Of a stretch of DNA of 64,000 nucleotides, positions 1 to 64,000 are shown piece after piece (the first letter of the stretch is position 1; the number at the start of each line of letters is the position of its first letter). The DNA comes from Acidocella aromatica (GTDB lineage: Bacteria; Pseudomonadota; Alphaproteobacteria; Acetobacterales; Acetobacteraceae): assembly GCF_014201825.1 (NCBI RefSeq), contig NZ_JACHFJ010000006.1, forward strand, positions 62,001-126,000, written 5' to 3'. The translations under genes were made by a program, and so were the position numbers. Below the pieces are notes generated by a model that worked only from the letters and a program-made list of their open reading frames with translations, did no database searches and was not told the origin of the DNA.

Positions 1-106
1 ATTCATGCGGCAGGCCCACCCCGGCGCGCAGGGCCGCGCGCAGGAGCGTGTCTTCTTCCGAGGGGAAGGCGAATACCTCCCCCCCTTCGATCTGAACGCG
101 GTGCAT
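1..106 (-). CDS. tmoF: Toluene/alkene monooxygenase reductase TmoF, N-terminal fragment
   Basis: Only the first 35 codons lie in the window; the gene runs off the left edge. The ATG sits two bases after the tmoE stop. The peptide starts MHRVQIEGGEVFAFPSEEDT and continues into LLRAALRAGVGLPHE, which matches the lead-in to the first cysteine of a plant-type 2Fe-2S domain. In TmoF-type reductases this domain precedes FAD and NADH domains and passes electrons to the Rieske protein TmoC. The cysteines themselves are outside the window. Position as sixth gene of a tmoABCDEF order supports the call. Confidence 0.75.
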   Translation of the reverse strand, partial: MHRVQIEGGEVFAFPSEEDTLLRAALRAGVGLPHE

Positions 107-108
107 CG

Positions 109-1095
109 TCAGAGACCGATTGATGCGCGGAAATCGCGCACCGCACCGCGCGCCTGGGCGGCGGCACCGGGTGCATCCGGCAGAGCGGCGCAATAAGCGT
201 CGATGGCCGCATCGCCCAGTGGTTCCCACTTGGCAACCGAGCGGGAGAGCACATCCCGGTTGCCGTCCTGGGTGAGCGCCATCTTCACCAGCGCCCCGGC
301 CCAGCGGCGGTGACGCAGCGCATCGACGAGTTGCGCGTCGGTCAGCATGCCGAGCAACGTGTCGCCGTTATGCCGCCCGGCGTTGCCCAGGGCGCGCAGC
401 ACGGTCTCCTCCATCGCCGGGCGCAACACCAGGCTCAGGCTCACGAAGGCTTCGCCCCAATCGTAAGCCACCAACGCCTTCTCCGCGAGTTCACGGAAGC
501 CCTGCCAAGCTTTGTCCTGCTCCCAGTAGCCGCGCTCATCCGTGCCGAGGCCGATATCGCTAAAGGTTTTGGAGAGTTCCTTCGTGCGGTAGGCGGTATG
601 GGTGAGCCAGCGCAGGGAGTCGGCCGCCTGGTAGGCCGCGCAGTTGGAGATGGTGGAGGCAGGGGCGATCTGCGTCAGATACGCCGAGCCCATCTGCAAG
701 GCGTGGAACAGATAGCGCCCCGGCGCGTAGAGCCGCGCCAGGCTGCCGGCCCAGGTCTTCTCCAGCATCGTGTCGTGCCCACGGGCGGAGAACTGGTCAA
801 ACAGCCCATACACGTAGGTTTCCTGACCGTCCTGCAGCATGTTGTAGGTGCGGTAGACGATCTCGTCCGGGTCGCGGAATTCGTCCCAGTCCGTGTGCTT
901 AAGCGGGCAGGCGTTGCGGTTCGTCTTGAACCACAGCGCCAGATCCATGTTCGGGTCGAGCTCGAACGGCGCGTCGGGGTTGTCGGTGGTGTAGTGCAGG
1001 TTTGTGGAAACGATCTCGTATTCGCTGGGCTTGCGCCGGCGTGCGGCAAGGTGGCTCCAGGTCTTCAGCGGCTTGAGCATTTGCGTTTCAGACAT
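109..1095 (-). CDS. tmoE: Toluene-4-monooxygenase-type hydroxylase beta subunit TmoE
   Basis: 328 residues, the usual length of the hydroxylase beta subunit. It has the ferritin-like fold relative of TmoA but no carboxylate-bridged iron ligands, and it pairs with the alpha and gamma subunits to form the (alpha-beta-gamma)2 hydroxylase. The N-terminal stretch LKTWSHLAARRRKPSEYEIV is typical of the family. An in-frame GTG exists at 1110, but ATG at 1095 is preferred because GAGGGGG lies about six bases upstream and it avoids overlap with the tmoD stop. Fifth gene of the tmo operon. Confidence 0.9.
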   Translation of the reverse strand: MSETQMLKPLKTWSHLAARRRKPSEYEIVSTNLHYTTDNPDAPFELDPNMDLALWFKTNRNACPLKHTDWDEFRDPDEIVYRTYNMLQDGQETYVYGLFDQFSARGHDTMLEKTWAGSLARLYAPGRYLFHALQMGSAYLTQIAPASTISNCAAYQAADSLRWLTHTAYRTKELSKTFSDIGLGTDERGYWEQDKAWQGFRELAEKALVAYDWGEAFVSLSLVLRPAMEETVLRALGNAGRHNGDTLLGMLTDAQLVDALRHRRWAGALVKMALTQDGNRDVLSRSVAKWEPLGDAAIDAYCAALPDAPGAAAQARGAVRDFRASIGL

Positions 1096-1106
1096 ATCCG
1101 GCCCCC

Positions 1107-1421
1107 TCACAGCGTTTTTTCATAATAGAAGCGCACATGGTCGTCCGTGGTCTCGATGCGCCCCGAAAAAGAAGCGAGATTCACTTCCAGCTCGGCGAGG
1201 CGGAATGGCCGACCCAGCGCTTGCTCCAGCGTCGCGCGGCGTAGGATCAGTTCACCATCGGTGTCGATGCGCACATAGGCGAGCTTGTCATCCACGCGGA
1301 TCTCCTTGCCCGGATTATCCTCGCGTGCGGCCTCGATCACACCTTCCGTCATGTCGCTAGCGCGCAGCACCGGGCCCACCCGGTTGTTGCGGTAGCCTTC
1401 GGCAACTGTTTTGGTTGTCAC
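1107..1421 (-). CDS. tmoD: Monooxygenase effector (coupling) protein TmoD
   Basis: 104 residues, matching the MmoB/DmpM/TmoD family of cofactorless effector proteins that bind the hydroxylase near the diiron site and control oxygen activation and product specificity. The family-like segment RVGPVLRASDMTEGVIEAA is at residues 14-32, and no cysteine clusters are present. It lies between tmoC and tmoE. GGAGGAAACC precedes the ATG. No anomaly seen. Confidence 0.9.
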   Translation of the reverse strand: MTTKTVAEGYRNNRVGPVLRASDMTEGVIEAAREDNPGKEIRVDDKLAYVRIDTDGELILRRATLEQALGRPFRLAELEVNLASFSGRIETTDDHVRFYYEKTL

Positions 1422-1447
1422 GGTTTCCTCCTGGTTTTTTCTTGTTT

Positions 1448-1783
1448 TCAGCTATGGGCGAAAAGCGGTGACACGCCTTCCACATCGACATAGAGATCAT
1501 CGCCCTCGGTTTTCACCGGATATTGGGCGAGGCGACAATCGCCGGGGTTGAGACCTTCGCCGGTATTCGCGTCGAAGGTCCACAGATGCGCGCGGCATGT
1601 CACCACGCGTCCGTCGAACTTGCCCTCGGAAAGCGGAATGTCCTGGTGCGGGCAGATGCCCTGATAGGCGCGCACCTCCCCGCCCTGGGGCCAGACCAAC
1701 AGGACCACATGGCCGTTGATCTCGACCTCAAGCATGTCGCCTTCCCAAAGATCATCCAGCGCACAGGCTTTTTCGAAACTCAT
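1448..1783 (-). CDS. tmoC: Rieske-type 2Fe-2S ferredoxin TmoC
   Basis: 111 residues. The Rieske ligands are visible as C44-P-H46 and C63-R-A-H66, in VCPHQ-like and TCRAHLW contexts. It shuttles electrons from the TmoF reductase to the diiron hydroxylase. An upstream in-frame extension to 1846 is rejected because it would overlap tmoB and make the protein longer than the ~112-residue family. The ATG at 1783 lies five bases after the tmoB stop, consistent with translational coupling. Confidence 0.92.
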   Translation of the reverse strand: MSFEKACALDDLWEGDMLEVEINGHVVLLVWPQGGEVRAYQGICPHQDIPLSEGKFDGRVVTCRAHLWTFDANTGEGLNPGDCRLAQYPVKTEGDDLYVDVEGVSPLFAHS

Positions 1784-1788
1784 GGGCC

Positions 1789-2049
1789 TTACTCCGCCGC
1801 GAAGATGAATTCGAGGGTCTCCATCGGCTGGACGGGCGTTTCGCACAGCTTAGCCGTGCGCGGGAAGAATTCCGTATCGCCCTGGCGCCGTACGCGGATC
1901 ACCTTATCCGGCTGCGGGGCGACGCGCCGCCCCACCGAATGATGCGCCGCCGCCGCCGCCACCTCGTCCATGGTGTTTTCGGTATCGACGGGCACGAGTT
2001 GCAGCACAAAATCGTACTGGAAGTTGGAGATGACTGGAAACAAAGCCAT
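1789..2049 (-). CDS. tmoB: Hydroxylase gamma subunit TmoB
   Basis: 86 residues, the size of the small gamma subunit of the toluene monooxygenase hydroxylase (ubiquitin-like fold in the family). It begins MALFPVISNFQYDFVLQLVP and ends with the METLEFIF segment common to TmoB proteins. The start at 2049 is one base after the tmoA stop; the longer in-frame reading to 2115 would run into tmoA and is rejected. Confidence 0.9.
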   Translation of the reverse strand: MALFPVISNFQYDFVLQLVPVDTENTMDEVAAAAAHHSVGRRVAPQPDKVIRVRRQGDTEFFPRTAKLCETPVQPMETLEFIFAAE

Positions 2050-2050
2050 T

Positions 2051-3556
2051 TCAAGCGGCCTTCTTGCTGTAGGGAGCGTTGCGGTAAGCCTCGACCCAGG
2101 CGTATTTGTGCGCATCGTCGCCGATCTCGCCAGGGGAGAGGTTCATGTATTGCAGCGCGCCCATCAGGTTGGGCGGCTGGATATGCCCGGTCAGGAAACG
2201 GTCCACGGCTGTGAGGTGGTCGCGGTAACGCACCGGGTCCTGCTGGAAAACCCAGCGGTCGATCTCCGAGTTGAAGTGATAGGTGCGGCCCTTGTAGTCG
2301 AGCGGATAGTCCTTCACGTTCCAGCCCTTGCCCGGCACGGCGCAGATGGGAATCTGGCTCATGTTGCAGATGATGGGCAGCGTCTCCGGCACGGTCAGCT
2401 CGGGTCTTCCGGCCAGCAGGTTGTCGATGATCACGTCCCAGCATTTGCCGAAGGTGTCGTTCCAGCCGGGATATTTCTCTTCCAGCCAATCGCGGCACTC
2501 AGGCGTCATGCCCGCCGCCGGATTCCACCACACGGTGGGGCGCCAAAACCACACGCCCAGATGATAGGCGTGATGCTGGTAGTCGAACTCATTGATCATC
2601 TGGTCCCAGTACCAGGGCAAATCGAGGCCCAGATCGATCAGGCTGCGCTCGAACTGGCCGACGATCCATTCCTGCATGAACTCCTTGAAGGATTGCTTAC
2701 GGTGCTCAAGCGGCGTGTAATAATCCATGGATAGGCCGGTAAGCAGCGCGAAGAGCCGCCAAGCGCGGGCGATGGCCACATCCACCAGCTTCTGCGCCTC
2801 GGCCTTGCGGCCATTGGCGATGAGAATTTGCAGCGCCGGGCCGCCGATCTGCGCATGGCGGGATTCGTCGGTCTGGATGGAGGAGATGAGGCTGGCGAAG
2901 GTGTAGTCGCCGGTCTCGGCGGCATCCGCGGCCAAGCCGAGAAACTGCATGTTGGTGAAGCCGGTCTCGAAGGCGAAAGTCAGCATCACCGCGATATCCG
3001 TGGCGCTGCGGGCCATGAACAGATCGTCGAAGGTATGACGCGCGGCAATCGCGCCCCATTCATTGGTGTGATAGGCTTTATGTGCCCAGTCGAATTGCCG
3101 ATCCTTGGGGCAATGCTCGTGCGGGAAGTAGAGCTGGATCTGGCCGTGGCGGTTTTCGTCCAGCATGCCGAACGTGGCCATGTTGCGCATCCCCGGTGCG
3201 CGGCCAAAGCGGGCCATGCGGGCTTCGGCGCTCATGGCGGCGTACTCGCCAAGGGCGATAGCGCCGTAATGGGCCTTGAGAATCGAAAGCCAACCTGAAT
3301 CGGCGGTCTCGTACATACGGTTGCGCTCAAGCGCCGCCTTCACGGAATAGGCGCCCGCATCCTTTTCGCGCTGGATGCGCACGTATTCTGGATAGGACGT
3401 CTTGTACGGCTCGTCATAGCTTTCCCACTTTTCGGCGGGCACGCCCTGGGCGCCGGTCATTACGTCAGGGAAGAGTTCAGCGTCGCTCACGTAGCTGGAC
3501 GTCCAGTTCGTGGCGCGGGCAATGTCGTACCATTCCGCACGATCAAGCAAGGCCAT
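2051..3556 (-). CDS. tmoA: Diiron hydroxylase alpha subunit of toluene-4-/alkene monooxygenase, TmoA
   Basis: 501 residues. All six diiron ligands are present at the same numbers as in toluene-4-monooxygenase: E104, E134 and H137 (DENRH), E197, E231 and H234 (DESRH). Pocket residues I100, G103, A107, Q141, F176, F196, T201 and F205 also agree with my recollection of TmoA. It inserts one oxygen atom into an aromatic ring or alkene. The same family includes isoprene and propene monooxygenases, so the physiological substrate is not settled. AGGAGG lies six bases before the ATG. First gene of the operon, behind a sigma-54 promoter. Confidence 0.93.
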   Translation of the reverse strand: MALLDRAEWYDIARATNWTSSYVSDAELFPDVMTGAQGVPAEKWESYDEPYKTSYPEYVRIQREKDAGAYSVKAALERNRMYETADSGWLSILKAHYGAIALGEYAAMSAEARMARFGRAPGMRNMATFGMLDENRHGQIQLYFPHEHCPKDRQFDWAHKAYHTNEWGAIAARHTFDDLFMARSATDIAVMLTFAFETGFTNMQFLGLAADAAETGDYTFASLISSIQTDESRHAQIGGPALQILIANGRKAEAQKLVDVAIARAWRLFALLTGLSMDYYTPLEHRKQSFKEFMQEWIVGQFERSLIDLGLDLPWYWDQMINEFDYQHHAYHLGVWFWRPTVWWNPAAGMTPECRDWLEEKYPGWNDTFGKCWDVIIDNLLAGRPELTVPETLPIICNMSQIPICAVPGKGWNVKDYPLDYKGRTYHFNSEIDRWVFQQDPVRYRDHLTAVDRFLTGHIQPPNLMGALQYMNLSPGEIGDDAHKYAWVEAYRNAPYSKKAA

Positions 3557-3630
3557 AGAATCCTCCTATTGTTTTCATAACGATTATTTCCCCTCGGACA
3601 TTTGTCTTGGTTGTTGTGCAGGGGAGAAAC

Positions 3631-3646
3631 AGCAAGCGCCGTGCCA
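3631..3646 (-). promoter_or_regulatory. Sigma-54 (-24/-12) promoter of the tmo operon
   Basis: The minus strand reads TGGCACGGCGCTTGCT, an excellent match to the sigma-54 consensus TGGCAC-N5-TTGCW with correct spacing. Transcription should start near 3620, giving a leader of about 65 bases before tmoA. Sigma-54 promoters with NtrC-family activators are the norm for aromatic monooxygenase operons (XylR, DmpR, TbuT types). No such activator gene is in the window. Confidence 0.82.
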
Positions 3647-3768
3647 TAAGGCGGCAAAGCGCCCGCTGCTGCGGCGCAACACGTTGCCAAGCCGGCGGTC
3701 TGGCTGGCTTTTTGGAAAAAACAGGAAAAATGCCGCTGCGCCGCACAATGATACGTCAGCGGTGGGAA

Positions 3769-3784
3769 GTGATCATTTGATCAA
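3769..3784 (-). promoter_or_regulatory. XylR/TouR-type upstream activator site
   Basis: The minus strand reads TTGATCAAATGATCAC, 14 of 16 matches to the palindromic activator site TTGATCAATTGATCAA known for the XylR/TouR/DmpR group. It lies about 125 bp upstream of the -24/-12 element, a normal distance for a DNA-looping enhancer site. In the 468-bp gap between tmoA and the ferredoxin gene only this site, the sigma-54 promoter and an AT-rich stretch near 3800-3850 stand out. Confidence 0.65.
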
Positions 3785-4024
3785 CACCGCCATCTCGGCA
3801 ATGTCGATGATTATCTCTATTTCGTAAAATATCGAAAAACGAATTCGCATGAGGCCATAGGTTTGTCGGACGGCTTGAAGCCGAGATTGACCAAGCATCT
3901 GCCCGAGACCGCCGGGTTCAAAAGGAGGGAGTGGTCGTTCCCATCGTTGGACGCACGAAGCTCCGGGGGAGCTCAACGCGCATTGCAATGGCTGCACAAA
4001 TGTCCGCAGTGCTACACTTCGTTC

Positions 4025-4342
4025 ATGCCACATATTCTCGTTACCACCCGTGATGGCCTGACGCATCAGGTTGAATACCTCCCCGGCCGTATTCTGACGG
4101 ACGCGCTACACGATGCCGGTCTCACCGAACTGCGCGCGCTTTGCGGCGGCTGCCTGACCTGCGCCACCTGCCACGTCTATGTCGATCCGTTGAGCTCCGC
4201 CTCACGCCCACCCTTCGGCGAGTTGGAGGGCGTTGTCATCGGCGGCCTGGCTGCCCCGCGCGAGAACTCCCGGCTGGCCTGCCAACTGGTGCTCACCGCA
4301 GCGCTGGACGGTCTTGCACTTACGATCCCGCCCGAAGGCTAG
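4025..4342 (+). CDS. Adrenodoxin-type 2Fe-2S ferredoxin
   Basis: 105 residues. The four cluster cysteines are C40, C46, C49 and C86, in the C-X5-C-X2-C-X36-C spacing of vertebrate/ISC-type ferredoxins. An additional cysteine (C43) sits inside the first loop, giving CGGCLTCATC. This type usually feeds electrons to monooxygenases or cytochrome P450s, so a role with the neighbouring oxygenase is possible, although TmoC already serves that complex. The in-frame reading can extend to 3863, but ATG at 4025 gives the family length. Divergent from tmoA. Confidence 0.85.
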   Translation: MPHILVTTRDGLTHQVEYLPGRILTDALHDAGLTELRALCGGCLTCATCHVYVDPLSSASRPPFGELEGVVIGGLAAPRENSRLACQLVLTAALDGLALTIPPEG

Positions 4343-4434
4343 GAGCCGCCACCATCATGGCGGTGTCCGCAGCATTCCATTCGCACGCAGGGGGTCATGC
4401 GGTGTATGGTCGGCGCGAGACTAGGAGGAACAGC

Positions 4435-6087
4435 ATGTCAGGCTATGCCACGCATGAGGTCCGCAACCAGCCGCCGCCGCTTGAAGACTTCAATGCCTGG
4501 GCTGCTGATTTACCGCTGCGGGAGGCAGTAACGGCATTTGGCGCCGGGTGGGCGGAGGCGCGTCTTGCGACATGCGGCGCACGCGTCGGCTCGGCGCATG
4601 TGCAAGCGCTGGCGCGGCTGGCCAACCGCTTCACCCCCGAGCTGCGCACACATGACCGCTACGGACACCGTATCGACGAGGTCGAATTCCACCCCGCCTG
4701 GCATGAGCTTCTCGGCATGTTGCGGGCCGACGAGGTTCACTCTTTGGGCTGGACTGAACCTCGCCCCGGCGCACAGGTGGCGCGCGCCGCCCTCTCGTAT
4801 CTTTGGGCTCAAGGCGAGGCAGGTATTGGCTGCCCGGCGGCGATGACCTTCGCCTCGATGGCGGCACTGCGCCATGCGCCAGATCTGCTGGACCGCTTCC
4901 AGGTCAAGATCCTGTCGCCGCTCTACGACCCGCGCGCCCTCCCACCAGCGCAGAAGCCCGCGCTCACGGTGGCCATGGCGATGACGGAAAAGCAAGGCGG
5001 CTCCGACCTTCGGCAGATACAGACCCAGGCAGCCCCCGCAGGCGGCGGCTGGTATGCGCTTACCGGCCATAAATGGTTCTTCTCGGTGCCGACGGCCGAC
5101 CTATTCCTCACGCTGGCACGCACCAAGGCGGGGCCAACCTGTTTTCTGGCGCAAGGGTGGCGCGACGGTGGCGGCCGCAATTTCCTGCTCCTGCAGCGCC
5201 TCAAGGAGAAATGCGGCAATCGCTCCAACGCCTCGTCGGAGGTTGAGTTCCGCGGGCTTCAGGCCCAGCCAATCGGCGAGGAAGGGCGTGGCATCGCCAC
5301 GATCCTGGAAATGGCCCACCTCACCCGCCTGGAATGCGCTCTGGGCAGCGCCGGGCTGATGCGTCAGGCACTGCGACTGGCACTGCACCATGCCAACCAC
5401 CGCACGGCGTTCGGCCGCCCCCTGGTGGAACAGCCCGCAATGACAAACGTGCTGGCGGATCTGGCGCTGGAGGCGGAGGCTGCCATGTGGCTGGCGCTGC
5501 GAGCGGCGGCCGCGCTCGATGCCAGCAGCCGCGACGAGGGCGAGCGGATCTTAAGCCGCCTTCTGGCGCCGCTCGCCAAATACTGGGTGTGCAAACGCGC
5601 GCCGGTGGCTGTGGCCGAGGCCTTGGAGTGCCATGGTGGCAACGGCTTCATCGAGGAGCATGATATCGCCCGCCTGTACCGTGACGCGCCGCTCAACGGA
5701 CTGTGGGAAGGCTCGGGCAATATCATTTGCCTGGACGTCATGCGCGCCCTTGCCCGCGTACCGGACAGTGCGGACTTGCTGCGTGCGGAAATCACCCGCG
5801 CCAGAGGGGCTCACCCCGCGCTGGACGCTTGGCTGGCTACCCCGCTGCCAGCGCCCGAGGAAAAAAACGCGCGCCTGCTTACCGAGCAGCTTGCTCTGGC
5901 ACTGGCCGCCAGCCTGTTGCTGCGGCACGCCCCCTCTTACATCGCCGCCGCCTATTGCGCGACGCGCCTGGGGCATGCCGGGGGATATGCTCCCGGCACA
6001 CTGCCAGCGGGCATCGACTGCGCCCCGATCGTCTCCCGCGCGGCACCAGCCGGCATGGGCGACGCCCATTTGGAAAAACGCGGCTGA
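4435..6087 (+). CDS. aidB: AidB-like acyl-CoA dehydrogenase
   Basis: 550 residues, near the 541 of E. coli AidB. Diagnostic stretches are AMAMTEKQGGSDLRQIQ, LTGHKWFFSVP, KCGNRSNASSEVEF and LWEGSGNIICLDVMRAL, all in the AidB order. AidB is a flavoprotein of the acyl-CoA dehydrogenase superfamily linked to protection from alkylating damage; it binds DNA and has weak isovaleryl-CoA dehydrogenase activity. AGGAGGAACAGC precedes the ATG, which fixes the start well inside a longer open frame from 4141. It follows the ferredoxin gene by 92 bp. A plausible link with epoxide or alkylating products of the monooxygenase is inference. Confidence 0.85.
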   Translation: MSGYATHEVRNQPPPLEDFNAWAADLPLREAVTAFGAGWAEARLATCGARVGSAHVQALARLANRFTPELRTHDRYGHRIDEVEFHPAWHELLGMLRADEVHSLGWTEPRPGAQVARAALSYLWAQGEAGIGCPAAMTFASMAALRHAPDLLDRFQVKILSPLYDPRALPPAQKPALTVAMAMTEKQGGSDLRQIQTQAAPAGGGWYALTGHKWFFSVPTADLFLTLARTKAGPTCFLAQGWRDGGGRNFLLLQRLKEKCGNRSNASSEVEFRGLQAQPIGEEGRGIATILEMAHLTRLECALGSAGLMRQALRLALHHANHRTAFGRPLVEQPAMTNVLADLALEAEAAMWLALRAAAALDASSRDEGERILSRLLAPLAKYWVCKRAPVAVAEALECHGGNGFIEEHDIARLYRDAPLNGLWEGSGNIICLDVMRALARVPDSADLLRAEITRARGAHPALDAWLATPLPAPEEKNARLLTEQLALALAASLLLRHAPSYIAAAYCATRLGHAGGYAPGTLPAGIDCAPIVSRAAPAGMGDAHLEKRG

Positions 6088-6319
6088 TCACGGCGCAATC
6101 AAGCGCCATGATGATGCCACCAACTGATATTACCGCGAGTTTACTGGCGGGTATTGCCAGGAAGCCAGTATAAAAACGCACTCGGTGAGTTGGGCCAGAA
6201 CCAATCATTCCTCTAACGCGTCGTGCAGATGAATACGCCATCTTGTGCATGCAAGCGAGCAGTGATCATTTCCTCACCCCGAAGCTGTTTGTTTTCAGCT
6301 AAAAAATCAGGAGGGAGTC

Positions 6320-6435
6320 ATGGAATTTGCTGCATGGCAAAAATTCATGCTGACACTGGGAAAGAGGCGATGGAAGCCGCCACGCATCTTTATGGCCACA
6401 ATGACAGCCCAGAATTGTGGCAGAAACTGAAGTAG
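6320..6435 (+). CDS. Possible small frameshifted gene (38 residues) before the phasin
   Basis: AGGAGGGAGTC precedes an ATG at 6320. The initial frame encodes MEFAAWQKFMLTLG and then becomes unnatural. In the -1 frame the sequence continues KEAMEAATHLYGHNDSPELW and so on to TAG at 6433. The switch coincides exactly with G GGA AAG (6358-6364), a slippery heptamer of the X XXY YYZ type. It may be a -1 frameshifted small protein, a broken gene or a sequencing error. The product is not recognised. The rest of the 6088-6510 gap shows nothing else clear. Confidence 0.3.
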
Positions 6436-6510
6436 ACAAAAAGAGCCGGCGTTCTGTACGCTTAAGTTTTTTACCAAGACCAAGTCTGGCAGCCAAGCGA
6501 GGAAGCTAAA

Positions 6511-6975
6511 ATGACTGACGTCACAATACAGAGAAGAACATCCGACTTTATAAACCAGCAAAGAGCAGGTGTTGAGATGCTCGCACACCCTCTATTCGAC
6601 GGCATCGAGCAAGCATTGAAATATCAGCATAACGGGTTGAAACAGTTAGAAGGGGTCGTCTCTGAGCATCTTGGACGGCGCCTCGAGGCATGTACGGCAA
6701 TGCAGCATCTTATCACGCGGATGCGAGATGAACGCGACCCGGCAAAAATTCTCGAGGCGCAGCGGGAATGGTTTTCCGGTGCGGTCGAGAGAATGACGGC
6801 TGATGCACTCGCATGGCAATCTGCGGGGGCGGCACTGCTCAAAAGCGCCAAATCTATGCCCGAATCAGGTTCGGCACAATATGCGCCCCCCAGAGAGAAG
6901 ACACAGGCACCTCGCGTTGACCCGGAGGCCGCCTCCCCCGCGCCCCTGCGGCGCAGCGATATCAAGGCGGGTTGA
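6511..6975 (+). CDS. Phasin-family protein
   Basis: 154 residues, helical and charged, with an amphipathic central region (residues 15-115: FINQQRAGVEMLAHPLFDGI onward) and a Pro/Ala-rich tail. Phasins coat polyhydroxybutyrate granules. The identification rests on composition and length and on the PHB depolymerase gene immediately downstream; no single diagnostic motif is visible. GAGGAAGCTAAA precedes the ATG. Confidence 0.65.
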   Translation: MTDVTIQRRTSDFINQQRAGVEMLAHPLFDGIEQALKYQHNGLKQLEGVVSEHLGRRLEACTAMQHLITRMRDERDPAKILEAQREWFSGAVERMTADALAWQSAGAALLKSAKSMPESGSAQYAPPREKTQAPRVDPEAASPAPLRRSDIKAG

Positions 6976-7042
6976 ACAAAAGTCTCTCACAACGGTTGTT
7001 GCAATGTGGTGGACTTTCTTGTCCGATCCCATCGCAAAACAA

Positions 7043-7068
7043 CCATGATGATAACGTTATCATCATGG
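7043..7068. promoter_or_regulatory. 26-bp perfect palindrome upstream of phaZ
   Basis: The 26 bases are a perfect dyad with no spacer; the left half is CCATGATGATAAC. It ends one base before the AGGAGGT ribosome-binding sequence (7070-7076). Its length and symmetry suggest an operator for a dimeric repressor, or an mRNA hairpin beside the ribosome-binding site. The cognate protein is not identifiable from the window. Confidence 0.7.
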
Positions 7069-7087
7069 CAGGAGGTGGCATGAACAA

Positions 7088-8449
7088 GTGGCACTGAAAG
7101 CAACAGAGCGGCGTTCCAACGTCCTTCATCAGCCCTTGGACAGAGGCATGGTCATCGGTGAATTTTGCAGCGGCGCGGGTGGACATGTCACCCTCGGTCT
7201 ATCGCGTGCAGCACCTGCCTACTGGCTCTACGAGATGGCTCACGCGGCAATTCGCCCGGCCCGCGCCTTTGTCGACGTCAGCAGGCTGCTCTTCGAAAAT
7301 TCGGCCAATCCACTCGCCGAGAGCCCTTTCGGCAAATCGCTTCTTGCCGCAGGCGAATTGTTCGAGCGGACGACACGCCGCTTTGCTAAGCCGGAATGGA
7401 ATATAAACTCCACCATCGTCGATGGAGACGTTGTCCCGGTGCAAATCTCCTGCCTGTGGGAGCGGCCGTTCTGCCGCCTTTTACATTTCCGAAGGGCGGT
7501 CGAATATTCGCGGCTTACCGTAGACCCATGCTTACTGATCGTCGCTCCAATGTCCGGCCATTATCCAACGCTGCTGCGAGGAACGGTTCAGGCATTCCTG
7601 CCCAGCCATGACGTCTACATTACCGAATGGGTCGATGCGCGGGCGGTTCCTCTTATCGAAGGCTGCTTCGATCTTGATGACTATATCGACTACGTCATCG
7701 ATATGTTGCATCTGTTCAACGGCGATGTCCATGTCCTGGCCGTTTGCCAGGCTGCGGTTCCGGTCCTGGCAGCCGTTGCGCTGATGGATGCCGACGATCA
7801 TCCTGACATTCCCCGCTCGATGACCCTGATGGGCGGCCCGATTGATACACGGATTAATCCCAGTGTCATCAATAAACTCGCCGAGAGACGCGGTATCGAC
7901 TGGTTCCGCCAGAATGTTATCACACGAGTGCCATTCCCGAATCCTGGCGCCTTGCGGGAGGTTTATCCTGGTTTCCTGCAGCTCTATGGTTTCATGGTGA
8001 TGAACCTGAGCCGTCACATGGAGGAGCACTTCAAACTTTTTCAGCATCTTATCCATGGCGACGGCGATTCCGCCCAGCGGCATCGCGACTTTTACGATGA
8101 ATATCTCGCGGTGGCCGATCTCTGCGCCGAGTTCTACCTCCAGACATGCGATACGGTTTTTATTCGCCACGCTCTGCCAAAAGGCGAGATGACACACCGC
8201 TCCCGTCCAGTCGATCCTGCGCAAATCCGGCATGTGGCGCTTATGACGATCGAAGGAGAACACGATGACATTTGCGGTGTTGGCCAGACTTCGGCCGCGC
8301 TGCGGCTATGCGCGAATCTCCCGGCGAGCCACAAAAAACATTGGTTGCAGCTTGGCGTTGGTCATTACGGCGTGTTCAACGGCGCACGCTTCCGCGCCGA
8401 GATTGTACCACGTGTTAGAGACTTTATCCTCGAAAACGACCATGGCTAG
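7088..8449 (+). CDS. phaZ: Intracellular polyhydroxybutyrate depolymerase PhaZ
   Basis: Up to 453 residues, cytoplasmic alpha/beta hydrolase. The nucleophile region is HVLAVCQAAVPVLAA with C220 as likely catalytic cysteine, and the late GVGHYGVFNG supplies the histidine; this is the Cys-type PhaZ1 pattern. It degrades stored PHB. The family usually begins near YWLYEMAHAAIRPARA, which is residue 45 here, so the GTG start used (7088) gives an unusual N-terminal extension. An ATG at 7080 has the best-spaced ribosome-binding sequence but opens a frame of only five codons overlapping the GTG. The true start is uncertain. Its 3' end overlaps cydC's by four bases. Confidence 0.85.
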   Translation: MALKATERRSNVLHQPLDRGMVIGEFCSGAGGHVTLGLSRAAPAYWLYEMAHAAIRPARAFVDVSRLLFENSANPLAESPFGKSLLAAGELFERTTRRFAKPEWNINSTIVDGDVVPVQISCLWERPFCRLLHFRRAVEYSRLTVDPCLLIVAPMSGHYPTLLRGTVQAFLPSHDVYITEWVDARAVPLIEGCFDLDDYIDYVIDMLHLFNGDVHVLAVCQAAVPVLAAVALMDADDHPDIPRSMTLMGGPIDTRINPSVINKLAERRGIDWFRQNVITRVPFPNPGALREVYPGFLQLYGFMVMNLSRHMEEHFKLFQHLIHGDGDSAQRHRDFYDEYLAVADLCAEFYLQTCDTVFIRHALPKGEMTHRSRPVDPAQIRHVALMTIEGEHDDICGVGQTSAALRLCANLPASHKKHWLQLGVGHYGVFNGARFRAEIVPRVRDFILENDHG

Positions 8450-10113
8450 GGCGGTGACGTTCCATAGCACACGCCCAAGTTCAACACCTTATCGGCCAAA
8501 CGCAGCGCCTGTGGGCGGTGCGTGACAAGCAAGGTCGTGCGGTGGCGCATCAAGCGGGTCAGAGCCTCAAGCACCGCCTGTTCGCTGTGGGCGTCCAGCC
8601 CTTCGGTGGGCTCGTCGAGCAACAGAATTGGGGCGTCCTTGAGGACGGCGCGGGCAATGGCGATGCGCCGCGCCTGCCCGCCGGAGAGATTGCGCCCGCC
8701 CTCGCCGACGATGGTCTCCAGCCCCTCGGGCATGGCCCGCACCTCGTTCAGCAGAGCCGCTTGGCGCAGTGCCTCATGCAGTTCGGCATCCGTCGCATTG
8801 GGGCGGGCGACGAGCAGGTTCTCACGGATGCTGGTGTTGAACAGATGCGTCCGCTGCGCGACCACCGCGCAGAGGCCACGCACGGTCTCACCTTCCAGGG
8901 CTCCGAGCGGCACGCCGCCGATCTCCACCGCGCCGCTCTGGAACTCAAGAAAGCGCAGAAGGACATTGAGCAGACTGGTCTTGCCCGCCCCCGAGGGACC
9001 AACAATGCCGAGGCATCCACCTTGCGGTACATGGAAGCTCAGATGCTCCAATACGTTGGGCTGGCCCTCGCCATAGCGCAACGTGAGGCCGTCCACACGC
9101 ACATCGAAGCGCCGCGGCGCCGCTTCTGGCCGTGCGGGGTCGCGGGTGGCGGGGACAGCATCAGCGATTTCGAAGATGCGCCGAGCCGCCGCCATGATCT
9201 CCCCCAGCGCCTTGAAGGCTGCGGGCAGAGGGGCGGTAATCTCGAAACTGGCGAGAACCAGCAGGCCCAGCATGGCGATATCCGGGCCACTCAACCGCTC
9301 CCCATCCGCCAGAGGCAAGGTGAGCAGCAGGACCAGCCACAGGCTGAGTTGGGCTACCAGCCCGCCCAGGACGCTGCCCGCAGCGCCAATCCCGGCCAGA
9401 CGGCGCTGGGCGCCAAGCTGCGCCACCCCCGTCTCTTCGCAGCGCGCCATCTGCGACGCCAACGCTTGGTCCACGGTCAGTTCGGCGAAGCCGCGCGTGA
9501 GATCGGCGATGTCGGCGGTAAGACGCCCGCGCAAGGCAACCGCCTCGCCCCCCGGGCGATGACCCAGGCGCTGGGCAAGCAGCGGCACGGCCACTCCCGC
9601 AAGAGCCAGACCAACCATGTCCACTCCCGCCACGCGCGGGCTGATCCAGGCGAGGAACGCCCCCATGAGCGGCGTGGCGATGAGCGCCGCCGCACCGGGA
9701 ACAAACACACGCAGATAGAAGGTTTCCAGGCTGTCGATATCGGCGCGGATGCGGCTCAGCAGATCGCCGCTGCGGTATTGTTGCAGCCGCGCAGGAGCCA
9801 GCGGCTCCAGCCTTGTGTAAAACCACACGCGCAGCCGGGTGAGCAGGCGGAAGGTGGCGTCATGGGTGACCAGCCGCTCCAGATACCGCCCCACGGTGCG
9901 CAGGATGGCCAGGCCCCGAATGGCGGCGGCGGGGGTGAAATATTCGATCATCGGCCCGCCATGCCCGGCCAGCGCCATGGCGGCGATAAACCAGCCCGAA
10001 AGCCCCAGCAGCGCGGTATTGGCTAAGCTCACCACGGCGCTCAACCCAACCCCGGCCAGCCCCCAGCGCCATTCCCCGCGCAGCAATTTCAGCAGCCGCC
10101 ACATGTCGCTCAT
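8446..10113 (-). CDS. cydC: CydC, heterodimeric thiol-exporting ABC transporter subunit
   Basis: 555 residues: N-terminal six-helix membrane domain (about 1-310) and C-terminal ATPase with Walker A GPSGAGKTS, signature LSGGQARR and Walker B LLLDEP. CydDC exports cysteine/glutathione to the periplasm and is needed to assemble cytochrome bd. Its ATG overlaps the cydD stop (ATGA). Distal gene of cydABDC. Confidence 0.92.
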   Translation of the reverse strand: MSDMWRLLKLLRGEWRWGLAGVGLSAVVSLANTALLGLSGWFIAAMALAGHGGPMIEYFTPAAAIRGLAILRTVGRYLERLVTHDATFRLLTRLRVWFYTRLEPLAPARLQQYRSGDLLSRIRADIDSLETFYLRVFVPGAAALIATPLMGAFLAWISPRVAGVDMVGLALAGVAVPLLAQRLGHRPGGEAVALRGRLTADIADLTRGFAELTVDQALASQMARCEETGVAQLGAQRRLAGIGAAGSVLGGLVAQLSLWLVLLLTLPLADGERLSGPDIAMLGLLVLASFEITAPLPAAFKALGEIMAAARRIFEIADAVPATRDPARPEAAPRRFDVRVDGLTLRYGEGQPNVLEHLSFHVPQGGCLGIVGPSGAGKTSLLNVLLRFLEFQSGAVEIGGVPLGALEGETVRGLCAVVAQRTHLFNTSIRENLLVARPNATDAELHEALRQAALLNEVRAMPEGLETIVGEGGRNLSGGQARRIAIARAVLKDAPILLLDEPTEGLDAHSEQAVLEALTRLMRHRTTLLVTHRPQALRLADKVLNLGVCYGTSPP

Positions 10114-11876
10114 GCAGCCCCCCCATAGGCGGCGAGCGCCGCCGCATAAGCCCCAGGCCGAGCGCGCAGTTCGGCGGGCGTGCCGGTTTCCACGACCCGC
10201 CCATCCGCCAGCACCACGATGCGGTCGGCATCGGCCACGCTCTCCAGCCGGTGGGCGATGACCAGCACCGCGCGGTCACGCGTCTGGGTCGCCACAGCAT
10301 GATTGACGGCGGCGGCGGCAGCAGCATCCAGGCTGGCATCGGCTTCGTCCAGAATCAACAGATCCGCGTCCTTCAGTAGGGCGCGTGCCAAAGCCAGGCG
10401 GCGGATCTCCCCGCCCGAAAGCCCCTGGCCATGCTCGCCGACGAGACTGTCATAGCCCCGTGGCAGGCGTTCGATGAAGCCCGCAGCCCCTGCGGCCTCG
10501 GCGGCGGCGCGCAATTCCGTTTCGGTAGCGTCAGGTTTGGCGAGGCGGAGATTTTCCGCGATGCTGCCGTGGAAAATGGTCGGCGCCTGGGGCAGCCACG
10601 CCACGCGGGCGAACCAGCCTTGCGGGTCGATGCCGCGCAGATCCACGCCATCCACAACGATGCGCCCGGCATCCGGCGTTGCCAGCCCCAGCAGCAGCCT
10701 CGCCAGCGTGCTTTTGCCGCCGCCGCTTGGGCCGATGAGCGCGACACGCTCACCTTGCTTCAGCGTCAGGTCAATGCCGCGCAGCACCGGCTGGCCCGAC
10801 CTGTAGCTAAAATCCACGCCCTCCAGGCTAATCATGCGGATACGCGCGTCGGGCAACTTGCCTTGGGTAGAGAGGCGTTCAGGGGCGGGCGTTTCCAGCA
10901 ACGCCACGATCTGCTCCGCGGCGGCGACGGCCTCCATCCGCGCATGGTGCTGCGTGCCCATCGCCCGCAGCGGCCGGTAGAATTCCGGGGCCAACAGCAG
11001 CACGTAGAACCCGGGCAGGAGGGACATCTCGCCGTAGTAAAGCCGGAAGCCGATATAGACGGCAATCATGGCGATGGAGAGCGTGGCGAAGAACTCCAAC
11101 ACCAGCGCCGAGAGGAACGCCACCCGCAGCACCGCCATCACGCTATGGCGGTATTCGTCGGACATGCGCTCGACGATCCGCGCCTCGATCCGGCTGGCGT
11201 TGAACAGTTTCAGCGTGGTCAGTCCCTCGATCACATCGAAGAAATGCGCGCTCATGCGCGCGAGGCGCCGCCATTGACGCTGGTTGAGCTGCTCCGCCCC
11301 CTTGCCGACGATCACCATGAACAGCGGGATCAGCGGCGCGCTGGCCAGCATGATGAGGCCGGAAACCCAGTCGGCAGGGAAGGCGAAGGCCAGCAGCGCG
11401 GCGGGGATGAACATGGCCAGCGCCGCTTGCGGCAGATAAGCGCTGTAATATTGGTCGAGCTTGTCCAGCCCGTCGGTGAGCAAGGCGGCGAGCGCGCCGC
11501 TGGCCTGGCCCTGCACAGAGCTTGTCCCCAATGAAGCGAGCTTGGCATGCAACTCGCGCCGCAACGTCTGCTTGGCCCCCGCAGCCGCCGCGAAGGCGAG
11601 GCGCTCCGACGCCACCCCGGCCAGGGCGCGCGCGGCGAAAATGCCGAGCAGCGCCCATAGCCAGGGCCAAGTGGCGGCGAGGCCGAGATGGCGGGTCACC
11701 ACGCCATCAACGATCCGCGCCAACGCCCAGGCTTGCGCCACCAGCAGCAGCCCGCCACAGCTCCCCGCCGTCACCGCGCCCAGCAATGCGGCGCGCACCG
11801 GCTTGGCCCGGCCGCGCAGCCAAGCGTTGAGCCGTTTGGCGGTGGCGCGGGACATTGGCGGGGCGTGGGTAGCCAT
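10110..11876 (-). CDS. cydD: CydD, heterodimeric thiol-exporting ABC transporter subunit
   Basis: 588 residues: membrane domain in residues ~25-330, then ATPase with Walker A GPSGGGKST, signature LSGGEIRRLALARAL and Walker B LLILDEAD. Partner of CydC. It begins 12 bases downstream of the cydB stop, and its end overlaps cydC, so the four cyd genes appear to be one transcription unit. Confidence 0.92.
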   Translation of the reverse strand: MATHAPPMSRATAKRLNAWLRGRAKPVRAALLGAVTAGSCGGLLLVAQAWALARIVDGVVTRHLGLAATWPWLWALLGIFAARALAGVASERLAFAAAAGAKQTLRRELHAKLASLGTSSVQGQASGALAALLTDGLDKLDQYYSAYLPQAALAMFIPAALLAFAFPADWVSGLIMLASAPLIPLFMVIVGKGAEQLNQRQWRRLARMSAHFFDVIEGLTTLKLFNASRIEARIVERMSDEYRHSVMAVLRVAFLSALVLEFFATLSIAMIAVYIGFRLYYGEMSLLPGFYVLLLAPEFYRPLRAMGTQHHARMEAVAAAEQIVALLETPAPERLSTQGKLPDARIRMISLEGVDFSYRSGQPVLRGIDLTLKQGERVALIGPSGGGKSTLARLLLGLATPDAGRIVVDGVDLRGIDPQGWFARVAWLPQAPTIFHGSIAENLRLAKPDATETELRAAAEAAGAAGFIERLPRGYDSLVGEHGQGLSGGEIRRLALARALLKDADLLILDEADASLDAAAAAAVNHAVATQTRDRAVLVIAHRLESVADADRIVVLADGRVVETGTPAELRARPGAYAAALAAYGGAA

Positions 11877-11888
11877 GGCGGGCGGCCT

Positions 11889-12932
11889 TTAGTGGTAGGC
11901 GGCCAGGGCGGAGACCCGCGCCCGGAACACCCAGAGCTGATAGGCGTTGTACATCAGCATGATCGGGAAGAATCCGCCCATGGCCAGGGTGAAGGTGAAG
12001 AGCGATACGGCCGGGCTGGCGCCGGAATAGATCGTCCAGGTGCCGGGGATGAGCCAGGGATAGATTGTGGCCATCATCGCCCCGGCCATGATGGCCACGC
12101 CGAGATTGAGCCACAGGATCGCGGCCAGATCGCGGTCATGCGCCACGGCGCGGCGCATTTGCACCGCGGCGAACACCACCGCCAGCGGTACCAGCGCCCA
12201 GAGCGCCGCATCCGGCCCCAGCCATTTCCGTGCGGCCCAGGGGAAGAGCTCGGCACTGGCCGCCAGCGTGATCACCACCGCCGCCAAGGCGAGGTAGAAG
12301 ATGCGGTTGGTCCACGCCGCAGCCTGCTGGCGGATCGGTTCGGCTTTCTCGAACCGGGCGCGGATGAACAACACCCCGGAGAGCGTGACCGCGACAACCG
12401 CCGCCACGCCGGTCCACAGGCTGAAGGGCGAGATGAAGCGCCAGGGACCGCCGACATAAGTGGGCACCGTGCCGGGCGTGTTGGTGAGCGGGAAGCCCTG
12501 CAGCACCGCGCCCACCGCCATGCCGCCGAAGAACGCGGTGACCAGGCTGGAGACGCCGAAGGCGATGTCGGAGAAACGCTGCCAGCGGGCCTCGGCCAGA
12601 TGGCGGAATTCCAGCGCCACGGCGCGGGTGATCATGCCCCACAGCGCCAGCGCCAGCGGCACCATCAGGTAGGGAAAGGCCGAGCCGTAGACGAAGGGGA
12701 AGGTGCCGAACAGCACCCCGCCCGCCACGATCAGCCAGGTCTCGTTGGCGTCCCATGTGCCCGCCATGGCGGACATGATCGCGCCGCGCTCATGCTCGCT
12801 GCGCACGAACAGGGAGAAGATGCCGGCGCCGAGATCGGCGCCGTCGAGCAGCACGTAGAGCAGCACGCTGAAATCCAGCGCAATCCACCAAGCGAAGGTG
12901 ACGAGGCTCTGAATCTGGGTCAAACCGTTCAT
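11889..12932 (-). CDS. cydB: Cytochrome bd ubiquinol oxidase subunit II
   Basis: 347 residues, multi-pass inner-membrane protein. Typical CydB segments include LLDGADLGAGIFSLF near residue 30 and GTWDANETWLIVAGG at about 58-72. With CydA it forms the quinol oxidase. ATG at 12932 is chosen (AAGGAAT upstream) over a longer in-frame reading to 13040 that would enter cydA. Confidence 0.93.
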   Translation of the reverse strand: MNGLTQIQSLVTFAWWIALDFSVLLYVLLDGADLGAGIFSLFVRSEHERGAIMSAMAGTWDANETWLIVAGGVLFGTFPFVYGSAFPYLMVPLALALWGMITRAVALEFRHLAEARWQRFSDIAFGVSSLVTAFFGGMAVGAVLQGFPLTNTPGTVPTYVGGPWRFISPFSLWTGVAAVVAVTLSGVLFIRARFEKAEPIRQQAAAWTNRIFYLALAAVVITLAASAELFPWAARKWLGPDAALWALVPLAVVFAAVQMRRAVAHDRDLAAILWLNLGVAIMAGAMMATIYPWLIPGTWTIYSGASPAVSLFTFTLAMGGFFPIMLMYNAYQLWVFRARVSALAAYH

Positions 12933-12960
12933 GATGAAATTCCTTTCGGTATGACGGGGA

Positions 12961-14403
12961 TCAGATGGGACGGATGTAGGAAGGCAGGGCGTCCGGATCG
13001 TGCTTGGGCACTTCCAGCTCACCCAGATGCTGGTGCCCATCCGCCGCCACGGGGCTGGTGAGGTCCGGCCCCATGCGCATCAGCTTGGCCAGGAAGTACC
13101 AGACGCTGGCCCAGACCACGATTTCGAACGCCATGTAGCCCGCCAGCCAGAGTGCGGCTTCCAGCACGCCCATATGGCTAACGCCGTCCTCGGTGCGCAT
13201 CAGCCCGTACACCACCCAGGGCTGGCGGCAGATCTCGCGCACCCACCAGCCGCACCAGACGGAGATGTAAGGCAGGAACCCAGCCACGATGACCGCGCGC
13301 AGGAACCAACGGTGGCGGCTGACGCGCTCGGCGCTGAGGCGTCCGCGCAGGGCCAGCCACGCGCCCCAGAACCCCAGCAGCACCAGCGCCCCGCCAGCGG
13401 CGACCATGACGCGGAAGCTGTAGAAGGGGATTAGCACCGGCGGGCGGTCCTGCGCCGGGATGTCATCCAGCCCGGTGACCTTGCCGTTCCACGTATGGGT
13501 TTCGATCAGGCTCAGCGCGTGCGGGATGGAGATCGACCAGGCGAAATCATCGCCCGCCGCGTTGGGCCAGCCGATCACCTGCCAGGAGGTGTCCACAGAA
13601 CCATCCGGGTTGTAGGTGTGGTAATGGCCTTCCATGGCGGCGAGGGCAGCCGCCTGATCGTCGGCTACCACGCGGCCCAGCCCGTCGCCCAGATAGACCT
13701 GCAACGGCGCCACCACGGCCAGCGCCAGGATCGAGGGTTTGAGCGCGCGCTGAAAAAGCGCAACATGTTGCCCCTTCAGGATGAACCAGGCCGAAACCGC
13801 GGCGGCGAAGCAGAGGGCAAGCTCGAACGCGGCCAGCAGCATGTGCGGAAAGCCGAGCAGCACATCCGGGTTGAGCAGCGCCGCCCCCCAATCCACAACC
13901 TGGAAGAAGCCGTCCTTGAGCACCACACCGGCAGGCGTCTGCATCCAGGAATTGGCGTCCAGGATCCACATCGCCGAGAGGCTGGAAGACAGTGCGACGT
14001 TGAAGGTGGCGAAGAGGTGCATCTTGCGGCTGATCTTGCCCCAGCCGAAGATCATCAGTCCGATGAACCCGGCCTCGTACATGAAGGCGGTGATCGTCTC
14101 ATAGCCCAGCACTTGGCCGAAGAACGGCCCCGCCGCCTGCGAGAACGGGCCGTAGAGAATGCCAAACGCCATCTCCATGGTAATGCCCGTGGCGACGCCG
14201 GCGGCGAAGTTGACGATGAACAGCTTCTCGAAGAAGCGCACCAAGCGGTACCAATGCTCATCATTGCTGCGTACCCAGCGCCATTCGGCAAGGAACAAGA
14301 GCGCCGCAAGCCCGATGGTAAGCGGCGGGTAGAGGATATGCATGGAGGTGATCCAGGCAAAATCCAACCGTGACAGGAACACGGCGAGCGCATTGCTTTG
14401 CAT
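12961..14403 (-). CDS. cydA: Cytochrome bd-type quinol oxidase subunit I, cyanide-insensitive (CioA-like) type
   Basis: 480 residues. The haem-ligand region HILYPPLTIG (H near position 19), a second histidine in HMLLAAFELAL and the quinol motif GDGLGRVVADDQ are visible. The periplasmic Q-loop is short and the late segment GRQPWVVYGLMRTEDGVS is of the CIO type rather than the long-loop E. coli type. It oxidises quinol and reduces oxygen with high affinity. GGAG lies eight bases before the ATG; a GTG three codons upstream is an alternative. Confidence 0.92.
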   Translation of the reverse strand: MQSNALAVFLSRLDFAWITSMHILYPPLTIGLAALLFLAEWRWVRSNDEHWYRLVRFFEKLFIVNFAAGVATGITMEMAFGILYGPFSQAAGPFFGQVLGYETITAFMYEAGFIGLMIFGWGKISRKMHLFATFNVALSSSLSAMWILDANSWMQTPAGVVLKDGFFQVVDWGAALLNPDVLLGFPHMLLAAFELALCFAAAVSAWFILKGQHVALFQRALKPSILALAVVAPLQVYLGDGLGRVVADDQAAALAAMEGHYHTYNPDGSVDTSWQVIGWPNAAGDDFAWSISIPHALSLIETHTWNGKVTGLDDIPAQDRPPVLIPFYSFRVMVAAGGALVLLGFWGAWLALRGRLSAERVSRHRWFLRAVIVAGFLPYISVWCGWWVREICRQPWVVYGLMRTEDGVSHMGVLEAALWLAGYMAFEIVVWASVWYFLAKLMRMGPDLTSPVAADGHQHLGELEVPKHDPDALPSYIRPI

Positions 14404-14494
14404 TGTTAACACTCCGTTGTTTTAAATAACAGTCCAGCTCGTGGCCGCGCGGGCGGGCTATTACCTCATGAAAACCGGCGTTTAGCCCGTTGGG

Positions 14495-15100
14495 CTAGAA
14501 TTCAGGCTCCATATCGTCACCAGGCGGCGCGGCCTCCGCGCGGCGGCGCGCGTTGCGGCCCAGCACGGGCAGGCGGTTCTTGAGTTCGAGCAGACTGACC
14601 ACACGGCTGCCGAGCTTGAGCAGCTGCACCAGCTCCCTGGTGTCGAGCTTGCTCACCTCATCCGCCCAGCCGACCAGCAGCTCGATCAGATCGTGCATCT
14701 CGCGCAGCTTGTTCTGGGCAAGCTTATCGCTTTCGCTGGCGGGCTGCGCCACGATCAAATCGCGCAGCACCGAGAGCGTGGGGTCCACCTCGCGCCGGCG
14801 GCGCTGCTCGGCCAGGGTGCGTACAATTTCCCAGATATCGTCGGGCGTGGAGAAATGCTCCCGCCGGTCGCCCGGCAGGTGCTGCAGGCGGACCAGCCGC
14901 CAGGATTGCAGCTCCTTCAGCCCCATCGAGACGTTGGAGCGCGAGAAATCCAGTTTCTGCGCGATCTCGTCAGCCGGCAGAGGACGGTCCGAGATGTAGA
15001 GCAGCGCGTAGATCTGCCCCACGGTGCGGTTGATGCCCCAACGGCTGCCCATCTCGCCGAAATGAAGCACGAAGGCTTCAGTAAGCGGTGACAACTCCAT
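14495..15100 (-). CDS. GbsR/MarR-family transcriptional regulator
   Basis: 201 residues. An N-terminal winged-helix domain (GINRTVGQIYALLYISDRPL, then SRSNVSMGLKEL as likely recognition helix) is followed by a helical dimerisation region and an acidic end. GbsR-like proteins are MarR relatives. It stands 91 bp upstream of cydA in the same direction, so it is the likely regulator of the oxidase operon. A perfect 12-bp inverted repeat abuts its start codon, suggesting autorepression. The ligand is unknown. Confidence 0.85.
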   Translation of the reverse strand: MELSPLTEAFVLHFGEMGSRWGINRTVGQIYALLYISDRPLPADEIAQKLDFSRSNVSMGLKELQSWRLVRLQHLPGDRREHFSTPDDIWEIVRTLAEQRRRREVDPTLSVLRDLIVAQPASESDKLAQNKLREMHDLIELLVGWADEVSKLDTRELVQLLKLGSRVVSLLELKNRLPVLGRNARRRAEAAPPGDDMEPEF

Positions 15101-15103
15101 TTT

Positions 15104-15133
15104 CTGTTCTTTCAGTCTTTTCTGAAAGAACAG
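15104..15133. promoter_or_regulatory. Perfect 12-bp inverted repeat over the regulator's translation start
   Basis: Arms CTGTTCTTTCAG and CTGAAAGAACAG are separated by six bases, ending three bases before the regulator ATG at 15100. Likely the regulator's own operator; in RNA it would form a 12-bp hairpin covering the ribosome-binding region. No second copy was found in front of cydA. Confidence 0.7.
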
Positions 15134-15161
15134 GTATTTCCAAAACAGCCTCGCGACAAGC

Positions 15162-15186
15162 GATGAGACTGCATGGCAGTTTCATC
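15162..15186. repeat. Near-perfect inverted repeat upstream of the GbsR-like gene
   Basis: GATGAGACTGC and GCAGTTTCATC flank ATG; 10 of 11 positions pair (one G-T wobble). It lies between the tauE-like gene end and the regulator start and could be an operator or an RNA hairpin ending the sulfur operon. Confidence 0.4.
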
Positions 15187-15334
15187 CTTGCATGTTCTTA
15201 CCGCATGGCTGGAGGAAGGGACCATGCTTCGGCATTCACGGGTAGCCTTGCATCCGTTTTGGCGCCCACGCCTGCTGTTTGCACAGAAGCGCCCCTCAAA
15301 AAATTATAACACCGCCGAGGGATAAAGGTTGGGT

Positions 15335-16114
15335 TCAGCCAGCCAGGCTGCGCGCGAGCATATAGAGCGCAACAAGACAGATCAGCCCGGCGAACAGGGT
15401 CGTCAGCCGTCCGCGCTGGGCGGCCAGGCGCCGCGCGGCGCCTGAGCCTGCCATCCCGCCGACGAGACCGCCGCTGATGAACAACGCCGCCAACCGCCAA
15501 TCCACCAGCCCGGAGCTGGCGTAATTGGCCGCCGTGGTTAGGCCGAAAGCCGTGACGGCGACAAGCGAGGTGGCCACCGCGTTGAGGATTGGCATGGCGG
15601 CGGAGCCGATCAGCGCCGGCACGATGAGAAACCCGCCGCCAATACCAAAGAACCCCGAGAAAGCCCCCGTACCGAAACCAAAGGCGGCGACGCGGGGGGC
15701 ATTCCGGCTGTTGCAGTCCGGGCATGGCTGGTCTGGCGCGTTGCGGTGGCGCAGCATCAGCCCGGCGACCACCAGCATCAGAAGCGCGAATAGGAACAGC
15801 AGGCGCTGGCCGTCGCACGCCTTGCCCAGCGAGAACCCCAGTGCCGCCCCCAGTACGCCCGCCGCAGCGAACGCGCCGCCACAGCGCCAGCGTACATTGC
15901 CCGCACGGGCGTGATGGAACAGCCCGGTGGCGGCATTGGCTGCCACCGCCAAAGCGGAGGTGCCGATAGCCATATGCGGGTCGCGCACCCCCACCACGTA
16001 GAGCATCAGCGGCACGGCCAGGATGGAGCCGCCACCGCCCACCAGCCCTAGTGTAAAGCCGACCACCCCACCCGAGAGCAGGGCCAGCGCGCTGTGCAAG
16101 GTGTCGAGGACCAT
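15335..16114 (-). CDS. TauE/SafE-family anion (sulfite/sulfoacetate) exporter
   Basis: 259 residues, about eight hydrophobic helices in two similar halves. The halves carry GLVGGGGSILAVPLMLYV (residues ~23-40) and GFFGIGGGFLIVPALI, the repeated glycine-rich motif of the family. It probably exports sulfite or thiosulfate made from persulfide oxidation by the upstream hydrolase. A CPDC motif lies in the central loop (near residue 131). Last gene of the trxC operon, four bases after the hydrolase gene. Confidence 0.85.
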   Translation of the reverse strand: MVLDTLHSALALLSGGVVGFTLGLVGGGGSILAVPLMLYVVGVRDPHMAIGTSALAVAANAATGLFHHARAGNVRWRCGGAFAAAGVLGAALGFSLGKACDGQRLLFLFALLMLVVAGLMLRHRNAPDQPCPDCNSRNAPRVAAFGFGTGAFSGFFGIGGGFLIVPALIGSAAMPILNAVATSLVAVTAFGLTTAANYASSGLVDWRLAALFISGGLVGGMAGSGAARRLAAQRGRLTTLFAGLICLVALYMLARSLAG

Positions 16115-16118
16115 TACG

Positions 16119-17036
16119 CTAAAGCATGTCCAGAGGCAGCTTCAGGTAGCGCACGCCATTCTCCTCCGCCGGGGGCAGATGCCCGGCACGGATATTCACC
16201 TGCACCGAGGGCAGCAGCAGCCGGGGCATCGCCAGCATGGCGTCGCGCGCCTGGCGCATGGCGGTGAATTCGGCCTCGCTTACGCCCTTATGCACATGGA
16301 CATTACCTTGCCGCTGGGCGCCGATGCTGGTCTCCCATAGATAGTCCTCGCGCCCCGGCACCTTGTAGTCGTGGCAGAGGAACAGCCGGGTCTCTTCGGG
16401 CAAGGCGAGCAGGCGGCGGATGGAGCGGTAGAGCTGAGCCGCATCGCCGCCAGGGAAATCCGCGCGCGCCGTGCCGTAATCGGGCATGAACAGCGTATCT
16501 CCCGCGAACACCGCATCGCCGATGACATAGGCGATATCCGCCGGCGTATGCCCTGGCACATGCAGCACCATGGCCGGCACGCCGCCGAGGCTGAAGACCT
16601 CGCCATCCTTGAACAGATGGTTGAACTGGCTGCCATCGCGCGCGAATTCGCCGCCCAGATTGAAGATCTTCCCGAAGACCTGCTGCACGGCGGTGATATG
16701 CTCACCAATACCGATACACCCGCCGCATTGTTCCTGGATATAAGCGGCGGCGGAGAGGTGATCGGCATGGGCATGGGTTTCCAGCAACCAGTCCAGCATC
16801 AGCCCGGCCTCGCGCAGGAAGGCGATCACCGCATCGGCCGAGCCCGTGGACGTACGGCCCGAGGCGGGATCGAAATCCAGCACGCTGTCGATCACCGCGG
16901 CGCGTTTAGCGGTCTCGTCGTACACTACATGGGTGGCGGTGAAAGTCGCTTCGTCGAAGAAGCTCCGCACCGCTGGGCGCGGCGCATGAAGGGCGTTGAT
17001 CTGCGCCGTGGCGGCGGCAAGAGCGATGTCGGTCAT
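16119..17036 (-). CDS. Metallo-beta-lactamase-fold hydrolase of the Blh/persulfide dioxygenase type
   Basis: 305 residues. The metal motif THAHADHL (residues ~87-94), HVPGHTPADIAYV, GDTLFMPDYGTAR and LFLCHDYKV give the glyoxalase II/ETHE1-like ligand set. The close relatives I recognise are the Blh proteins of BigR operons and persulfide dioxygenases, which oxidise glutathione persulfide to sulfite. Operon position between a methyltransferase and a TauE exporter, and the BigR-type operator upstream, support a role in sulfide detoxification. Its start overlaps the methyltransferase stop. Confidence 0.85.
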   Translation of the reverse strand: MTDIALAAATAQINALHAPRPAVRSFFDEATFTATHVVYDETAKRAAVIDSVLDFDPASGRTSTGSADAVIAFLREAGLMLDWLLETHAHADHLSAAAYIQEQCGGCIGIGEHITAVQQVFGKIFNLGGEFARDGSQFNHLFKDGEVFSLGGVPAMVLHVPGHTPADIAYVIGDAVFAGDTLFMPDYGTARADFPGGDAAQLYRSIRRLLALPEETRLFLCHDYKVPGREDYLWETSIGAQRQGNVHVHKGVSEAEFTAMRQARDAMLAMPRLLLPSVQVNIRAGHLPPAEENGVRYLKLPLDML

Positions 17037-17665
17037 TTGGCAGTTTCCGGGCGAATGGCGACAAGGTCGATCAGGGCGGACATACCGGCATGCGCGGCGC
17101 CCTCCTCGATGACACTGTCGTGCGCACGCAGTTCCACGATTTCCATATCTGCGAAAGCCTCGCGCAATTGCGCCTCGGTATAGAGTTGTTCCACCTCCGG
17201 CGGACCGCCAGTATTGTATACTCGCTGTTCGGGCCGGTACCCCTGCAACAGCAGCACGCCTCCCGGCTTAAGCGCGCCTTTGAGGTGCGTGAAGAAGGCC
17301 GGGCGTTCAGCGGGAGTGATGAACTGCACGAAGATCGCCACGACTACGTCATATATCGCCTTCGGCCAGTTCCAGCTGGTTACATCCGCCTGCTCCCAAG
17401 TCAGCATCACCTTGCGCGCCTCGGCCAGGCGCTTGGCCTTGGCGATGGCGGTGGGGGAAATCTCAGTCGCATGCACAGCCGCGCCAAGGCTGGCGAGAAA
17501 CGCGCCGTTGCGTCCCTCGCCATCGGCCACAGCCAACACTTTCGCGCCTGGCTTTATCCGGTGCGCCTGCGATACCAGAAATGCGTTCGGCGCTTCACCG
17601 AACACGTAGCTCTTAGTAGCGGCAAAACGGTTTTCCCAGAACTCCCCGCGGTCTTGCTGCGTCAT
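17033..17665 (-). CDS. SAM-dependent methyltransferase (class I), TehB/thiol methyltransferase-like
   Basis: 210 residues with a Rossmann methyltransferase core: VLAVADGEGRNGAFLASLG (motif I), VHATEISP (motif II) and KPGGVLLLQGYRPEQ (motif IV). Relatives often sit in sulfur or metalloid stress operons and may methylate hydrogen sulfide, thiols or tellurite. The substrate cannot be read from the sequence. It lies between the DUF2892 membrane protein and the hydrolase genes. Confidence 0.75.
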   Translation of the reverse strand: MTQQDRGEFWENRFAATKSYVFGEAPNAFLVSQAHRIKPGAKVLAVADGEGRNGAFLASLGAAVHATEISPTAIAKAKRLAEARKVMLTWEQADVTSWNWPKAIYDVVVAIFVQFITPAERPAFFTHLKGALKPGGVLLLQGYRPEQRVYNTGGPPEVEQLYTEAQLREAFADMEIVELRAHDSVIEEGAAHAGMSALIDLVAIRPETAK

Positions 17666-17666
17666 C

Positions 17667-17870
17667 TTAGTTGAACGCCGCCCCCGGCTTCACCCCGAGC
17701 TTTTTGAAAATCATCGCCGCTGGGCAGAAGCCGGTGAAACCGGTTTGCAGCAGATTCAACCCGACGAAGGCGGTAAGCAGCAGCCACCATTGCGAGAATG
17801 CCAGCGTCAACACCAGGCTGAGCAGCACCATGAAACCGGCGAAGGACAGAACGGCTTTGTCGATGGTCAT
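17667..17870 (-). CDS. DUF2892 (YgaP transmembrane-like) small membrane protein
   Basis: 67 residues, two hydrophobic helices (~8-28 and ~32-45), with GLNLLQTGFTGFCPAAMIF characteristic of the DUF2892 domain that forms the membrane part of rhodanese YgaP. Here the domain stands alone. AGGAGATAACA precedes the ATG; a longer in-frame start at 17912 would overlap trxC. Common companion of sulfide-responsive genes. Confidence 0.88.
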   Translation of the reverse strand: MTIDKAVLSFAGFMVLLSLVLTLAFSQWWLLLTAFVGLNLLQTGFTGFCPAAMIFKKLGVKPGAAFN

Positions 17871-17884
17871 TGTTATCTCCTGAC

Positions 17885-18322
17885 TTATTGGAACGAATGC
17901 TGGCGGACCCATTGCGCGATCTGCCCGGCCGCCATGGCGCCGGCCTGCTGCGCAACAAGCTTGCCGCCGGAAAACAGCAGCAGCGAGGGAATGGAACGTA
18001 TGCCATGGCGCGCCATGGTGTCCGGCGCGGTATCGGCATCCAGCTTAAGCAGCCGCAGGCGCGGCTCCAGCAGCGTGGCGGCCTGGGCGAATTGCGGCGC
18101 CATCATGCGGCACGGGCCGCACCACGCGGCCCATACATCCACCAGCACGGGCACGCCGTCATGCGCCACATGCCGGGCCAACTGGCCTTCATCCACCGCC
18201 AAAGGCTCCCCGGTGAACAAGGGCTTGTGGCAGACGCCGCAGCGCGGCGAGTCGGCAAGGCGCTCCCGTGGCACGCGGTTGAGCGCCGCACAGGCCGGAC
18301 AGACCAGGGTAATGCCACTCAT
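17885..18322 (-). CDS. trxC: Thioredoxin 2 (TrxC)
   Basis: 145 residues. An N-terminal zinc ribbon (CPAC near residue 8 and CGVC near 28) precedes a thioredoxin domain with the active site WAAWCGPCRMM and cis-proline loop RSIPSLLLF. Cytoplasmic disulfide/persulfide reductase induced by oxidative stress in other bacteria. First gene of the five-gene sulfur operon; the BigR/SqrR-type operator lies about 170 bp upstream. Confidence 0.93.
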   Translation of the reverse strand: MSGITLVCPACAALNRVPRERLADSPRCGVCHKPLFTGEPLAVDEGQLARHVAHDGVPVLVDVWAAWCGPCRMMAPQFAQAATLLEPRLRLLKLDADTAPDTMARHGIRSIPSLLLFSGGKLVAQQAGAMAAGQIAQWVRQHSFQ

Positions 18323-18488
18323 GGCTCGCTCCTTGGGGCGTTTGCCGCCAGATCGTTTAGCATGAAATAACTGCCACTTTTCATACTTGTAGAATAATCA
18401 CATTGTCTTACACTTGATCTGCAACAAGAAATGCCAAGAACAGCACCTCCTGTCAGACGCCATGCTCTTGCGTTACATATGTTCTATA

Positions 18489-18512
18489 ATTCGTATATTC
18501 GCAATAACGAAT
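18489..18512. promoter_or_regulatory. BigR/SqrR-type operator, copy 1
   Basis: The site holds ATTC-GCAATAAC-GAAT at 18497-18512, the ATTC-N8-GAAT pattern of SqrR/BigR operators, inside a 24-bp block that recurs with one difference at 35570-35593. It sits in the 333-bp gap between divergent trxC and globin genes, and could control either or both. Confidence 0.75.
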
Positions 18513-18534
18513 GTTTTCAGCCATACGCACACTC

Positions 18535-18573
18535 TTGACGAGCGTTATTTTAGGTATATTTTAGATATATCTA
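18535..18573 (+). promoter_or_regulatory. Sigma-70-like promoter of the globin gene with an NsrR-like palindrome
   Basis: TTGACG (18535-18540), a 16-bp spacer and TATTTT (18557-18562) form a plausible promoter. Overlapping the -10 is TAGGTATATTT-T-AGATATATCTA (18551-18573), an 11-1-11 imperfect dyad resembling NsrR sites (AAGATGYATTT type). It contains a 16-bp perfect palindrome at 18560-18575. Confidence 0.5.
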
Positions 18574-18655
18574 AACGATTGTGGCCATGGGCCTACCCCG
18601 TCCGGTTCCACATCACCCTTGGAGGCTTTCCCGCTGGAAAGCCAAGCATGAGAGC

Positions 18656-19033
18656 ATGTCTATGACACCCTACGAAGCCATTGGCGGCGAACCCGTTCTG
18701 CGGACCCTCACGAAGCGCTTTTATGCGCTTATGGATACATTGCCCGAAGCAAAAGCCTGCCGGGACATCCACCCGAAGGATATGACGAGAAGCGAGGAGA
18801 AGCTGTTCGAATATCTCTCCGGCTGGCTGGGCGGTCCGCCGCTGTTCACCGACAAATACGGCCACCCAATGCTGCGCCGCCGCCATCTGCCCGCCAAGAT
18901 CGGCACGGAAGAGGCCGATGGCTGGCTGCTATGCTTCCGCCAAGCCTGGAACGAGGTGGTAACCGATAAAGCCCTCGGCGATGCACTGCTGCCGCAAGTT
19001 GAAGCTCTGGGGAGGCATATGATCAATGTTTGA
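18656..19033 (+). CDS. Group II truncated haemoglobin
   Basis: 125 residues, the size of a 2-on-2 globin. Family segments include YEAIGGEPVLRTLTKRFYAL, EEKLFEYLSGWLGGPPLFTD and GHPMLRRRHLPAKIG; the tryptophan of DGWLLCFRQAWNEV corresponds to the conserved G8 Trp of group II. These proteins bind oxygen and often handle nitric oxide or peroxide. A second ATG two codons downstream is an equally good start. The stop overlaps the next gene by eight bases. Confidence 0.88.
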   Translation: MSMTPYEAIGGEPVLRTLTKRFYALMDTLPEAKACRDIHPKDMTRSEEKLFEYLSGWLGGPPLFTDKYGHPMLRRRHLPAKIGTEEADGWLLCFRQAWNEVVTDKALGDALLPQVEALGRHMINV

Positions 19034-19664
19034 AAATGCGATGACTGGCAAAGGCGTCAACCGCTTTGATCAAGCTGAATTCGGCGCACACCGCGCGGCG
19101 CATGTCGCGCAGATGCGCGCCAAAATAGCCACATACCAGCCTGGCGAACTCACGGATGCCGAGCGGGAAGATCTTCTGCTGATGCGCGAGGAAGAGAAAA
19201 TTGCTCGCGACGTTTACGTGCGCCTGCATGAGCGTTGGGGCCTGCGGCCTTTTGCCAATATCAGCGGCTCGGAACAGGCGCATATGGATATGATGCTGGC
19301 CCTGCTCGAACATTATGGCCTCCCTGATCCCGCCCATGACCTGCAACCCGGAAAATTCCATAAAGCGGCATTACAGAAACTGCATGACGATCTGGTAGAA
19401 AAAGGACTGCAGAGCCAGGAAAATGCCGTTCAGATCGGTCTGCTGATCGAGGAACTGGACATCGCCGATTTGCAAAAGGCCCTCGCCCACACGGCGAAAC
19501 CGGAAATCCGCGCGGTTTATGCCGAGCTTGAGCGCGGCTCACGCAACCACATGCGTGCGTTCTATCGCTGGAAGCAGCATATGGGCATCGACTACCGGGC
19601 CGCGCATCTGCCGCAGGATGAGCTGGTGCGGATCGCCTTGTCAGCCCACGAAACCTGTTCGTAA
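19026..19664 (+). CDS. DUF2202 ferritin-like protein
   Basis: 212 residues. The region REEEKIARDVYVRLHERWGL, followed by FANISGSEQAHMDMMLALLE, is the hallmark of DUF2202, a ferritin-like four-helix family with EExxH-like iron-ligand candidates (E and H in SEQAHM). A second E/H-rich half follows around residues 150-190. The function is not established. It is translationally coupled to the truncated haemoglobin, which suggests a joint oxygen, NO or iron role (inference). Confidence 0.8.
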   Translation: MFENAMTGKGVNRFDQAEFGAHRAAHVAQMRAKIATYQPGELTDAEREDLLLMREEEKIARDVYVRLHERWGLRPFANISGSEQAHMDMMLALLEHYGLPDPAHDLQPGKFHKAALQKLHDDLVEKGLQSQENAVQIGLLIEELDIADLQKALAHTAKPEIRAVYAELERGSRNHMRAFYRWKQHMGIDYRAAHLPQDELVRIALSAHETCS

Positions 19665-19712
19665 CAAAAACGCGGCGGCGAGCCCGCACGCAAACATCAT
19701 GGGAGAAACGAT

Positions 19713-20180
19713 TTGAAGGCGATCCAGGATTATTACCCCGAGGAACTTTCGCACTGCTATGGCTGCGGCAGCCAGAATGAACACGGGCACCAGATCAAGA
19801 CCTACTGGGATGGCGATGAAACCGTGACGCGCTTCACCCCCGAACCGTATCACACCGCCGTGCCGGGGTTTGTGTATGGCGGGTTGATCGCCTCGCTCAT
19901 CGACTGTCACGGCACCGGCTCGGCGGCGGCGGCCACCTATCGCGCCGAGGGCCGTGAGCCGGGCACCGAACCGCTGGTGCGCTTTGTCACCGGCTCGCTG
20001 AAGGTGACGTATCTGAAGCCAACCAAGCTGGGGCCGGAGATTGAAATCCGAGGCCGTGTACGCGAGTTGAAGGAGCGGAAAGTCGTCATCGACAGCCGCG
20101 TGCTGGTCGATGGGGTGGAAACCGCCCTGGGCGAAGTCGTGGCGATCCGCATGCCCGCCGATTTCGGTAAAGCGGTTTAG
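19713..20180 (+). CDS. PaaI-family hotdog thioesterase
   Basis: 155 residues, hotdog fold. An N-terminal CYGCG motif and VYGGLIASLIDCHGTGSAA around residues 55-73 carry the helix and catalytic acidic residue typical of PaaI-like acyl-CoA thioesterases. The start is TTG with GGAG seven bases upstream. It begins a run of lipid/aldehyde-oxidation genes. Substrate unknown. Confidence 0.75.
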   Translation: MKAIQDYYPEELSHCYGCGSQNEHGHQIKTYWDGDETVTRFTPEPYHTAVPGFVYGGLIASLIDCHGTGSAAAATYRAEGREPGTEPLVRFVTGSLKVTYLKPTKLGPEIEIRGRVRELKERKVVIDSRVLVDGVETALGEVVAIRMPADFGKAV

Positions 20181-20216
20181 ACCTTATCAGGGGCATTTGA
20201 CGGTAGAAGATCAGAC

Positions 20217-21650
20217 ATGCCCACAAATGCCCCAGATGCCTCGGCGGAAATCGCCACCATGGAGGCCCTGCTGGAACGGCAGAGCGCCGATTGGCGCGCG
20301 CATGGCGGGCTGGATTATGCCCACCGCCGGGATTTGCTGCGCGGGCTGGATGATCAGCTCACCCGCCGCCAGGATGAGCTGACGGCGGCAATGTCACGGG
20401 ATTTCGGCCACCGCCACCCGCGCGAGAGTGAGATTTACGAGCTTTATCCCTTGCGCGCCGAGCTGCGTTACGTGCTGCGCCGGCTCAAGGGCTGGATGCG
20501 CCCGCGCCACGCCGCCATGCGCTGGCCGTTTCTCCCCAGCACCGGCTGGGTCGCGCCGCGGCCTCTGGGGGTGGTCGGGGTGATCGGCGCCTGGAATTAT
20601 CCGCTGCTGCTTACCCTGCTGCCGGTCATCTCGGCCATTGCCGCTGGCAACAGGGTCATCGTCAAGCCGCCGCGCCTGGCTCCGCACAGCATGGCGCTTC
20701 TGGCGGAGATAGTCGCCACCCTGGCCGCGCCCGAAATCCTCTCCCTGGTGCAGCCCTCTCCGGCGGTGGACGCAGCCTTCCCCGGCCTGCCCTTCAACCA
20801 TCTGATCTTCTCCGGCTCCACCCGCGCCGGGCGCAGCGTGGCGAGGATGGCCGCCCGCAATCTAACGCCGGTGACCCTCTCGCTGAGCGGCAAAAGCCCA
20901 GCCATCGTCGCCCCTGGCTGCGATTTGGCAAAAGCCGCCCGCGCGATCATGGCTGGCAAGCTGGTGAATGCCGGGCAGACCTGCATCGCGCCAGATTATT
21001 GCCTGGTGCCCAAGGGGGATCTGGCCGCGTTCGTGGCGGCGGCGCAGGCGGCGGTGGCCGAGCTGTATCCGCACGGAGCGCAAGACCCCGGCTATACCCA
21101 TGTGCCGGAAGCCTCGCTGCGCACGCGGCTGACCGCCCTGGTGGAAGACGCCATGGCCAAGGGGGCGCAAGGCTGGCACAGCTTCCCGCTACCCACGCCC
21201 CATACCGGCGCCGCACCTTTCCCGCCTACGCTGCTCTGGCCCGCGCAGCCCGGCATGACCTGCATGGATGAGGAGGTTTTCGGCCCAGTCCTGCCCATCC
21301 TCCCCTATGAGCATCTGACCGAGGCGGTCAATTTCGTATGCAACCACCCAGCCCCGTTGGCGCTGTACTGGTTCGATGCCGACCTCCTGCGCGCCCGGCG
21401 GGAGACCGCGCGCATCCCCGCCGGAAGCGTTGGCATCAACGCCGCGCTATTCCAGGCCGCGCAACCGGCACTGCCTTTTGGCGGTGTTGGCGAGAGCGGC
21501 ATCGGTCAGTATCGCGGCCGTTACGGGTTCGAGCGCCTCTCGCACATGCAGGGCGCGTACAGGCAGGCTTCCCGGGCCACGCGCTGGGTGCAACCGCCCT
21601 ATGGCACGTGGACACGCTGGCTCATGGCGCAGCTCTTGCGACGGGGCTAA
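20217..21650 (+). CDS. Coniferyl-aldehyde-dehydrogenase-like ALDH lacking the usual general-base Glu
   Basis: 477 residues, NAD(P)-dependent aldehyde dehydrogenase of the membrane-associated/coniferyl group. The nucleophile is in NAGQTCIAPDY, the cofactor-binding asparagine in GVIGAWNYPLLLTLLP, and MDEEVFGPVLPIL holds the conserved late Glu. In the position where ALDHs read E-L-G-G-K, this protein reads S-L-S-G-K (about residue 222), so the usual general-base glutamate is serine. Either another residue replaces it or activity differs (for example esterase or reductase). A basic C-terminal end (RWLMAQLLRRG) may contact the membrane. Ten bases before the GMC oxidase gene. Confidence 0.82.
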   Translation: MPTNAPDASAEIATMEALLERQSADWRAHGGLDYAHRRDLLRGLDDQLTRRQDELTAAMSRDFGHRHPRESEIYELYPLRAELRYVLRRLKGWMRPRHAAMRWPFLPSTGWVAPRPLGVVGVIGAWNYPLLLTLLPVISAIAAGNRVIVKPPRLAPHSMALLAEIVATLAAPEILSLVQPSPAVDAAFPGLPFNHLIFSGSTRAGRSVARMAARNLTPVTLSLSGKSPAIVAPGCDLAKAARAIMAGKLVNAGQTCIAPDYCLVPKGDLAAFVAAAQAAVAELYPHGAQDPGYTHVPEASLRTRLTALVEDAMAKGAQGWHSFPLPTPHTGAAPFPPTLLWPAQPGMTCMDEEVFGPVLPILPYEHLTEAVNFVCNHPAPLALYWFDADLLRARRETARIPAGSVGINAALFQAAQPALPFGGVGESGIGQYRGRYGFERLSHMQGAYRQASRATRWVQPPYGTWTRWLMAQLLRRG

Positions 21651-21659
21651 GGAAAAGCC

Positions 21660-22910
21660 ATGCGAAGTGACGACGCGCTCATCGTTGGCAGCGGTCCGGC
21701 GGGCGCCATGGCGGCGCGGGAACTGGCGCAAGCGGGCCTGAAAGTCCGGGTGCTGGAACAAGGCGGCGCGGCCCCGGCTGCGGTGCCCAGCCTGTGGCGG
21801 CTGTGGCGGCGGCGCGAAATGCTCTGCATCGCCCCCGGCGTGGCCCTGCTGCGCGGCGTGCGGGTGGGCGGAAGTTCCTCGGCGTTTTTCCACACGGCCA
21901 TCGCACCGCCATTGGCGATGTTCACGCGGCATGACGTCGATCTGGCCGCACATGTGCAGGCCGTCCTGGCGGAAGTGCCGCATGAGCCACTGGCCGAGCC
22001 ATTGCTCGGGGCTGGCGCGCGCGCCCTGAACCACGCGGCGGAACAGCTTGGGCTGCCCTGGGCGAAGCTGCCGAAGATGATCGCGCAACGGCTCTGCCAA
22101 GACGGCGTCTGCCCACCCGAGGCATTCTGGTCGGCAACCGGGCTGCTGGCCGAGGCGCAAACGCATGGCGCTGTGCTGGAGACCCGCGTGGCGGTGCGGC
22201 GCGTGCAGCTGGAAGCAGGGCGCGCCACGGGTGTGGAAACACAGGACGGACGGGTGCTGAAAGCCGGACGGGTGATCCTCGCGGCGGGCGGGATCGGCAC
22301 GCCCGCGATCCTGCGGCGCAGCGGCATTGCCGGGGCGGGCGCGGGGTTTTTTTGTGATCCGCTGCGGATCGTCATGGCCCGCGCGCCCTATACGCCCGAG
22401 GCCGCGCCCGCCCTGCCGATGGCGGCCGGGCTGATCGACCACGACGCTGGCTACATGCTCTCAGACATCACCGTGCCTGATGCTTTGTACCGCACCTTCG
22501 CGCTGGGGGCCGGGCGGCTGGACATGCTCGGCCAAGACCGGCGCACCATGATGGTGATGGTGAAAATCCGCGACGATATCATGGGCGAAGTCCGCGCCGA
22601 TGGCACCGCCTGGCGGCATTTCTCCGCCGCCGACAAGGCGCGGATGCAAAACGGCGCAACCCTGGCCCGCAAGCTGTTGCGCGCGGCGGGCGGCGGACGC
22701 CCGTTCCTCTCACCCTGGGTGGCGGCGCATCCGGGCGGCAGCGCGCGCTTGGGGGAGGTGCTGGATGCGCGCCTCGCCTGCCGCGCGGTATCCAACCTGC
22801 ATGTGTGCGATGCCGCCGCCCTGCCCGAGCCCTGGGGCCTTCCGCCCACCGTCACCATCCTCGCCCTGGCCCGGTACCTGTCGCATATCGTTCTGGAGCA
22901 AACGCCTTGA
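21660..22910 (+). CDS. GMC-family FAD-dependent oxidoreductase
   Basis: 416 residues. The FAD dinucleotide-binding motif is VGSGPAGAMAARELAQAG at residues ~9-26; RGVRVGGSSS matches the second FAD-contact region and the C-terminal AHPGGSARLGEV and CDAAALPEPWGLPPTVTILAL match the GMC C-terminal motif. Such enzymes oxidise alcohols; with the upstream aldehyde dehydrogenase it could form an alcohol-to-acid pathway. Shorter than typical 530-residue GMC enzymes. Confidence 0.78.
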   Translation: MRSDDALIVGSGPAGAMAARELAQAGLKVRVLEQGGAAPAAVPSLWRLWRRREMLCIAPGVALLRGVRVGGSSSAFFHTAIAPPLAMFTRHDVDLAAHVQAVLAEVPHEPLAEPLLGAGARALNHAAEQLGLPWAKLPKMIAQRLCQDGVCPPEAFWSATGLLAEAQTHGAVLETRVAVRRVQLEAGRATGVETQDGRVLKAGRVILAAGGIGTPAILRRSGIAGAGAGFFCDPLRIVMARAPYTPEAAPALPMAAGLIDHDAGYMLSDITVPDALYRTFALGAGRLDMLGQDRRTMMVMVKIRDDIMGEVRADGTAWRHFSAADKARMQNGATLARKLLRAAGGGRPFLSPWVAAHPGGSARLGEVLDARLACRAVSNLHVCDAAALPEPWGLPPTVTILALARYLSHIVLEQTP

Positions 22911-23371
22911 GCCTGATGTCGCTGTTGCTGTCCCTGCATGTCATCGCCGCGATCACCTGGATTGGCGGCATCTTTCTCATCGACCTGTTCCTGGCCCCGG
23001 TGCTGAGGCGGCATCTGACCGACCCGGCAGCGCGGCTGAGCATCATCCACGCGCTGTTTCGCGGCTTCTTCGCCTGGGTGTGGCTGGCGGGCGCGGCGCT
23101 GCTGAGCAGCGGCTACTGGGCCGTGTTCCGCTTTGGCGGCTTCGCCGCGCTCAGCCCCGCCATGTGGGTGATGGTGGCGGGCGGCAGCTTCATGGTGCTG
23201 CTGGCGCTGTATGTGTTCTTCTTCCCGTTCCTGGCGCTGCACCGGGCGGTCCGCGCCGCCGACTGGCCGGGCGCCGCCAAGGCCGCCGGGCAAATCCGCT
23301 GGCTCTCCAGCGTCAATCTGGTGCTGGCGGTTCCGGTTGTGCTCGCGGGCGTGCGGGCATTCCATGGCTGA
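22907..23371 (+). CDS. CopD-like four-helix membrane protein
   Basis: 154 residues with about four transmembrane helices. LHVIAAITWIGGIFLIDLFL near the start is typical of the CopD/DUF2269-like family of integral proteins carrying conserved histidines. The start is taken as TTG at 22907 overlapping the GMC stop (GGAG eight bases upstream); ATG at 22916 is the alternative. Function unknown. Its 3' end is overlapped antisense by a possible small gene. Confidence 0.6.
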   Translation: MSLMSLLLSLHVIAAITWIGGIFLIDLFLAPVLRRHLTDPAARLSIIHALFRGFFAWVWLAGAALLSSGYWAVFRFGGFAALSPAMWVMVAGGSFMVLLALYVFFFPFLALHRAVRAADWPGAAKAAGQIRWLSSVNLVLAVPVVLAGVRAFHG

Positions 23372-23474
23372 GCGGAGAAGAAACAGCGCAATACATCCGG
23401 GGGGCCGCAATGGCAGCGGGGGAAATGTCCACGGCACACACCCCCGCCAGAAACAAACACATCAACGGCTTCAT
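23313..23474 (-). CDS. Possible small or truncated secreted peptide (53 residues)
   Basis: The minus strand has AAAGGAGATAATCC directly before an ATG at 23474. The 53-residue product begins MKPLMCLFLAGVCAVDISPA, a signal-like hydrophobic start, and ends in a Pro/Arg-rich tail. It runs antisense into the last 59 bases of the CopD-like gene, so it may be a gene whose body was lost. No homologue recognised. Confidence 0.3.
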   Translation of the reverse strand: MKPLMCLFLAGVCAVDISPAAIAAPRMYCAVSSPLSHGMPARPRAQPEPPAPD

Positions 23475-23551
23475 GGATTATCTCCTTTAACATCCGACGC
23501 TGCGGTTTCGTTGTTAAGCAGCCTCCGGGTGAGGCAGGGATAAAGCCTCCA

Positions 23552-23603
23552 ATCATTCGTATAATGGATAATTTATTTTGTATTGATGGATTATGCGAAT
23601 GAT
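23552..23603. repeat. Long inverted repeat between the lysR end and the small ORF
   Basis: ATCATTCGTATAAT (23552-23565) and ATTATGCGAATGAT (23590-23603) pair at 13 of 14 positions across 24 bp. AT-rich arms and spacer make an operator more likely than a terminator. Confidence 0.45.
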
Positions 23604-23635
23604 CAATTCTCCAGCGGATCAGGCGCCCGCCATAT

Positions 23636-24523
23636 TTACGCTTTGCCCTCGCGGATGAGCTTCAGCAGCGCCGCCACCGCACGGGAGCGGTAACGCTCCA
23701 CATGCTGGACAGCATTGAACTCCCGGCCCGGAAGTGTGACACCGACCTTGACGAGCCGCCCCGCCGCGAGGCTTTCGGCACAGACCAGCGAGGACAACGC
23801 CGCCGGACCGGCTCCGCCTTCAGCCGCCGCACGCACAGCTTCGTTCGAGGGCAAGGCAATGGCGATACGTAAATCCTCATGCGCCAGGCCGAGGGCATGC
23901 AACGCTTCGGTAAATACCGCGCGCGTGCCGGAGCCGTCTTCGCGCAGCACCCAGCTTGCCTCGGCCAACGCCGCTGGCGACAAGGACATCTTTCCAGCCC
24001 AGGGATGCCCTGGTGAGACCACGACGATCATCTGATCGGTGCCAACGAGTTCCGTCGCCAACTGCGGGTGGCTGACCGGGCCTTCCACAAACCCAAGCTC
24101 GGCATCGCCCTGGGCAACGGCGCGCACGACCTGCGCCGTGTTGCCAACCGCAACTGATAATTCAATCCCGGGAAATCTGGCGTGAAACCGAACCAGCCAG
24201 TCGGGCAGAAAGTAGCTGGCAATGGTCTGGCTGGCATGAATGGTCAGACGCCCGCGCGCCATCCCTGAAAATTCCGCCATGGCCGCCTCGGCCGAGTGCA
24301 CGCGGGCGAGAATGGCTTTCGCCTCGTTGAAAAAGCAACGCCCCGCCTCCGTAAGCGTGATGTTACGCCCGACACGGTGGAACAGCTTCAGCCCGAATTG
24401 CTGTTCGAGGGCCGAGATCGCAGACGATGCGGCGGATTGCGTCAGATTTAGCGCTTCCGCCGCGCGCGTGACATGCTCGCGCTCGGCTACGGCGGCGAAA
24501 ATCCTCAGCTGTTCAAACGTCAT
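23636..24523 (-). CDS. LysR-family transcriptional regulator
   Basis: 295 residues: N-terminal winged HTH (MTFEQLRIFAAVAEREHVTR, then SAASSAISALEQQFGLKLF) and a periplasmic-binding-like effector domain. The effector part resembles the CysB/CbbR/YeiE side of the family (TIASYFLPDWLVRFHARFPG). ATG at 24523 is preferred over the longer frame from 24544. Its upstream region now abuts the transposon at 24612; without the insertion it would face the TDT transporter gene, its likely target. Confidence 0.85.
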   Translation of the reverse strand: MTFEQLRIFAAVAEREHVTRAAEALNLTQSAASSAISALEQQFGLKLFHRVGRNITLTEAGRCFFNEAKAILARVHSAEAAMAEFSGMARGRLTIHASQTIASYFLPDWLVRFHARFPGIELSVAVGNTAQVVRAVAQGDAELGFVEGPVSHPQLATELVGTDQMIVVVSPGHPWAGKMSLSPAALAEASWVLREDGSGTRAVFTEALHALGLAHEDLRIAIALPSNEAVRAAAEGGAGPAALSSLVCAESLAAGRLVKVGVTLPGREFNAVQHVERYRSRAVAALLKLIREGKA

Positions 24524-24611
24524 GCGCCGCCATGCTCCTGCCACAGGACATCAGGAAATATTACACAAATCAATAATCCAGACAGATCGTTTTGAGAAGA
24601 ACAATCAATTA

Positions 24612-24619
24612 CTAAAATG
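24612..24619. repeat. Target-site duplication, left copy (CTAAAATG)
   Basis: The 8 bp CTAAAATG directly precede the left terminal repeat and recur exactly after the right one at 32711-32718. Eight AT-rich bases is the duplication size known for ISL3-family elements. Confidence 0.85.
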
Positions 24620-24647
24620 GGCTATTTGCATTCTGAGGGTGGAATCG
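24620..24647 (+). repeat. Left terminal inverted repeat of the ISL3-family transposon
   Basis: Begins GGCTATTTGCA and ends GGAATCG. Ungapped, 23 of 28 bases match the complement of 32683-32710; one gap improves it. Confidence 0.85.
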
Positions 24648-24666
24648 TAAAACCGTCACTTAGCCC

Positions 24667-24733
24667 GTTTCGTGCATAACTTGGTTGACTGGCACTACAA
24701 TTCTGGTATGCTGTTTCGTGCATAACTTGGTTG
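24667..24733 (+). repeat. Two 21-bp direct repeats flanking the hsd promoter
   Basis: Identical 21-mers beginning GTTTCGTGCATAACTTGG lie at 24667-24687 and 24713-24733, 46 bp apart. The first touches the -35 and the second starts right after the -10, as expected for a pair of operator sites. The binding protein is unknown; no controller gene is in the element. Confidence 0.8.
24685..24712 (+). promoter_or_regulatory. Sigma-70-like promoter of hsdMSR-tnp
   Basis: TTGACT, 16-bp spacer, TATGCT. A start near 24719 would give a leader of about 24 bases to the hsdM ATG. Confidence 0.65.
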
Positions 24734-24742
24734 GAGCGTGAA

Positions 24743-26761
24743 ATGGCAGAGTTGGCAGGTTCGGCGGCATCACTTGCGGATTTCATTTGGAAAAACGCCG
24801 AAGACTTATGGGGTGACTTCAAGCACACCGACTTTGGCAAGATCATCCTGCCATTCACATTGCTTCGCCGTCTGGAATGCGTACTGGAGGCGACTCGACA
24901 GGATGTCCGTGACGCTCATGTCGCGCATAAGGAATCCGGCATCGACATAGACCTGATCCTGCGCCAGACCACGCGCTACCCGTTCTACAACACGTCCGAG
25001 TATGAATTGAGTACGCTGGGCGGCAACAAGACCCGGCAAAACCTCCAGGACTACATCGCGCACTTCTCGGACAACGCTCGCGTCATCTTCGAGCAGTTCG
25101 ACTTCTCCAATACCGTGATCCGGCTCGATAAGGCCGGCGTGCTGTACAAGATTTGCAAGAACTTCGCCGGCGTCGATCTGCATCCTGACGCGGTGCCGGA
25201 TCGGGTCATGAGCAACCTCTACGAGCACTTGATCCGTCGCTTTGGTGCCGAGGTCAATGAAGGCGCTGAAGACTTCATGACACCCCGCGACGTGGTGCAT
25301 CTCGCCACCGCGCTCCTGCTTGACCCGGATGACGCCCTGTTCGAGGCCAATCCCGGCCTGATCCGCACCCTATACGACCCCACCTGCGGCACGGGCGGCT
25401 TTCTTTCCGACGCCATGAATCACGTTGCCGAATACGGCACTCGATTCAAGGTGCCGCCAGTGTTGATCCCTTACGGGCAGGAACTGGAACCTGAAACCCA
25501 TGCCGTCTGCCTGACTGGCATGCTTCTACGTACTCTAGAGTCCGATCCTGGCAGGGACTTGTCCAAGAACATCAAGCTTGGCAGCACCCTGTCCAACGAT
25601 CAGTTCGCTGGAGAGCGATTCCATTATGGACTTTCCAATCCGCCCTTCGGCAAGAAGTGGGAGAAAGATGCGGCGGCCATCAATGCAGAGCATGCCGAGA
25701 AGGGCTACGATGGGCGCTTCGGGCCTGGTTTACCGCGCATCAATGACGGCTCCATGCTGTTCCTCCTTCACTTGGCCAGCAAGCTGGAGCTGCGTGAAAA
25801 CGGCGGAGGACGGGCGGCGATCGTTCTGTCCGGCTCTCCCCTCTTCAATGGCGGGGCTGGATCTGGGGAGTCAGAAATTCGCCGTTGGCTTTTGGAGCAC
25901 GATCTGGTCGACGTAATCGTGGCGTTGCCTACGGAAATCTTCTTCCGGACTGGCATCGGCACGTATCTTTGGGTGCTTTCCAACAAGAAGCCTGAGCATC
26001 GCCGAGGCAAGGTGCAACTGATCAACGCGACCAGTCTGTGGACCTCGATCAAGAATGAGGGAAATAAGCGGCGGGCGATCAGTGACGATCAGTTGCGGCA
26101 GGTATTGGAAGTGTACGGGTCGACAGAGGACAGCGAATTCAGCCGAATGGTCGATTATCGAGTCTTCGGCTATCGGCGCATCAAGGTCCTTCGTCCGTTG
26201 CGGATGGCTCTCCACATCAACGAGGAAACGCTGGCCAAACTAAATGATGAAAAAGCCTTGGCCAAATTCTCGGACGCGCAGCGGGAGATATGGACGGAAG
26301 CCTTGCAGCCATATCTTGGCACCATTCAGCAGGTGTCCTGGGCGGAGTCTTTCGCGGCTGTAGTCGCTCGCACGTCACCCGTTGTCGGCAAGGTCGCAAA
26401 GCCGATCCTCAAGGCAATGGTCAATGCTTTCGGTACGCGTGATCCGGAAGGTGAACCGGTACTAGACGCTGATGGTGAAACAGTTTCAGATCCCGATCTG
26501 ACGGATTATGAGAATGTGCCACTTCTGGATGACGTCGATGAGTACCTGGCATGCGAGGTACTTCCACATGTCGAAGACGCCTATATCGACCTCAGCTTTC
26601 GTGACAATAAAGACGGTGAAGTTGGCCGGGTCGGCTATGAGATCAATTTCAATAGGTTCTTCTACAAATACGTCCCACCGCGCGCCCTGCGTGAAATCGA
26701 TGCCGATCTGAAGGCGGTCGAAGCGGACATCGCTGATTTGCTCAACGAGGTCACGGAATGA
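24743..26761 (+). CDS. hsdM: Type I restriction-modification methyltransferase subunit HsdM
   Basis: 672 residues. N-terminal helical HsdM domain (DFIWKNAEDLWGDF onward), SAM motif I DPTCGTGGFL at 212-221 and catalytic NPPF at 299-302, marking an N6-adenine methyltransferase. A long C-terminal part (about 460-672) interacts with HsdS in relatives. Together two HsdM and one HsdS methylate the recognition site. GGAG lies six bases before ATG; the in-frame TTG at 24731 is less likely. Overlaps hsdS by four bases. Confidence 0.95.
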   Translation: MAELAGSAASLADFIWKNAEDLWGDFKHTDFGKIILPFTLLRRLECVLEATRQDVRDAHVAHKESGIDIDLILRQTTRYPFYNTSEYELSTLGGNKTRQNLQDYIAHFSDNARVIFEQFDFSNTVIRLDKAGVLYKICKNFAGVDLHPDAVPDRVMSNLYEHLIRRFGAEVNEGAEDFMTPRDVVHLATALLLDPDDALFEANPGLIRTLYDPTCGTGGFLSDAMNHVAEYGTRFKVPPVLIPYGQELEPETHAVCLTGMLLRTLESDPGRDLSKNIKLGSTLSNDQFAGERFHYGLSNPPFGKKWEKDAAAINAEHAEKGYDGRFGPGLPRINDGSMLFLLHLASKLELRENGGGRAAIVLSGSPLFNGGAGSGESEIRRWLLEHDLVDVIVALPTEIFFRTGIGTYLWVLSNKKPEHRRGKVQLINATSLWTSIKNEGNKRRAISDDQLRQVLEVYGSTEDSEFSRMVDYRVFGYRRIKVLRPLRMALHINEETLAKLNDEKALAKFSDAQREIWTEALQPYLGTIQQVSWAESFAAVVARTSPVVGKVAKPILKAMVNAFGTRDPEGEPVLDADGETVSDPDLTDYENVPLLDDVDEYLACEVLPHVEDAYIDLSFRDNKDGEVGRVGYEINFNRFFYKYVPPRALREIDADLKAVEADIADLLNEVTE

Positions 26762-28002
26762 GCCACTACAAGCCATATCCGGCCTACAAGGATTCCGGCG
26801 TCGACTGGATCGGGAATATGCCGCAGCACTGGGGCGTCAAGCCTATCAAGGTAATCGCCTCTTGCAATGACGACAGCCTGCCGGAGGCAATACCATTGGA
26901 CATGCCGATTCGCTATGTCGATATCTCCGCAGTTAGCCACGATGGAGGTATTTCCGGCGCGGAGCCGATGGTATTTGGAGAAGCGCCTTCCCGCGCACGT
27001 CGCATGGCCAAGCTCGGCGATGTGGTCGTGTCTACCGTTAGGACATACTTGAAGGCGGTGGCGTCCGTTGATGAGGCGCACGCTGATTGCGTATATTCGA
27101 CAGGATTTGCCGTTCTGCGCGCCCGCAGCGAGCAATTGGCTCCTGAGTTCCTCAAGTGGCTGGCGCTCAATGACTTGCTCATCCAAGCCGTTGAGTCACA
27201 TTCCGAGGGGCTCAGTTATCCGGCGATCAATTCATCGGATCTGGTAAACCTCAAGGCAGTGGTGCCGGGATTGCCTGAACAAAAGCGCATTGCTGCAATT
27301 CTTGACCGCGAAACCGCCCGCATCGACGCGCTTATCGCGAAGAAAACGGAATTCATCGAACTCCTTAAGAAAAAGATTGCCGCTTTGGCTTCTCAACCTC
27401 CGGATTCGCCCAATCTCAAGTGGGTTCGACTTTCACATGTCTGTGAGGTAGTTTCGCGCCCAGTGCTCCAGCAAGTTGGTAGTAGCTACACAAAACTTGG
27501 ACTGTTCAATAGAGGGCGCGGAATTTTCAAACGGGACGAAACCGATACCGAAGATATGGGCGATTCTGAATTCTTTTGGATTCAGCCTGGCGACTTGATC
27601 CTTAGCGGTCAGTTCGCATGGGAGGGAGCAGTAGCATTGGCAAATGAAGATCATGCCGGATGCGTTGTCTCTCATCGTTTCCCCGTCATCAGAGGGCGCA
27701 ATAATGAAGCGCTTACCGAATACCTGCTCGCCTACTTCTTGACCGCCCACGGTGATTTTGTGCTGAACGACTGCTCCCGTGGTTCAGCCGGGCGCAACCG
27801 CCCCCTGAACATGAACCTGTTGCTAGGGTGGAAAATTCCAATTCCGGCGATGCCGATCCAATGTGAGATTGCACGGCTCGTTCAACTGGAAAGGCGAATC
27901 GGGGAAAGGGTAAGCAAGAGCATTACTCTCCTAAAAGAGCGGCGTTCCGCCTTCATCACCGCTGCCGTCACAGGCCAAATCGACCTCCGGGGATCACCAT
28001 GA
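26758..28002 (+). CDS. hsdS: Type I restriction-modification specificity subunit HsdS
   Basis: 414 residues in two target-recognition halves. Each half ends with a conserved coiled-coil spacer: PGLPEQKRIAAILDRETARI near 172-191 and the helix around ARLVQLERRIGERVSKSITL near 375-395; it ends FITAAVTGQIDLRG, a common HsdS tail. The DNA target cannot be deduced. The start overlaps the hsdM stop as ATGA, and its end overlaps hsdR. Intact, with no recombination cassettes or repeats seen that would allow specificity switching. Confidence 0.94.
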   Translation: MSHYKPYPAYKDSGVDWIGNMPQHWGVKPIKVIASCNDDSLPEAIPLDMPIRYVDISAVSHDGGISGAEPMVFGEAPSRARRMAKLGDVVVSTVRTYLKAVASVDEAHADCVYSTGFAVLRARSEQLAPEFLKWLALNDLLIQAVESHSEGLSYPAINSSDLVNLKAVVPGLPEQKRIAAILDRETARIDALIAKKTEFIELLKKKIAALASQPPDSPNLKWVRLSHVCEVVSRPVLQQVGSSYTKLGLFNRGRGIFKRDETDTEDMGDSEFFWIQPGDLILSGQFAWEGAVALANEDHAGCVVSHRFPVIRGRNNEALTEYLLAYFLTAHGDFVLNDCSRGSAGRNRPLNMNLLLGWKIPIPAMPIQCEIARLVQLERRIGERVSKSITLLKERRSAFITAAVTGQIDLRGSP

Positions 28003-31000
28003 GCGACACCGCCCATCAAGAAAAGCACTTTGAAGCCTATGTCGTTTCCAAGCTGGAGGCTCAAGGCTGGAAGGTCGGTAACACGCTTCAATATGATACT
28101 GAGCGCGCGCTTTATGCGGACGATCTCATCGCATGGCTAGAGGCTACCCAGCCAGAGAAGTGGACCAAGCTCCAGAAGGACAACGGCGAGCGTGCCCGAG
28201 ACATATTGATGGACCGGCTGGCCAAGGCACTGGAACAACACGGCACCATGCATGTCATCCGCAATGGATTCTCGATTGCGGGTTGCGGCCATATCGACCT
28301 CACCGAAGCGGCCCCGGAAGACAAGCGCAACGACAAGGTATTGAAGCGCTACGCGGCCAATATCCTGCGCGTGGTGCCGCAGCTTGAATACCACCCAACC
28401 CGCAAGCTGGCGATTGACCTGGTGCTGTTCATCAACGGCATCCCGGTCGCTACCGTGGAACTGAAGACCGACTTCACTCAGTCCGCAGAAGCGGCGATGG
28501 AGCAGTACAAGACCGACCGGCTGCCGTATGACCCCAAGACCAAGCGCCGCGAGCCACTGCTGACCTTCAAACGGGGCGCCGTGGTCCATTTCGCCATGTC
28601 CGATTCCGACATCCAGATGGCGACCAAGCTTGATGGCGAGAACACCACCTTCCTGCCGTTCAACCAGGGCAATGACGGCCATGCCGGCAACCCACCGCGC
28701 GAAGACAAGGAATACCCGGTCGCGTACTTCTGGGAGTCGATCTGCCAGCGGGATGCCTGGCTGCGCATCTTCCACAGCTTCGTCTATGTGGAAAAGAAGG
28801 ATGTCGTCGACCTGAAAGGCAACTGGTCCAAGAAGGAAACCCTGATCTTCCCGCGCTACCACCAGTGGGAATCGGTCAACGCCATGATCGCTGACTCCCG
28901 CGCCAATGGCCCTGGTATGCAGTATCTAGCAGACCAAAGTGCCGGCTCAGGAAAGACCAGTACGATTTCATGGATGGCCCATGATCTGGTCAAGCTGCGC
29001 CGGGACAATGGCGAGGCAATCTTCAACAGCGTCATCATCGTCACCGACCGAAACGTGCTGGACAGCCAGCTTCAGGATGCGGTCAAGCAGATCGATCATC
29101 AGTTCGGGGTGATCGCCGCCATCGACCGCCAGAAATCATCCAAGTCGAAAAGCAAGCAATTGGCGGAAGCGCTGCTGGCCAACACGCCGATTATCGTGGT
29201 CACTATCCAGACCTTCCCCTACGCGATGGAAGCTATCGTCACGGAGAAATCCCTGAAGGACAAGAGCTTTGCGGTGATCATCGATGAGGCGCATGCCTCG
29301 CAAACGGGATCGACGGCTGCCAAACTCCAGACGGCACTCTCCATGAGCGGCAAGGGCAAGATGTCCACGCTGACCGTGGAAGAACTGCTGGAAGAATTGC
29401 AAAAGTCGCGGGCACGGCCGAAGAACATTAGCTACTTCGCCTTTACAGGCACGCCTAAGCATTCCACGCTCATGCTGTTCGGCCGTCCGGCTGATCCGTC
29501 ACGCCCGGCCTCCAAGACCAACCTGCCGGAGCCGTTCCGACGGTATCCCATGCGCCAGGCCATCGAAGAGGGCTTCATTCTCGATGTGCTCAAGGGCTAC
29601 GTGCCCTACAAGACCGCTTTCAATCTTGCTAAGCAGATTGGTGATAGAAAGCGTGTCAGCGGCAAACATGCCAAACGGGCACTGGCACAGTGGATGTCCT
29701 TGCACCCGACCAATGTAACCCAGAAAGTACAGTTCATTATCGAGCATTTCCATAAGAACGTGGAATATCGCCTGGATGGCAAGGCTAAGGCGATGGTTGT
29801 CACCAGTTCTCGTGCCGCGGCCGTGCGCTACAAGAAAGGGTTCGACAAGTACATTGAGAAACACCCGGAATACGCCGGCATTCACTCGCTGGTGGCCTTC
29901 TCCGGCAAGCTGACCGGCAAGCAGGTCATGCACTCCGATGATGAACGCATCGCCGGTGAGGTCTTCGTGGTTGACGAGATTGAGGAATTCACCGAGGTCA
30001 GCATGAATCCCGGTGTGACCCAGGATTTGCGGCTAGCCTTCGAGCGTCCGGAATATCGGGTGATGCTGGTAGCCGACAAGTTCCAGACCGGCTTTGATCA
30101 GCCAAAACTTGTTGCGATGTACGTGGACAAGAAGATCGCCAACGACGTGGAAATCGTTCAGACCTTCTCGCGACTGAACCGCATCGCCCCCGGTAAGGAT
30201 GAAATCTTCATCATTGATTTCGTCAACGATCCCGCCAATGTGCGGCGGGCATTCGCCATGTACGACGATGGCGCCCAGATCGACGACATGCAAGACCTGA
30301 ACGTGGTCTACGAGATCAAGGAATCGCTCGATGGCCAGGGGCTATACGAGGCGGAAGACCTTGCTGCCTTCAAGGAAGCTCGCTTCAAGACCATTCGTGA
30401 CATCACCCAGGCGCAGGAGCCGCAGCACAAGGCGCTCTATGCCGCCACGGAGCGGCCAACGCGACTGTTCAATCAACGCCTGAAGATGCTGCGCGAAGCG
30501 GTGAATACGTGGGAATCCGCGTATGAGAAGGCGCACAGACAAGGCGACCAGGCAGGCATGAAGACGGCCGATCATCACCGCCGGGAGCATGCGGACCAGA
30601 TCAAGAGCATCATGACGTTCAAGTCCGGTCTGGGCCGCTTCTGCCGCACGTACGCCTATATCGCCCAGTTGATCGACTTCGGCGATCCTGAACTGGAAAA
30701 TTATGCCTCGTTCGCCAAGCTGCTCCAGAAGCGGCTTAATGGTGAACCACCGGAGAGCGTCGACCTCAAGGGGCTCGTGCTGACTGGGTTCGACATCAAA
30801 GGTAAGGACGATGCCGCTGGTGACGAAGATGAGCCTCCGGTATTGAAGCCTGTCGGCCCCGGCACAGGCGGCGGAAAAAGTGACGATCCGCACTACCTTA
30901 ACGAAATTATCGACCGACTGAACCACCTGTTTGGTGATGCGACTCCGCTGCGTGACCAAGCGACTTTCGTCAATCACATCGTCTCGATTGCTCGTGAAAA

Positions 31001-31226
31001 CGATGTCGTGATGGCGCAGGTGGAAAACAACTCCCGCGAGCAGGCACTGAAGGGAAACTTGCCCGGAGCGGTGCAGCAGGGAGTGGTTCGAGCGCTGACA
31101 TCCCATCAAAAACTGGCGACCTTGGTGCTGAAGTCCGACCGCCAAGCCATGTCCGGCCTGACCGACGTAATTTACGAGTTGATCAGGGAGCGCCGCGACA
31201 TCGATTTGGACGACATCGGTGCTTGA
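27999..31226 (+). CDS. hsdR: Type I restriction endonuclease/translocase subunit HsdR
   Basis: 1075 residues. N-terminal nuclease with D140 and E154-L-K156 (PD-(D/E)XK pattern), then superfamily 2 motor: Walker A in DQSAGSGKTSTISWM, DEAH in VIIDEAHASQTG, motif III FAFTGTPKH and motif VI around QTFSRLNRIAPG. A C-terminal helical region (about 800-1075) binds the methyltransferase. It translocates and cuts unmodified DNA. All motor and nuclease motifs are intact, so the system looks functional. Its last eight bases overlap the transposase start. Confidence 0.95.
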   Translation: MSDTAHQEKHFEAYVVSKLEAQGWKVGNTLQYDTERALYADDLIAWLEATQPEKWTKLQKDNGERARDILMDRLAKALEQHGTMHVIRNGFSIAGCGHIDLTEAAPEDKRNDKVLKRYAANILRVVPQLEYHPTRKLAIDLVLFINGIPVATVELKTDFTQSAEAAMEQYKTDRLPYDPKTKRREPLLTFKRGAVVHFAMSDSDIQMATKLDGENTTFLPFNQGNDGHAGNPPREDKEYPVAYFWESICQRDAWLRIFHSFVYVEKKDVVDLKGNWSKKETLIFPRYHQWESVNAMIADSRANGPGMQYLADQSAGSGKTSTISWMAHDLVKLRRDNGEAIFNSVIIVTDRNVLDSQLQDAVKQIDHQFGVIAAIDRQKSSKSKSKQLAEALLANTPIIVVTIQTFPYAMEAIVTEKSLKDKSFAVIIDEAHASQTGSTAAKLQTALSMSGKGKMSTLTVEELLEELQKSRARPKNISYFAFTGTPKHSTLMLFGRPADPSRPASKTNLPEPFRRYPMRQAIEEGFILDVLKGYVPYKTAFNLAKQIGDRKRVSGKHAKRALAQWMSLHPTNVTQKVQFIIEHFHKNVEYRLDGKAKAMVVTSSRAAAVRYKKGFDKYIEKHPEYAGIHSLVAFSGKLTGKQVMHSDDERIAGEVFVVDEIEEFTEVSMNPGVTQDLRLAFERPEYRVMLVADKFQTGFDQPKLVAMYVDKKIANDVEIVQTFSRLNRIAPGKDEIFIIDFVNDPANVRRAFAMYDDGAQIDDMQDLNVVYEIKESLDGQGLYEAEDLAAFKEARFKTIRDITQAQEPQHKALYAATERPTRLFNQRLKMLREAVNTWESAYEKAHRQGDQAGMKTADHHRREHADQIKSIMTFKSGLGRFCRTYAYIAQLIDFGDPELENYASFAKLLQKRLNGEPPESVDLKGLVLTGFDIKGKDDAAGDEDEPPVLKPVGPGTGGGKSDDPHYLNEIIDRLNHLFGDATPLRDQATFVNHIVSIARENDVVMAQVENNSREQALKGNLPGAVQQGVVRALTSHQKLATLVLKSDRQAMSGLTDVIYELIRERRDIDLDDIGA

Positions 31227-32499
31227 TCTACTGAATCTTCCGGGCGTTGTTCCTGTCGATCTTCGTACAGGCAACAAGTGCATCATCGTTGTCGCCAACG
31301 TGGACGATGGTGATTTGCAGCAATGCCCTGATTGCAACAAACCCATGTACCGGCATGGACGCAGAACGAATGTGTTCGCAGATACGCCGATGCAAATGCA
31401 GCCGGTACGTTTGGAAATCTCCCGGCCACGCTATCGCTGCACAAGCTGCGGAGCAATGGTCACCCCTGAATTGACGTTTCTGGATGAAAAGCGCCGGGCG
31501 ACAAAACGGTTGGTGGACGCCATTCGGGAGCGCTGCCTTGGAATGACCTTCCATGCGCTCGCCGAGCAAACCGGTTTGGCAGTCAATACCATCAAGAGCA
31601 TCGCCCAAGACTTGATCGCGGATTTGGAGCGCACGGTTCTCTATGAAACGCCCGTCATCATGGGTATCGATGAAGTCAATCTGGCAGGTGAGATGCGGTG
31701 CGTCATCACCAATCTAGCGACGAACAACGCCTTTCAGATGCTTGAGTTTCGGACCCAAGAGCATCTGAAGCCATTCTTCAAGAACCTGCCCGACAGGGAA
31801 AAGGTGGAATGGGTCTGCACGGACATGTGGCGGCCGTTCAAGCGATCATTCAGCAAATACTTGCCCAATGCTCGCCTGGTCATCGACAAGTTCCATGTGG
31901 TTGCAATGGCATCAGAAGCGCTGGAAACGGTGCGCAAGAAGCACCAAGCTACGCTGGACAAGACGGAACGTATCAAGGTCAAGAAGTCGATCCGGTGGCT
32001 TACCTTGAAGCGACCCCACAACCTCTCGTCGGCCGAAGTTGAAGCGTTGGCGGTTGTCCGGCAAGTGATCCCTGACCTTGCTTTGGCCTATGACTTCAAG
32101 GAGGCTTTCTACCGAATTTACGATGATCCGGTCAAGGAGTCGGCCATGCGGGCGTTCGAGGCTTGGGAAAACTCATTGCCGGATGAGCTAGATGGTTTCC
32201 GTAGTCTGGCCAAGACAGTCCACAATCATTATGACGACATCTTTGCCTACTGGGACTCGCCAAGCCGAATCACGAACGCATACACAGAAGGCTTGAATGG
32301 GCTGACCAAGGTCGCTAACCGCATGGGGCGGGGATATAGCTACGAGATCATTCGGGCGAAGATGCTGTATGCCAAGTATGCACGGAGGGTCGGGAGCGGT
32401 GTTCGAGTAGCGGAGAAGACGGGCGGCTCTGAAACCGTCGAGTACGGCCCGCATATTCCAACCTTGGTTGAGATGGCGGAATCTGGTGGCCTGGATTAG
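31219..32499 (+). CDS. ISL3-family transposase
   Basis: 426 residues. N-terminal zinc finger C36-X2-C39 ... C74-X2-C77, a helix-turn-helix near 103-130 (GMTFHALAEQTGLAVNTIKS) and a DDE catalytic core with D151 (GIDEVN), D202 (CTDMW) and E357 (TNAYTEGLNG). Start is GTG inside the hsdR end, so translation is coupled to hsdR. Intact, and flanked by matching terminal repeats, so the element is probably active or recently so. Confidence 0.94.
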   Translation: MLDLLNLPGVVPVDLRTGNKCIIVVANVDDGDLQQCPDCNKPMYRHGRRTNVFADTPMQMQPVRLEISRPRYRCTSCGAMVTPELTFLDEKRRATKRLVDAIRERCLGMTFHALAEQTGLAVNTIKSIAQDLIADLERTVLYETPVIMGIDEVNLAGEMRCVITNLATNNAFQMLEFRTQEHLKPFFKNLPDREKVEWVCTDMWRPFKRSFSKYLPNARLVIDKFHVVAMASEALETVRKKHQATLDKTERIKVKKSIRWLTLKRPHNLSSAEVEALAVVRQVIPDLALAYDFKEAFYRIYDDPVKESAMRAFEAWENSLPDELDGFRSLAKTVHNHYDDIFAYWDSPSRITNAYTEGLNGLTKVANRMGRGYSYEIIRAKMLYAKYARRVGSGVRVAEKTGGSETVEYGPHIPTLVEMAESGGLD

Positions 32500-32584
32500 G
32501 CGGCGATAAGAGTTCCTACCTCGCTTCGCTGCGGGATCGAGCCGAGGCTGCGTTTTATTGGAAAACCGGGCCATATGGACATGA

Positions 32585-32693
32585 ATTCCAACCAACAACA
32601 CCTTGCGTTTGATCTGGCTTGATTGGCAATTTCCAACCAGCAGGCTGGCAGAACTTCAGGCCGATTCAACTGCAAAATTGCTCGATTCCAACC
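32585..32693. repeat. Three subterminal repeats at the right transposon end
   Basis: ATTCCAACC at 32585-32593, TTTCCAACC at 32630-32638 and ATTCCAACC at 32685-32693 (the last inside the terminal repeat). They may be extra transposase contacts. The 32500-32584 stretch holds nothing else visible. Confidence 0.5.
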
Positions 32694-32710
32694 CTAGTTT
32701 GCAAATAGCC
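32683..32710 (-). repeat. Right terminal inverted repeat of the ISL3-family transposon
   Basis: Read inward on the minus strand it begins GGCTATTTGCA and ends GGAATCG, matching the left terminus at 23 of 28 positions. Confidence 0.85.
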
Positions 32711-32718
32711 CTAAAATG
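32711..32718. repeat. Target-site duplication, right copy (CTAAAATG)
   Basis: Exact copy of the 8 bp at 24612-24619, directly outside the right terminal repeat. Confidence 0.85.
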
Positions 32719-32730
32719 GTAAGACCCCAC

Positions 32731-32773
32731 CTAATGTCCTGGGCATTAGAAAGGAGGCGGCAGGCTACCGCCT
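32731..32773 (+). other. Two consecutive 6-bp hairpins with complementary 7-nt loops
   Basis: CTAATG/CATTAG encloses TCCTGGG and AGGCGG/CCGCCT encloses CAGGCTA; the loops share a complementary CCTG/CAGG. They lie 210 bp before the TDT transporter start in an otherwise unremarkable leader (32719-32983), and could be a structured 5' RNA. Evidence is weak. Confidence 0.25.
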
Positions 32774-32983
32774 ACGCCAGACATCCGTGACACCTTGCCG
32801 CTCCCCTCACCGCTCCTCAAGTGTAAACAACCCATTGGCAGGGGGCACGGCGCGTTGCGCGCCATATTCCCACCGCCCAAAAATCATCAATTTTAAAAAT
32901 GATAACAAGAGATACAATCCATTATACAAATGGCTTTATACTCTCTAGATCTCCGCCCAGCCACCGGCAGAAAGGATCAGGTC

Positions 32984-34162
32984 ATGTTCGGTATCAGCAG
33001 ACCCTTTGCCCATCACGACCATCCGAGCGAGATCGTCCGGCAATTCACGCCGAACTGGTTCACCGTGACGATGGGAACCGGCGTCTTGGCTCTGGCGCTC
33101 AACCAGTTTCCGCTGGCGCAACCGGCGCTGCACAGGCTGGGGGCGATCATCTGGCAGGCGAATATCGGTCTCTTCACCCTTTGCACCGTTCTGTATGTGG
33201 CGCGCTGGATCTTCTACCCCCATTCAGCGGTAAAGATCTTCAGCCATCCGGTCATGCCGATGTTCCTCGGCGCGATCCCGATGGGGCTTGCGACTATCGT
33301 CAACGGCTTCCTCGCCTTTGGCATCGGCGCCTATGGGGCGCAGGCGATCGCCATCGCCCAGGCTTTATGGTGGGTGGATGCCGGGCTTGCCGCCGGCATC
33401 GGGCTGCTGGTGCCGTACATGATGTTCACGCGGCAGGAACACAGCATCGAAAACATGACCGCCGTCTGGCTGCTGCCGATCGTGGCCTGCGAAGTGACCT
33501 CGGCAAGCGGCGGGCTGCTCGCGCCGCACTTGGCGGACCACATCGCCGCCGCGCATCTGCTGTTCACCTGTTATCTGTTCTGGGCGCTCTCGGTGCCGCT
33601 GGCCATGGGTATTCTGGTCATCCTGTTCCTGCGCCTGGTGCTGCATAAGCTGCCGCGGCGGGATATGGCGGTTTCCACATGGCTGGCCCTGGGCCCGCTT
33701 GGCACCGGCGCCCTGGCGCTGCTTGTGCTGGGGCATGACGCCCCGTCCATTCTGGGCGCTGTCGGCATGGCGGACATCGGCACCGTGGCGCAGGGGATCG
33801 GCCTGATCGGCGGGCTGGTGATCTGGGGTTACGGCGCTTGGTGGCTCGTGATGGCCGTGGCCATAACCTTCTCCTATCTGCGCGAGGGACTGCCCTTCAA
33901 CATGGGCTGGTGGGGCTTCACCTTCCCGCTGGGTGTGTTCACTCTGGCGACATTGAGCCTAGGGGGGCAGACCGGCATGAGCTTCTTCACCGTCCTCGGG
34001 GCAGTGCTGGTCGTCGCCCTCGTGGGGTTCTGGCTGATCGTCGCTACCCAGACCTTCATCGGCGCTTACAAGGGACATCTGTTCGCCGCCCCCTGCCTGA
34101 ACAGCGCTTCCAGACTCTCAAAGGAAACAGGGCTGCCGGCAGCAACGGCCTCCGCGCGTTGA
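32984..34162 (+). CDS. TDT-family transporter (TehA/sulfite exporter-like)
   Basis: 392 residues, about ten transmembrane helices. FTPNWFTVTMGTGVLALAL at residues ~21-39 is the family signature of TehA/Ssu1-type anion channels and exporters, and SYLREGLPFNMGWWGFTFPLGVF the later one. Substrates in the family include sulfite, malate and tellurite-linked anions; nearby sulfide-oxidation genes make sulfite plausible. AAGGA eight bases before ATG at 32984 decides the start; the longer frame from 32930 is rejected. Probably regulated by the LysR protein now separated from it by the transposon. Confidence 0.82.
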   Translation: MFGISRPFAHHDHPSEIVRQFTPNWFTVTMGTGVLALALNQFPLAQPALHRLGAIIWQANIGLFTLCTVLYVARWIFYPHSAVKIFSHPVMPMFLGAIPMGLATIVNGFLAFGIGAYGAQAIAIAQALWWVDAGLAAGIGLLVPYMMFTRQEHSIENMTAVWLLPIVACEVTSASGGLLAPHLADHIAAAHLLFTCYLFWALSVPLAMGILVILFLRLVLHKLPRRDMAVSTWLALGPLGTGALALLVLGHDAPSILGAVGMADIGTVAQGIGLIGGLVIWGYGAWWLVMAVAITFSYLREGLPFNMGWWGFTFPLGVFTLATLSLGGQTGMSFFTVLGAVLVVALVGFWLIVATQTFIGAYKGHLFAAPCLNSASRLSKETGLPAATASAR

Positions 34163-34198
34163 GGTGATGCTTAAAATGCCGGGCAGCGCATCAAGCCG

Positions 34199-34227
34199 TG
34201 ACGGGGAGGCTACGCACCTCCCCGTCA
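34199..34227. terminator. Bidirectional terminator-like hairpin
   Basis: TGACGGGGAGG and CCTCCCCGTCA form an 11-bp perfect stem with a 7-base loop between the convergent TDT and sqr genes. The T-tract is weak on both sides. Confidence 0.6.
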
Positions 34228-34236
34228 ACCATTTGT

Positions 34237-35523
34237 TTACGGCGTGCCGCTCTCATCCTCGAACTTATGAATATGAAGTTGATTCAGAAGATAGCGCTCA
34301 TAGAACGGCTCGCTCTTGCCGACCCTGATCTTGTGCAGGAAGTATTTCTCGAACCCGACCTTCGCCATATGCACCCATTTGCCGCGCGCCGCCCAGTTGG
34401 CGTTGCGCGGCGGAATCTGCGGCTGCGCCACGAAAACAACACCGCCATCGCCAAAATCGGCCAAGCATACGGCATTCCAGCTCGGCTTGGTATGAACCTC
34501 GTCACCGCGCAGCAGCGCGCCGATATTGCGCACCGTCGCCGTTACCATGGATTCGATCATGAAGCCGGTTTTGGGCACACCAACCGGCACGGGCGTTTTG
34601 CCCGTGGGCGGAATGGCGACGCAAACGCCGATTGAGAACACGTTGGGGAATTTCGGGTTACGCTGGTACGCATCGGCCTGGATGAAACCGCGCGGATTGG
34701 TCAGCCCCTCGATGCCGAACACCGCCTTCACACCACGGAACGCGGGCATCATCATCGAGTAGCTGAACGGCAGCTCATGGGCTGCCTTCAGGCTGGCGTC
34801 CTCGTTCAATTCCTCCACCACCATCTTGCCTTCGGTGATCTCCTTCACCCGGGCATTAGTGATCCATTTGATGTGGCGCTCGCGCAGTTCGCTCTCCATC
34901 AGGCCCTTGGTGTCGCCCACACCGTCCAGGCCAAGATGCCCGATATACGGTTCCGGGGTCACGAAGGTCATCGGCACCTTGTGGCGGAGTTTTCGTTTTT
35001 TCAGTTCCGTATCAAGGATAAAGGCAAACTCATAGGCCGGGCCGAAGCAGGACGCGCCCTGCACCGCGCCGATCACGATCGGCCCCGGATTTTCGCAGAA
35101 TTTCTCGAAGGAGGCATGGGCCTGCTCGGCATGGCCGGTCTCGCAGATGGATTGGGTAAATGCCTGCGGTCCGAGGCCTGGCACTTCGTCGAAGGCGAGT
35201 TCCGGCCCCGTGGCGATGACCAGATAGTCGTAAGCCACTGACCCGCCACCATTGAGCTCCACCCGATTTTCCTCGGGGCTTAGGCGCTTCGCCCCCTCGG
35301 TGACGAAGCGGATCTGCTTCTTCTCCATCACCTTGGTCAGGTCCACCTCGATATCCTTGCGCTGGCGCCAACCGATCGCGACCCAAGGATTGGAGGGATA
35401 GAACTGATAAGATGGCGCCTTGCCGATGACGGTGATATGATCCTCCGCTCGCAGATGTTCGGACATTTCATACGCCATCAGGGTTCCGCCCAACCCTGCG
35501 CCCAGTATCGCAATCTCTGCCAT
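34237..35523 (-). CDS. sqr: Sulfide:quinone oxidoreductase (type I)
   Basis: 428 residues, membrane-associated flavoprotein. FAD motif ILGAGLGGTLMAYEM at 6-20; the redox cysteines C127, C159 (QGASCFGPAYEF) and C353 (NAVCLADFGDGG) are all present, as in type I SQR. It oxidises H2S to polysulfide or glutathione persulfide and reduces the quinone pool. AAGGAA precedes the ATG. The BigR/SqrR-type operator lies about 45 bp upstream, shared with the divergent arsR gene. Confidence 0.93.
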   Translation of the reverse strand: MAEIAILGAGLGGTLMAYEMSEHLRAEDHITVIGKAPSYQFYPSNPWVAIGWRQRKDIEVDLTKVMEKKQIRFVTEGAKRLSPEENRVELNGGGSVAYDYLVIATGPELAFDEVPGLGPQAFTQSICETGHAEQAHASFEKFCENPGPIVIGAVQGASCFGPAYEFAFILDTELKKRKLRHKVPMTFVTPEPYIGHLGLDGVGDTKGLMESELRERHIKWITNARVKEITEGKMVVEELNEDASLKAAHELPFSYSMMMPAFRGVKAVFGIEGLTNPRGFIQADAYQRNPKFPNVFSIGVCVAIPPTGKTPVPVGVPKTGFMIESMVTATVRNIGALLRGDEVHTKPSWNAVCLADFGDGGVVFVAQPQIPPRNANWAARGKWVHMAKVGFEKYFLHKIRVGKSEPFYERYLLNQLHIHKFEDESGTP

Positions 35524-35569
35524 TGGTTCGTTTCCTTGTTATATTTTCGTATTGCAGTTATATTCTAAA

Positions 35570-35593
35570 ATTCGTATATTCGCAATAATGAAT
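35570..35593. promoter_or_regulatory. BigR/SqrR-type operator, copy 2
   Basis: ATTC-GCAATAAT-GAAT at 35578-35593 within a 24-bp block that differs from the 18489-18512 block at one base. It overlaps the start codon of the ArsR-family gene and sits between it and sqr, which fits autorepression and control of both directions. Confidence 0.78.
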
Positions 35594-35932
35594 ATTGATC
35601 CAAAAGTCATGCACAATGCCGCCGGCCAGGCGAGTGAACTGCTGAAGTCACTCTCCAATCCACATCGGCTGATGATCCTTTGCCAACTGCTGGAAGGGGA
35701 GCGTTCAGTCGGCGAGTTGGCGGCGTTTTTGGATCTGCGCAGCTCCACGGTATCGCAGCATCTGGCGCTGCTGCGGCGGGAAGGGCTAGTTGCCGCCAGG
35801 CGCGAGGCCCAGACGATCTATTACGGCATCGTCAGCCCCCCTGCCCGGCGGATTTTGATAACGCTGTTCGAGTTTTTCTGCGTGCCGGATGCACTGTGCG
35901 GCGGCGAGGCGGCTCCCACCAACGAGCAATAA
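35588..35932 (+). CDS. bigR: ArsR-family persulfide-sensing repressor (BigR/SqrR-like)
   Basis: 114 residues, winged helix-turn-helix (SSTVSQHLALLRREGLV at 52-68). Two cysteines, C32 (LMILCQLLEGE) and C98 (FFCVPDALC), occupy the places of the redox pair that forms a tetrasulfide link in SqrR/BigR; a further Cys is at 104. Start at 35588 lies inside the operator; ATG at 35609 is an alternative, and neither has a clear ribosome-binding sequence, so a leaderless mRNA is possible. Likely represses sqr, its own operon and the trxC operon. Confidence 0.85.
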   Translation: MNIDPKVMHNAAGQASELLKSLSNPHRLMILCQLLEGERSVGELAAFLDLRSSTVSQHLALLRREGLVAARREAQTIYYGIVSPPARRILITLFEFFCVPDALCGGEAAPTNEQ

Positions 35933-35943
35933 AGGAAACGGAA

Positions 35944-36276
35944 ATGCTGTTCTTTACCGGGAAAAAGAAAGATCTGCGCGACTTCACGCCCAAGGAGCTG
36001 GAAACAGCTCTGGCCAAGGGCGAGGTGATTCTGGTGGATGTGCGCGAGCACGCCGAGCATCAGGCCGCATGCATCGAGGGCGCGATCTGCCATCCGCTCT
36101 CCAGCTTCGACCCCAACACTCTGCCCGAGGGCGATATCGTGCTGCATTGCGGCGTGGGCAAGCGCTCGGCCATGGCGGCGGAGAAATGCGCCAAGGCGGG
36201 CGTGAAGATCGCCGGGCATCTGGCGGGTGGCCTTAACGCCTGGGCTCAGGCGGGCCTGCCCGTCAAACGCCGCTAA
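35944..36276 (+). CDS. Single-domain rhodanese
   Basis: 110 residues. A rhodanese domain with the active-site loop CGVGKRS (Cys near residue 66) and LAGGLNAWAQAGLPV at the end. It transfers sulfane sulfur between persulfides and acceptors such as thiosulfate or glutathione. AAAGGAAACGGAA precedes the ATG, 11 bases after the regulator stop, so it is co-transcribed with it. A longer open frame from 35680 in the same frame is not the gene start. Confidence 0.9.
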   Translation: MLFFTGKKKDLRDFTPKELETALAKGEVILVDVREHAEHQAACIEGAICHPLSSFDPNTLPEGDIVLHCGVGKRSAMAAEKCAKAGVKIAGHLAGGLNAWAQAGLPVKRR

Positions 36277-36294
36277 AACTTCACGGGAGTCGCC

Positions 36295-37284
36295 ATGTCC
36301 ATCTTGCGCTGGGCCTTTGCCCTGGGCGTGTGCGCCGCTGCGTCGGCGCAGGCGCAGCCAGCCAGCTTTACCGTCGCCACGGCCAGCATCGCCGACCAGA
36401 AAGCCGTGTTTGCCACGGTGGAGGCGGCGCATGTTGTCCCGGCGCGGGCACGCATTGGCGGCACCCTTACCTCTTACGAGGTGAAGTATGGCGACAGCGT
36501 ACAGGCAGGCCAGCGGATCGCCATGATTGCCGACCCGGCCATGATCCAGCAACTTCAGACGCTGGATGCCGGCATCGCCGCCGCCAGGGCGCAACTCGCC
36601 CAGGCCAATATCGATTTCGCCCGCGCGCAGAAGCTGATCCTGACGGGCGCTGTATCGCGCGCGGTGTACGACCAGGCGCAGACAGGCGTTTCCGTCGCCA
36701 CTTCCACGCTGAAGGCGAAGCGAGCGGAACGCGACACGCTGGCGCAGCAGATCAATGAAGGTGCCGTGTACGCCCCGGTGGCGGGGCGTGTGCTGCTTAC
36801 CCCGCTGACCCAGGGCACGGTGGTGCAGGCGGGTGACAGCGTGGCGAGCATCGCCGAACAGGATTACGTGCTACGGCTCGATGTACCCGAGCATCATATC
36901 GATTACCTGCATGTGGGCGATATGGTGCGCGTGGCTGGAGACAAGCCGCTCTTTGCCAAAATCGTGCTGGTCTATCCGCAGGTGGCCAACGGCCGGGTGG
37001 AAGCCGACGCCATCGCGCCCGATGTCGGCGATTATTTCGTCGGCCAGCGCATTGAGGTGTGGGTTTATGTTGGCTCACGCCCTGGCGTCGTCGTTCCCGC
37101 CAGCTTCATCGATACGCGCTTCGGCCTGGACTATGCCGATCTGCGCGCGCCTGATGGTCATGCCATCGCCGTGCCCGTTCAGCGCGGCATGCCACAACCC
37201 ACGCCGGAGTTGCCGGACGGCGTGGAAATCCTCTCCGGGCTGAAGACTGGCGATGTCCTGCTGCCGCCGGGCAGCGCACCATGA
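36295..37284 (+). CDS. RND efflux periplasmic adaptor (membrane fusion protein)
   Basis: 329 residues. N-terminal signal peptide (MSILRWAFALGVCAAASAQA), barrel-sandwich/lipoyl halves (YEVKYGDSVQAGQRIAMI and GRVLLTPLTQGTVVQAGD) around a short coiled coil (~90-155). Links the inner-membrane pump encoded next to an outer-membrane channel, which is not encoded here. Overlaps the pump gene by four bases. Confidence 0.88.
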   Translation: MSILRWAFALGVCAAASAQAQPASFTVATASIADQKAVFATVEAAHVVPARARIGGTLTSYEVKYGDSVQAGQRIAMIADPAMIQQLQTLDAGIAAARAQLAQANIDFARAQKLILTGAVSRAVYDQAQTGVSVATSTLKAKRAERDTLAQQINEGAVYAPVAGRVLLTPLTQGTVVQAGDSVASIAEQDYVLRLDVPEHHIDYLHVGDMVRVAGDKPLFAKIVLVYPQVANGRVEADAIAPDVGDYFVGQRIEVWVYVGSRPGVVVPASFIDTRFGLDYADLRAPDGHAIAVPVQRGMPQPTPELPDGVEILSGLKTGDVLLPPGSAP

Positions 37285-40200
37285 GCCTTGGCATTTCCGG
37301 CGCGCTCACCCAGCGCTTCATCCGCTCGCCGCTCACGCCGCTCTTCCTTATTGCGGCGGTGATCTGCGGGCTGATCGCCCTGGCCACCATCCCGCGCGAG
37401 GAAGACCCGCAAATCCACGTCCCGATGGTGGACGTAATGGTGAACACCGACGGGCTGAAAGCCTCGGACGCGGTGGAGCTGGTGACCAAGCCGCTGGAGG
37501 TGGTGCTGCGCGGCGTGCCAGGCATTGAGCATATCTACTCCTACACGGTGGATAACCACGTCACCGTCGTGGCGCGCTTCGTCGTCGGCACCAATGAGGA
37601 CAAGGCGGTTCTGCTGGTCAACGACAAGATCCGCGACAATATGAACCGCATTCCCGTCGGTATCCCCGCGCCGATGATCGTGGGGCGCGGGATCGACGAC
37701 GTCGCCATCCTCACCTTAACGCTCACCCCCAAGCCCGAGGCCGCCAATCGCTGGGATGCGGGTGCGCTGACCCAGCTGGCCCAGAAACTGCAAGGCGAGC
37801 TGATCAAGATCCCCAATGTCGGGATCACCTATATCTCGGGTGAGGACCCGGAACAGATCCGCATCGAGCCCGACCCGGAAAAACTGGCGCTGTATGGCGT
37901 AACGCTGCAACAGCTCGTGGCGCGGGTGCAGGAGGCGAATGACGTGTTCTCCGCCGGTGCGCTGCGCGATGCCGGGCGGATGCAGGGCGTGGATGCCGGG
38001 CAAACGCTGGACGGCATCCCGGATATCGGGTTGCTGCTCGTCACCACGCGCGACGACCGCCCGGTTTATGTGCGCGACGTGGCGCAGGTGGTGTTCGGCC
38101 CCGCGCCGCAGGAGGAACGCGTCTGGGCCTTCAACCGTGACAAAGCAGGCTGGGGCCGCGCCCCCGCCGTCACCCTGGCCGTGGCCAAGATCGCGGGCTC
38201 CAACGCTGTGAATGTGGCCAATGCCGTGCTGGCGCAGGTGAAGACGCTGCAAGGCCAGCTGATCCCCGGCGACATCCGCGTGGAGGTGACGCGCGATTAC
38301 GGCCAGACGGCGACACAGAAAGCCAATGAGCTGCTGTTCCATCTGGCACTCGCCACCATCTCCATCATCCTGCTGATCGGCTTTGCCCTTGGCTGGCGCG
38401 AAGCCGCGGTGACGGCGGTGGTGATTCCCTCCACCATCCTGCTTACACTCTTCGGCGCCGAGATGATGGGCTACACCATCAACCGCGTCTCGCTCTTCGC
38501 GCTGATCTTCGCCATCGGTATCCTGGTGGATGACGCCATCGTCGTGATTGAGAACATCACCCGCCATTGGGCGATGCAGGATGGCCGCCCGCGCATGCAG
38601 GCGGCCATCGAGGCAGTGGCGGAAGTCGGCAACCCCACTATCGTCGCCACGCTCACCGTCATCACCGCGCTGCTGCCGATGCTGTTCGTGAGCGGGCTGA
38701 TGGGGCCGTATATGTCGCCGATTCCGGCGGTGGCCTCGGTGGCCATGGCGTTCTCGTTTTTCGTCGCCATGATCATCGCGCCCTGGCTGACACTGAAATT
38801 CGCCGGCGGCTTCTCCGCCAAGCCGGGACACGATGCGCACGAACACGGCCTGCTGGGGCGGCTGTATCTGCGCGCCGCCATGCCGCTGCTGAAAACCCGA
38901 AAGCGGGCCCTGCGTTTTCTGCTGCTGGTCGGCGGCGCCACCATCCTGGCCTGCTCGCTGTTCTATTTCGATCTGGTCAAGGTCAAGCTTCTGCCGTTTG
39001 ACAACAAGTCAGAGCTGGACGTGGTGTTGGACCTGCCTCCAGGTGCGGCGCTGGAGGATACCGAGCGCACGCTACTCGCGGCCGCGCGCATCGCGGGCCA
39101 GATGAAGGAAGTGACCTCAATGCAGGTCTATGCCGGCACCTCGGCGCCATTCGACTTCAACGGCTTGGTCCGCCATTACTATGCGCGCCAGTCGCCCGAT
39201 CAGGGCGAGTTGCACATCGTGCTGGTCAACAAGGATGACCGCTCGCGCCAGAGCCATGCCATTGCCGTCGCGTTGCGCCAGGCGCTGGACAAGGAGATTC
39301 CGCTGCCACCCGGCGGGGTGATCAAGGTGGTCGAGGTGCCACCCGGCCCGCCGGTCTTCGCCTCGCTGCTGGCGGAGATCTACGGCCCGACGCTGGAGAT
39401 GCGCCGCGCCGAGGCGGAGCGCGTGAAGGCGGTGTTCAAATCCATCCCATTCATTGTGGATGTGGATGACAGCTACCACCTGCCGCCGCCGCGCTTGCAG
39501 ATCACCGTCAACCAGGACGAGCTGGAATATTTCCGCGTGCAGCAGGCCGATGTGAACCAGACCCTGCGCGATCTCTTTCTGGGTGAGAGCATCGGCTACT
39601 CCTATCGCGGCACAGACCGGCCGCCGCTGAACATTACCATCGGTCTTCCCAAGACCGGCCTGACCTGGAACCAGGCCGTGGCCGATACACCGGTGCCCGC
39701 CAACACCCTGCCCGGCGCGCGCGGCGTAGTGGAGTTGGGCGAGATCGTCTCGGCGCAAAATACGCAAGGCTCGCCCCTGATCTTCCGCCGCGACGGGCAT
39801 TTTACCGAGATGGTCACCGCCGAGCTTGCGGGTAAATTCGAAGCGCCGATCTACGGCATGTTCGCCGTGGATTCCGCCATCGAGAAATCCGCCTGGACAG
39901 GCCTGCCCAAACCCAAGATCCGCTTCTTCAGCCAGCCAAAGAATGAAGCCAAACCCTCCCTGCTATGGGATGGCGAATGGCAGATCACCTACGTCACCTT
40001 CCGCGATATGGGGCTGGCCTTTGGCGTCGCCATTCTGGGCATCTATGTTCTTGTGGTGGCGCAGTTCGGCAGCTTCAAGCTGCCACTGGTGGTGCTCACG
40101 CCAATCCCGCTGACGCTGATCGGCATCATGCTCGGCCATTGGCTGCTGGGGGCGGATTTCACCGCCACATCGATGATTGGCTTCATCGCGCTTGCGGGCA

Positions 40201-40505
40201 TAATCGTGCGCAACTCCATCCTGCTGGTGGATTTCATCCGCCACCGCATGAGCCCCGAGCGCCCCCTGCGTGACGTGCTGCTGGAAGCAGGGGCAATCCG
40301 CATCAAGCCGATCTTCCTCACCGCGCTCGCCGCCATTATCAGCGCCTCCACCATTCTCTCGGACCCGATCTTCCAAGGGCTGGCAACGGCGCTGTTGTTC
40401 GGCCTGATCTCCTCTACATTGCTGACCGTGCTCGTCATCCCGGCGATCTATGTGGTGCTACGCGATGACGGCCGTCCCGCCACTCCATCACATCAGGACG
40501 GTTAA
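37281..40505 (+). CDS. RND-family multidrug/hydrophobe efflux pump (HAE1-like)
   Basis: 1074 residues with the RND layout of helix 1, large periplasmic loop, six helices, second loop and five helices. Helix 4 holds GILVDDAIVVIEN with the paired aspartates for proton translocation. The substrate is not evident. It is the end of the operon bigR-rhodanese-adaptor-pump, so it is probably induced by persulfide stress, an unusual setting for such a pump. No outer-membrane partner adjacent. Confidence 0.9.
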   Translation: MSLGISGALTQRFIRSPLTPLFLIAAVICGLIALATIPREEDPQIHVPMVDVMVNTDGLKASDAVELVTKPLEVVLRGVPGIEHIYSYTVDNHVTVVARFVVGTNEDKAVLLVNDKIRDNMNRIPVGIPAPMIVGRGIDDVAILTLTLTPKPEAANRWDAGALTQLAQKLQGELIKIPNVGITYISGEDPEQIRIEPDPEKLALYGVTLQQLVARVQEANDVFSAGALRDAGRMQGVDAGQTLDGIPDIGLLLVTTRDDRPVYVRDVAQVVFGPAPQEERVWAFNRDKAGWGRAPAVTLAVAKIAGSNAVNVANAVLAQVKTLQGQLIPGDIRVEVTRDYGQTATQKANELLFHLALATISIILLIGFALGWREAAVTAVVIPSTILLTLFGAEMMGYTINRVSLFALIFAIGILVDDAIVVIENITRHWAMQDGRPRMQAAIEAVAEVGNPTIVATLTVITALLPMLFVSGLMGPYMSPIPAVASVAMAFSFFVAMIIAPWLTLKFAGGFSAKPGHDAHEHGLLGRLYLRAAMPLLKTRKRALRFLLLVGGATILACSLFYFDLVKVKLLPFDNKSELDVVLDLPPGAALEDTERTLLAAARIAGQMKEVTSMQVYAGTSAPFDFNGLVRHYYARQSPDQGELHIVLVNKDDRSRQSHAIAVALRQALDKEIPLPPGGVIKVVEVPPGPPVFASLLAEIYGPTLEMRRAEAERVKAVFKSIPFIVDVDDSYHLPPPRLQITVNQDELEYFRVQQADVNQTLRDLFLGESIGYSYRGTDRPPLNITIGLPKTGLTWNQAVADTPVPANTLPGARGVVELGEIVSAQNTQGSPLIFRRDGHFTEMVTAELAGKFEAPIYGMFAVDSAIEKSAWTGLPKPKIRFFSQPKNEAKPSLLWDGEWQITYVTFRDMGLAFGVAILGIYVLVVAQFGSFKLPLVVLTPIPLTLIGIMLGHWLLGADFTATSMIGFIALAGIIVRNSILLVDFIRHRMSPERPLRDVLLEAGAIRIKPIFLTALAAIISASTILSDPIFQGLATALLFGLISSTLLTVLVIPAIYVVLRDDGRPATPSHQDG

Positions 40506-41227
40506 CCTGCCATAGCACCGGTGTGCATGCGACTTGCCGGAACGCAAACTGTCGAGGCCAGCCGATCCCTCAGCATAGCCATCCGCCACCAAGATCGACA
40601 AGGCAATATAAGCCATATATGTGCTTTGCATCGGGCCGTAGAACGGGAGCTCTCAGCAGCCGCAGCAACACAGCTCGGGACATCAGGGCTGGGCTTCTTG
40701 TCCAGCCCTGATCGTGAATCACACCCCGGACACATCAAGAAAGCGCTAAAACCATACCTGTAGCGCGTATGCCAACGGGAAGTTTGATAAGCCAACGCAG
40801 TTAATTGCGAAGTGATTGGCCTGATTTTTCTGTAACCGTTCTTCGAAAAGCTATCCTGCGCACCATAGACGGCCTGGGTACCCATGACGGCAATTCACGC
40901 CCGCCTGGGCCGAGCGGATCGTCAACTGTATTTTCATATATCCCAACTGACAAACATCATGATTGCCATGAAACTTTTATCAGAAGCTGGGAGCCATGAT
41001 TTTTGACTATCTAGGATCGACATCAGTTGGACAATCTTCATGCCACATAGACGAAAAAGTTGCCACCCTGGCTTTAGCAAGGTGGCACACCAAGCTTCCC
41101 CAGCCCGGCAATTGCACCTCTCACGTTAATTCTCAGCACGAATCAACAAAATTGATCCCGCGCAACGCGTCTCTCGCAATGCTCTGATATTAAAACGCTT
41201 ACGGTCGTTTTCCTTACGGAGAAGCCA
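40506..41227. other. 722-bp gap without a convincing gene; holds two hairpins
   Basis: A perfect 11-bp hairpin (ATCAGGGCTGG / CCAGCCCTGAT, 40682-40712) lies 176 bases after the pump stop and may terminate that operon. A second, TGCCACC/GGTGGCA at 41061-41087, precedes the flavin reductase gene. Open frames here have no recognisable family or coding character; decayed DNA is possible. Confidence 0.4.
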
Positions 41228-41836
41228 ATGAAGTCCTTTCCGCTCAATCGGGCTTTTACTTTGCTTGAACCTGGGCCTGTTGTCTTGGTCACGACGCATG
41301 ACGGGCATCGCGACAACGTGATGACCATCAGCTGGACGATGGTCCTCGATTTCGCGCCCCGTTTCGCGATCACCACCGGTCCGTGGAATTATTCATGGAA
41401 CGCTCTCGAGAAGACGCGCGAATGCGTCCTCGCGGTTCCACCTGCAGACATGCTCGACACGGTGGTCGGCATAGGTCTGTGTTCCGGCAAGGATACCGAC
41501 AAGTTCGTTAAATTCGGCCTCACACGGGTGAAAGCCAGCCATGTGGGCGCCCCCCTTATCGGTGATTGTCTGGCGAATATCGAATGCCGTGTGGTCGAGA
41601 TCATCGACCAGTATGGCATCGTCATCCTTGAAGGGGTTGCTGCCCATATTGATCTGAAACGCAAGGACCGGCGAATTCTTCATGCAATTGGCGATGGCAC
41701 CTTCACAACCGACGGACAGGTACTGGACCGGCGGAAGATGATGCGTCCCAAACTACCTGATAGTGTCCTGTCCCCAACGAGGGTGCCGGTCTACGGCGTC
41801 GGCCAACCTGCCCCACCATCCAGCGGAGGAAGATAG
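41228..41836 (+). CDS. Flavin reductase-like (FMN-binding split-barrel) protein
   Basis: 202 residues. The first half (PGPVVLVTTHDGHRDNVMTI, then NYSWNALEKTRECVLAVP) is the FMN-binding split barrel of the flavin reductase-like family; members reduce FMN or act as FMN-dependent oxidoreductases. GGAG lies eight bases before ATG. No neighbour indicates the partner. The last 25 residues are Pro-rich. Confidence 0.8.
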   Translation: MKSFPLNRAFTLLEPGPVVLVTTHDGHRDNVMTISWTMVLDFAPRFAITTGPWNYSWNALEKTRECVLAVPPADMLDTVVGIGLCSGKDTDKFVKFGLTRVKASHVGAPLIGDCLANIECRVVEIIDQYGIVILEGVAAHIDLKRKDRRILHAIGDGTFTTDGQVLDRRKMMRPKLPDSVLSPTRVPVYGVGQPAPPSSGGR

Positions 41837-41968
41837 GGCACACGTTGAAGGCAAGATCGCGGTCGTCAGCAGGGAGATTTTTATACCAGCGACGCGAACA
41901 ATTCTATGATGCCATGCAATGGCTCTACGGTTGGCGTGCGGAGGACCGCCTGAGAACGGCAGCATCGT

Positions 41969-42916
41969 TTAGAACGCCGTGAGGAAGCGGAAATCGACAA
42001 AGTCACCACCCACGTCGTTGTGTACTCCATAACAATGGTTCCAGATCGCGGTGACACTCATACCCCCCGGGAACTCGTAGCCCACAATCGGCCCGACGCT
42101 ATAGTTGGTGAAGCGGGTTCCCGGCACGGGGGTGCCATTCAAAGTATCGTTGCTGAACTGGTTCTCTTGGCTGGCGCCAACACCCATCGTCCAGCGGCCG
42201 ATGGTTTTGGTGACGGTATAATCAGCGGAGAACTCCGTGGTGGAGTGATAACTGTTGCCATGGACACCACCGTAATTGTCGTCTGAGCCGATATTGAAGC
42301 TGACATGCCCAGCGGCGGACACGTTCCAGCCATTCCATAGCCAGCTGATGCCGAAATCCGGCTGTAAAGTACTGAATGCGTTGCCTGAAGGTGCACCGCC
42401 ATTCTTCACATTGCCCTTGAAGTAATCGCTCATCGTATTTGTCGCGGTGGGCAGCAGCACGGTCAAGCCAACGCGCGCAAACAGATTATGCGGCAGTGAC
42501 CAGGACAGCGCACCCGGGATCAGCACGGTGTTGTACAGGCCGAGATTGCCACCGCCGGGCGTCTGCCTCTGGAACGGCGTGAAGGAGGTATAGTCGAACG
42601 GCAGGCCGATCGCCATGCCATAGGTGGCACCGAGAACCTTGAAGTTGGGGATGTAGACCAGCACGGGCATCTCGACCAAGACGGTCAGATGCGTGCCGGG
42701 AATCCGGTTGCCATTATTGTCAAACTGGCTGTAATCCGCATAGTAGTTGTCAAGTTCTCCATAAAATCCTGGCGGCGCCAATGCGCCCGAGGGAATACCT
42801 TCACCAGACCCGCGCAGATACGGATCCCAAAGTTCCTCGGCCTTGGCAGCGGTGAATGTGAACATGGAACCGACTACAGCCAACGCAGCGGCACTCGTTA
42901 GAAACTTCACCGACAT
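41969..42916 (-). CDS. MetA-pathway/SphA-type outer-membrane protein
   Basis: 315 residues with a signal peptide (cut near AKA-EE, residue 26). Alternating beta-barrel-like sequence, with family segments LPTATNTMSDYFKG, DFGISWLWNGWNVSAAGHVS and a C-terminal aromatic residue (FLTAF). The family (phenol MetA degradation) is often found with aromatic catabolism and is thought to be a channel for hydrophobic compounds. That fits the tmo operon elsewhere in the window but is inference. Confidence 0.75.
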   Translation of the reverse strand: MSVKFLTSAAALAVVGSMFTFTAAKAEELWDPYLRGSGEGIPSGALAPPGFYGELDNYYADYSQFDNNGNRIPGTHLTVLVEMPVLVYIPNFKVLGATYGMAIGLPFDYTSFTPFQRQTPGGGNLGLYNTVLIPGALSWSLPHNLFARVGLTVLLPTATNTMSDYFKGNVKNGGAPSGNAFSTLQPDFGISWLWNGWNVSAAGHVSFNIGSDDNYGGVHGNSYHSTTEFSADYTVTKTIGRWTMGVGASQENQFSNDTLNGTPVPGTRFTNYSVGPIVGYEFPGGMSVTAIWNHCYGVHNDVGGDFVDFRFLTAF

Positions 42917-43452
42917 TTCTGTTCTCTCCCTGTCTTCAGGCGCACGTCTTTATGGAGCGCGCACCTCTTAACGATCCCGTTTTTGAGCACTCCGGCTGTC
43001 AGCATCGCAAAGCTGAACAGGAAAGCACAAACCATAAAGGGAATGGCTCTGATGAACGAGACGCAGCCCATCGAGCCTCAAGCGGATGGCGGGCCTATGC
43101 GGCCCTGGCTGCTCCAGCCAACGGCTCAAGGCAACTCATCATCCCAACTGATGGAGGAATTATCCTCCAAGGGAGAAATACAATACATCGTCCAGCATAC
43201 ACTGCGTTTCCTTAGTTTCTCTTGTTGTACGAAGAACCGGGATTTTCCTAGAACTCAAAACTCGGATAGAATTGTGAGATTTTCAAATCAAACACTTGCT
43301 ATATATATTTCAATACCTGCCGGGTATAACAGTCAGTGAATGACTGGACATCGCCCTATATCGGCATCTACCAGAACAAGCTCAAATAAAACCTTCAACA
43401 GGACTGCGCGCGCCGCAGTGAGCGACAACTTGTGAGGACTGCCTTGGCTTCT
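42917..43452. other. 536-bp gap; one hairpin, no convincing gene
   Basis: TGGAGGA-ATTA-TCCTCCA (43152-43169) is a 7-bp hairpin. A reading frame from 43055 on the plus strand is open but lacks a ribosome-binding sequence and family resemblance. The promoter of the minus-strand outer-membrane gene should lie in 42920-43000. Confidence 0.35.
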
Positions 43453-44121
43453 TCAAGTGGCGTTGTTATTCTTCCATGGGGCCACCGGAGCGCGCCAGCC
43501 TCGATAAATTGCCATTAGCCTCAAAAAAATGCAGAGCGCAGCTCCAAGCAGCATCGGGACCAGCGGCGGCGAGCCGATAACATGCCCAACGGATACGGCA
43601 GCTCCGGCCGCCAGCGCGGCAATCGCATATAGGTCGGCGCGTAGCACGAAGGGAACCTCACCAGCCAGAACGTCGCGTGCCATTCCGCCGCCAATGCCTG
43701 TCAGCATGCCCATGATGGCCGCCATTAATGGGTTAATGCCGTAGTCCAGCGCTTTCTGGGCACCAATAACGGCAAACAAGGCAAGACCAACCATGTCGAA
43801 CAGCAATATCTGGTGCTGTAGCGAGGCAACCCGTGGATACCAGTAGAAGGTCAGCAGCCCGGCGCCAATTGAGATCATGAAGTAGTGCGTATCGGTGATC
43901 GCGGCGGGGGGAAGTGCGCTAATCAGAATATCGCGCATCATGCCACCTGCAACCGCCACCACGAAGGACAGAAACAAGACGCCGAACAGGTCAAACTGCT
44001 TGCGGACACCAAGCAGACCACCGCTCAGGGCGAATGCTAAGGTTCCCACCCAATCCAGCACCTGGATCAGATTTTTCAGGATTGCACTGTGCACGGTCGG
44101 GATCATGGCTGGGGCAATCAT
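43453..44121 (-). CDS. TRIC-type (UPF0126) membrane protein
   Basis: About 222 residues in two similar three-helix halves, each with a glycine-rich turn: VVAVAGGMMRDILIS and MLTGIGGGMARDVLAG. This is the UPF0126/TRIC cation channel fold (E. coli YadS/YicG relatives; some transport glycine). The start is uncertain: ATG at 44121 overlaps no gene, and ATG at 44106 is possible; neither has a clear ribosome-binding sequence. Eight bases after the M20 hydrolase stop. Confidence 0.82.
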   Translation of the reverse strand: MIAPAMIPTVHSAILKNLIQVLDWVGTLAFALSGGLLGVRKQFDLFGVLFLSFVVAVAGGMMRDILISALPPAAITDTHYFMISIGAGLLTFYWYPRVASLQHQILLFDMVGLALFAVIGAQKALDYGINPLMAAIMGMLTGIGGGMARDVLAGEVPFVLRADLYAIAALAAGAAVSVGHVIGSPPLVPMLLGAALCIFLRLMAIYRGWRAPVAPWKNNNAT

Positions 44122-44129
44122 GCTTATTG

Positions 44130-45404
44130 TCAAACCGCGCCGGTGCCGCCGCGGCAAAGCCATGCGCTGGCGGCGGTCAGCATGGCCTCGATCCCGGTGC
44201 GCAGTGTTGGGTCAATCACGGGCGCGAAATCCGGTGCATGGTTGGCGGGAAGCTCATCCACTTTGCCCGCCTTAACGGCTTCCTCGTATCTGACCGGGTC
44301 TATGCCGCCAATCATCCAAAATACAGACGGCGTATTCCAGGCGGTGCCAAACAAGCCAAAATCCTCACTCGCCGTGGCGGGGGAGATCTCGCTTACACGA
44401 TCAGCGCCAAAATGCTGTTCGAGCGCGGCCACCACCTTGCGCGTGGCGGCTTCATCGTTGCGGGTCAGGGGAAACTCGCTCAGCACCGAAAATTCGGGGG
44501 GCTTTGGCGCGCCGGAAGCCTGCGCCTCCGCTTCCAAAATCCTCTTGACGGCCGCGAGCACGCGCGTGCGCACCTCGGTTTTAAAGGTCCGGACATTCAG
44601 GCGCAACAAAGCCCGGTCCGGGATCACATTCTCACTCATGCCGGCCCGCAATGTGCCGACAGTCACCACGGCGGCCTCCGTCATCGCCACCTCGCGCGAA
44701 ACCACTGTTTGCAGGCGCATCACCGCCGAGGCCGCCATCACCACCGGATCAATGCTCTTTTGCGGCATCGAACCATGGGCGCCGCGGCCGAACATGGTGA
44801 CCTCCCAGCTATCCCCGGCCGAAAGTATAGTGCCTGTACGCCAGCCGATCTGTCCGGCCGAAAGCGGCATCACATGCTGCCCCAGAGTCACATCCGGCCT
44901 GGGGAAGCGCTTGACCATGCCATCTTCGATCATGGCGCGGGCACCCTGCCCAGTCTCTTCGCCTGGCTGGAAGACGGCCATGACCGTGCCGCGCCAAGCC
45001 GGCCTGTTCTCGGCCAGGATGCAGGCCACCCCCATCAACCAGGCCACATGCATGTCGTGCCCGCAGGAATGAGCAATCGATGTGGCCTGACCAAAACGGT
45101 CGGTTCCAGTTTTATCGCTCGCATACGGCAGGCCGGTACTTTCCTGGATCGGCAGCGCATCCATGTCGGCACGCAGCAGGACGACAGGCCCATCGCCATT
45201 GCGCAGCACCCCAACAACGCCCGTACCGCCGACGCCTTCGGTTACCTCATAGCCTTGTTGGCGCAGCCACGCCGCCGCGATGGCCGCCGTGCGATGCTCT
45301 TGCATGGAGAGTTCTGGATTGGCGTGCAAATCCTGGTAGATGTGCTCAAGCTGAGCAAGCAGGTCAGCCGATGGCCTGGGTAGAAAGCCGGCTTGTGTCT
45401 CCAT
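44130..45404 (-). CDS. M20-family amidohydrolase (hippurate hydrolase-like)
   Basis: 424 residues. Metal-site motifs SCGHDMH (near 115), GEETGQGARAMIEDG (near 155) and the late SEDFGLFG are those of the M20D amidohydrolases, which cleave N-acyl amino acids or amides. Start at 45404 is favoured by GGGG spacing; ATG two codons upstream is an alternative. It likely forms an operon with the small protein upstream and the TRIC-like gene downstream. Confidence 0.88.
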   Translation of the reverse strand: METQAGFLPRPSADLLAQLEHIYQDLHANPELSMQEHRTAAIAAAWLRQQGYEVTEGVGGTGVVGVLRNGDGPVVLLRADMDALPIQESTGLPYASDKTGTDRFGQATSIAHSCGHDMHVAWLMGVACILAENRPAWRGTVMAVFQPGEETGQGARAMIEDGMVKRFPRPDVTLGQHVMPLSAGQIGWRTGTILSAGDSWEVTMFGRGAHGSMPQKSIDPVVMAASAVMRLQTVVSREVAMTEAAVVTVGTLRAGMSENVIPDRALLRLNVRTFKTEVRTRVLAAVKRILEAEAQASGAPKPPEFSVLSEFPLTRNDEAATRKVVAALEQHFGADRVSEISPATASEDFGLFGTAWNTPSVFWMIGGIDPVRYEEAVKAGKVDELPANHAPDFAPVIDPTLRTGIEAMLTAASAWLCRGGTGAV

Positions 45405-45416
45405 GGTCATACCCCT

Positions 45417-45626
45417 TTAAGCCGCCAGGCCGACGGCATGTGCGGCCACCTGTTCACACCTGAATCCCAGCTCCTCTTTCCCAGCCCAGGCCAGAAGCTC
45501 CCCGGCGATACGCAAGGCGTCATCCGCCGGGAGCGCGTCGGGATGTTCGATCAGGGCGAGAAGATGCGAGATCCGCGCCCAATGAGCGTGCAAAGGACCG
45601 GAACCGTCAGCGCAATGCGGGCACAT
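45417..45626 (-). CDS. Small protein with an N-terminal CPHC motif
   Basis: 69 residues beginning MCPHCADGSGP, then a helical region with a further cysteine near residue 56. AGGAGA lies six bases before this ATG; an ATG five codons upstream is possible. Two His/Cys residues at the start could bind a metal. Not recognised. Twelve bases before the M20 gene, same strand. Confidence 0.5.
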   Translation of the reverse strand: MCPHCADGSGPLHAHWARISHLLALIEHPDALPADDALRIAGELLAWAGKEELGFRCEQVAAHAVGLAA

Positions 45627-45904
45627 GATGTTTCTCCTCATTTTTCCTCAGGCCGGTTTTACCTGCGGTTGTTACGCCACGTCAAATACCGTATATCACC
45701 AGTCCTTCGATTTTGATGTTAGGTCGCAGTATTTCAATCCCGTCTGCGGTTTGATCGTGCAGCAATACGACGACCGACCAGGAGCCCTGAATTTTGAAGC
45801 TGTTCAACCAGGATGAACGACAGCTTTCGGATCACGCCGCGTGAGCTGAACGCCCTGGTTATGAGGCCAAAACCATAAATCGGGGGAGCATTTGCCCTTG
45901 ACCA

Positions 45905-46196
45905 GCTCAAGCCCCCAATACCCCCCGCAACAATGGAAGAGCCCCACCAATTCGCTCTCACTTTTAAGGTGCAATTGCCTGCAAGTCTGCCAAGGCTGGC
46001 CATGAGCATCATAGATCAAGCGGCAATAGGCCACCCCCGCCCATCCGCGCGGACAACAAATGTACGAGACCCGCCGCAGATCCTGATCTTCAGGGCAAGG
46101 TATTTCAACCATCTATCAGGCGTTTCCAGGCCGCATAGGAATGCGGGGCACGTCATTCTGCGCAGTCAGCGGTTCAGATACAGCAAGCTCTACTTT
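45905..46196 (-). pseudogene. Remnant of a TacT-like GNAT toxin
   Basis: Pieces in different frames match the family in order: LAVSEPLTAQND near the start, a stop, then KIRICGGSRTFVV (typical of the SRTFVV segment), GRLA and RIGGALPLLRGVLGA in a third frame. No single open frame covers them. It follows the DUF1778 fragment as TacT follows TacA. Weak at its 3' end; the remaining 45642-45904 sequence holds nothing I recognise. Confidence 0.5.
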
Positions 46197-46390
46197 ACCT
46201 TCCAGGGGAGCGTGCTCTGCATGATCTTGTGCAGGTGTTCATTCGGCTGCGGCGGGGCATCCAACCGCGCGAGAAAGGTGGCATAAGCGTCCGGCGTGGC
46301 TCGAATCACGGTCTGGCCGAGCAAGGCATCTTCCGCGGTCGATCGGGCCGCTTCCAGCGCAAAATCGGAGCAACAAGAGCCGCAAAATTT
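46190..46390 (-). pseudogene. C-terminal remnant of a DUF1778 (TacA-like) antitoxin
   Basis: SDFALEAARSTAEDALLGQT then LDAPPQPNEHLHKIMQSTLPW is the C-terminal toxin-binding part of DUF1778 antitoxins. The N-terminal ribbon-helix-helix is missing; the open frame upstream is unrelated sequence bordering the next gene's stop at 46392. Confidence 0.6.
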
Positions 46391-46391
46391 A

Positions 46392-46559
46392 TTAGTGCCG
46401 CGCGAGATATGCCGCACCGGCGAGCAGACTGACCGGCAGCGCCAGCCCTGCAGCAAGCTCAGCGGGTGAATGCAGCACCACCACAGCCACCAGAATGGAC
46501 AGCCCCACGACGCTCAACGTGCGCTGGTCGCCAAACAAGGTCTTGATAAAGCCTCGCAT
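46392..46559 (-). CDS. Small two-helix membrane protein coupled to the FTR1-like gene
   Basis: 55 residues, MRGFIKTLFGDQRTLSVVGL then two hydrophobic segments. Its ATG overlaps the stop of the upstream membrane protein (ATGA), so it is translated with it. Unrecognised; an accessory subunit is possible. Confidence 0.6.
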   Translation of the reverse strand: MRGFIKTLFGDQRTLSVVGLSILVAVVVLHSPAELAAGLALPVSLLAGAAYLARH

Positions 46560-47281
46560 CAAATCACCTTCACATCGCCGATTGCCACCGCATAGAACCG
46601 CACAAGCGCCAACCCGCCCGCGCTGTAGAAGATGAACAGCGCAGGCAGCGTGGCGTCTCCCAGCGGCCAATGGTAGCCAAGCGCTTCCAGGACCCAGAAA
46701 CTGCCAAAGCTCAGCATGGCGGCGCCTACTGTAAACTTGATAACATTCTCCGGCACTCGCGCCAGCGGCTTGCGCAGCAGCACGCCTGCGGCGGCGACCA
46801 CGCCAAGAGCGAGCAGGGCTGCACCGGCGGCGGCCAGCGTATGGTGCATCTGCACGCCGAGCGCCACCACGATCAGCCATACCTCCAGCCCTTCCAATAG
46901 CGTGCCGTTAAAGGCGATGAACCACGCGGCGCGGCGGTCATGAATATCAGACCGGGCCCGTAGCGCGGCGAATTCGGCATCCTCGTCATGGAGCTGTTTC
47001 AGCCCAGCCCCGCGCGCTACCGCCTTGCCCAGCCAGCGTACGCCAAACAGCGTGAGCAAAATACCGACGACTAATTGCAGGATATACAGATCATTGATGC
47101 GCGTAAGTATGAAACTTCCTGCCCCCGTGAGGACAGCCAGCACCAGTAAGGCGCCCCCCGCCGCCGCTAGCGCCCGGCGCCAGCCGATGGAAAGCGCCAC
47201 GGCAAGGATAATTGTATAGGCCTCCACCCATTCCACCAAAGCGGCAAGGAACGTGGCGATCAGACTGGCGATCACGGGCAA
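46559..47281 (-). CDS. FTR1-like (COG4280-type) integral membrane protein
   Basis: 240 residues, about seven transmembrane helices. VEWVEAYTIILAVALSIGW (residues ~17-35) and GTLLEGLEVWLIVVALG (~115-131) resemble the acidic REGLE-type helices of FTR1 iron permeases, with W/E replacements. Between them is a charged loop (HDEDAEFAALRARSDIHDRR). Clustered with Fbp and TonB genes, so metal transport is likely; the exact function is unknown. Its start overlaps the end of the ATPase gene by 10 bases. Confidence 0.65.
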   Translation of the reverse strand: MPVIASLIATFLAALVEWVEAYTIILAVALSIGWRRALAAAGGALLVLAVLTGAGSFILTRINDLYILQLVVGILLTLFGVRWLGKAVARGAGLKQLHDEDAEFAALRARSDIHDRRAAWFIAFNGTLLEGLEVWLIVVALGVQMHHTLAAAGAALLALGVVAAAGVLLRKPLARVPENVIKFTVGAAMLSFGSFWVLEALGYHWPLGDATLPALFIFYSAGGLALVRFYAVAIGDVKVI

Positions 47282-48324
47282 TGGTCTCCGGAAACGTCGA
47301 ACAGGAAAATCTTGGCGGGGTCGATGCTGATACGTTGCGCCCCCAGCGGCACCGGCGCGGCGGCATACCCGCTCAACGGCTGCGCAAGCCCAGGCACGCG
47401 CCAGCGGACCCGGAAACGTCCAGCCTCAAAATTGACCGAGACCACCTCCGCGGCAATCCCCCCTTCCCCGGCGGGACAAATCGCATCGTCGCGCCAGAAC
47501 AGCCGGGCCTTTTCCGGCGGTGCGCCAGGCAACACGATAACCTCTCCCCCCAACACCAGCGCCGCCTGGCCGCAGCGCGCCATCACCGGCACCGGAATGC
47601 CGCCATGCGCGCCGGTAAAGCGGGCGATATAGGGGGAGGCAGGCGCTTCCCACAGCGCCTGAGGCGTGCCCTGCTGGCGGATCGCGCCGTTCTCCAGCAC
47701 CGCCACCTGGTCGGCCAGCTTCCAGCAATCTTCCGGGTCGTGGCTTACCAGCACGGCGGAAACACCCGTGGCGCGCAGGCTTTCGCGCAATTCTTCGCGC
47801 AGGCGCTCGCGGGTTTCCAGGTCCAGGCTGGAGAGCGGTTCATCCAGCAGCAGCAGGCTAGGCCGGGTAGCAAGAGCGCGGGCAATGCCGACGCGCTGCT
47901 GCTGGCCGCCTGAAAGCTGTGCCGGGCGACGCCGGGCCACCGCCGCAACGCCGAGCCGGTCCAGCAGGGCCATGGCGGCCTCGTTACGTTTTGGCGTGAC
48001 GGGGGGCAGCGCGAGCGCCACATTCTCCAGGCAGCTCAGATGCGGCCACAGGGCAAAATCCTGAAACACCATGCCAAGTCCGCGGCGTTCGGCAGGAATG
48101 AACACGCGCCCGGCATCGTCCATCACCGTGCCGTTAATTTCGACAATGCCTGCATCAGCGCGGTCGAGCCCGGCGATCATTCGCAGCATGGTGGTTTTAC
48201 CTGAACCAGACTCCCCCGCGAGCACCAGGAAGTCTCCATCGTTCAAGGCAAGATCAATGCCTCGCAGCACAACCCGTCCGCCCAGGCGGCGGCTGGCGCC
48301 AAGAATACGCAGGCTGCGCCTCAT
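47272..48324 (-). CDS. Iron(III) ABC transporter ATP-binding protein (FbpC-like)
   Basis: 350 residues. Walker A GESGSGKTT at 38-46, Q-loop, signature LSGGQQQRVGIARAL, Walker B LLLLDEPLSSLD, and a C-terminal regulatory region (~230-350) as in FbpC/PotA-type ATPases. ATG at 48324 overlaps the permease stop; the open frame runs further upstream but that is within the permease gene. Confidence 0.85.
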   Translation of the reverse strand: MRRSLRILGASRRLGGRVVLRGIDLALNDGDFLVLAGESGSGKTTMLRMIAGLDRADAGIVEINGTVMDDAGRVFIPAERRGLGMVFQDFALWPHLSCLENVALALPPVTPKRNEAAMALLDRLGVAAVARRRPAQLSGGQQQRVGIARALATRPSLLLLDEPLSSLDLETRERLREELRESLRATGVSAVLVSHDPEDCWKLADQVAVLENGAIRQQGTPQALWEAPASPYIARFTGAHGGIPVPVMARCGQAALVLGGEVIVLPGAPPEKARLFWRDDAICPAGEGGIAAEVVSVNFEAGRFRVRWRVPGLAQPLSGYAAAPVPLGAQRISIDPAKIFLFDVSGDHCP

Positions 48325-49873
48325 ACCGCCTTCCCTTCCAGCGAACGCGGCATTCCGCCCAACCGCAGCGCCAGGCACAGCGCGGCTGCGAGCCCTGCCA
48401 ACACGGCCATGCCCAGCAGCGCGAGCCGCGCCGCTACGTCGTAACGCGCCATCATATCCGCCGAGACGATGGCAACGCCGAGGGGCATCTCTCCTGGCAC
48501 ATAGAGCAGTTCCGAGACCGGCAATTCGAACATCACCGCCGCAGCCACAAGCAGCCAAGCATGGAGGCCGGGGCGGGCCAGCAACGCCGCCTCGATATCA
48601 ATGAGACGGGTAGAAAGCGGGAGCGCAAAAATCCGCGCGGCCTCATCGAGCTTCATGTCGAGTTGGGCGGTGGCGGTGCCTAGCAGGCGGACAGCCACCG
48701 GCAGCGCTCCGGCCGCATAGGCGACGATCAGCAGCAGCGCCGTGCCGTAGAGCGGCAGGACATTGTTGTTGAAGGCGATGACATAGCCGGCGCCTAGAAC
48801 CAGCCCCGGCACGGCCATATTCGTGGCGAGAAGCCCCTGCATTCCCGCGGCAAACCAGAGCGAACGCCCATGTTGGAGTTTGAGCACGGCGATACCCGTT
48901 GCCAGCGCCAATGTGGCGGCGATCACACCGTAACCCAGCGAACGCGGCACTGCGTCCAGGCTGTCAGTATCCGCCCATGTTCCACCCAGCGCGACGGCGA
49001 CCAGCGCCAGCAGCGGCGCCGCCAGCCCCCCCCCCCCCAGAGCAGCACCGCCCCCGCCGCCAGCCATGCGCGCTCTCCGTTATGGGGCAGATGGCGATCT
49101 ACGCGCCGTGCCTTTCCGTGCACAAGTGCAGCCTGGTGGCGCCGTTGCACCGCCATCTGCAGAAGCGCGAGCAGCGCGGCGCTGACGATCAGCCACCAGC
49201 ATAGCTGCGCGGCCCCGGTGAAATCGGTGGGCGTGGTGTTGAGACGCTGGTAGATGGCATAGGTGAGAATCGGGATTTTCGTGGTCACGCCGAGCGTGGC
49301 GGGAATACCGAATTCCTGCATCGTCTCGATGGCGGCGACGGTGAAGGCCGCAGCCATGGCCGGAAGTGCAAGGCGCAGGTCCAGAAGCCGCCGCCGCCAA
49401 GCGGTGATGCCCAGCACCAGGGCGGCCTCGTGCAGCGTGGCCCCGGCCTCGGCGAAGGTCGCGCGGGCGACAAACACGGCAAAAGGCAAAGCCTTGAGCG
49501 CATAGAGAAAAACCAGTCCCATCGGACCGAGGAAGAGCTGGCCGAACACCCCGTTGCGGACCACGGGGTTGGTGAGGATGACCAGCCAGCCCGTGGTGAG
49601 CACATAGCCGGGCGTGAGGAAGAGCAGCCACAGCCCGAGGCCCAGCGCCCCGACCGTCCGGCCTGTTCTTGTCTCCAAGGACTGTGCCAGCATCGCCCCC
49701 AGCGGTGCCACAATGCTCCCCACCAGCAGCGCGAAACCAGCGGAATTGATGAAGGCCCGCCAGCTATCCACCGTGCTGCCAGCCCCAACCAGTGGCAAGA
49801 CCAGCAGCCGCGCCAGCGGATAGACGAACAGGAAAGCCAGCAGAGCCAGCACGAAACCGCGCATAAACCTCAT
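48321..49873 (-). pseudogene. FbpB-like iron ABC permease, frameshifted at a 13-nt homopolymer
   Basis: The N-terminal half (frame ending at 48923) and the C-terminal half (from about 49067 to 48321) are the two membrane halves of one ~517-residue permease: the fold typical of FbpB, with EAALVLGITAWRRR and DEAARIFALPLSTR as the two cytoplasmic EAA loops. The frame breaks in a run of 13 Gs on the coding strand (49026-49038); 14 or 11 would restore it. ATG at 49873 overlaps the binding-protein stop. Either phase variation or a sequencing or assembly error; the rest of the gene looks intact. Confidence 0.85.
49026..49038. repeat. Poly-C (poly-G on the coding strand) tract of 13
   Basis: A 13-base homopolymer inside the permease gene, at the frameshift point. 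Such tracts slip during replication and in sequencing. Confidence 0.95.
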
Positions 49874-50886
49874 GCGCCGGTCATCACCTTGGCGAACCAG
49901 GCGTTGATGTCGCTTTCCAGATGCCCCCAAACCGTGGGTTCGAGTGTAACGGTCTTGGCATGAGAAATATCCGGCAAACCGGGCGGTGGCGCTGGGGCAT
50001 TGATGGTGATGGGCCAGTAATCGCCATCCGTTTCGCCCTGGGCTTGGCGCAACCTCTGGATGTCGGGGCGCATGACGAACGCCATGAAGCGTGCGGCCTC
50101 GGCCTGGCGTTTGGCCGACAACCCGGCGGCCTCCACCATCACGTTGGGCAACACGTAGGCGGGGCTCGGGATGGTAACCCGCAAGCCTGGATGATGCGCG
50201 GCATAAAAGGCGGCGGCCGAGGACTGCACGATGGCGAGGCTGATCGCCTGCGACTGGAGGGCGGAGAGCGTGGCGTCATTCTTGTCGAATATATGCAGCC
50301 CATTGGCCTTGAGTGCCCGCACGAAGCCCTGGCCCTGCGGCCAGCCGCCGGCATTGTCCAGCATCCCGGCCAGCATCGGGTAGCTGGGGCCGGAAATCGA
50401 GGGATCGTTCATCCCCACCTGTCCCTTATACGCCGGCGCCAAGAGGTCGTTCCATGTCGCGGGCAGCGCGGGCAGGCGCGCCGGGTCCGAGATGAACACG
50501 CCCGCCAGGGTGAAGCCGGTGGGGATGTAAGCGCCATCGGCACTGAGCATGGACTGCCCCACAGCCGTAAGACCGGCTGGCGCGGGCAGGCCGGTCGCCA
50601 GCAGATGATCCGCATCCAGCGCGGCGGCGGCGGTCGCGCCGTCGAACCAGGCGAGAGCCCAGTCCGGGTGATTACCCTGCGCCACCATGCGCGCCAGCAG
50701 GCTACCGGTGGCTAGGCGCACGACGCGGATCTTGATGCCGGTCTCCTGGGTGAAGGCGTCGGCCACGGCTGGGCCGTAATCGAGCCCCGAATAGAGCACG
50801 AGCCCGTGGTCCGCCGATGGCCACAGCAGCACGGCGGCGATGGCGGCAATGATAACGGCAAAGGCACCGGCAATAAGCTTGCGCAT
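49870..50886 (-). CDS. Periplasmic iron(III)-binding protein (FbpA-like)
   Basis: 338 residues. A hydrophobic N-terminal signal/anchor (MRKLIAGAFAVIIAAIAAVL) is followed by a type 2 periplasmic-binding fold: LVLYSGLDYGPAVADAF and FTQETGIKIRVVRLATGSL match FbpA-like ferric-binding proteins. Substrate assigned by gene context (FbpC, TonB system). Overlaps the permease start. Confidence 0.82.
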   Translation of the reverse strand: MRKLIAGAFAVIIAAIAAVLLWPSADHGLVLYSGLDYGPAVADAFTQETGIKIRVVRLATGSLLARMVAQGNHPDWALAWFDGATAAAALDADHLLATGLPAPAGLTAVGQSMLSADGAYIPTGFTLAGVFISDPARLPALPATWNDLLAPAYKGQVGMNDPSISGPSYPMLAGMLDNAGGWPQGQGFVRALKANGLHIFDKNDATLSALQSQAISLAIVQSSAAAFYAAHHPGLRVTIPSPAYVLPNVMVEAAGLSAKRQAEAARFMAFVMRPDIQRLRQAQGETDGDYWPITINAPAPPPGLPDISHAKTVTLEPTVWGHLESDINAWFAKVMTGA

Positions 50887-50902
50887 GGTCTTTTATCCGT
50901 TC

Positions 50903-51625
50903 TTAATCGCCATCAACGCTCGGTGCCGCCATCTGGAAAATGACCTCGACCGTGACCGTGTAGGTCCGCCCGGCAAAGCCGGAGGGTGGCGGCGGGTAAT
51001 GGGCGATGCGCGCGGCCTGTATCGCCGCCTGGTCGAGCAGCGGGAAACCGCTCGAATGCGCGAGGGCGATGTTGGTAACGGCACCATTGTAATAGGTGAA
51101 CGTCACTTCCGGTGCGCCCGTCTCATGCGCCATCTGCGCGGCCTGAGGATACACCTCATTCGCCACGCTCTGCACGGCGCTGCGCATGGCGGAGCGGAAC
51201 TGGTCCACCTCGCCCAGCGAAGGGGCCGGGGGCATGGGGGGCGTGGGCGGCGTTTGCGGCACCGGAGGCGCGGCCTTGGGCGGCGGCGGCGGTGCTGGGT
51301 GCGGCGGCACGCTGTGGTGAACGACATGTTGCGGCGCCGGACGCGGCGGCGGAGTCGGCACCGGCTTGGGCGGTGTGACCGGCTGAGGCGGTTGCGGCGT
51401 TGGCGGGGGCGGTTTGGGGGTGGGTGGCAGGGGCTTCGGCGCCTGCGGCGGGGCCTGGATGGAAATCTTGACCACCGATTGCTGCCGCGCGGGCGGTTGC
51501 TGCTGGCTCATCACCGGTAGCAACAGCGCCAGAGCCGCCAGCTCCACCAGCAGGCCGATGCCGATGGCCGCCATGAAACGGCGGCCATCCTGCGCCGGGA
51601 CCAACCATGTTTCCGAAGAGTTCAT
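50903..51625 (-). CDS. tonB: Energy transducer TonB
   Basis: 240 residues: one N-terminal transmembrane helix (~18-36), a Pro-rich periplasmic spacer (~50-140) and a C-terminal TonB domain with PEVTFTYYNGAVTNIALAHS and PPPPSGFAGRTYTVTVEVIF. It transmits proton-motive energy to outer-membrane receptors. Start at 51625 sits right after the exbD stop; the longer frame would overlap exbD. Confidence 0.9.
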   Translation of the reverse strand: MNSSETWLVPAQDGRRFMAAIGIGLLVELAALALLLPVMSQQQPPARQQSVVKISIQAPPQAPKPLPPTPKPPPPTPQPPQPVTPPKPVPTPPPRPAPQHVVHHSVPPHPAPPPPPKAAPPVPQTPPTPPMPPAPSLGEVDQFRSAMRSAVQSVANEVYPQAAQMAHETGAPEVTFTYYNGAVTNIALAHSSGFPLLDQAAIQAARIAHYPPPPSGFAGRTYTVTVEVIFQMAAPSVDGD

Positions 51626-51626
51626 C

Positions 51627-52037
51627 TTACGGACTATCCGCCCCGGGCTGGGCGGCAATGCCGATATCGGTGACATTCGCCTTCCGCGCCGCGTCGATCA
51701 CGGTCATGAAATGCTGGAACGCCGCGGTCTTGTCGGCGGCAATGGTCACCTCGGTCTTGTCCGGCGCGCCATCGGCCTGGAACATCGCGGTCAGCTGGTC
51801 CGGCGTCATCACCTGATCCTTCACCTTGATCGTGCCGTCAGGCAGCACGTTCACGATGAATTTCGGGTGCGGCAGCTGGTCGGTCTGCGAGGCTGTCGGC
51901 AACTGCATGCTTACCCCGGCATCGGGGATCATCTGCAGCGTGACGATGATGAAGAACACCAGCAGGAACAACATCACGTCGATCATCGGGATGATCTCGA
52001 TGCGCGCCTTGCGGCGTTCGAAATAGCGCATGGTCAT
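51627..52037 (-). CDS. exbD: ExbD, TonB-system energizing subunit
   Basis: 136 residues. One transmembrane helix (~15-35) with the family sequence IEIIPMIDVMLFLLVFFIIV, containing the essential aspartate (IDVM). Forms the proton channel with ExbB. A second ATG two codons in is possible. Six bases after exbB. Confidence 0.92.
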   Translation of the reverse strand: MTMRYFERRKARIEIIPMIDVMLFLLVFFIIVTLQMIPDAGVSMQLPTASQTDQLPHPKFIVNVLPDGTIKVKDQVMTPDQLTAMFQADGAPDKTEVTIAADKTAAFQHFMTVIDAARKANVTDIGIAAQPGADSP

Positions 52038-52043
52038 GGCGCG

Positions 52044-52721
52044 TTACGCGGTCACGAGTTCGGGCGCACCCTGCGCCGCGACAGCGCGATGGGCAGCCGC
52101 CACGGGCGAGCCGTCGGTTCGGTTGACGATCATCATCTTCAGCGTGTCGAGCTGATGCACGACCAGACGCACCTGATTGGAAAGCGCGTTGAAACCGGCA
52201 AGCCCCAGCATGGCGATGAACAGGCCAAAAGCGGTGGCGACCAGCGCGTCGGCCACGCCGCCAGTCACTTCCGCCGGCGCGTGACCCGGCTGTGCCAGCA
52301 CGTTGAAGGCGTGGAACATGCCGATGATGGTACCGAACAAGCCAAGCAGTGGCGCCAGGGTGGTCACAGTGTCCAAAATCCACAGGCGGCGGTCCAGCGA
52401 CGGCGCGATCAGCATGATCGTCTCATCCAGCCGGTTGGTCATGGCATCGGTGCCGGAGGTGCCCAGATGGCGAATGGCCGCGTCGAGCAGCGCGGCCTCC
52501 GGCAGGCTCCCGGCTGAGGCCAGAAGCGATGACAACTCTCCATGACGCAGCGCGGAAAACGCCGCGGTGGAACGGATCACGGACTGACCATGCAGGATGG
52601 TGCTGCGCAAGGACCAGAAACGGTCGATGATGACGGCCAGTGCCGCGAGCAGCAGCAGGGCCAGGACGTAAAGTACCCCATCGGAATAGTTCGCGAGGTA
52701 GACAACATAGGAAAAGCTCAA
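52044..52721 (-). CDS. exbB: ExbB, TonB-system energizing subunit
   Basis: 225 residues, three transmembrane helices. APLLGLFGTIIGMFHAFNVL (near 120-140) and ALVATAFGLFIAMLGLAGFN are the conserved MotA/TolQ/ExbB channel helices. First gene of exbBD-tonB; a strong hairpin separates it from the receptor gene. Confidence 0.93.
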   Translation of the reverse strand: MSFSYVVYLANYSDGVLYVLALLLLAALAVIIDRFWSLRSTILHGQSVIRSTAAFSALRHGELSSLLASAGSLPEAALLDAAIRHLGTSGTDAMTNRLDETIMLIAPSLDRRLWILDTVTTLAPLLGLFGTIIGMFHAFNVLAQPGHAPAEVTGGVADALVATAFGLFIAMLGLAGFNALSNQVRLVVHQLDTLKMMIVNRTDGSPVAAAHRAVAAQGAPELVTA

Positions 52722-52794
52722 CGCCGGTCTCCTGTTCAGGCCAGGCCTGATACATCAAGTTACATAATCGTTGTGTGACAGATTTGCGTCTTTA

Positions 52795-52822
52795 CAAGAG
52801 GCCGGCTTGCGCCGGCCTCTTG
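52795..52822. terminator. 12-bp perfect hairpin between the receptor gene and exbB
   Basis: CAAGAGGCCGGC and GCCGGCCTCTTG enclose a TTGC loop. On the minus strand it follows the receptor stop; the T-tract is poor, so it may attenuate rather than end transcription. Confidence 0.65.
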
Positions 52823-52830
52823 CGCACGGC

Positions 52831-55170
52831 CTAGAAATTGATGGGCACGGAAATGCTCACGAAGGCCGCGACACCCGGCAGCGTATAGTACCAGAGTTGC
52901 CCGGCGGCATCCGTGCCGTTATCAAAGACCACCTTCTGGTTATTGGTGATGTTATCCACGTTCAGCTTCAGCTTCACCTGGTTCAGGTTCTGGCTGAGAT
53001 GATTGAATGTGTACCCAGCCGCGAGGTTGACGACGTTATACGGATCGTACCACCCCCCCGGAGAATGACCGCCCGCAGGGCTGTTGGCATAGGTGCCAAT
53101 GCCAGTGTTGCCGGAGTATTCGCCACCGGTCCACTGGTCGATGATGGAGGCGTAGATGCCATCGCGGTCGTAGATCAGGCCAAAATTGGCCGTGCCCTGC
53201 GGCGCCTGGGTTATGCTGATATTGCTAGATGTGCGGAACGCCTCATTATACCCGGCATTGGCAAAGGCTGTCAGACCGAAATCGAAGCTGTACGCCGCCT
53301 CCGCCTCGACACCGCGATAGATCGCGCCGCCGACATTGGTATAGTACTTATTCGCGCCCGATCCCACAGATTCCATGAAGTTCTGGAAGTGGATGGTGTA
53401 GAGGTCGCCTGAAAGAGCGACATGCTGATCCTGATACGCCATGCCGGTCTGGAAGTTGATCGTGCTTTCCGGTTTGAAGGTCGTCGAATTCAAGTTTTGG
53501 ATATAAAAAGTGTTGAGGTTCGGCGCGAGGAAACCTTCCGCCCCCTGCACATAGGCGGATAGGTTGGGAGTGAAGCTGTACTGCGCCTCAAAAGAAGGCA
53601 GCGCCTTGCCCCAGGTATGATCAAACCCCTGCGCAAGCCCCGTCCCCTGGTTCACCGGGGCATTCAAGGCGCGGCGGAACATGGCGTATTTCACACCGAA
53701 GGTCAGCGTCAGAGCGTCGATCGGCTTCCAGTCGAACTGGCCATAGGGCTGGAAGGTGTAAAGTTGGTTGTGTTGCAGCCTGTCGATGGGGTTATAGGTC
53801 GAATCATAGGTCGAGCCACTCCAACCGCCGATATAGTTAGTCGCGTTATTTGCATTCATGATCGCCTCCTTCTGGAAGCGAGTATTCACCTGATGGTCAA
53901 ACCAGAAGCCAACCTTGACATCACCAAAGGACAAATCTTTTTGAAGGCGCTGGATCGTACCGACAGAGCGGTAATCCATCTCCATTTGCTGCCCAGGCAC
54001 GCCGGTTACCTGCGCCCCATTCGGCGCATAAGTCACAAGATTCTGCACGGCATTCGTAGGCAGCGCTTCTCCAGGCAGCCCCTGACCATTGGCATCCAGA
54101 CCATTCAGGCCACGATGGTAATAACCATAGGTATAGACCTTGCCGTCATACAAGACGCCATCCCCGAGACTCGACTGAAGGTCGATATATTCCATATCGT
54201 TTGTGATATGGTCTGTATTGTACTTATAGTAAGCTTGGCTGGTAGGGTCGAGATTATTACCGTAATCTGGACCGAACAGCGCGATCTGGTCCGAGGTCGC
54301 TCCCGTATCGAAGCTCTGGTACAACCTATTGTAGTCGGCCAACAGCGTGATCGTGGTGCCGGTGTTGACTGGGATCACTACCTTGCCGAAGAAATTTGTA
54401 CGCTCCTGCGGCGTGTTGGTCTTGCCGCCATTGCTGGCCATGTGCTCGGCATCGACCACGGCGGTCGTGCCGTTAGCACTCTGGATCGAGCCGGTATTCA
54501 GCGTCGCTCCGCCGATGGTGGTGCCCCAGCTGCCCCACTCGCCATAAGGCGTGATGCTGCGCTGTGCGGTGGGATCGATGGTGCGGATCGACATCGTGCC
54601 GCCAAACGTTGCATTACCCACCGTGGAAGCCGTGCCTGGACCACGATCGACAATCATCTGGCCGATCTGCTGGTTGGTGAAAAACGAAGTCGAATGCGTT
54701 GTAAAATCGTTCGAGTCGCCAATGGGGATGCCATCGAAGGTGACGTTGTATTGACCATTCTGGAAACCGCGCAGCACCGGACCATTGGCCTCTTGCAGGC
54801 CGGGGCCGTTCGGGCTGATGGCCGAGACCGACGGCGTGAGCTTGGCGATATCGACCCAGCTTTGCGTGCCGGTGGTCAGGGTGGAGATGGTGTTCTTCGT
54901 TACCAGCGAGGTCGGCTGGCTGGCGTTCAGCGGCGCCTTGGAGGGTGCCTCATACGGCGCGGTGCCAGGCGTGCTGACAAGATCGGCGGCGCTCCCTGTA
55001 CCCGTGGAAAGCACGGAGCCGAGATCCAGGTTCACCGGGGCATTGGCCGTCTGTGCCAAAGCGGGTGCCGCGCCAAAACCGATGGCGCCACCAAGACCAA
55101 GATAAAGACAACGCGCCGAACAGAAGCTGCGCAGCGCCTGTCGAAAGCGGATCCCCTTAAGACCAGACAT
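52831..55170 (-). CDS. TonB-dependent outer-membrane receptor
   Basis: 779 residues. Signal peptide (to about residue 40, ALAQ), plug domain (about 90-200, with GPVLRGFQNGQYNVTFDGIP and DRGPGTASTVGNATFGG), 22-strand barrel region and a C-terminal aromatic residue (VPINF). The substrate is unknown; linkage to Fbp-like and ExbBD-TonB genes suggests a ferric chelate or metal. No N-terminal signalling domain. Faces upstream region 55171-55300 with direct repeats. Confidence 0.9.
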   Translation of the reverse strand: MSGLKGIRFRQALRSFCSARCLYLGLGGAIGFGAAPALAQTANAPVNLDLGSVLSTGTGSAADLVSTPGTAPYEAPSKAPLNASQPTSLVTKNTISTLTTGTQSWVDIAKLTPSVSAISPNGPGLQEANGPVLRGFQNGQYNVTFDGIPIGDSNDFTTHSTSFFTNQQIGQMIVDRGPGTASTVGNATFGGTMSIRTIDPTAQRSITPYGEWGSWGTTIGGATLNTGSIQSANGTTAVVDAEHMASNGGKTNTPQERTNFFGKVVIPVNTGTTITLLADYNRLYQSFDTGATSDQIALFGPDYGNNLDPTSQAYYKYNTDHITNDMEYIDLQSSLGDGVLYDGKVYTYGYYHRGLNGLDANGQGLPGEALPTNAVQNLVTYAPNGAQVTGVPGQQMEMDYRSVGTIQRLQKDLSFGDVKVGFWFDHQVNTRFQKEAIMNANNATNYIGGWSGSTYDSTYNPIDRLQHNQLYTFQPYGQFDWKPIDALTLTFGVKYAMFRRALNAPVNQGTGLAQGFDHTWGKALPSFEAQYSFTPNLSAYVQGAEGFLAPNLNTFYIQNLNSTTFKPESTINFQTGMAYQDQHVALSGDLYTIHFQNFMESVGSGANKYYTNVGGAIYRGVEAEAAYSFDFGLTAFANAGYNEAFRTSSNISITQAPQGTANFGLIYDRDGIYASIIDQWTGGEYSGNTGIGTYANSPAGGHSPGGWYDPYNVVNLAAGYTFNHLSQNLNQVKLKLNVDNITNNQKVVFDNGTDAAGQLWYYTLPGVAAFVSISVPINF

Positions 55171-55230
55171 TACAATCTACCTTCCTGTTTTATGTGTTTG
55201 CGTAGCGCCCACTACCAAACTTATCAGAAG

Positions 55231-55272
55231 GATTGTTTTACTACTTCGTGATTGTTTTATTTCAACACGAAG
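55231..55272. repeat. Direct and inverted repeats upstream of the receptor gene
   Basis: GATTGTTTTA occurs at 55231-55240 and 55250-55259. CTTCGTG (55244-55250) and CACGAAG (55266-55272) form a 7-bp dyad. Possibly a regulator site; no Fur, RirA or Irr consensus recognised. Confidence 0.35.
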
Positions 55273-55300
55273 ACAAATAGATATAACCCGCCACACTCTC

Positions 55301-56098
55301 CTACCGGGTTCGCAGCAAATCCAGACGCAGGCGGTCACGATGATCGGTGAGGCGGAAGATCGAAAAATAGACGGCGGCAAATGCGCCTAGGCAATTGCCC
55401 CCGACAATCAGAAACATCAGCAATATCTGATATTTGGCGGCACCGACCGGATCCATGCCTGCCAGCAGCTGGCCGGTCATGATCCCGGGCATGGTGATGA
55501 CGCCGGCAGCACTCATGACGTTGATCGTCGGGATCAGCGCCGTGCGGACCGCCTGGGCGGAGACGTCCCGCAAAGCCCCGTAGCGGCTGCTACCAAGTGC
55601 TAATCGCGCCTCAATCGCGGCACGCTCACGGCGGATGGTATTGAAAAAAGTGTCCAGGGACAGGCTAACCGCGTTCATCACATTCCCTAGGATGATGCCT
55701 GTCAGCGGCAGAGCCTCGCGCGAATTATACCAAGGCTCCGGCCGCAGCGCCGTTGTCAACGCGAGTACAGTGATCGTCACCGTCGCCAGCACGGTCGCGC
55801 CCCCGCCAGTGACGAACTGCCACGGCGCAGGCAGCCTGTGCTCCTGCCTGGCGCCAACCTCGTATGTGGCGGCGCCAGCCATGACGGCCGCCACCAGAAG
55901 CGTGACCCAGGGGTTTGAGAGTTGGAAGACAATACGCAGAACGAAACCGACCAGCAGCAGCTGAACCACCATCCGGACCGCCGCCAGCAATAGCGCCCGA
56001 TGTACCCGCAGCGACAGAATGAGCGACAGCACCGCGCAGAGCAGCACGAGCGAGGACGCGATGGCGAGATCGGCGGGGGTAAGGTTGATCGGTGTCAT
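55301..56098 (-). CDS. fetB: FetB-like iron export ABC permease
   Basis: 265 residues, about seven transmembrane helices. LTGIILGNVMNAVSLSLDTF and MPGIMTGQLLAGMDPVGAAK are typical FetB/YbbM motifs. With FetA it is thought to export iron and to protect from peroxide stress in E. coli. Overlaps fetA by four bases. Confidence 0.88.
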   Translation of the reverse strand: MTPINLTPADLAIASSLVLLCAVLSLILSLRVHRALLLAAVRMVVQLLLVGFVLRIVFQLSNPWVTLLVAAVMAGAATYEVGARQEHRLPAPWQFVTGGGATVLATVTITVLALTTALRPEPWYNSREALPLTGIILGNVMNAVSLSLDTFFNTIRRERAAIEARLALGSSRYGALRDVSAQAVRTALIPTINVMSAAGVITMPGIMTGQLLAGMDPVGAAKYQILLMFLIVGGNCLGAFAAVYFSIFRLTDHRDRLRLDLLRTR

Positions 56099-56694
56099 GC
56101 GGATATCTCGGTAAGCTGGCCGGATGTCATGTGATAACGCCGCGTAGCCATGCGATGTGCCTGCTGCTCATTATGCGTGACCATGACGATGCCGGTCCCG
56201 GAGGCCATAAGGTCTTTGAGCAGGGCTTCCACGCGCAGCACCGTTTTTTCGTCGAGCGCCGAAGTTGGCTCGTCCAGCAGCAGAACCCGCGGCTTGCGGA
56301 TGACCGCACGGATCAGCGCGAGGCGCTGCCGCTCGCCGGTCGAGAGCTGGCTGACGGACGCATCGAGCAACTGCTCGCCCAGGCCAAGCTGTGACAGAAA
56401 TGGCAGGGCGCTCTGCGCCGGATGCATATGCTCGCGCACATTTGCCGCCCACCAGCCGGACTCCGCTGCGACATAGGTAACCTGGCGGCGCCATTGAGGT
56501 GCTGGCATGGCGTTGCGGGACGCGCCACTCAGCAAAACTGAACCCTCGTTTTCATCGAGATCCGCGATCATCCGCAACAGCAGGCTTTTCCCGATGCCGG
56601 ACGGGCCGGATATGACGACGCATTCGCCGGCATCGACCTCAAGCCGGAAAGGTCCGCCGGGCGTTCCGGTCAGGCCATTGATCTCAAGCAGCAT
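56095..56694 (-). CDS. fetA: FetA-like iron export ABC ATPase
   Basis: 199 residues, short stand-alone ATPase as in FetA/YbbL: Walker A SGPSGIGKSLLLR, signature LSTGERQRLALIRAV, Walker B VLLLDEPTSALD. Partner of the downstream FetB permease. It faces the RpiR gene divergently. Confidence 0.88.
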   Translation of the reverse strand: MLLEINGLTGTPGGPFRLEVDAGECVVISGPSGIGKSLLLRMIADLDENEGSVLLSGASRNAMPAPQWRRQVTYVAAESGWWAANVREHMHPAQSALPFLSQLGLGEQLLDASVSQLSTGERQRLALIRAVIRKPRVLLLDEPTSALDEKTVLRVEALLKDLMASGTGIVMVTHNEQQAHRMATRRYHMTSGQLTEISA

Positions 56695-56868
56695 GGCTGG
56701 TCATGTCCTTCTGGCAGGAGAAGCCTGGCCAGGGCAGGCGATGGCTTCTGGTGCAACCGTTGGCGGAAAAAATGAACATGATTAAAGTAGTGGTCATTAC
56801 AAAACTTTCCCATGCGGCTGCAATCGCTACCGGCATGACAGTTTTAGGACGAATTGAGGGAGACTCCT

Positions 56869-57792
56869 TTGGAGCGGAAGGTAAAGAACCCACACGGCAA
56901 ACTGGAAACGCCCGTTACAGGCGGGAGCGAGGCTAACCGCCTCTCGGCGCAATTAGCCGCCCTGGAGGCTGAATTGCCCCCCGCCGTATTGCGGGTGGCG
57001 CATTACCTCAACCGGAATCGGGTAGCCGTATTGGCCAATTCAGCGGCCGAACTGGCGGCCATGATCGGGACCTCCGACGCCACAGTGGTGAGAACCGTGC
57101 AAGCCCTTGGTTTCCAGGGGCTTGGTGACCTGCGTCAATCCATTGCCACCTCGCTCGGTGGCGATTCCGCGCCGCTGCACCACATGCATCAGACAATGGA
57201 GGAACTAACCGGAAAAGCCGAGGAGGCCGCGACCACGGCTGCCGATCTGGTGATCGACACCCATGCCGAATCGCTGCTCCAGTTGCAAAAGGCCGAAGCG
57301 CGCGCCCAAATCCACGCCGCCATCGCCAAACTGCATCCGGTGGAGAGAATCGTCATCTACGCCGCCGGACCTTCAAAGCCGCTGGCTGAGTATCTGGAGA
57401 TTTTGCTCGGCCGGCACGGTCAGCCCGCGAAGGTGATCGGCCAAAGCGGACTGAGCCTCGCCGATGACCTTCTGGATCTTTCGGAGCGTGACGGGCTGCT
57501 GATGCTGTCTTACGGCAAACCATACCGGGAAGTTCTGCTGGCAGCAGCCGAGGCTGGAAAAATCGGCATTCCCATCGTTCTGGTGACCGATGCGCCCAAC
57601 ACAAAATTTGCCCGCACGGCGAACGCGGTCATCGCGGCCCGGCGCGGCAGGGCGGAAAGGGTCGCCCTGCACGGCACGACACTGATTGCGCTGGAGGCAC
57701 TGGTCATGGGGCTGGCCGTGGCCAACCGTAGCCAGACGATGCGCACACTCGCGCGCCTCGGCTCGTTGCGCGCGGCCTTGGGCCGGGAGTGA
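56869..57792 (+). CDS. MurR/RpiR-family transcriptional regulator
   Basis: About 307 residues. N-terminal HTH (SAAELAAMIGTSDATVVRTV near 60-80 of the long frame) and a C-terminal sugar isomerase (SIS) domain with IVIYAAGPSKPLAEYLEILL and LLMLSYGKPYREVL. The TTG at 56869 has AGGGAG six bases upstream and is preferred over TTG at 56854. RpiR proteins respond to phosphorylated sugars; no sugar genes are adjacent. Divergent from fetAB, convergent with the next gene. Confidence 0.82.
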   Translation: MERKVKNPHGKLETPVTGGSEANRLSAQLAALEAELPPAVLRVAHYLNRNRVAVLANSAAELAAMIGTSDATVVRTVQALGFQGLGDLRQSIATSLGGDSAPLHHMHQTMEELTGKAEEAATTAADLVIDTHAESLLQLQKAEARAQIHAAIAKLHPVERIVIYAAGPSKPLAEYLEILLGRHGQPAKVIGQSGLSLADDLLDLSERDGLLMLSYGKPYREVLLAAAEAGKIGIPIVLVTDAPNTKFARTANAVIAARRGRAERVALHGTTLIALEALVMGLAVANRSQTMRTLARLGSLRAALGRE

Positions 57793-57800
57793 TCAGCTGT

Positions 57801-58844
57801 TCAAGGCGCCCCCATACTGGCCGGCTGATACACGAGGAGCTTCGCCGTACCCGGCTTGAAGCTGTACCGGGGCGGCTTATTCGGCGCTGGGGGCGGAAGG
57901 ATGGAGAGAACATCGGCCGTCACGAGAAACACATCGCCGCTCACCGGGTCGATCTCCATCGTCCGCGCCCCCGGCGCCGTTTGCAGCGGAGGCATTACGA
58001 TGAAATGATCGGCGCCAAGTTCGCGGATCATGGAAAGACTGCCATCGCGGTTGGAGCTGAAGACGAGTTTCCTACCAGCGTCGAAGCGCGCGGCATCGCT
58101 GCCCTTGCCAATCGGCAGCAGCGCGACGACCTCGCCGTTTCGTGCATCAACAACAGCCATCTTCGCGTTCTCACAGCTTGAGAACAGGCGTTGCGAGACC
58201 GGATCGATGGCCAGCCCTGTCGGGCCGTCGCAGCCCGGCAGCGTCCATCGTGCGGTAACCGTATCCGTCTTTGTATCGATCCGTACGATCTGGTTCCTGT
58301 CCTTGATGTTCACGAACAGATCGCCCTCGGCGTCCACGACCAGGAATTCGGGTGCACCGCCAAGCGGGATGAGCTTCCCGGCCTGATTCTTGGCGGCATC
58401 GATGGGGAGCACGGCATTGGCATCTCCGCCCGCGATAAAAACCTGGCGGCTGGCAGGGTCATATACCATGCCATCGGCGTCTTCCAGCGCGGGGAGTTCC
58501 TTGGCAACCTGAAGCGATTTAACATTGAACACGCTGACGGTCTGCGTCTTGGCGCTATCGGCATAGCCAAGACCGGTTTCCGGATCGATGGCGATGCCAT
58601 GACTCCCTTGCAGACCAGCAACGTGGCCAATCACCTCACCCGCCTTGGGGTCAACAACGGTCAACTCGGAACCGTGGGAAATGAAGAGATGACCAGAAGA
58701 CGGGTCACGATACAGGTAATCCCATTTTACATCGCCGCCGAGCGGTATGGTTTCCGCCAGATGGTAGGCCGGCGCCGCCGTGGCTGCCGAGGCGCCAGCC
58801 AGCAGGGACGCCGCAAGCAGCATGGCAAATGATGATTTTTGCAT
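57801..58844 (-). CDS. YncE-like periplasmic beta-propeller protein
   Basis: 347 residues. Signal peptide (MQKSSFAMLLAASLLAGASA, cleavage near ATAA-PAY) and repeated beta-propeller blades such as HGIAIDPETGLGYADSAKTQ and GPTGLAIDPVSQRLFSSCEN. YncE-like proteins bind DNA or cofactors, and some are PQQ-related; the function is not known. Convergent with the RpiR gene; 3' RND-gene remnant upstream. Confidence 0.8.
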   Translation of the reverse strand: MQKSSFAMLLAASLLAGASAATAAPAYHLAETIPLGGDVKWDYLYRDPSSGHLFISHGSELTVVDPKAGEVIGHVAGLQGSHGIAIDPETGLGYADSAKTQTVSVFNVKSLQVAKELPALEDADGMVYDPASRQVFIAGGDANAVLPIDAAKNQAGKLIPLGGAPEFLVVDAEGDLFVNIKDRNQIVRIDTKTDTVTARWTLPGCDGPTGLAIDPVSQRLFSSCENAKMAVVDARNGEVVALLPIGKGSDAARFDAGRKLVFSSNRDGSLSMIRELGADHFIVMPPLQTAPGARTMEIDPVSGDVFLVTADVLSILPPPAPNKPPRYSFKPGTAKLLVYQPASMGAP

Positions 58845-58882
58845 GATATGGCCTTAAGAATTGGAAAGGACTGGATCAGCCT

Positions 58883-59098
58883 TCAGCGCACCCAAAATGA
58901 GAGCATGACCGCCAGCGCCAGTAGCACGAGCGAAAACTTCACCGGCACCCCCGAAATAACGACGACAGCAAGTGGCCGCCGCATCCTGGCACCAGCAGAG
59001 TTAGAATAGCTGCCGGTGCGGTCATTGCAATCGGCTTCAGGCTATTGGTGCCCGCTGTCATCAAGGCTTCATACAGATTTGCGCGCCCCCTTAGAAAC
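58883..59098 (-). pseudogene. 3' remnant of an RND efflux pump gene
   Basis: FLRGRANLYEALMTAGTNSL, then KPIAMTAPAAILTLL in one frame; after a frameshift near 58985, MRRPLAVVVISGVPVKFSLV to a stop. This is the last-two-helix region of RND pumps (the RPIAMTA and QPLAIAII-like segments). Nothing of the rest remains. Confidence 0.65.
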
Positions 59099-59118
59099 GC
59101 CCCACCTTTTCTGAAGTT

Positions 59119-59371
59119 TTATTTTGCATTGATTAGCGCCTTCAATTCCACGGCCGGATCAGCCAGCGCTACCGGATCGATGGGCGTTTTTCTGTCACCA
59201 TTTTTTCACCACGTTAAACTCGGCCACTGCGTTCACACAATCAGCCGCGACAACCTTATCTCCCTACAGGTAAAAGACGATGAATCCCTCCTGATTGAGT
59301 ACCACATCGCTTGCCTTGCCGACGCGGGCGAGGCTGAGCTGATGGCCCCGCACGGGGAAGAGACGGGTCAT
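59119..59371 (-). pseudogene. 3' remnant of a ferredoxin-reductase-type flavoprotein gene
   Basis: The segment LNQEGFIVFYL, a TAG stop, then GDKVVAADCVNAVAEFNVVK and, after a frameshift, DPVALADPAVELKALINAK to a stop. This order is the C-terminal reductase domain of rubredoxin/ferredoxin reductases. It holds both an in-frame stop and a frameshift. Confidence 0.65.
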
Positions 59372-59462
59372 GCGAAGAGGTCTCTGGACACGGGCAAGAC
59401 CGGATTACACTTGCGGCGCGGCGGCGGGCGCTTACGATCGCGCTTGCACCAGACGATCCGCG

Positions 59463-60242
59463 TCATCGGCGCATTGGCCGGCGCGGCCACATGGCGCTGG
59501 TGCGGGCCTGATAGGCGCGATACGCCTCGCCCCTGCGGGCCAGCATGGCGGCTTCCAGCGGGGGTACGCCCGTCAAGTAGCGCAGAACGGCGAACATCAG
59601 CGCCGGCGCGATGAACGAGAGCCATGTGAGCGGCTGCCCCGGTACCAGCGCGATGACCGGATACGCCAGCCAGAGCAGTGCCTCGCACAAGTAGTTGGGG
59701 TGGCGGCAGAACGCCCACAGTCCCGCCTCGCAAATGCCGCCCCGGTTGGCCGGATCGGCCCGCCAGGCGCGCAATTGCTGGTCGGCCAGGGCTTCGCCCG
59801 CCAGGGCGATGAGCAGCACGGCGACGCCGGCAATATCGGCGGCGCGAAGCCCCTGTGCGGGCTGCGCGGCGGCCAGATACACCGAGACCGCCAGCAGCCC
59901 GGTTACCGGCCCCTGCCCCGCAATAAGGCGGAACATCCGCGCCTGAAAGCGCGCCCCCGCCGCCGCGCGCATCAGAGCATAGCGCGTATCCTCGGGGGAC
60001 GTGACCACCCGCCAAGCGATGTGCCCGCCCAACCGCCCCGCCCATAGCACCGCCAGCACCGCCAGCAGAACGTGACGCCACACCGCTCCCGGCGCCGCGA
60101 GCGCCACCAGGGCGAACGCCAAGCCTGAGGAGAACGTCCAGAACACGTCGATCCACCCGGCATTGCCCGCCGCGCGCTGCACCAGCCAGGCAAGCACCAT
60201 GGCCAGCGTCACGCCCAGCCCGGCATAGAGGCAGAGGATCAC
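59463..60242 (-). CDS. DUF1295 (steroid 5-alpha-reductase-like) membrane protein
   Basis: 259 residues, about seven transmembrane helices, with NRGGICEAGLWAFCRHPNYL near 180 and the SRHPNY-type motif of the DUF1295/isoprenylcysteine methyltransferase-like superfamily. GTG start at 60242 overlaps the cfa stop; the longer frame extends into cfa. In RpoE-controlled operons DUF1295 genes accompany cfa-like genes, suggesting a role in fatty-acid modification. Confidence 0.75.
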   Translation of the reverse strand: MILCLYAGLGVTLAMVLAWLVQRAAGNAGWIDVFWTFSSGLAFALVALAAPGAVWRHVLLAVLAVLWAGRLGGHIAWRVVTSPEDTRYALMRAAAGARFQARMFRLIAGQGPVTGLLAVSVYLAAAQPAQGLRAADIAGVAVLLIALAGEALADQQLRAWRADPANRGGICEAGLWAFCRHPNYLCEALLWLAYPVIALVPGQPLTWLSFIAPALMFAVLRYLTGVPPLEAAMLARRGEAYRAYQARTSAMWPRRPMRR

Positions 60243-61264
60243 GGCACCGGCGCCAGCAGATAGTGACTCACCCCCCAGGGCTCTCCGCCGCCATGCCCGA
60301 ACAGCCCCGCCGTGGCCAGGAAGAACAGTCGCCAACGGCGACTCCACAACGGTGCTTCCGCTCCGTAAACACGTTGCAGGATGGGCAGGATCTCCGCCCG
60401 GCGGGCCGTGTAGTTGCGCAGCCAGTCCAAGGCGGTGCGCTGATAATGCGCCCCACTCCAGCGCCAGTCCCGTTCCAGGGTGAAAAGATCGGGGAAGCCG
60501 CCGGCCAGATCATGGCTCGGCATGATACCGCCAGTGAAGAAATGCCGGGCGATCCAGTCGGCCTCGTCGTCGTGGTTGAAACGGTAGGGGCTCTCGGCAT
60601 GGGCGAACACATGGATGAACAGCCTGCCCTCCGGGCGCAGCCAGCAGCGCACACGCTCAAACAGCGCGCGCCAATTGGCCATGTGCTCGAACATCTCCAC
60701 CGAGACGATGCGGTCGAACCGGCCATCGGGGGCAAAATCGTTCATGTCCGCGGTAATAACCCGCAGATTGCGCAGCCCCAGCAACCGGGCCCGCGCCTCG
60801 ATATACCCACGCTGCGGCGCCGAGTTGGAGACCGCAGTAATGCGCGCGCCGGGAAAACGCTGCGCCATGAACAGGCTGAGCGAGCCCCAACCGCAGCCGA
60901 GTTCAAGGATATCCTGCCCATCGGCCAGGGCGGCATGCGCCACGGTCTCCTCCAGCGCATGCAGCTCAGCCTGCTCCAGGCTCTCGGTGCCGGTGGGATA
61001 GAGGCAGCAGGAATATTTGCGCCGCGGGCCCAGGATCATGCCGAAGAACTCCGGCGGCAGCTCGTAATGCTGGCGGTTGGCATCGTCGGTGTGCAGGGCG
61101 ATGGGGTAAGCGGCCATCTCCGAGGCAAACTGCACCGGATCGGCGGGCTGGCGGGCCAGGGCGCGGCGCGTGCGTCCCACCAATTGCCCGATGCCGAAGC
61201 GTAACAGGCTGTCGGGTAGAGGGTAGCGCTCTGCGGCGCTGGCCATTTGGACGGCAAGGCTCAT
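60239..61264 (-). CDS. cfa: Cyclopropane-fatty-acid synthase-family methyltransferase
   Basis: 341 residues. SAM motif LELGCGWGSLSLFMAQRFPG at ~118-137; EMFEHMANWRALFERVRCWL and FTGGIMPSHDL are family motifs. It is shorter than E. coli Cfa, so it may be a relative that makes other methylated lipids (for example furan fatty acids). Part of the rpoE operon; its stop overlaps the DUF1295 gene and its start overlaps the esterase stop. Confidence 0.85.
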   Translation of the reverse strand: MSLAVQMASAAERYPLPDSLLRFGIGQLVGRTRRALARQPADPVQFASEMAAYPIALHTDDANRQHYELPPEFFGMILGPRRKYSCCLYPTGTESLEQAELHALEETVAHAALADGQDILELGCGWGSLSLFMAQRFPGARITAVSNSAPQRGYIEARARLLGLRNLRVITADMNDFAPDGRFDRIVSVEMFEHMANWRALFERVRCWLRPEGRLFIHVFAHAESPYRFNHDDEADWIARHFFTGGIMPSHDLAGGFPDLFTLERDWRWSGAHYQRTALDWLRNYTARRAEILPILQRVYGAEAPLWSRRWRLFFLATAGLFGHGGGEPWGVSHYLLAPVP

Positions 61265-62142
61265 GCGGCACTCCTGAGGCTTTGGGGTTTGGTGTGGGTG
61301 ATGAAATCCAGGCTGTCGGCCAGCACCGGGGCCAAGCCGCGCAGCAGCGGCGAGAAGGCGCCGATGAGGCGGCGATGGTCGATGCCGGGATAGAGTTTCA
61401 GCTCCACCGCATCGCCCGACTGTGCCAACCGGCGCGCCAGGCGGGCGCTGTTGCCGGGGTCAACGGTGGCATCCCGCGTGCCCGCGGCAAGAAAGGCCGG
61501 CGGCGCGCCGGAGGCCACGAAGTTAATCGGCTGGGTGCGGGCAAGCTGGCCGGGCGGGCCGAAAATCGTCTTCAGCGCCGGGTCGGTAAGGGGTAGAAAA
61601 TCATACGGTCCCGCGAGGCCGATGAGACCGGCGACATCTCGCCCCGGCGAGAGGCCGTACGGCGCCAGCCATTCCGGGGCTAACGCCAGCATGGCGGCGT
61701 TATAGGCCCCGGCCGAATGGCCCATCACGAAGATCCGGCCAGGATCGCCGCCATACGCGCCGGCGTGGCTGTGCGCCCAGGCAAAGGCGGCGGCGCAATC
61801 CTGCAAAAACCCGGGAAAGCGGGCCTGCGGGTAAACCCGGTAATCGGGGATGACGGCGACAACCCCGCGCGAGGCCAACGCCGCGCCGACGAAGCGGTAC
61901 ATCGCCTTGTCGCCGCTCTGCCAGCTGCCACCGTAATAGAACACCACCACCGGGGCGTTGCGGGCGTGCAGGGGCGCGTAAACATCCAGCCCGCCGCGCG
62001 GGCCTGGAGCGTAGGGGATGTTCTGCGTGAGCGCGTACGGGCCATAGGCGAGGCTGTTGAGCACCGTGACCGGCGAGATCAGCTCCGGCCCGGCATAGCC
62101 CACCACCAGCAGCGCGGCGCAGAGGGCGAGAATCGCGCGCAT
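61261..62142 (-). CDS. Alpha/beta hydrolase (carboxylesterase family)
   Basis: 293 residues with an N-terminal hydrophobic signal/anchor (MRAILALCAALLVVGYAG). HGG-like FYYGGSW oxyanion region near 68-74, nucleophile in FVMGHSAGAYN (Ser near 145), and late His in GIDHRRLIGAFSP. Probably periplasmic esterase; substrate unknown. Overlaps cfa. Confidence 0.83.
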   Translation of the reverse strand: MRAILALCAALLVVGYAGPELISPVTVLNSLAYGPYALTQNIPYAPGPRGGLDVYAPLHARNAPVVVFYYGGSWQSGDKAMYRFVGAALASRGVVAVIPDYRVYPQARFPGFLQDCAAAFAWAHSHAGAYGGDPGRIFVMGHSAGAYNAAMLALAPEWLAPYGLSPGRDVAGLIGLAGPYDFLPLTDPALKTIFGPPGQLARTQPINFVASGAPPAFLAAGTRDATVDPGNSARLARRLAQSGDAVELKLYPGIDHRRLIGAFSPLLRGLAPVLADSLDFITHTKPQSLRSAA

Positions 62143-62148
62143 CGCGCC

Positions 62149-62781
62149 TCACCCGCCCAGCAGACGGGTTAGCCAAGGAAGCCGCAACCCGCCTTCCAAC
62201 GCGGCCAAGCAGATGCACCCTTCCGGGTCGGCCACCGGTTGGTGCGCCAGGGTCTCATCCGCCTCGCCGATATCGCCGGGGCCGTAATGCCCCGTCTCAT
62301 CGCGGAAGCCGCCCCACAGCACCTGGGTGAACTCAGCCCCGCCATGGCTATGGTGAATGACCCTGCGCCCCCCAGCCACGCGCAGCAGCATCACATTCTG
62401 CTCCGGCGCCCAGGGCAGGCGCACGCGGCTGTAGCGCACGCCAGTGCCGATCCACAGCCAACGGCCGATCTCGGCCCTGCGCAGGGCGGCGGGCAAGCGC
62501 AGTCCATGTGGCAAGCTCAAATCGGCTTGGCGCGGCGGGGGCGGCGGGGCGGGCGGAGGTTCATCCAGCCGTGCCAGCACCTGGGCGAACGCCTCGGCGG
62601 CCAGCGTCTCGGGCGGCAGATCCTCCAGCAGCGCGCCACCCGCCGCCTCCAGCGCGGCCAGCTCGGCCCGGCACCGGGCACAGCCCTGCAGATGCGCCGC
62701 CACGACCAAACCATGCCCGGCCGGCAACGTACCCGCGGCATGGGCCAGCAGCGTCTCGGGTGTGGGATGGTGGCGGATCAC
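62149..62781 (-). CDS. chrR: ChrR-like zinc anti-sigma factor
   Basis: 210 residues. N-terminal anti-sigma domain with H-X3-C-X2-C in AAHLQGCARCRAEL (residues ~29-42) plus an early histidine pair; C-terminal cupin domain with HHSHGGAEFTQVLWGGFRDE, the metal-binding motif. In Rhodobacter the domains respond to singlet oxygen and release RpoE. Overlaps the rpoE stop by four bases. Confidence 0.88.
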   Translation of the reverse strand: MIRHHPTPETLLAHAAGTLPAGHGLVVAAHLQGCARCRAELAALEAAGGALLEDLPPETLAAEAFAQVLARLDEPPPAPPPPPRQADLSLPHGLRLPAALRRAEIGRWLWIGTGVRYSRVRLPWAPEQNVMLLRVAGGRRVIHHSHGGAEFTQVLWGGFRDETGHYGPGDIGEADETLAHQPVADPEGCICLAALEGGLRLPWLTRLLGG

Positions 62782-63407
62782 GGCGCGTCCTCCAGCAGGG
62801 CGCGGAGTTTGCTTAAGCCAAGGCGGATACGCGACTTCACGGTGCCCAGCGGCAGGTTGAGCGCGCTGGCGATGGCCGCGTGCGGGGTTTCGGAGAAAAA
62901 GGAAAGCTGCACGATCTGTTGCTGTTCGGGGGTAAGAGCGCCGAGCGCGCCGCGCAGGCGGGCCTCGCGCTCGGCGCTGAGGGTGAGGGATTCGGCGGAG
63001 GGCGCATGGCCCTCCTCCTCCGGCGCGTTATCCGGGAAGCTGACCTCCCGGCGACGGCGGGCATGGTCGATGCGCGCGTTGCGGGCGATGGCGAACACCC
63101 AGGTGGCGGCCCCGGCGCGGGCGGGGTCGAAACTCTCTGCCTTGCGCCAAAGGGAGAGCATCACCTCCTGGGCCAGCTCCTCGGCCTCGGCGCCGCCCAT
63201 TCCGGCGCGGCGGAGATACGCCTTCACCCGCGGGGCGAAATGCTTGAACAGCGTCGCGTAAGCCGTGCGGTCGCGCGATGCCGCCACCCGTCCGATGAGC
63301 GCGGCGAGGGCGCTGGCGTCCGGGGCCGGATAGTCCAGCGCCGTCACCGGCGGCACGCGGGCCTGGCTGTCAGCCTGGCAGGGGGAGAGAGGATCAAGCG
63401 CATTCAC
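62778..63407 (-). CDS. rpoE: RpoE-type ECF sigma factor (ECF11-like)
   Basis: 209 residues. Sigma region 2 (AYLRRAGMGGAEAEELAQEV, then LWRKAESFDP) and region 4 (LTPEQQQIVQLSFFSETPHA and LPLGTVKSRIRLGLSKLRAL). Start is GTG, only about seven bases after the -10 element of its promoter, so the mRNA may be leaderless or translation may begin at a later codon. With ChrR it forms the sigma/anti-sigma pair of a photooxidative (singlet-oxygen) type response. Confidence 0.87.
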   Translation of the reverse strand: MNALDPLSPCQADSQARVPPVTALDYPAPDASALAALIGRVAASRDRTAYATLFKHFAPRVKAYLRRAGMGGAEAEELAQEVMLSLWRKAESFDPARAGAATWVFAIARNARIDHARRRREVSFPDNAPEEEGHAPSAESLTLSAEREARLRGALGALTPEQQQIVQLSFFSETPHAAIASALNLPLGTVKSRIRLGLSKLRALLEDAP

Positions 63408-63414
63408 GTCCGAC

Positions 63415-63442
63415 TATACGCGCTGGCGCGCGGTGTGGATCA
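63415..63442 (-). promoter_or_regulatory. ECF11-type promoter of rpoE
   Basis: Minus strand TGATCC, 16 bases, CGTATA: the RpoE/ECF11 consensus TGATCC-N16-CGTA. Its -35 is half of an 18-bp palindrome shared with the plus-strand promoter. Confidence 0.75.
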
Positions 63443-63446
63443 CCGG

Positions 63447-63474
63447 TGATCCAAAATAGGCTGACGCCCGTATT
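63447..63474 (+). promoter_or_regulatory. ECF11-type promoter of the FAD oxidoreductase operon
   Basis: Plus strand TGATCC, 16 bases, CGTATT, about 32 bases before the ATG at 63506. Together with the opposite promoter it makes TGGATCACCGGTGATCCA (63436-63453), a perfect palindrome containing both -35 elements back to back. Confidence 0.75.
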
Positions 63475-63505
63475 AAAAGCATCAAATACGGAGGCGACGG
63501 CCAGC

Positions 63506-64000
63506 ATGGAGCAGATGACGGAGCGGCGGCGCATTGCCGTGGTGGGGGCGGGGATCTCGGGCCTTGCCTGCGCCTGGCTGCTGAGCCAGCGCCATGACGT
63601 GACGCTGTTCGAGGCTGAGCCACGCCTGGGCGGACACAGCCACACCGTGGAGGTGGACGGCGTGCCGGTGGATACCGGCTTCATCGTCTATAACGAGCCC
63701 GCCTACCCCAACCTCACGGCGCTATTCGCGCATCTGGGCGTGGCGACGAGGGGAACTGACATGTCCTTCTCCGTGTCGCTGCGCGACGGCGCTCTGGAAT
63801 ATGCCGGCTCAAACCTCGCCGGGCTGTTCGCGCAGCCCGCCAACGCGCTACGCCCTCGCTTCTGGGCCATGCTGCGCGACTTGCTGCGCTTCTACCGCGC
63901 TGCCCCCGGGCATGCCGGGGCGCTGGGGGAGATGAGCCTGGGCGCGTATCTGCGCCAGGGCGACTATGGCGAGGCGTTTCTGCGCGATCACCTCTACCCG
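63506..64000 (+). CDS. NAD(P)/FAD-dependent oxidoreductase (amine-oxidase fold), N-terminal part
   Basis: 165 codons to the right edge; the gene continues. MEQMTERRRIAVVGAGISGL begins with the FAD motif (GAGISG) and FEAEPRLGGHSHTVEV carries the second FAD loop. This is the RpoE-regulon type (first gene of the Rhodobacter operon with DUF1365 and cfa-like genes). GGAGG precedes ATG by about 12 bases. Confidence 0.85.
   Translation, partial: MEQMTERRRIAVVGAGISGLACAWLLSQRHDVTLFEAEPRLGGHSHTVEVDGVPVDTGFIVYNEPAYPNLTALFAHLGVATRGTDMSFSVSLRDGALEYAGSNLAGLFAQPANALRPRFWAMLRDLLRFYRAAPGHAGALGEMSLGAYLRQGDYGEAFLRDHLYP

Follow-up and report, generated by a model that had tools for sequence, protein, structure and literature searches.

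Our analysis covered a 64,000-nt stretch of Acidocella aromatica DNA, here called the window and numbered from its first letter, and places an 8,091-bp transposon at positions 24620-32710. The element holds four genes, all on the plus strand. The first, hsdM (24743-26761), encodes a type I methyltransferase with Pfam HsdM_N and N6_Mtase domains and a PADLOC MTase_I score of 807.6 bits. It is followed by hsdS (26758-28002), the specificity subunit gene, recognized by two stretches of Pfam Methylase_S and by PADLOC as Specificity_I, and by hsdR (27999-31226), whose restriction and translocation subunit carries Pfam HSDR_N, SWI2_SNF2 and T1R_D3-like domains. Last comes tnp (31219-32499), which starts with GTG inside hsdR and encodes an ISL3-family DDE transposase with zinc ribbon, HTH and DDE domains (Pfam PF14690, PF13542 and PF01610); it scores 311.2 bits against NCBIfam transpos_ISL3, above the cut-off of 180.

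Gene calls and domains agree with the order hsdM-hsdS-hsdR-tnp and the overlaps of 4-8 bases that the initial annotation had reported; successive junctions overlap by 4, 4 and 8 bases, and all four reading frames are open. HsdM, HsdS and HsdR each have their own domains, as befits a type I restriction-modification system; hsdM and hsdR fall short of the NCBIfam equivalog cut-offs (70.4 versus 242.75 bits and 150.9 versus 284.55 bits, respectively). The catalytic motifs had been described as intact, and so they look by eye, both in HsdM (DPTCGTGGF and NPPF) and in HsdR (D...ELK, SAGSGKT and DEAH), where we presume these stretches to have the usual catalytic roles. In the transposase, D151, D223 and E357 are invariant across six aligned sequences. 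It is likely that the type I enzyme predicted from these genes works.

ISL3 elements end in terminal inverted repeats that start with GG, and they duplicate 8 bp of their target. Both features are found here. The left repeat (24620-24647, plus strand) and the right repeat (32683-32710, minus strand), identified from the inverted-repeat listing and the alignment of ends with those of relatives, match at 23 of 28 positions, and no inverted repeat in this region is longer than the one these arms form (24619-24647 with 32683-32711, 29 nt, 83%). Immediately outside lies the perfect 8-bp repeat CTAAAATG, at 24612-24619 and 32711-32718. The ISL3 rows in PMC6305408 likewise give GG ends and 8-bp duplications. 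Chance matching of repeats and duplication can be ruled out: in a set of 150 randomly drawn pairs of 200-base stretches from the same window, the members of each pair lying 8 kb from each other, the best 24-base match beside a perfect 8-bp repeat was 13/24, compared with 19/24 at the element. The G+C content is 55.7% in the element versus 62.7% in the remaining window. Re-reading thus bears out the boundaries first proposed, together with the core reading of an ISL3 transposon that has a full hsdMSR set and its transposase in one transcription unit.

The same reading had suggested that this combination was perhaps new, which it is not. Two papers describe ISKpn25 as a named ISL3 element of 8,154 bp with hsdM, hsdS, hsdR and tnp (PMC8796155; PMC5142620). 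In the papers on ISKpn25 hsdM is termed a passenger gene (PMC8796155; PMC5142620; PMC8768599), and transposition with 8-bp duplications was observed (PMC8768599). A restriction-carrying ISL3 element with the transposase in the same operon is therefore already known. ISKpn25, represented in our set by locus L014 on a Klebsiella plasmid, shares with the window element the gene order between the ends, ends starting GGCTATTTGCATTCT, an 8-bp duplication and two end-like sites before hsdM. The two differ in size (8,154 versus 8,091 bp), in the hsdR-tnp gap (+4 versus -8 bases) and in location (a resistance plasmid versus a genome contig), and their identity is 72% for the transposase, 76% for HsdR and 28% for hsdS. 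The same named element needs about 95% identity, well above the 72% of the transposases; judged by sequence, the window element is a diverged, different element of the ISKpn25 type.

Other known systems are further comparisons. An ISSm4-like ISL3 element (L013, named after its RefSeq annotation) also has hsdM, hsdS, hsdR, an ISL3 transposase, the -8 junction and a perfect duplication, with identities of 78% for the transposase and 84% for HsdR, but its hsdM and hsdS are separated by an additional gene for a PDDEXK nuclease, and it measures 9,109 bp. Elements of the ISPpu12/ISPst2 type place the ISL3 transposase last behind passenger genes, too, and contain a single end-like copy inside, close to their left end, although their passengers are of metal or transporter type, with no restriction genes, and their transposases are about 33-34% identical. 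Tn3-family transposons with toxin-antitoxin genes tie a host-affecting gene pair to a transposition module, in a role proposed to be regulatory in PMC7157771; since both the transposase family and the passenger type are unrelated, this is an analogy only. We are nearly certain that the window element is an ISKpn25-type transposon of the ISL3 family, complete and probably mobile.

Between the left end and hsdM, the repeat listing and a count of the end core TGCA-N6-GGTTG identify two 21-nt direct repeats as putative operators, both on the plus strand. Site 1 (24667-24687, core at 24673-24687) runs into a promoter-like site, TTGACT-16-TATGCT (24685-24712, plus strand), so that its last bases are the start of the -35 box; this promoter came from a promoter scan, whose number of matches in the region was not above that in shuffles, and is similarly placed, by eye, in aligned relatives. 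Site 2 (24713-24733, core at 24719-24733) extends to the ribosome-binding site. Exact cores occur in at least two copies between the left end and hsdM in 26 of 29 elements (21 plus 8 more; L109, L110 and L111 were read separately, outside the 29), the exceptions being L026 and L037 with one each and L047 with none; the viral copy L109 has one. The first 21 elements contain 42 cores in this interval and 7 elsewhere, counting both strands, for a random expectation of 1.4, and because the elements are related these counts are not independent. The spacing between sites 1 and 2 is 46 bases in 17 of the 20 elements with at least two copies. With a matrix built from the ends alone, site 1 of the window has a low score (-0.9) and site 2 a moderate one (6.9). 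Simply counting matches to an element's own ends, tried on five elements, singled out both sites in L045, L048 and L050 and failed to do so in the window element and L014, where the core motif did. The repeats are not recognition sites of the enzyme, as they stay alike while HsdS differs.

The pair of end-like sites that surrounds the operon promoter in most elements suggests that the transposase may repress the operon, a role to which we give nearly an even chance. In our model, the DDE transposase would move the DNA between both ends, and the type I enzyme would methylate the host and restrict unmethylated incoming DNA, giving an advantage to cells that keep the element. The gene order would put modification ahead of restriction and make the transposase the last product of the operon. 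Obliged to bind the ends, the transposase would also bind both end-like sites and thereby repress all four genes; on entering a new cell, the element would thus set off a self-limiting burst of modification, restriction and transposition. Most likely, modification, restriction and transposase are under one promoter, and perhaps one repressor, in what appears to be a self-mobile restriction module. As for the initial claim that mobility and restriction are co-regulated, it is supported as far as the architecture of the locus goes. Considered as a whole, an ISKpn25-type transposon is very probably the best explanation.

A possible though somewhat doubtful alternative is that the internal sites are extra transposase-binding sites for assembling the transposition complex at the left end, the position of the promoter being incidental and the operon weak and constitutive. 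Consistent with this, the outgroups L081 (ISPpu12-like) and L083 (ISPst2-like) have one end-like copy each, at nearly equal distances of 57 and 55 bases, away from any promoter. However, neither shows an evident counterpart of site 2, and in the restriction carriers site 2 is placed downstream of the -10 box and ahead of the start codon, at its recurrent distance from site 1, within which the -35 box falls in aligned relatives (by eye). The ends assigned to the outgroups match at 21/24 positions in L081 and 20/24 in L083 and are not flanked by a duplication (3/8). In L083 they are the pair ranked second by score, chosen for its agreement with the repeats and length of ISPst2 given in PMC6305408; a third outgroup, L082, was dropped with unclear ends.

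The surroundings of the element bear on whether it is still mobile. In a relative, G012, the stretch matching the target site, ATTAAAATA, is uninterrupted and lacks the element, and 17 of the 19 genus relatives fetched have the element-free arrangement, with the LysR and transporter genes adjoining; this comparison with the empty site had been proposed at the outset. Since congeners lack the element at this locus, the insertion is young on the genus scale. A genome search found one transposase copy in the host itself. In the kinship sample, none of the other 99 genomes has a close relative of the transposase and 6 have weak ones (25-30% identity, and a single 54-residue piece at 38%), which leaves recent movement in this host without a visible trace. 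The single copy and the absence of close relatives would fit a relic, fixed and no longer active, that the host now uses as an ordinary restriction system of its chromosome, but this is unlikely given the four open frames, the retention of both ends and the perfect duplication, and the youth of the insertion.

Relatives in other bacteria have kept this unit together with its ends. A genome scan, made with two peptide seeds only and no census, returned 44 loci, from which five were left out: L051, L054, L057 and L058, which lack the transposase start at, or close to, the edge of a contig, and the deletion copy L056, in which the hsdM start is joined to the tnp end. All 39 genome loci whose transposase start is complete have hsdR directly upstream of tnp, or nearly so, with a gap of -8 to +10 bases in 37; the gap of 1373 in L031 arises because hsdR is split into two aligned pieces, the second of which ends beside tnp. 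The distances correlate among Tnp, HsdR and HsdM (r 0.95, 0.946 and 0.973; 0 of 2000 permutations as high), and only weakly for HsdS (r 0.29-0.34; 37 sequences for Tnp and HsdR, 26 for HsdM, 24 for HsdS). In an HsdR-seeded search, an ISL3 gene adjoined hsdR in both viral-contig matches and, among the matches listed (60 of 1,825), in four of four fetched plasmid matches at 57-75% identity; there was none near hsdR in a plasmid match at 39.8% among those listed, nor in the stretch covered at 24 loci from the class-level search, where HsdR identity is at most 45%. The unit holds together to identities as low as about 56%, for transposase and HsdR alike. Restriction genes often have insertion sequences nearby, but a chance landing of an ISL3 insertion sequence next to a resident hsdMSR locus is so improbable as to be ruled out, because the ends enclose all four genes, the hsdR-tnp junction recurs and the Tnp-HsdR distances correlate.

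Other copies, sought as the initial annotation had advised, number 22 beyond the window with these ends and perfect 8-bp duplications, and all 23 duplications differ from one another. Neither hsdMSR at this locus without the terminal repeats nor ends without other copies were found when sought. A perfect duplication in register is absent in 5 of the first 21 two-ended elements (L010, L022, L024, L026 and L027) and in the deletion copy L056. In 14 of 50 loci no right end was found within 700 bases of tnp; a whole-locus scan located 9 of these further downstream, 5 of them with a left end also in view and all 5 with perfect duplications, and in L016, L017, L042, L053 and L057 the right end is not in view.

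Restriction systems often move between bacteria, and the vehicle is often unclear. In elements of this type the vehicle and the restriction system are one unit, and because that unit stays together over such divergence, a single 8-kb piece allows the study of mobility and immunity along with the control of both. Should the transposase indeed repress the operon, this would explain in concrete terms how a restriction system gets into an unmethylated cell and becomes established there. Tentatively, at somewhat less than an even chance, we propose that the element belongs to an old lineage of defence carriers that move themselves; in this lineage the transposase would be the master repressor through paired end-like operators, the specificity gene and cargo in up to three slots would be exchanged, and transposase, HsdM and HsdR would stay together.

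In some relatives further defence-like genes lie beside the core genes, namely YhcG, GmrSD, AbiD, CBASS, Gabija and ThsB-caspase. Those with CBASS, Gabija or ThsB-caspase genes point to a wider defence cargo carried between the same ends.

The transposon occupies 24620-32710 of the window (8,091 bp) and is flanked by perfect copies of the 8-bp target duplication CTAAAATG at 24612-24619 and 32711-32718. Its terminal repeats are identical at 23 of 28 positions. Beside the perfect 8-bp repeat, 19 of 24 end bases match, compared to 13 of 24 for the best of 150 random stretch pairs drawn from the same window. Four genes with the expected domains lie inside: hsdM (24743-26761), hsdS (26758-28002, overlapping hsdM by 4 bases), hsdR (27999-31226, overlapping hsdS by 4 bases), and the ISL3 transposase gene tnp (31219-32499, overlapping hsdR by 8 bases). 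The initial annotation had described this element from its ends, duplication and gene overlaps, and the description was borne out at every point open to sequence testing.

The element sits between a minus-strand LysR-type gene (23636-24544) and a TDT-type transporter gene (32930-34162), both named by eye. Within the genus, 25 of 38 genomes have the transporter, the own genome counted. In 17 of 19 other fetched loci the LysR gene directly adjoins the transporter and the element is absent. In G012, a genus relative with flanks 86-88% identical to those of the window, the LysR flank continues across the target stretch without the element, with ATTAAAATA in place of CTAAAATG. Because about 3 kb of other genes separate this flank from the transporter (locus L079), the right junction is not comparable base by base, and the two loci differ by more than the element insertion. 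By eye, the L079 stretch holds a substrate-binding-protein-like and a DoxD-like gene. The window transposase has one copy in its own genome, and weak relatives occur in six of 99 other kinship-sample genomes, sharing 25-30% identity and, in a further short piece of 54 residues, 38%. At 109-3556 of the window, two minus-strand genes resemble, by eye, soluble di-iron monooxygenase subunits.

Plasmid searches returned ISL3 elements annotated as ISKpn25, ISSm4 or plain ISL3, and all five plasmid regions opened contain hsdM, an hsdS-like gene, hsdR and tnp. PMC8796155 gives the length of ISKpn25, an ISL3 element, as 8,154 bp and places its frames at 107-2161, 2158-3474, 3475-6732 and 6737-8005; some function codes in the table of that paper appear to be interchanged, as the first frame carries the code for the transposase. 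The Klebsiella plasmid copy (L014) is exactly 8,154 bp end to end, equal to the printed length, and its annotated hsdS, hsdR and tnp coincide with the last three printed frames. An entrapment plasmid in E. coli is reported to have received ISKpn25 seven times, with an 8-bp duplication at each insertion (PMC8768599). Compared to the window element, the L014 transposase is 72% identical and HsdR is 76% identical. Judged by sequence, the window element belongs to the ISKpn25 kind as a diverged member; the kind is already known, since ISKpn25 has been published with its hsd genes, tnp and 8-bp-duplicating insertions. The union of hsdMSR with a transposase had been put forward as possibly unprecedented; ISKpn25 accounts for much of that surprise. 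The lineage as a whole, the promoter-flanking sites and the extra cargo were described in none of the open-licence titles or abstract openings found. In one ISKpn25-type element, on a Serratia plasmid (L112:694-1725), hsdS is split by an ISEc33 insertion.

The restriction-carrying unit that the initial annotation envisaged as mobile does occur in other copies with different duplications. Perfect 8-bp duplications flank 16 of the first 21 elements (window counted), all five elements with a distant right end and the left end in view, and both viral-contig elements; the 23 duplications are all different and mostly A+T-rich. Five elements (L010, L022, L024, L026 and L027) have no in-register perfect duplication, L022 gaining one on a one-base shift. 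A 1.58-kb internal-deletion copy (L056:86-1669), in which the hsdM start is fused to the tnp end, keeps both ends and has no matching 8-bp duplication. A pattern search for paired ends in L111 gave none. In L109 and L110, the contigs filed as viral, the elements are ISKpn25-like and their perfect duplications are CTTTTTTT and TAAATATT; the HsdM alignment of L110 falls into two pieces.

When the species-genome collection was scanned with the transposase alignment, using two peptides as seeds, 44 loci sharing 56-94% identity were found in alpha-, beta- and gammaproteobacteria and in metagenome bins whose labels, which may be wrong, are Acidobacteria, Holophagaceae, Campylobacterales and Neomarinimicrobiota. 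hsdR lies upstream of tnp in 39 of 39 loci with a complete transposase start. The gap between them is -8 in 19 loci, -4 in two, +2 in one, +4 in 11, +8 in one and +10 in three; the remaining two are L031, with a split hsdR, and L032, with a gap of +413. Because this sample was drawn via the transposase, a reverse search was started from HsdR. In an even-step sample of 60 plasmid records out of 1,825, near-complete matches drop from 57.6% to 39.8% identity. An ISL3 gene adjoins hsdR in four of four fetched plasmid matches at 57-75% identity and in both viral-contig matches; none adjoins it in the plasmid match at 39.8%. Across the class, 384 other genomes yielded HsdR relatives of no more than 45% identity, at 24 loci in 20 genomes, and no transposase was found in the stretch examined around any of them. 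Two metagenome-bin loci, L052 and L053, share a transposase frameshift at residue 242, either inherited damage or a programmed shift.

The region ahead of hsdM contains two 21-nt direct repeats. Site 1 (24667-24687) runs into the -35 box TTGACT (24685), which is followed by the -10 box TATGCT with its last base at 24712; site 2 (24713-24733; core 24719-24733) reaches the ribosome-binding site ahead of the hsdM ATG (24743). Aligning 21 left ends shows both repeats to be copies of the terminal-repeat core TGCA-N6-GGTTG in left-end orientation. The 21 elements hold 42 exact core copies between the left end and hsdM and seven elsewhere on both strands, with 1.4 expected at random. Adding eight further elements brings the number with two or more exact copies to 26 of 29; L026 and L037 have one each and L047 none. 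The L037 leader is shorter by 46 bases, as if its two repeats had recombined. Three elements not among the 29 also contain copies, two each in L110 and L111 and one in L109. Read most simply, the transposase has to bind the ends and would likewise bind the end-like promoter sites, and so repress the operon. Two findings count against this: two outgroup elements (L081 and L083) have one core-like copy at no promoter, and a matrix built from the ends only gives window site 1 a low score. The conserved control region offers a sharp, testable hypothesis.

Distances of the transposase, HsdR and HsdM correlate with one another (r 0.95, 0.946 and 0.973). Those of HsdS show a weak correlation with each of the other three (0.286, 0.326 and 0.342), and 4, 0 and 0 of 2000 permutations were as high, so HsdS is largely, though not wholly, decoupled from them.

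None of the relatives' extra cargo is present in the window element. Genes beside the core genes form 33 gap regions in 32 loci, most of them lying between hsdM and hsdR. Clustering of their proteins gave eight of YhcG/DUF1016 type and three of GmrSD type, and in a scan of representatives others matched RhuM, RhuM-Fic, AbiD/Abi_2, PIN, RlaP and Schlafen-type families; in a Pfam scan of 20 gap-region proteins, nine had no match at E 0.01. A cargo slot between tnp and the right end (L018, L019, L020, L029, L030, L036, L037, L043 and L052) contains defence-like genes, large uncharacterised proteins or metabolic genes. In L036 the slot holds ThsB and a caspase, with a perfect duplication enclosing the whole element. 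Four loci in which the right end alone is in view carry, before that end, a CBASS cyclase and 4TM effector (L020), a GajA-GajB pair (Gabija; L029), RmrA-like and PIN genes (L030), and the candidate defence family PDC-S54 (L043). An OLD-like gene follows tnp in L042, where the right end is out of view. Large proteins of about 600-1100 aa without a Pfam match fill the slot in L018 and L052, as does one in L019 beside a transposase-like gene, and L037 carries metabolic genes there (aldo/keto reductase and GST).
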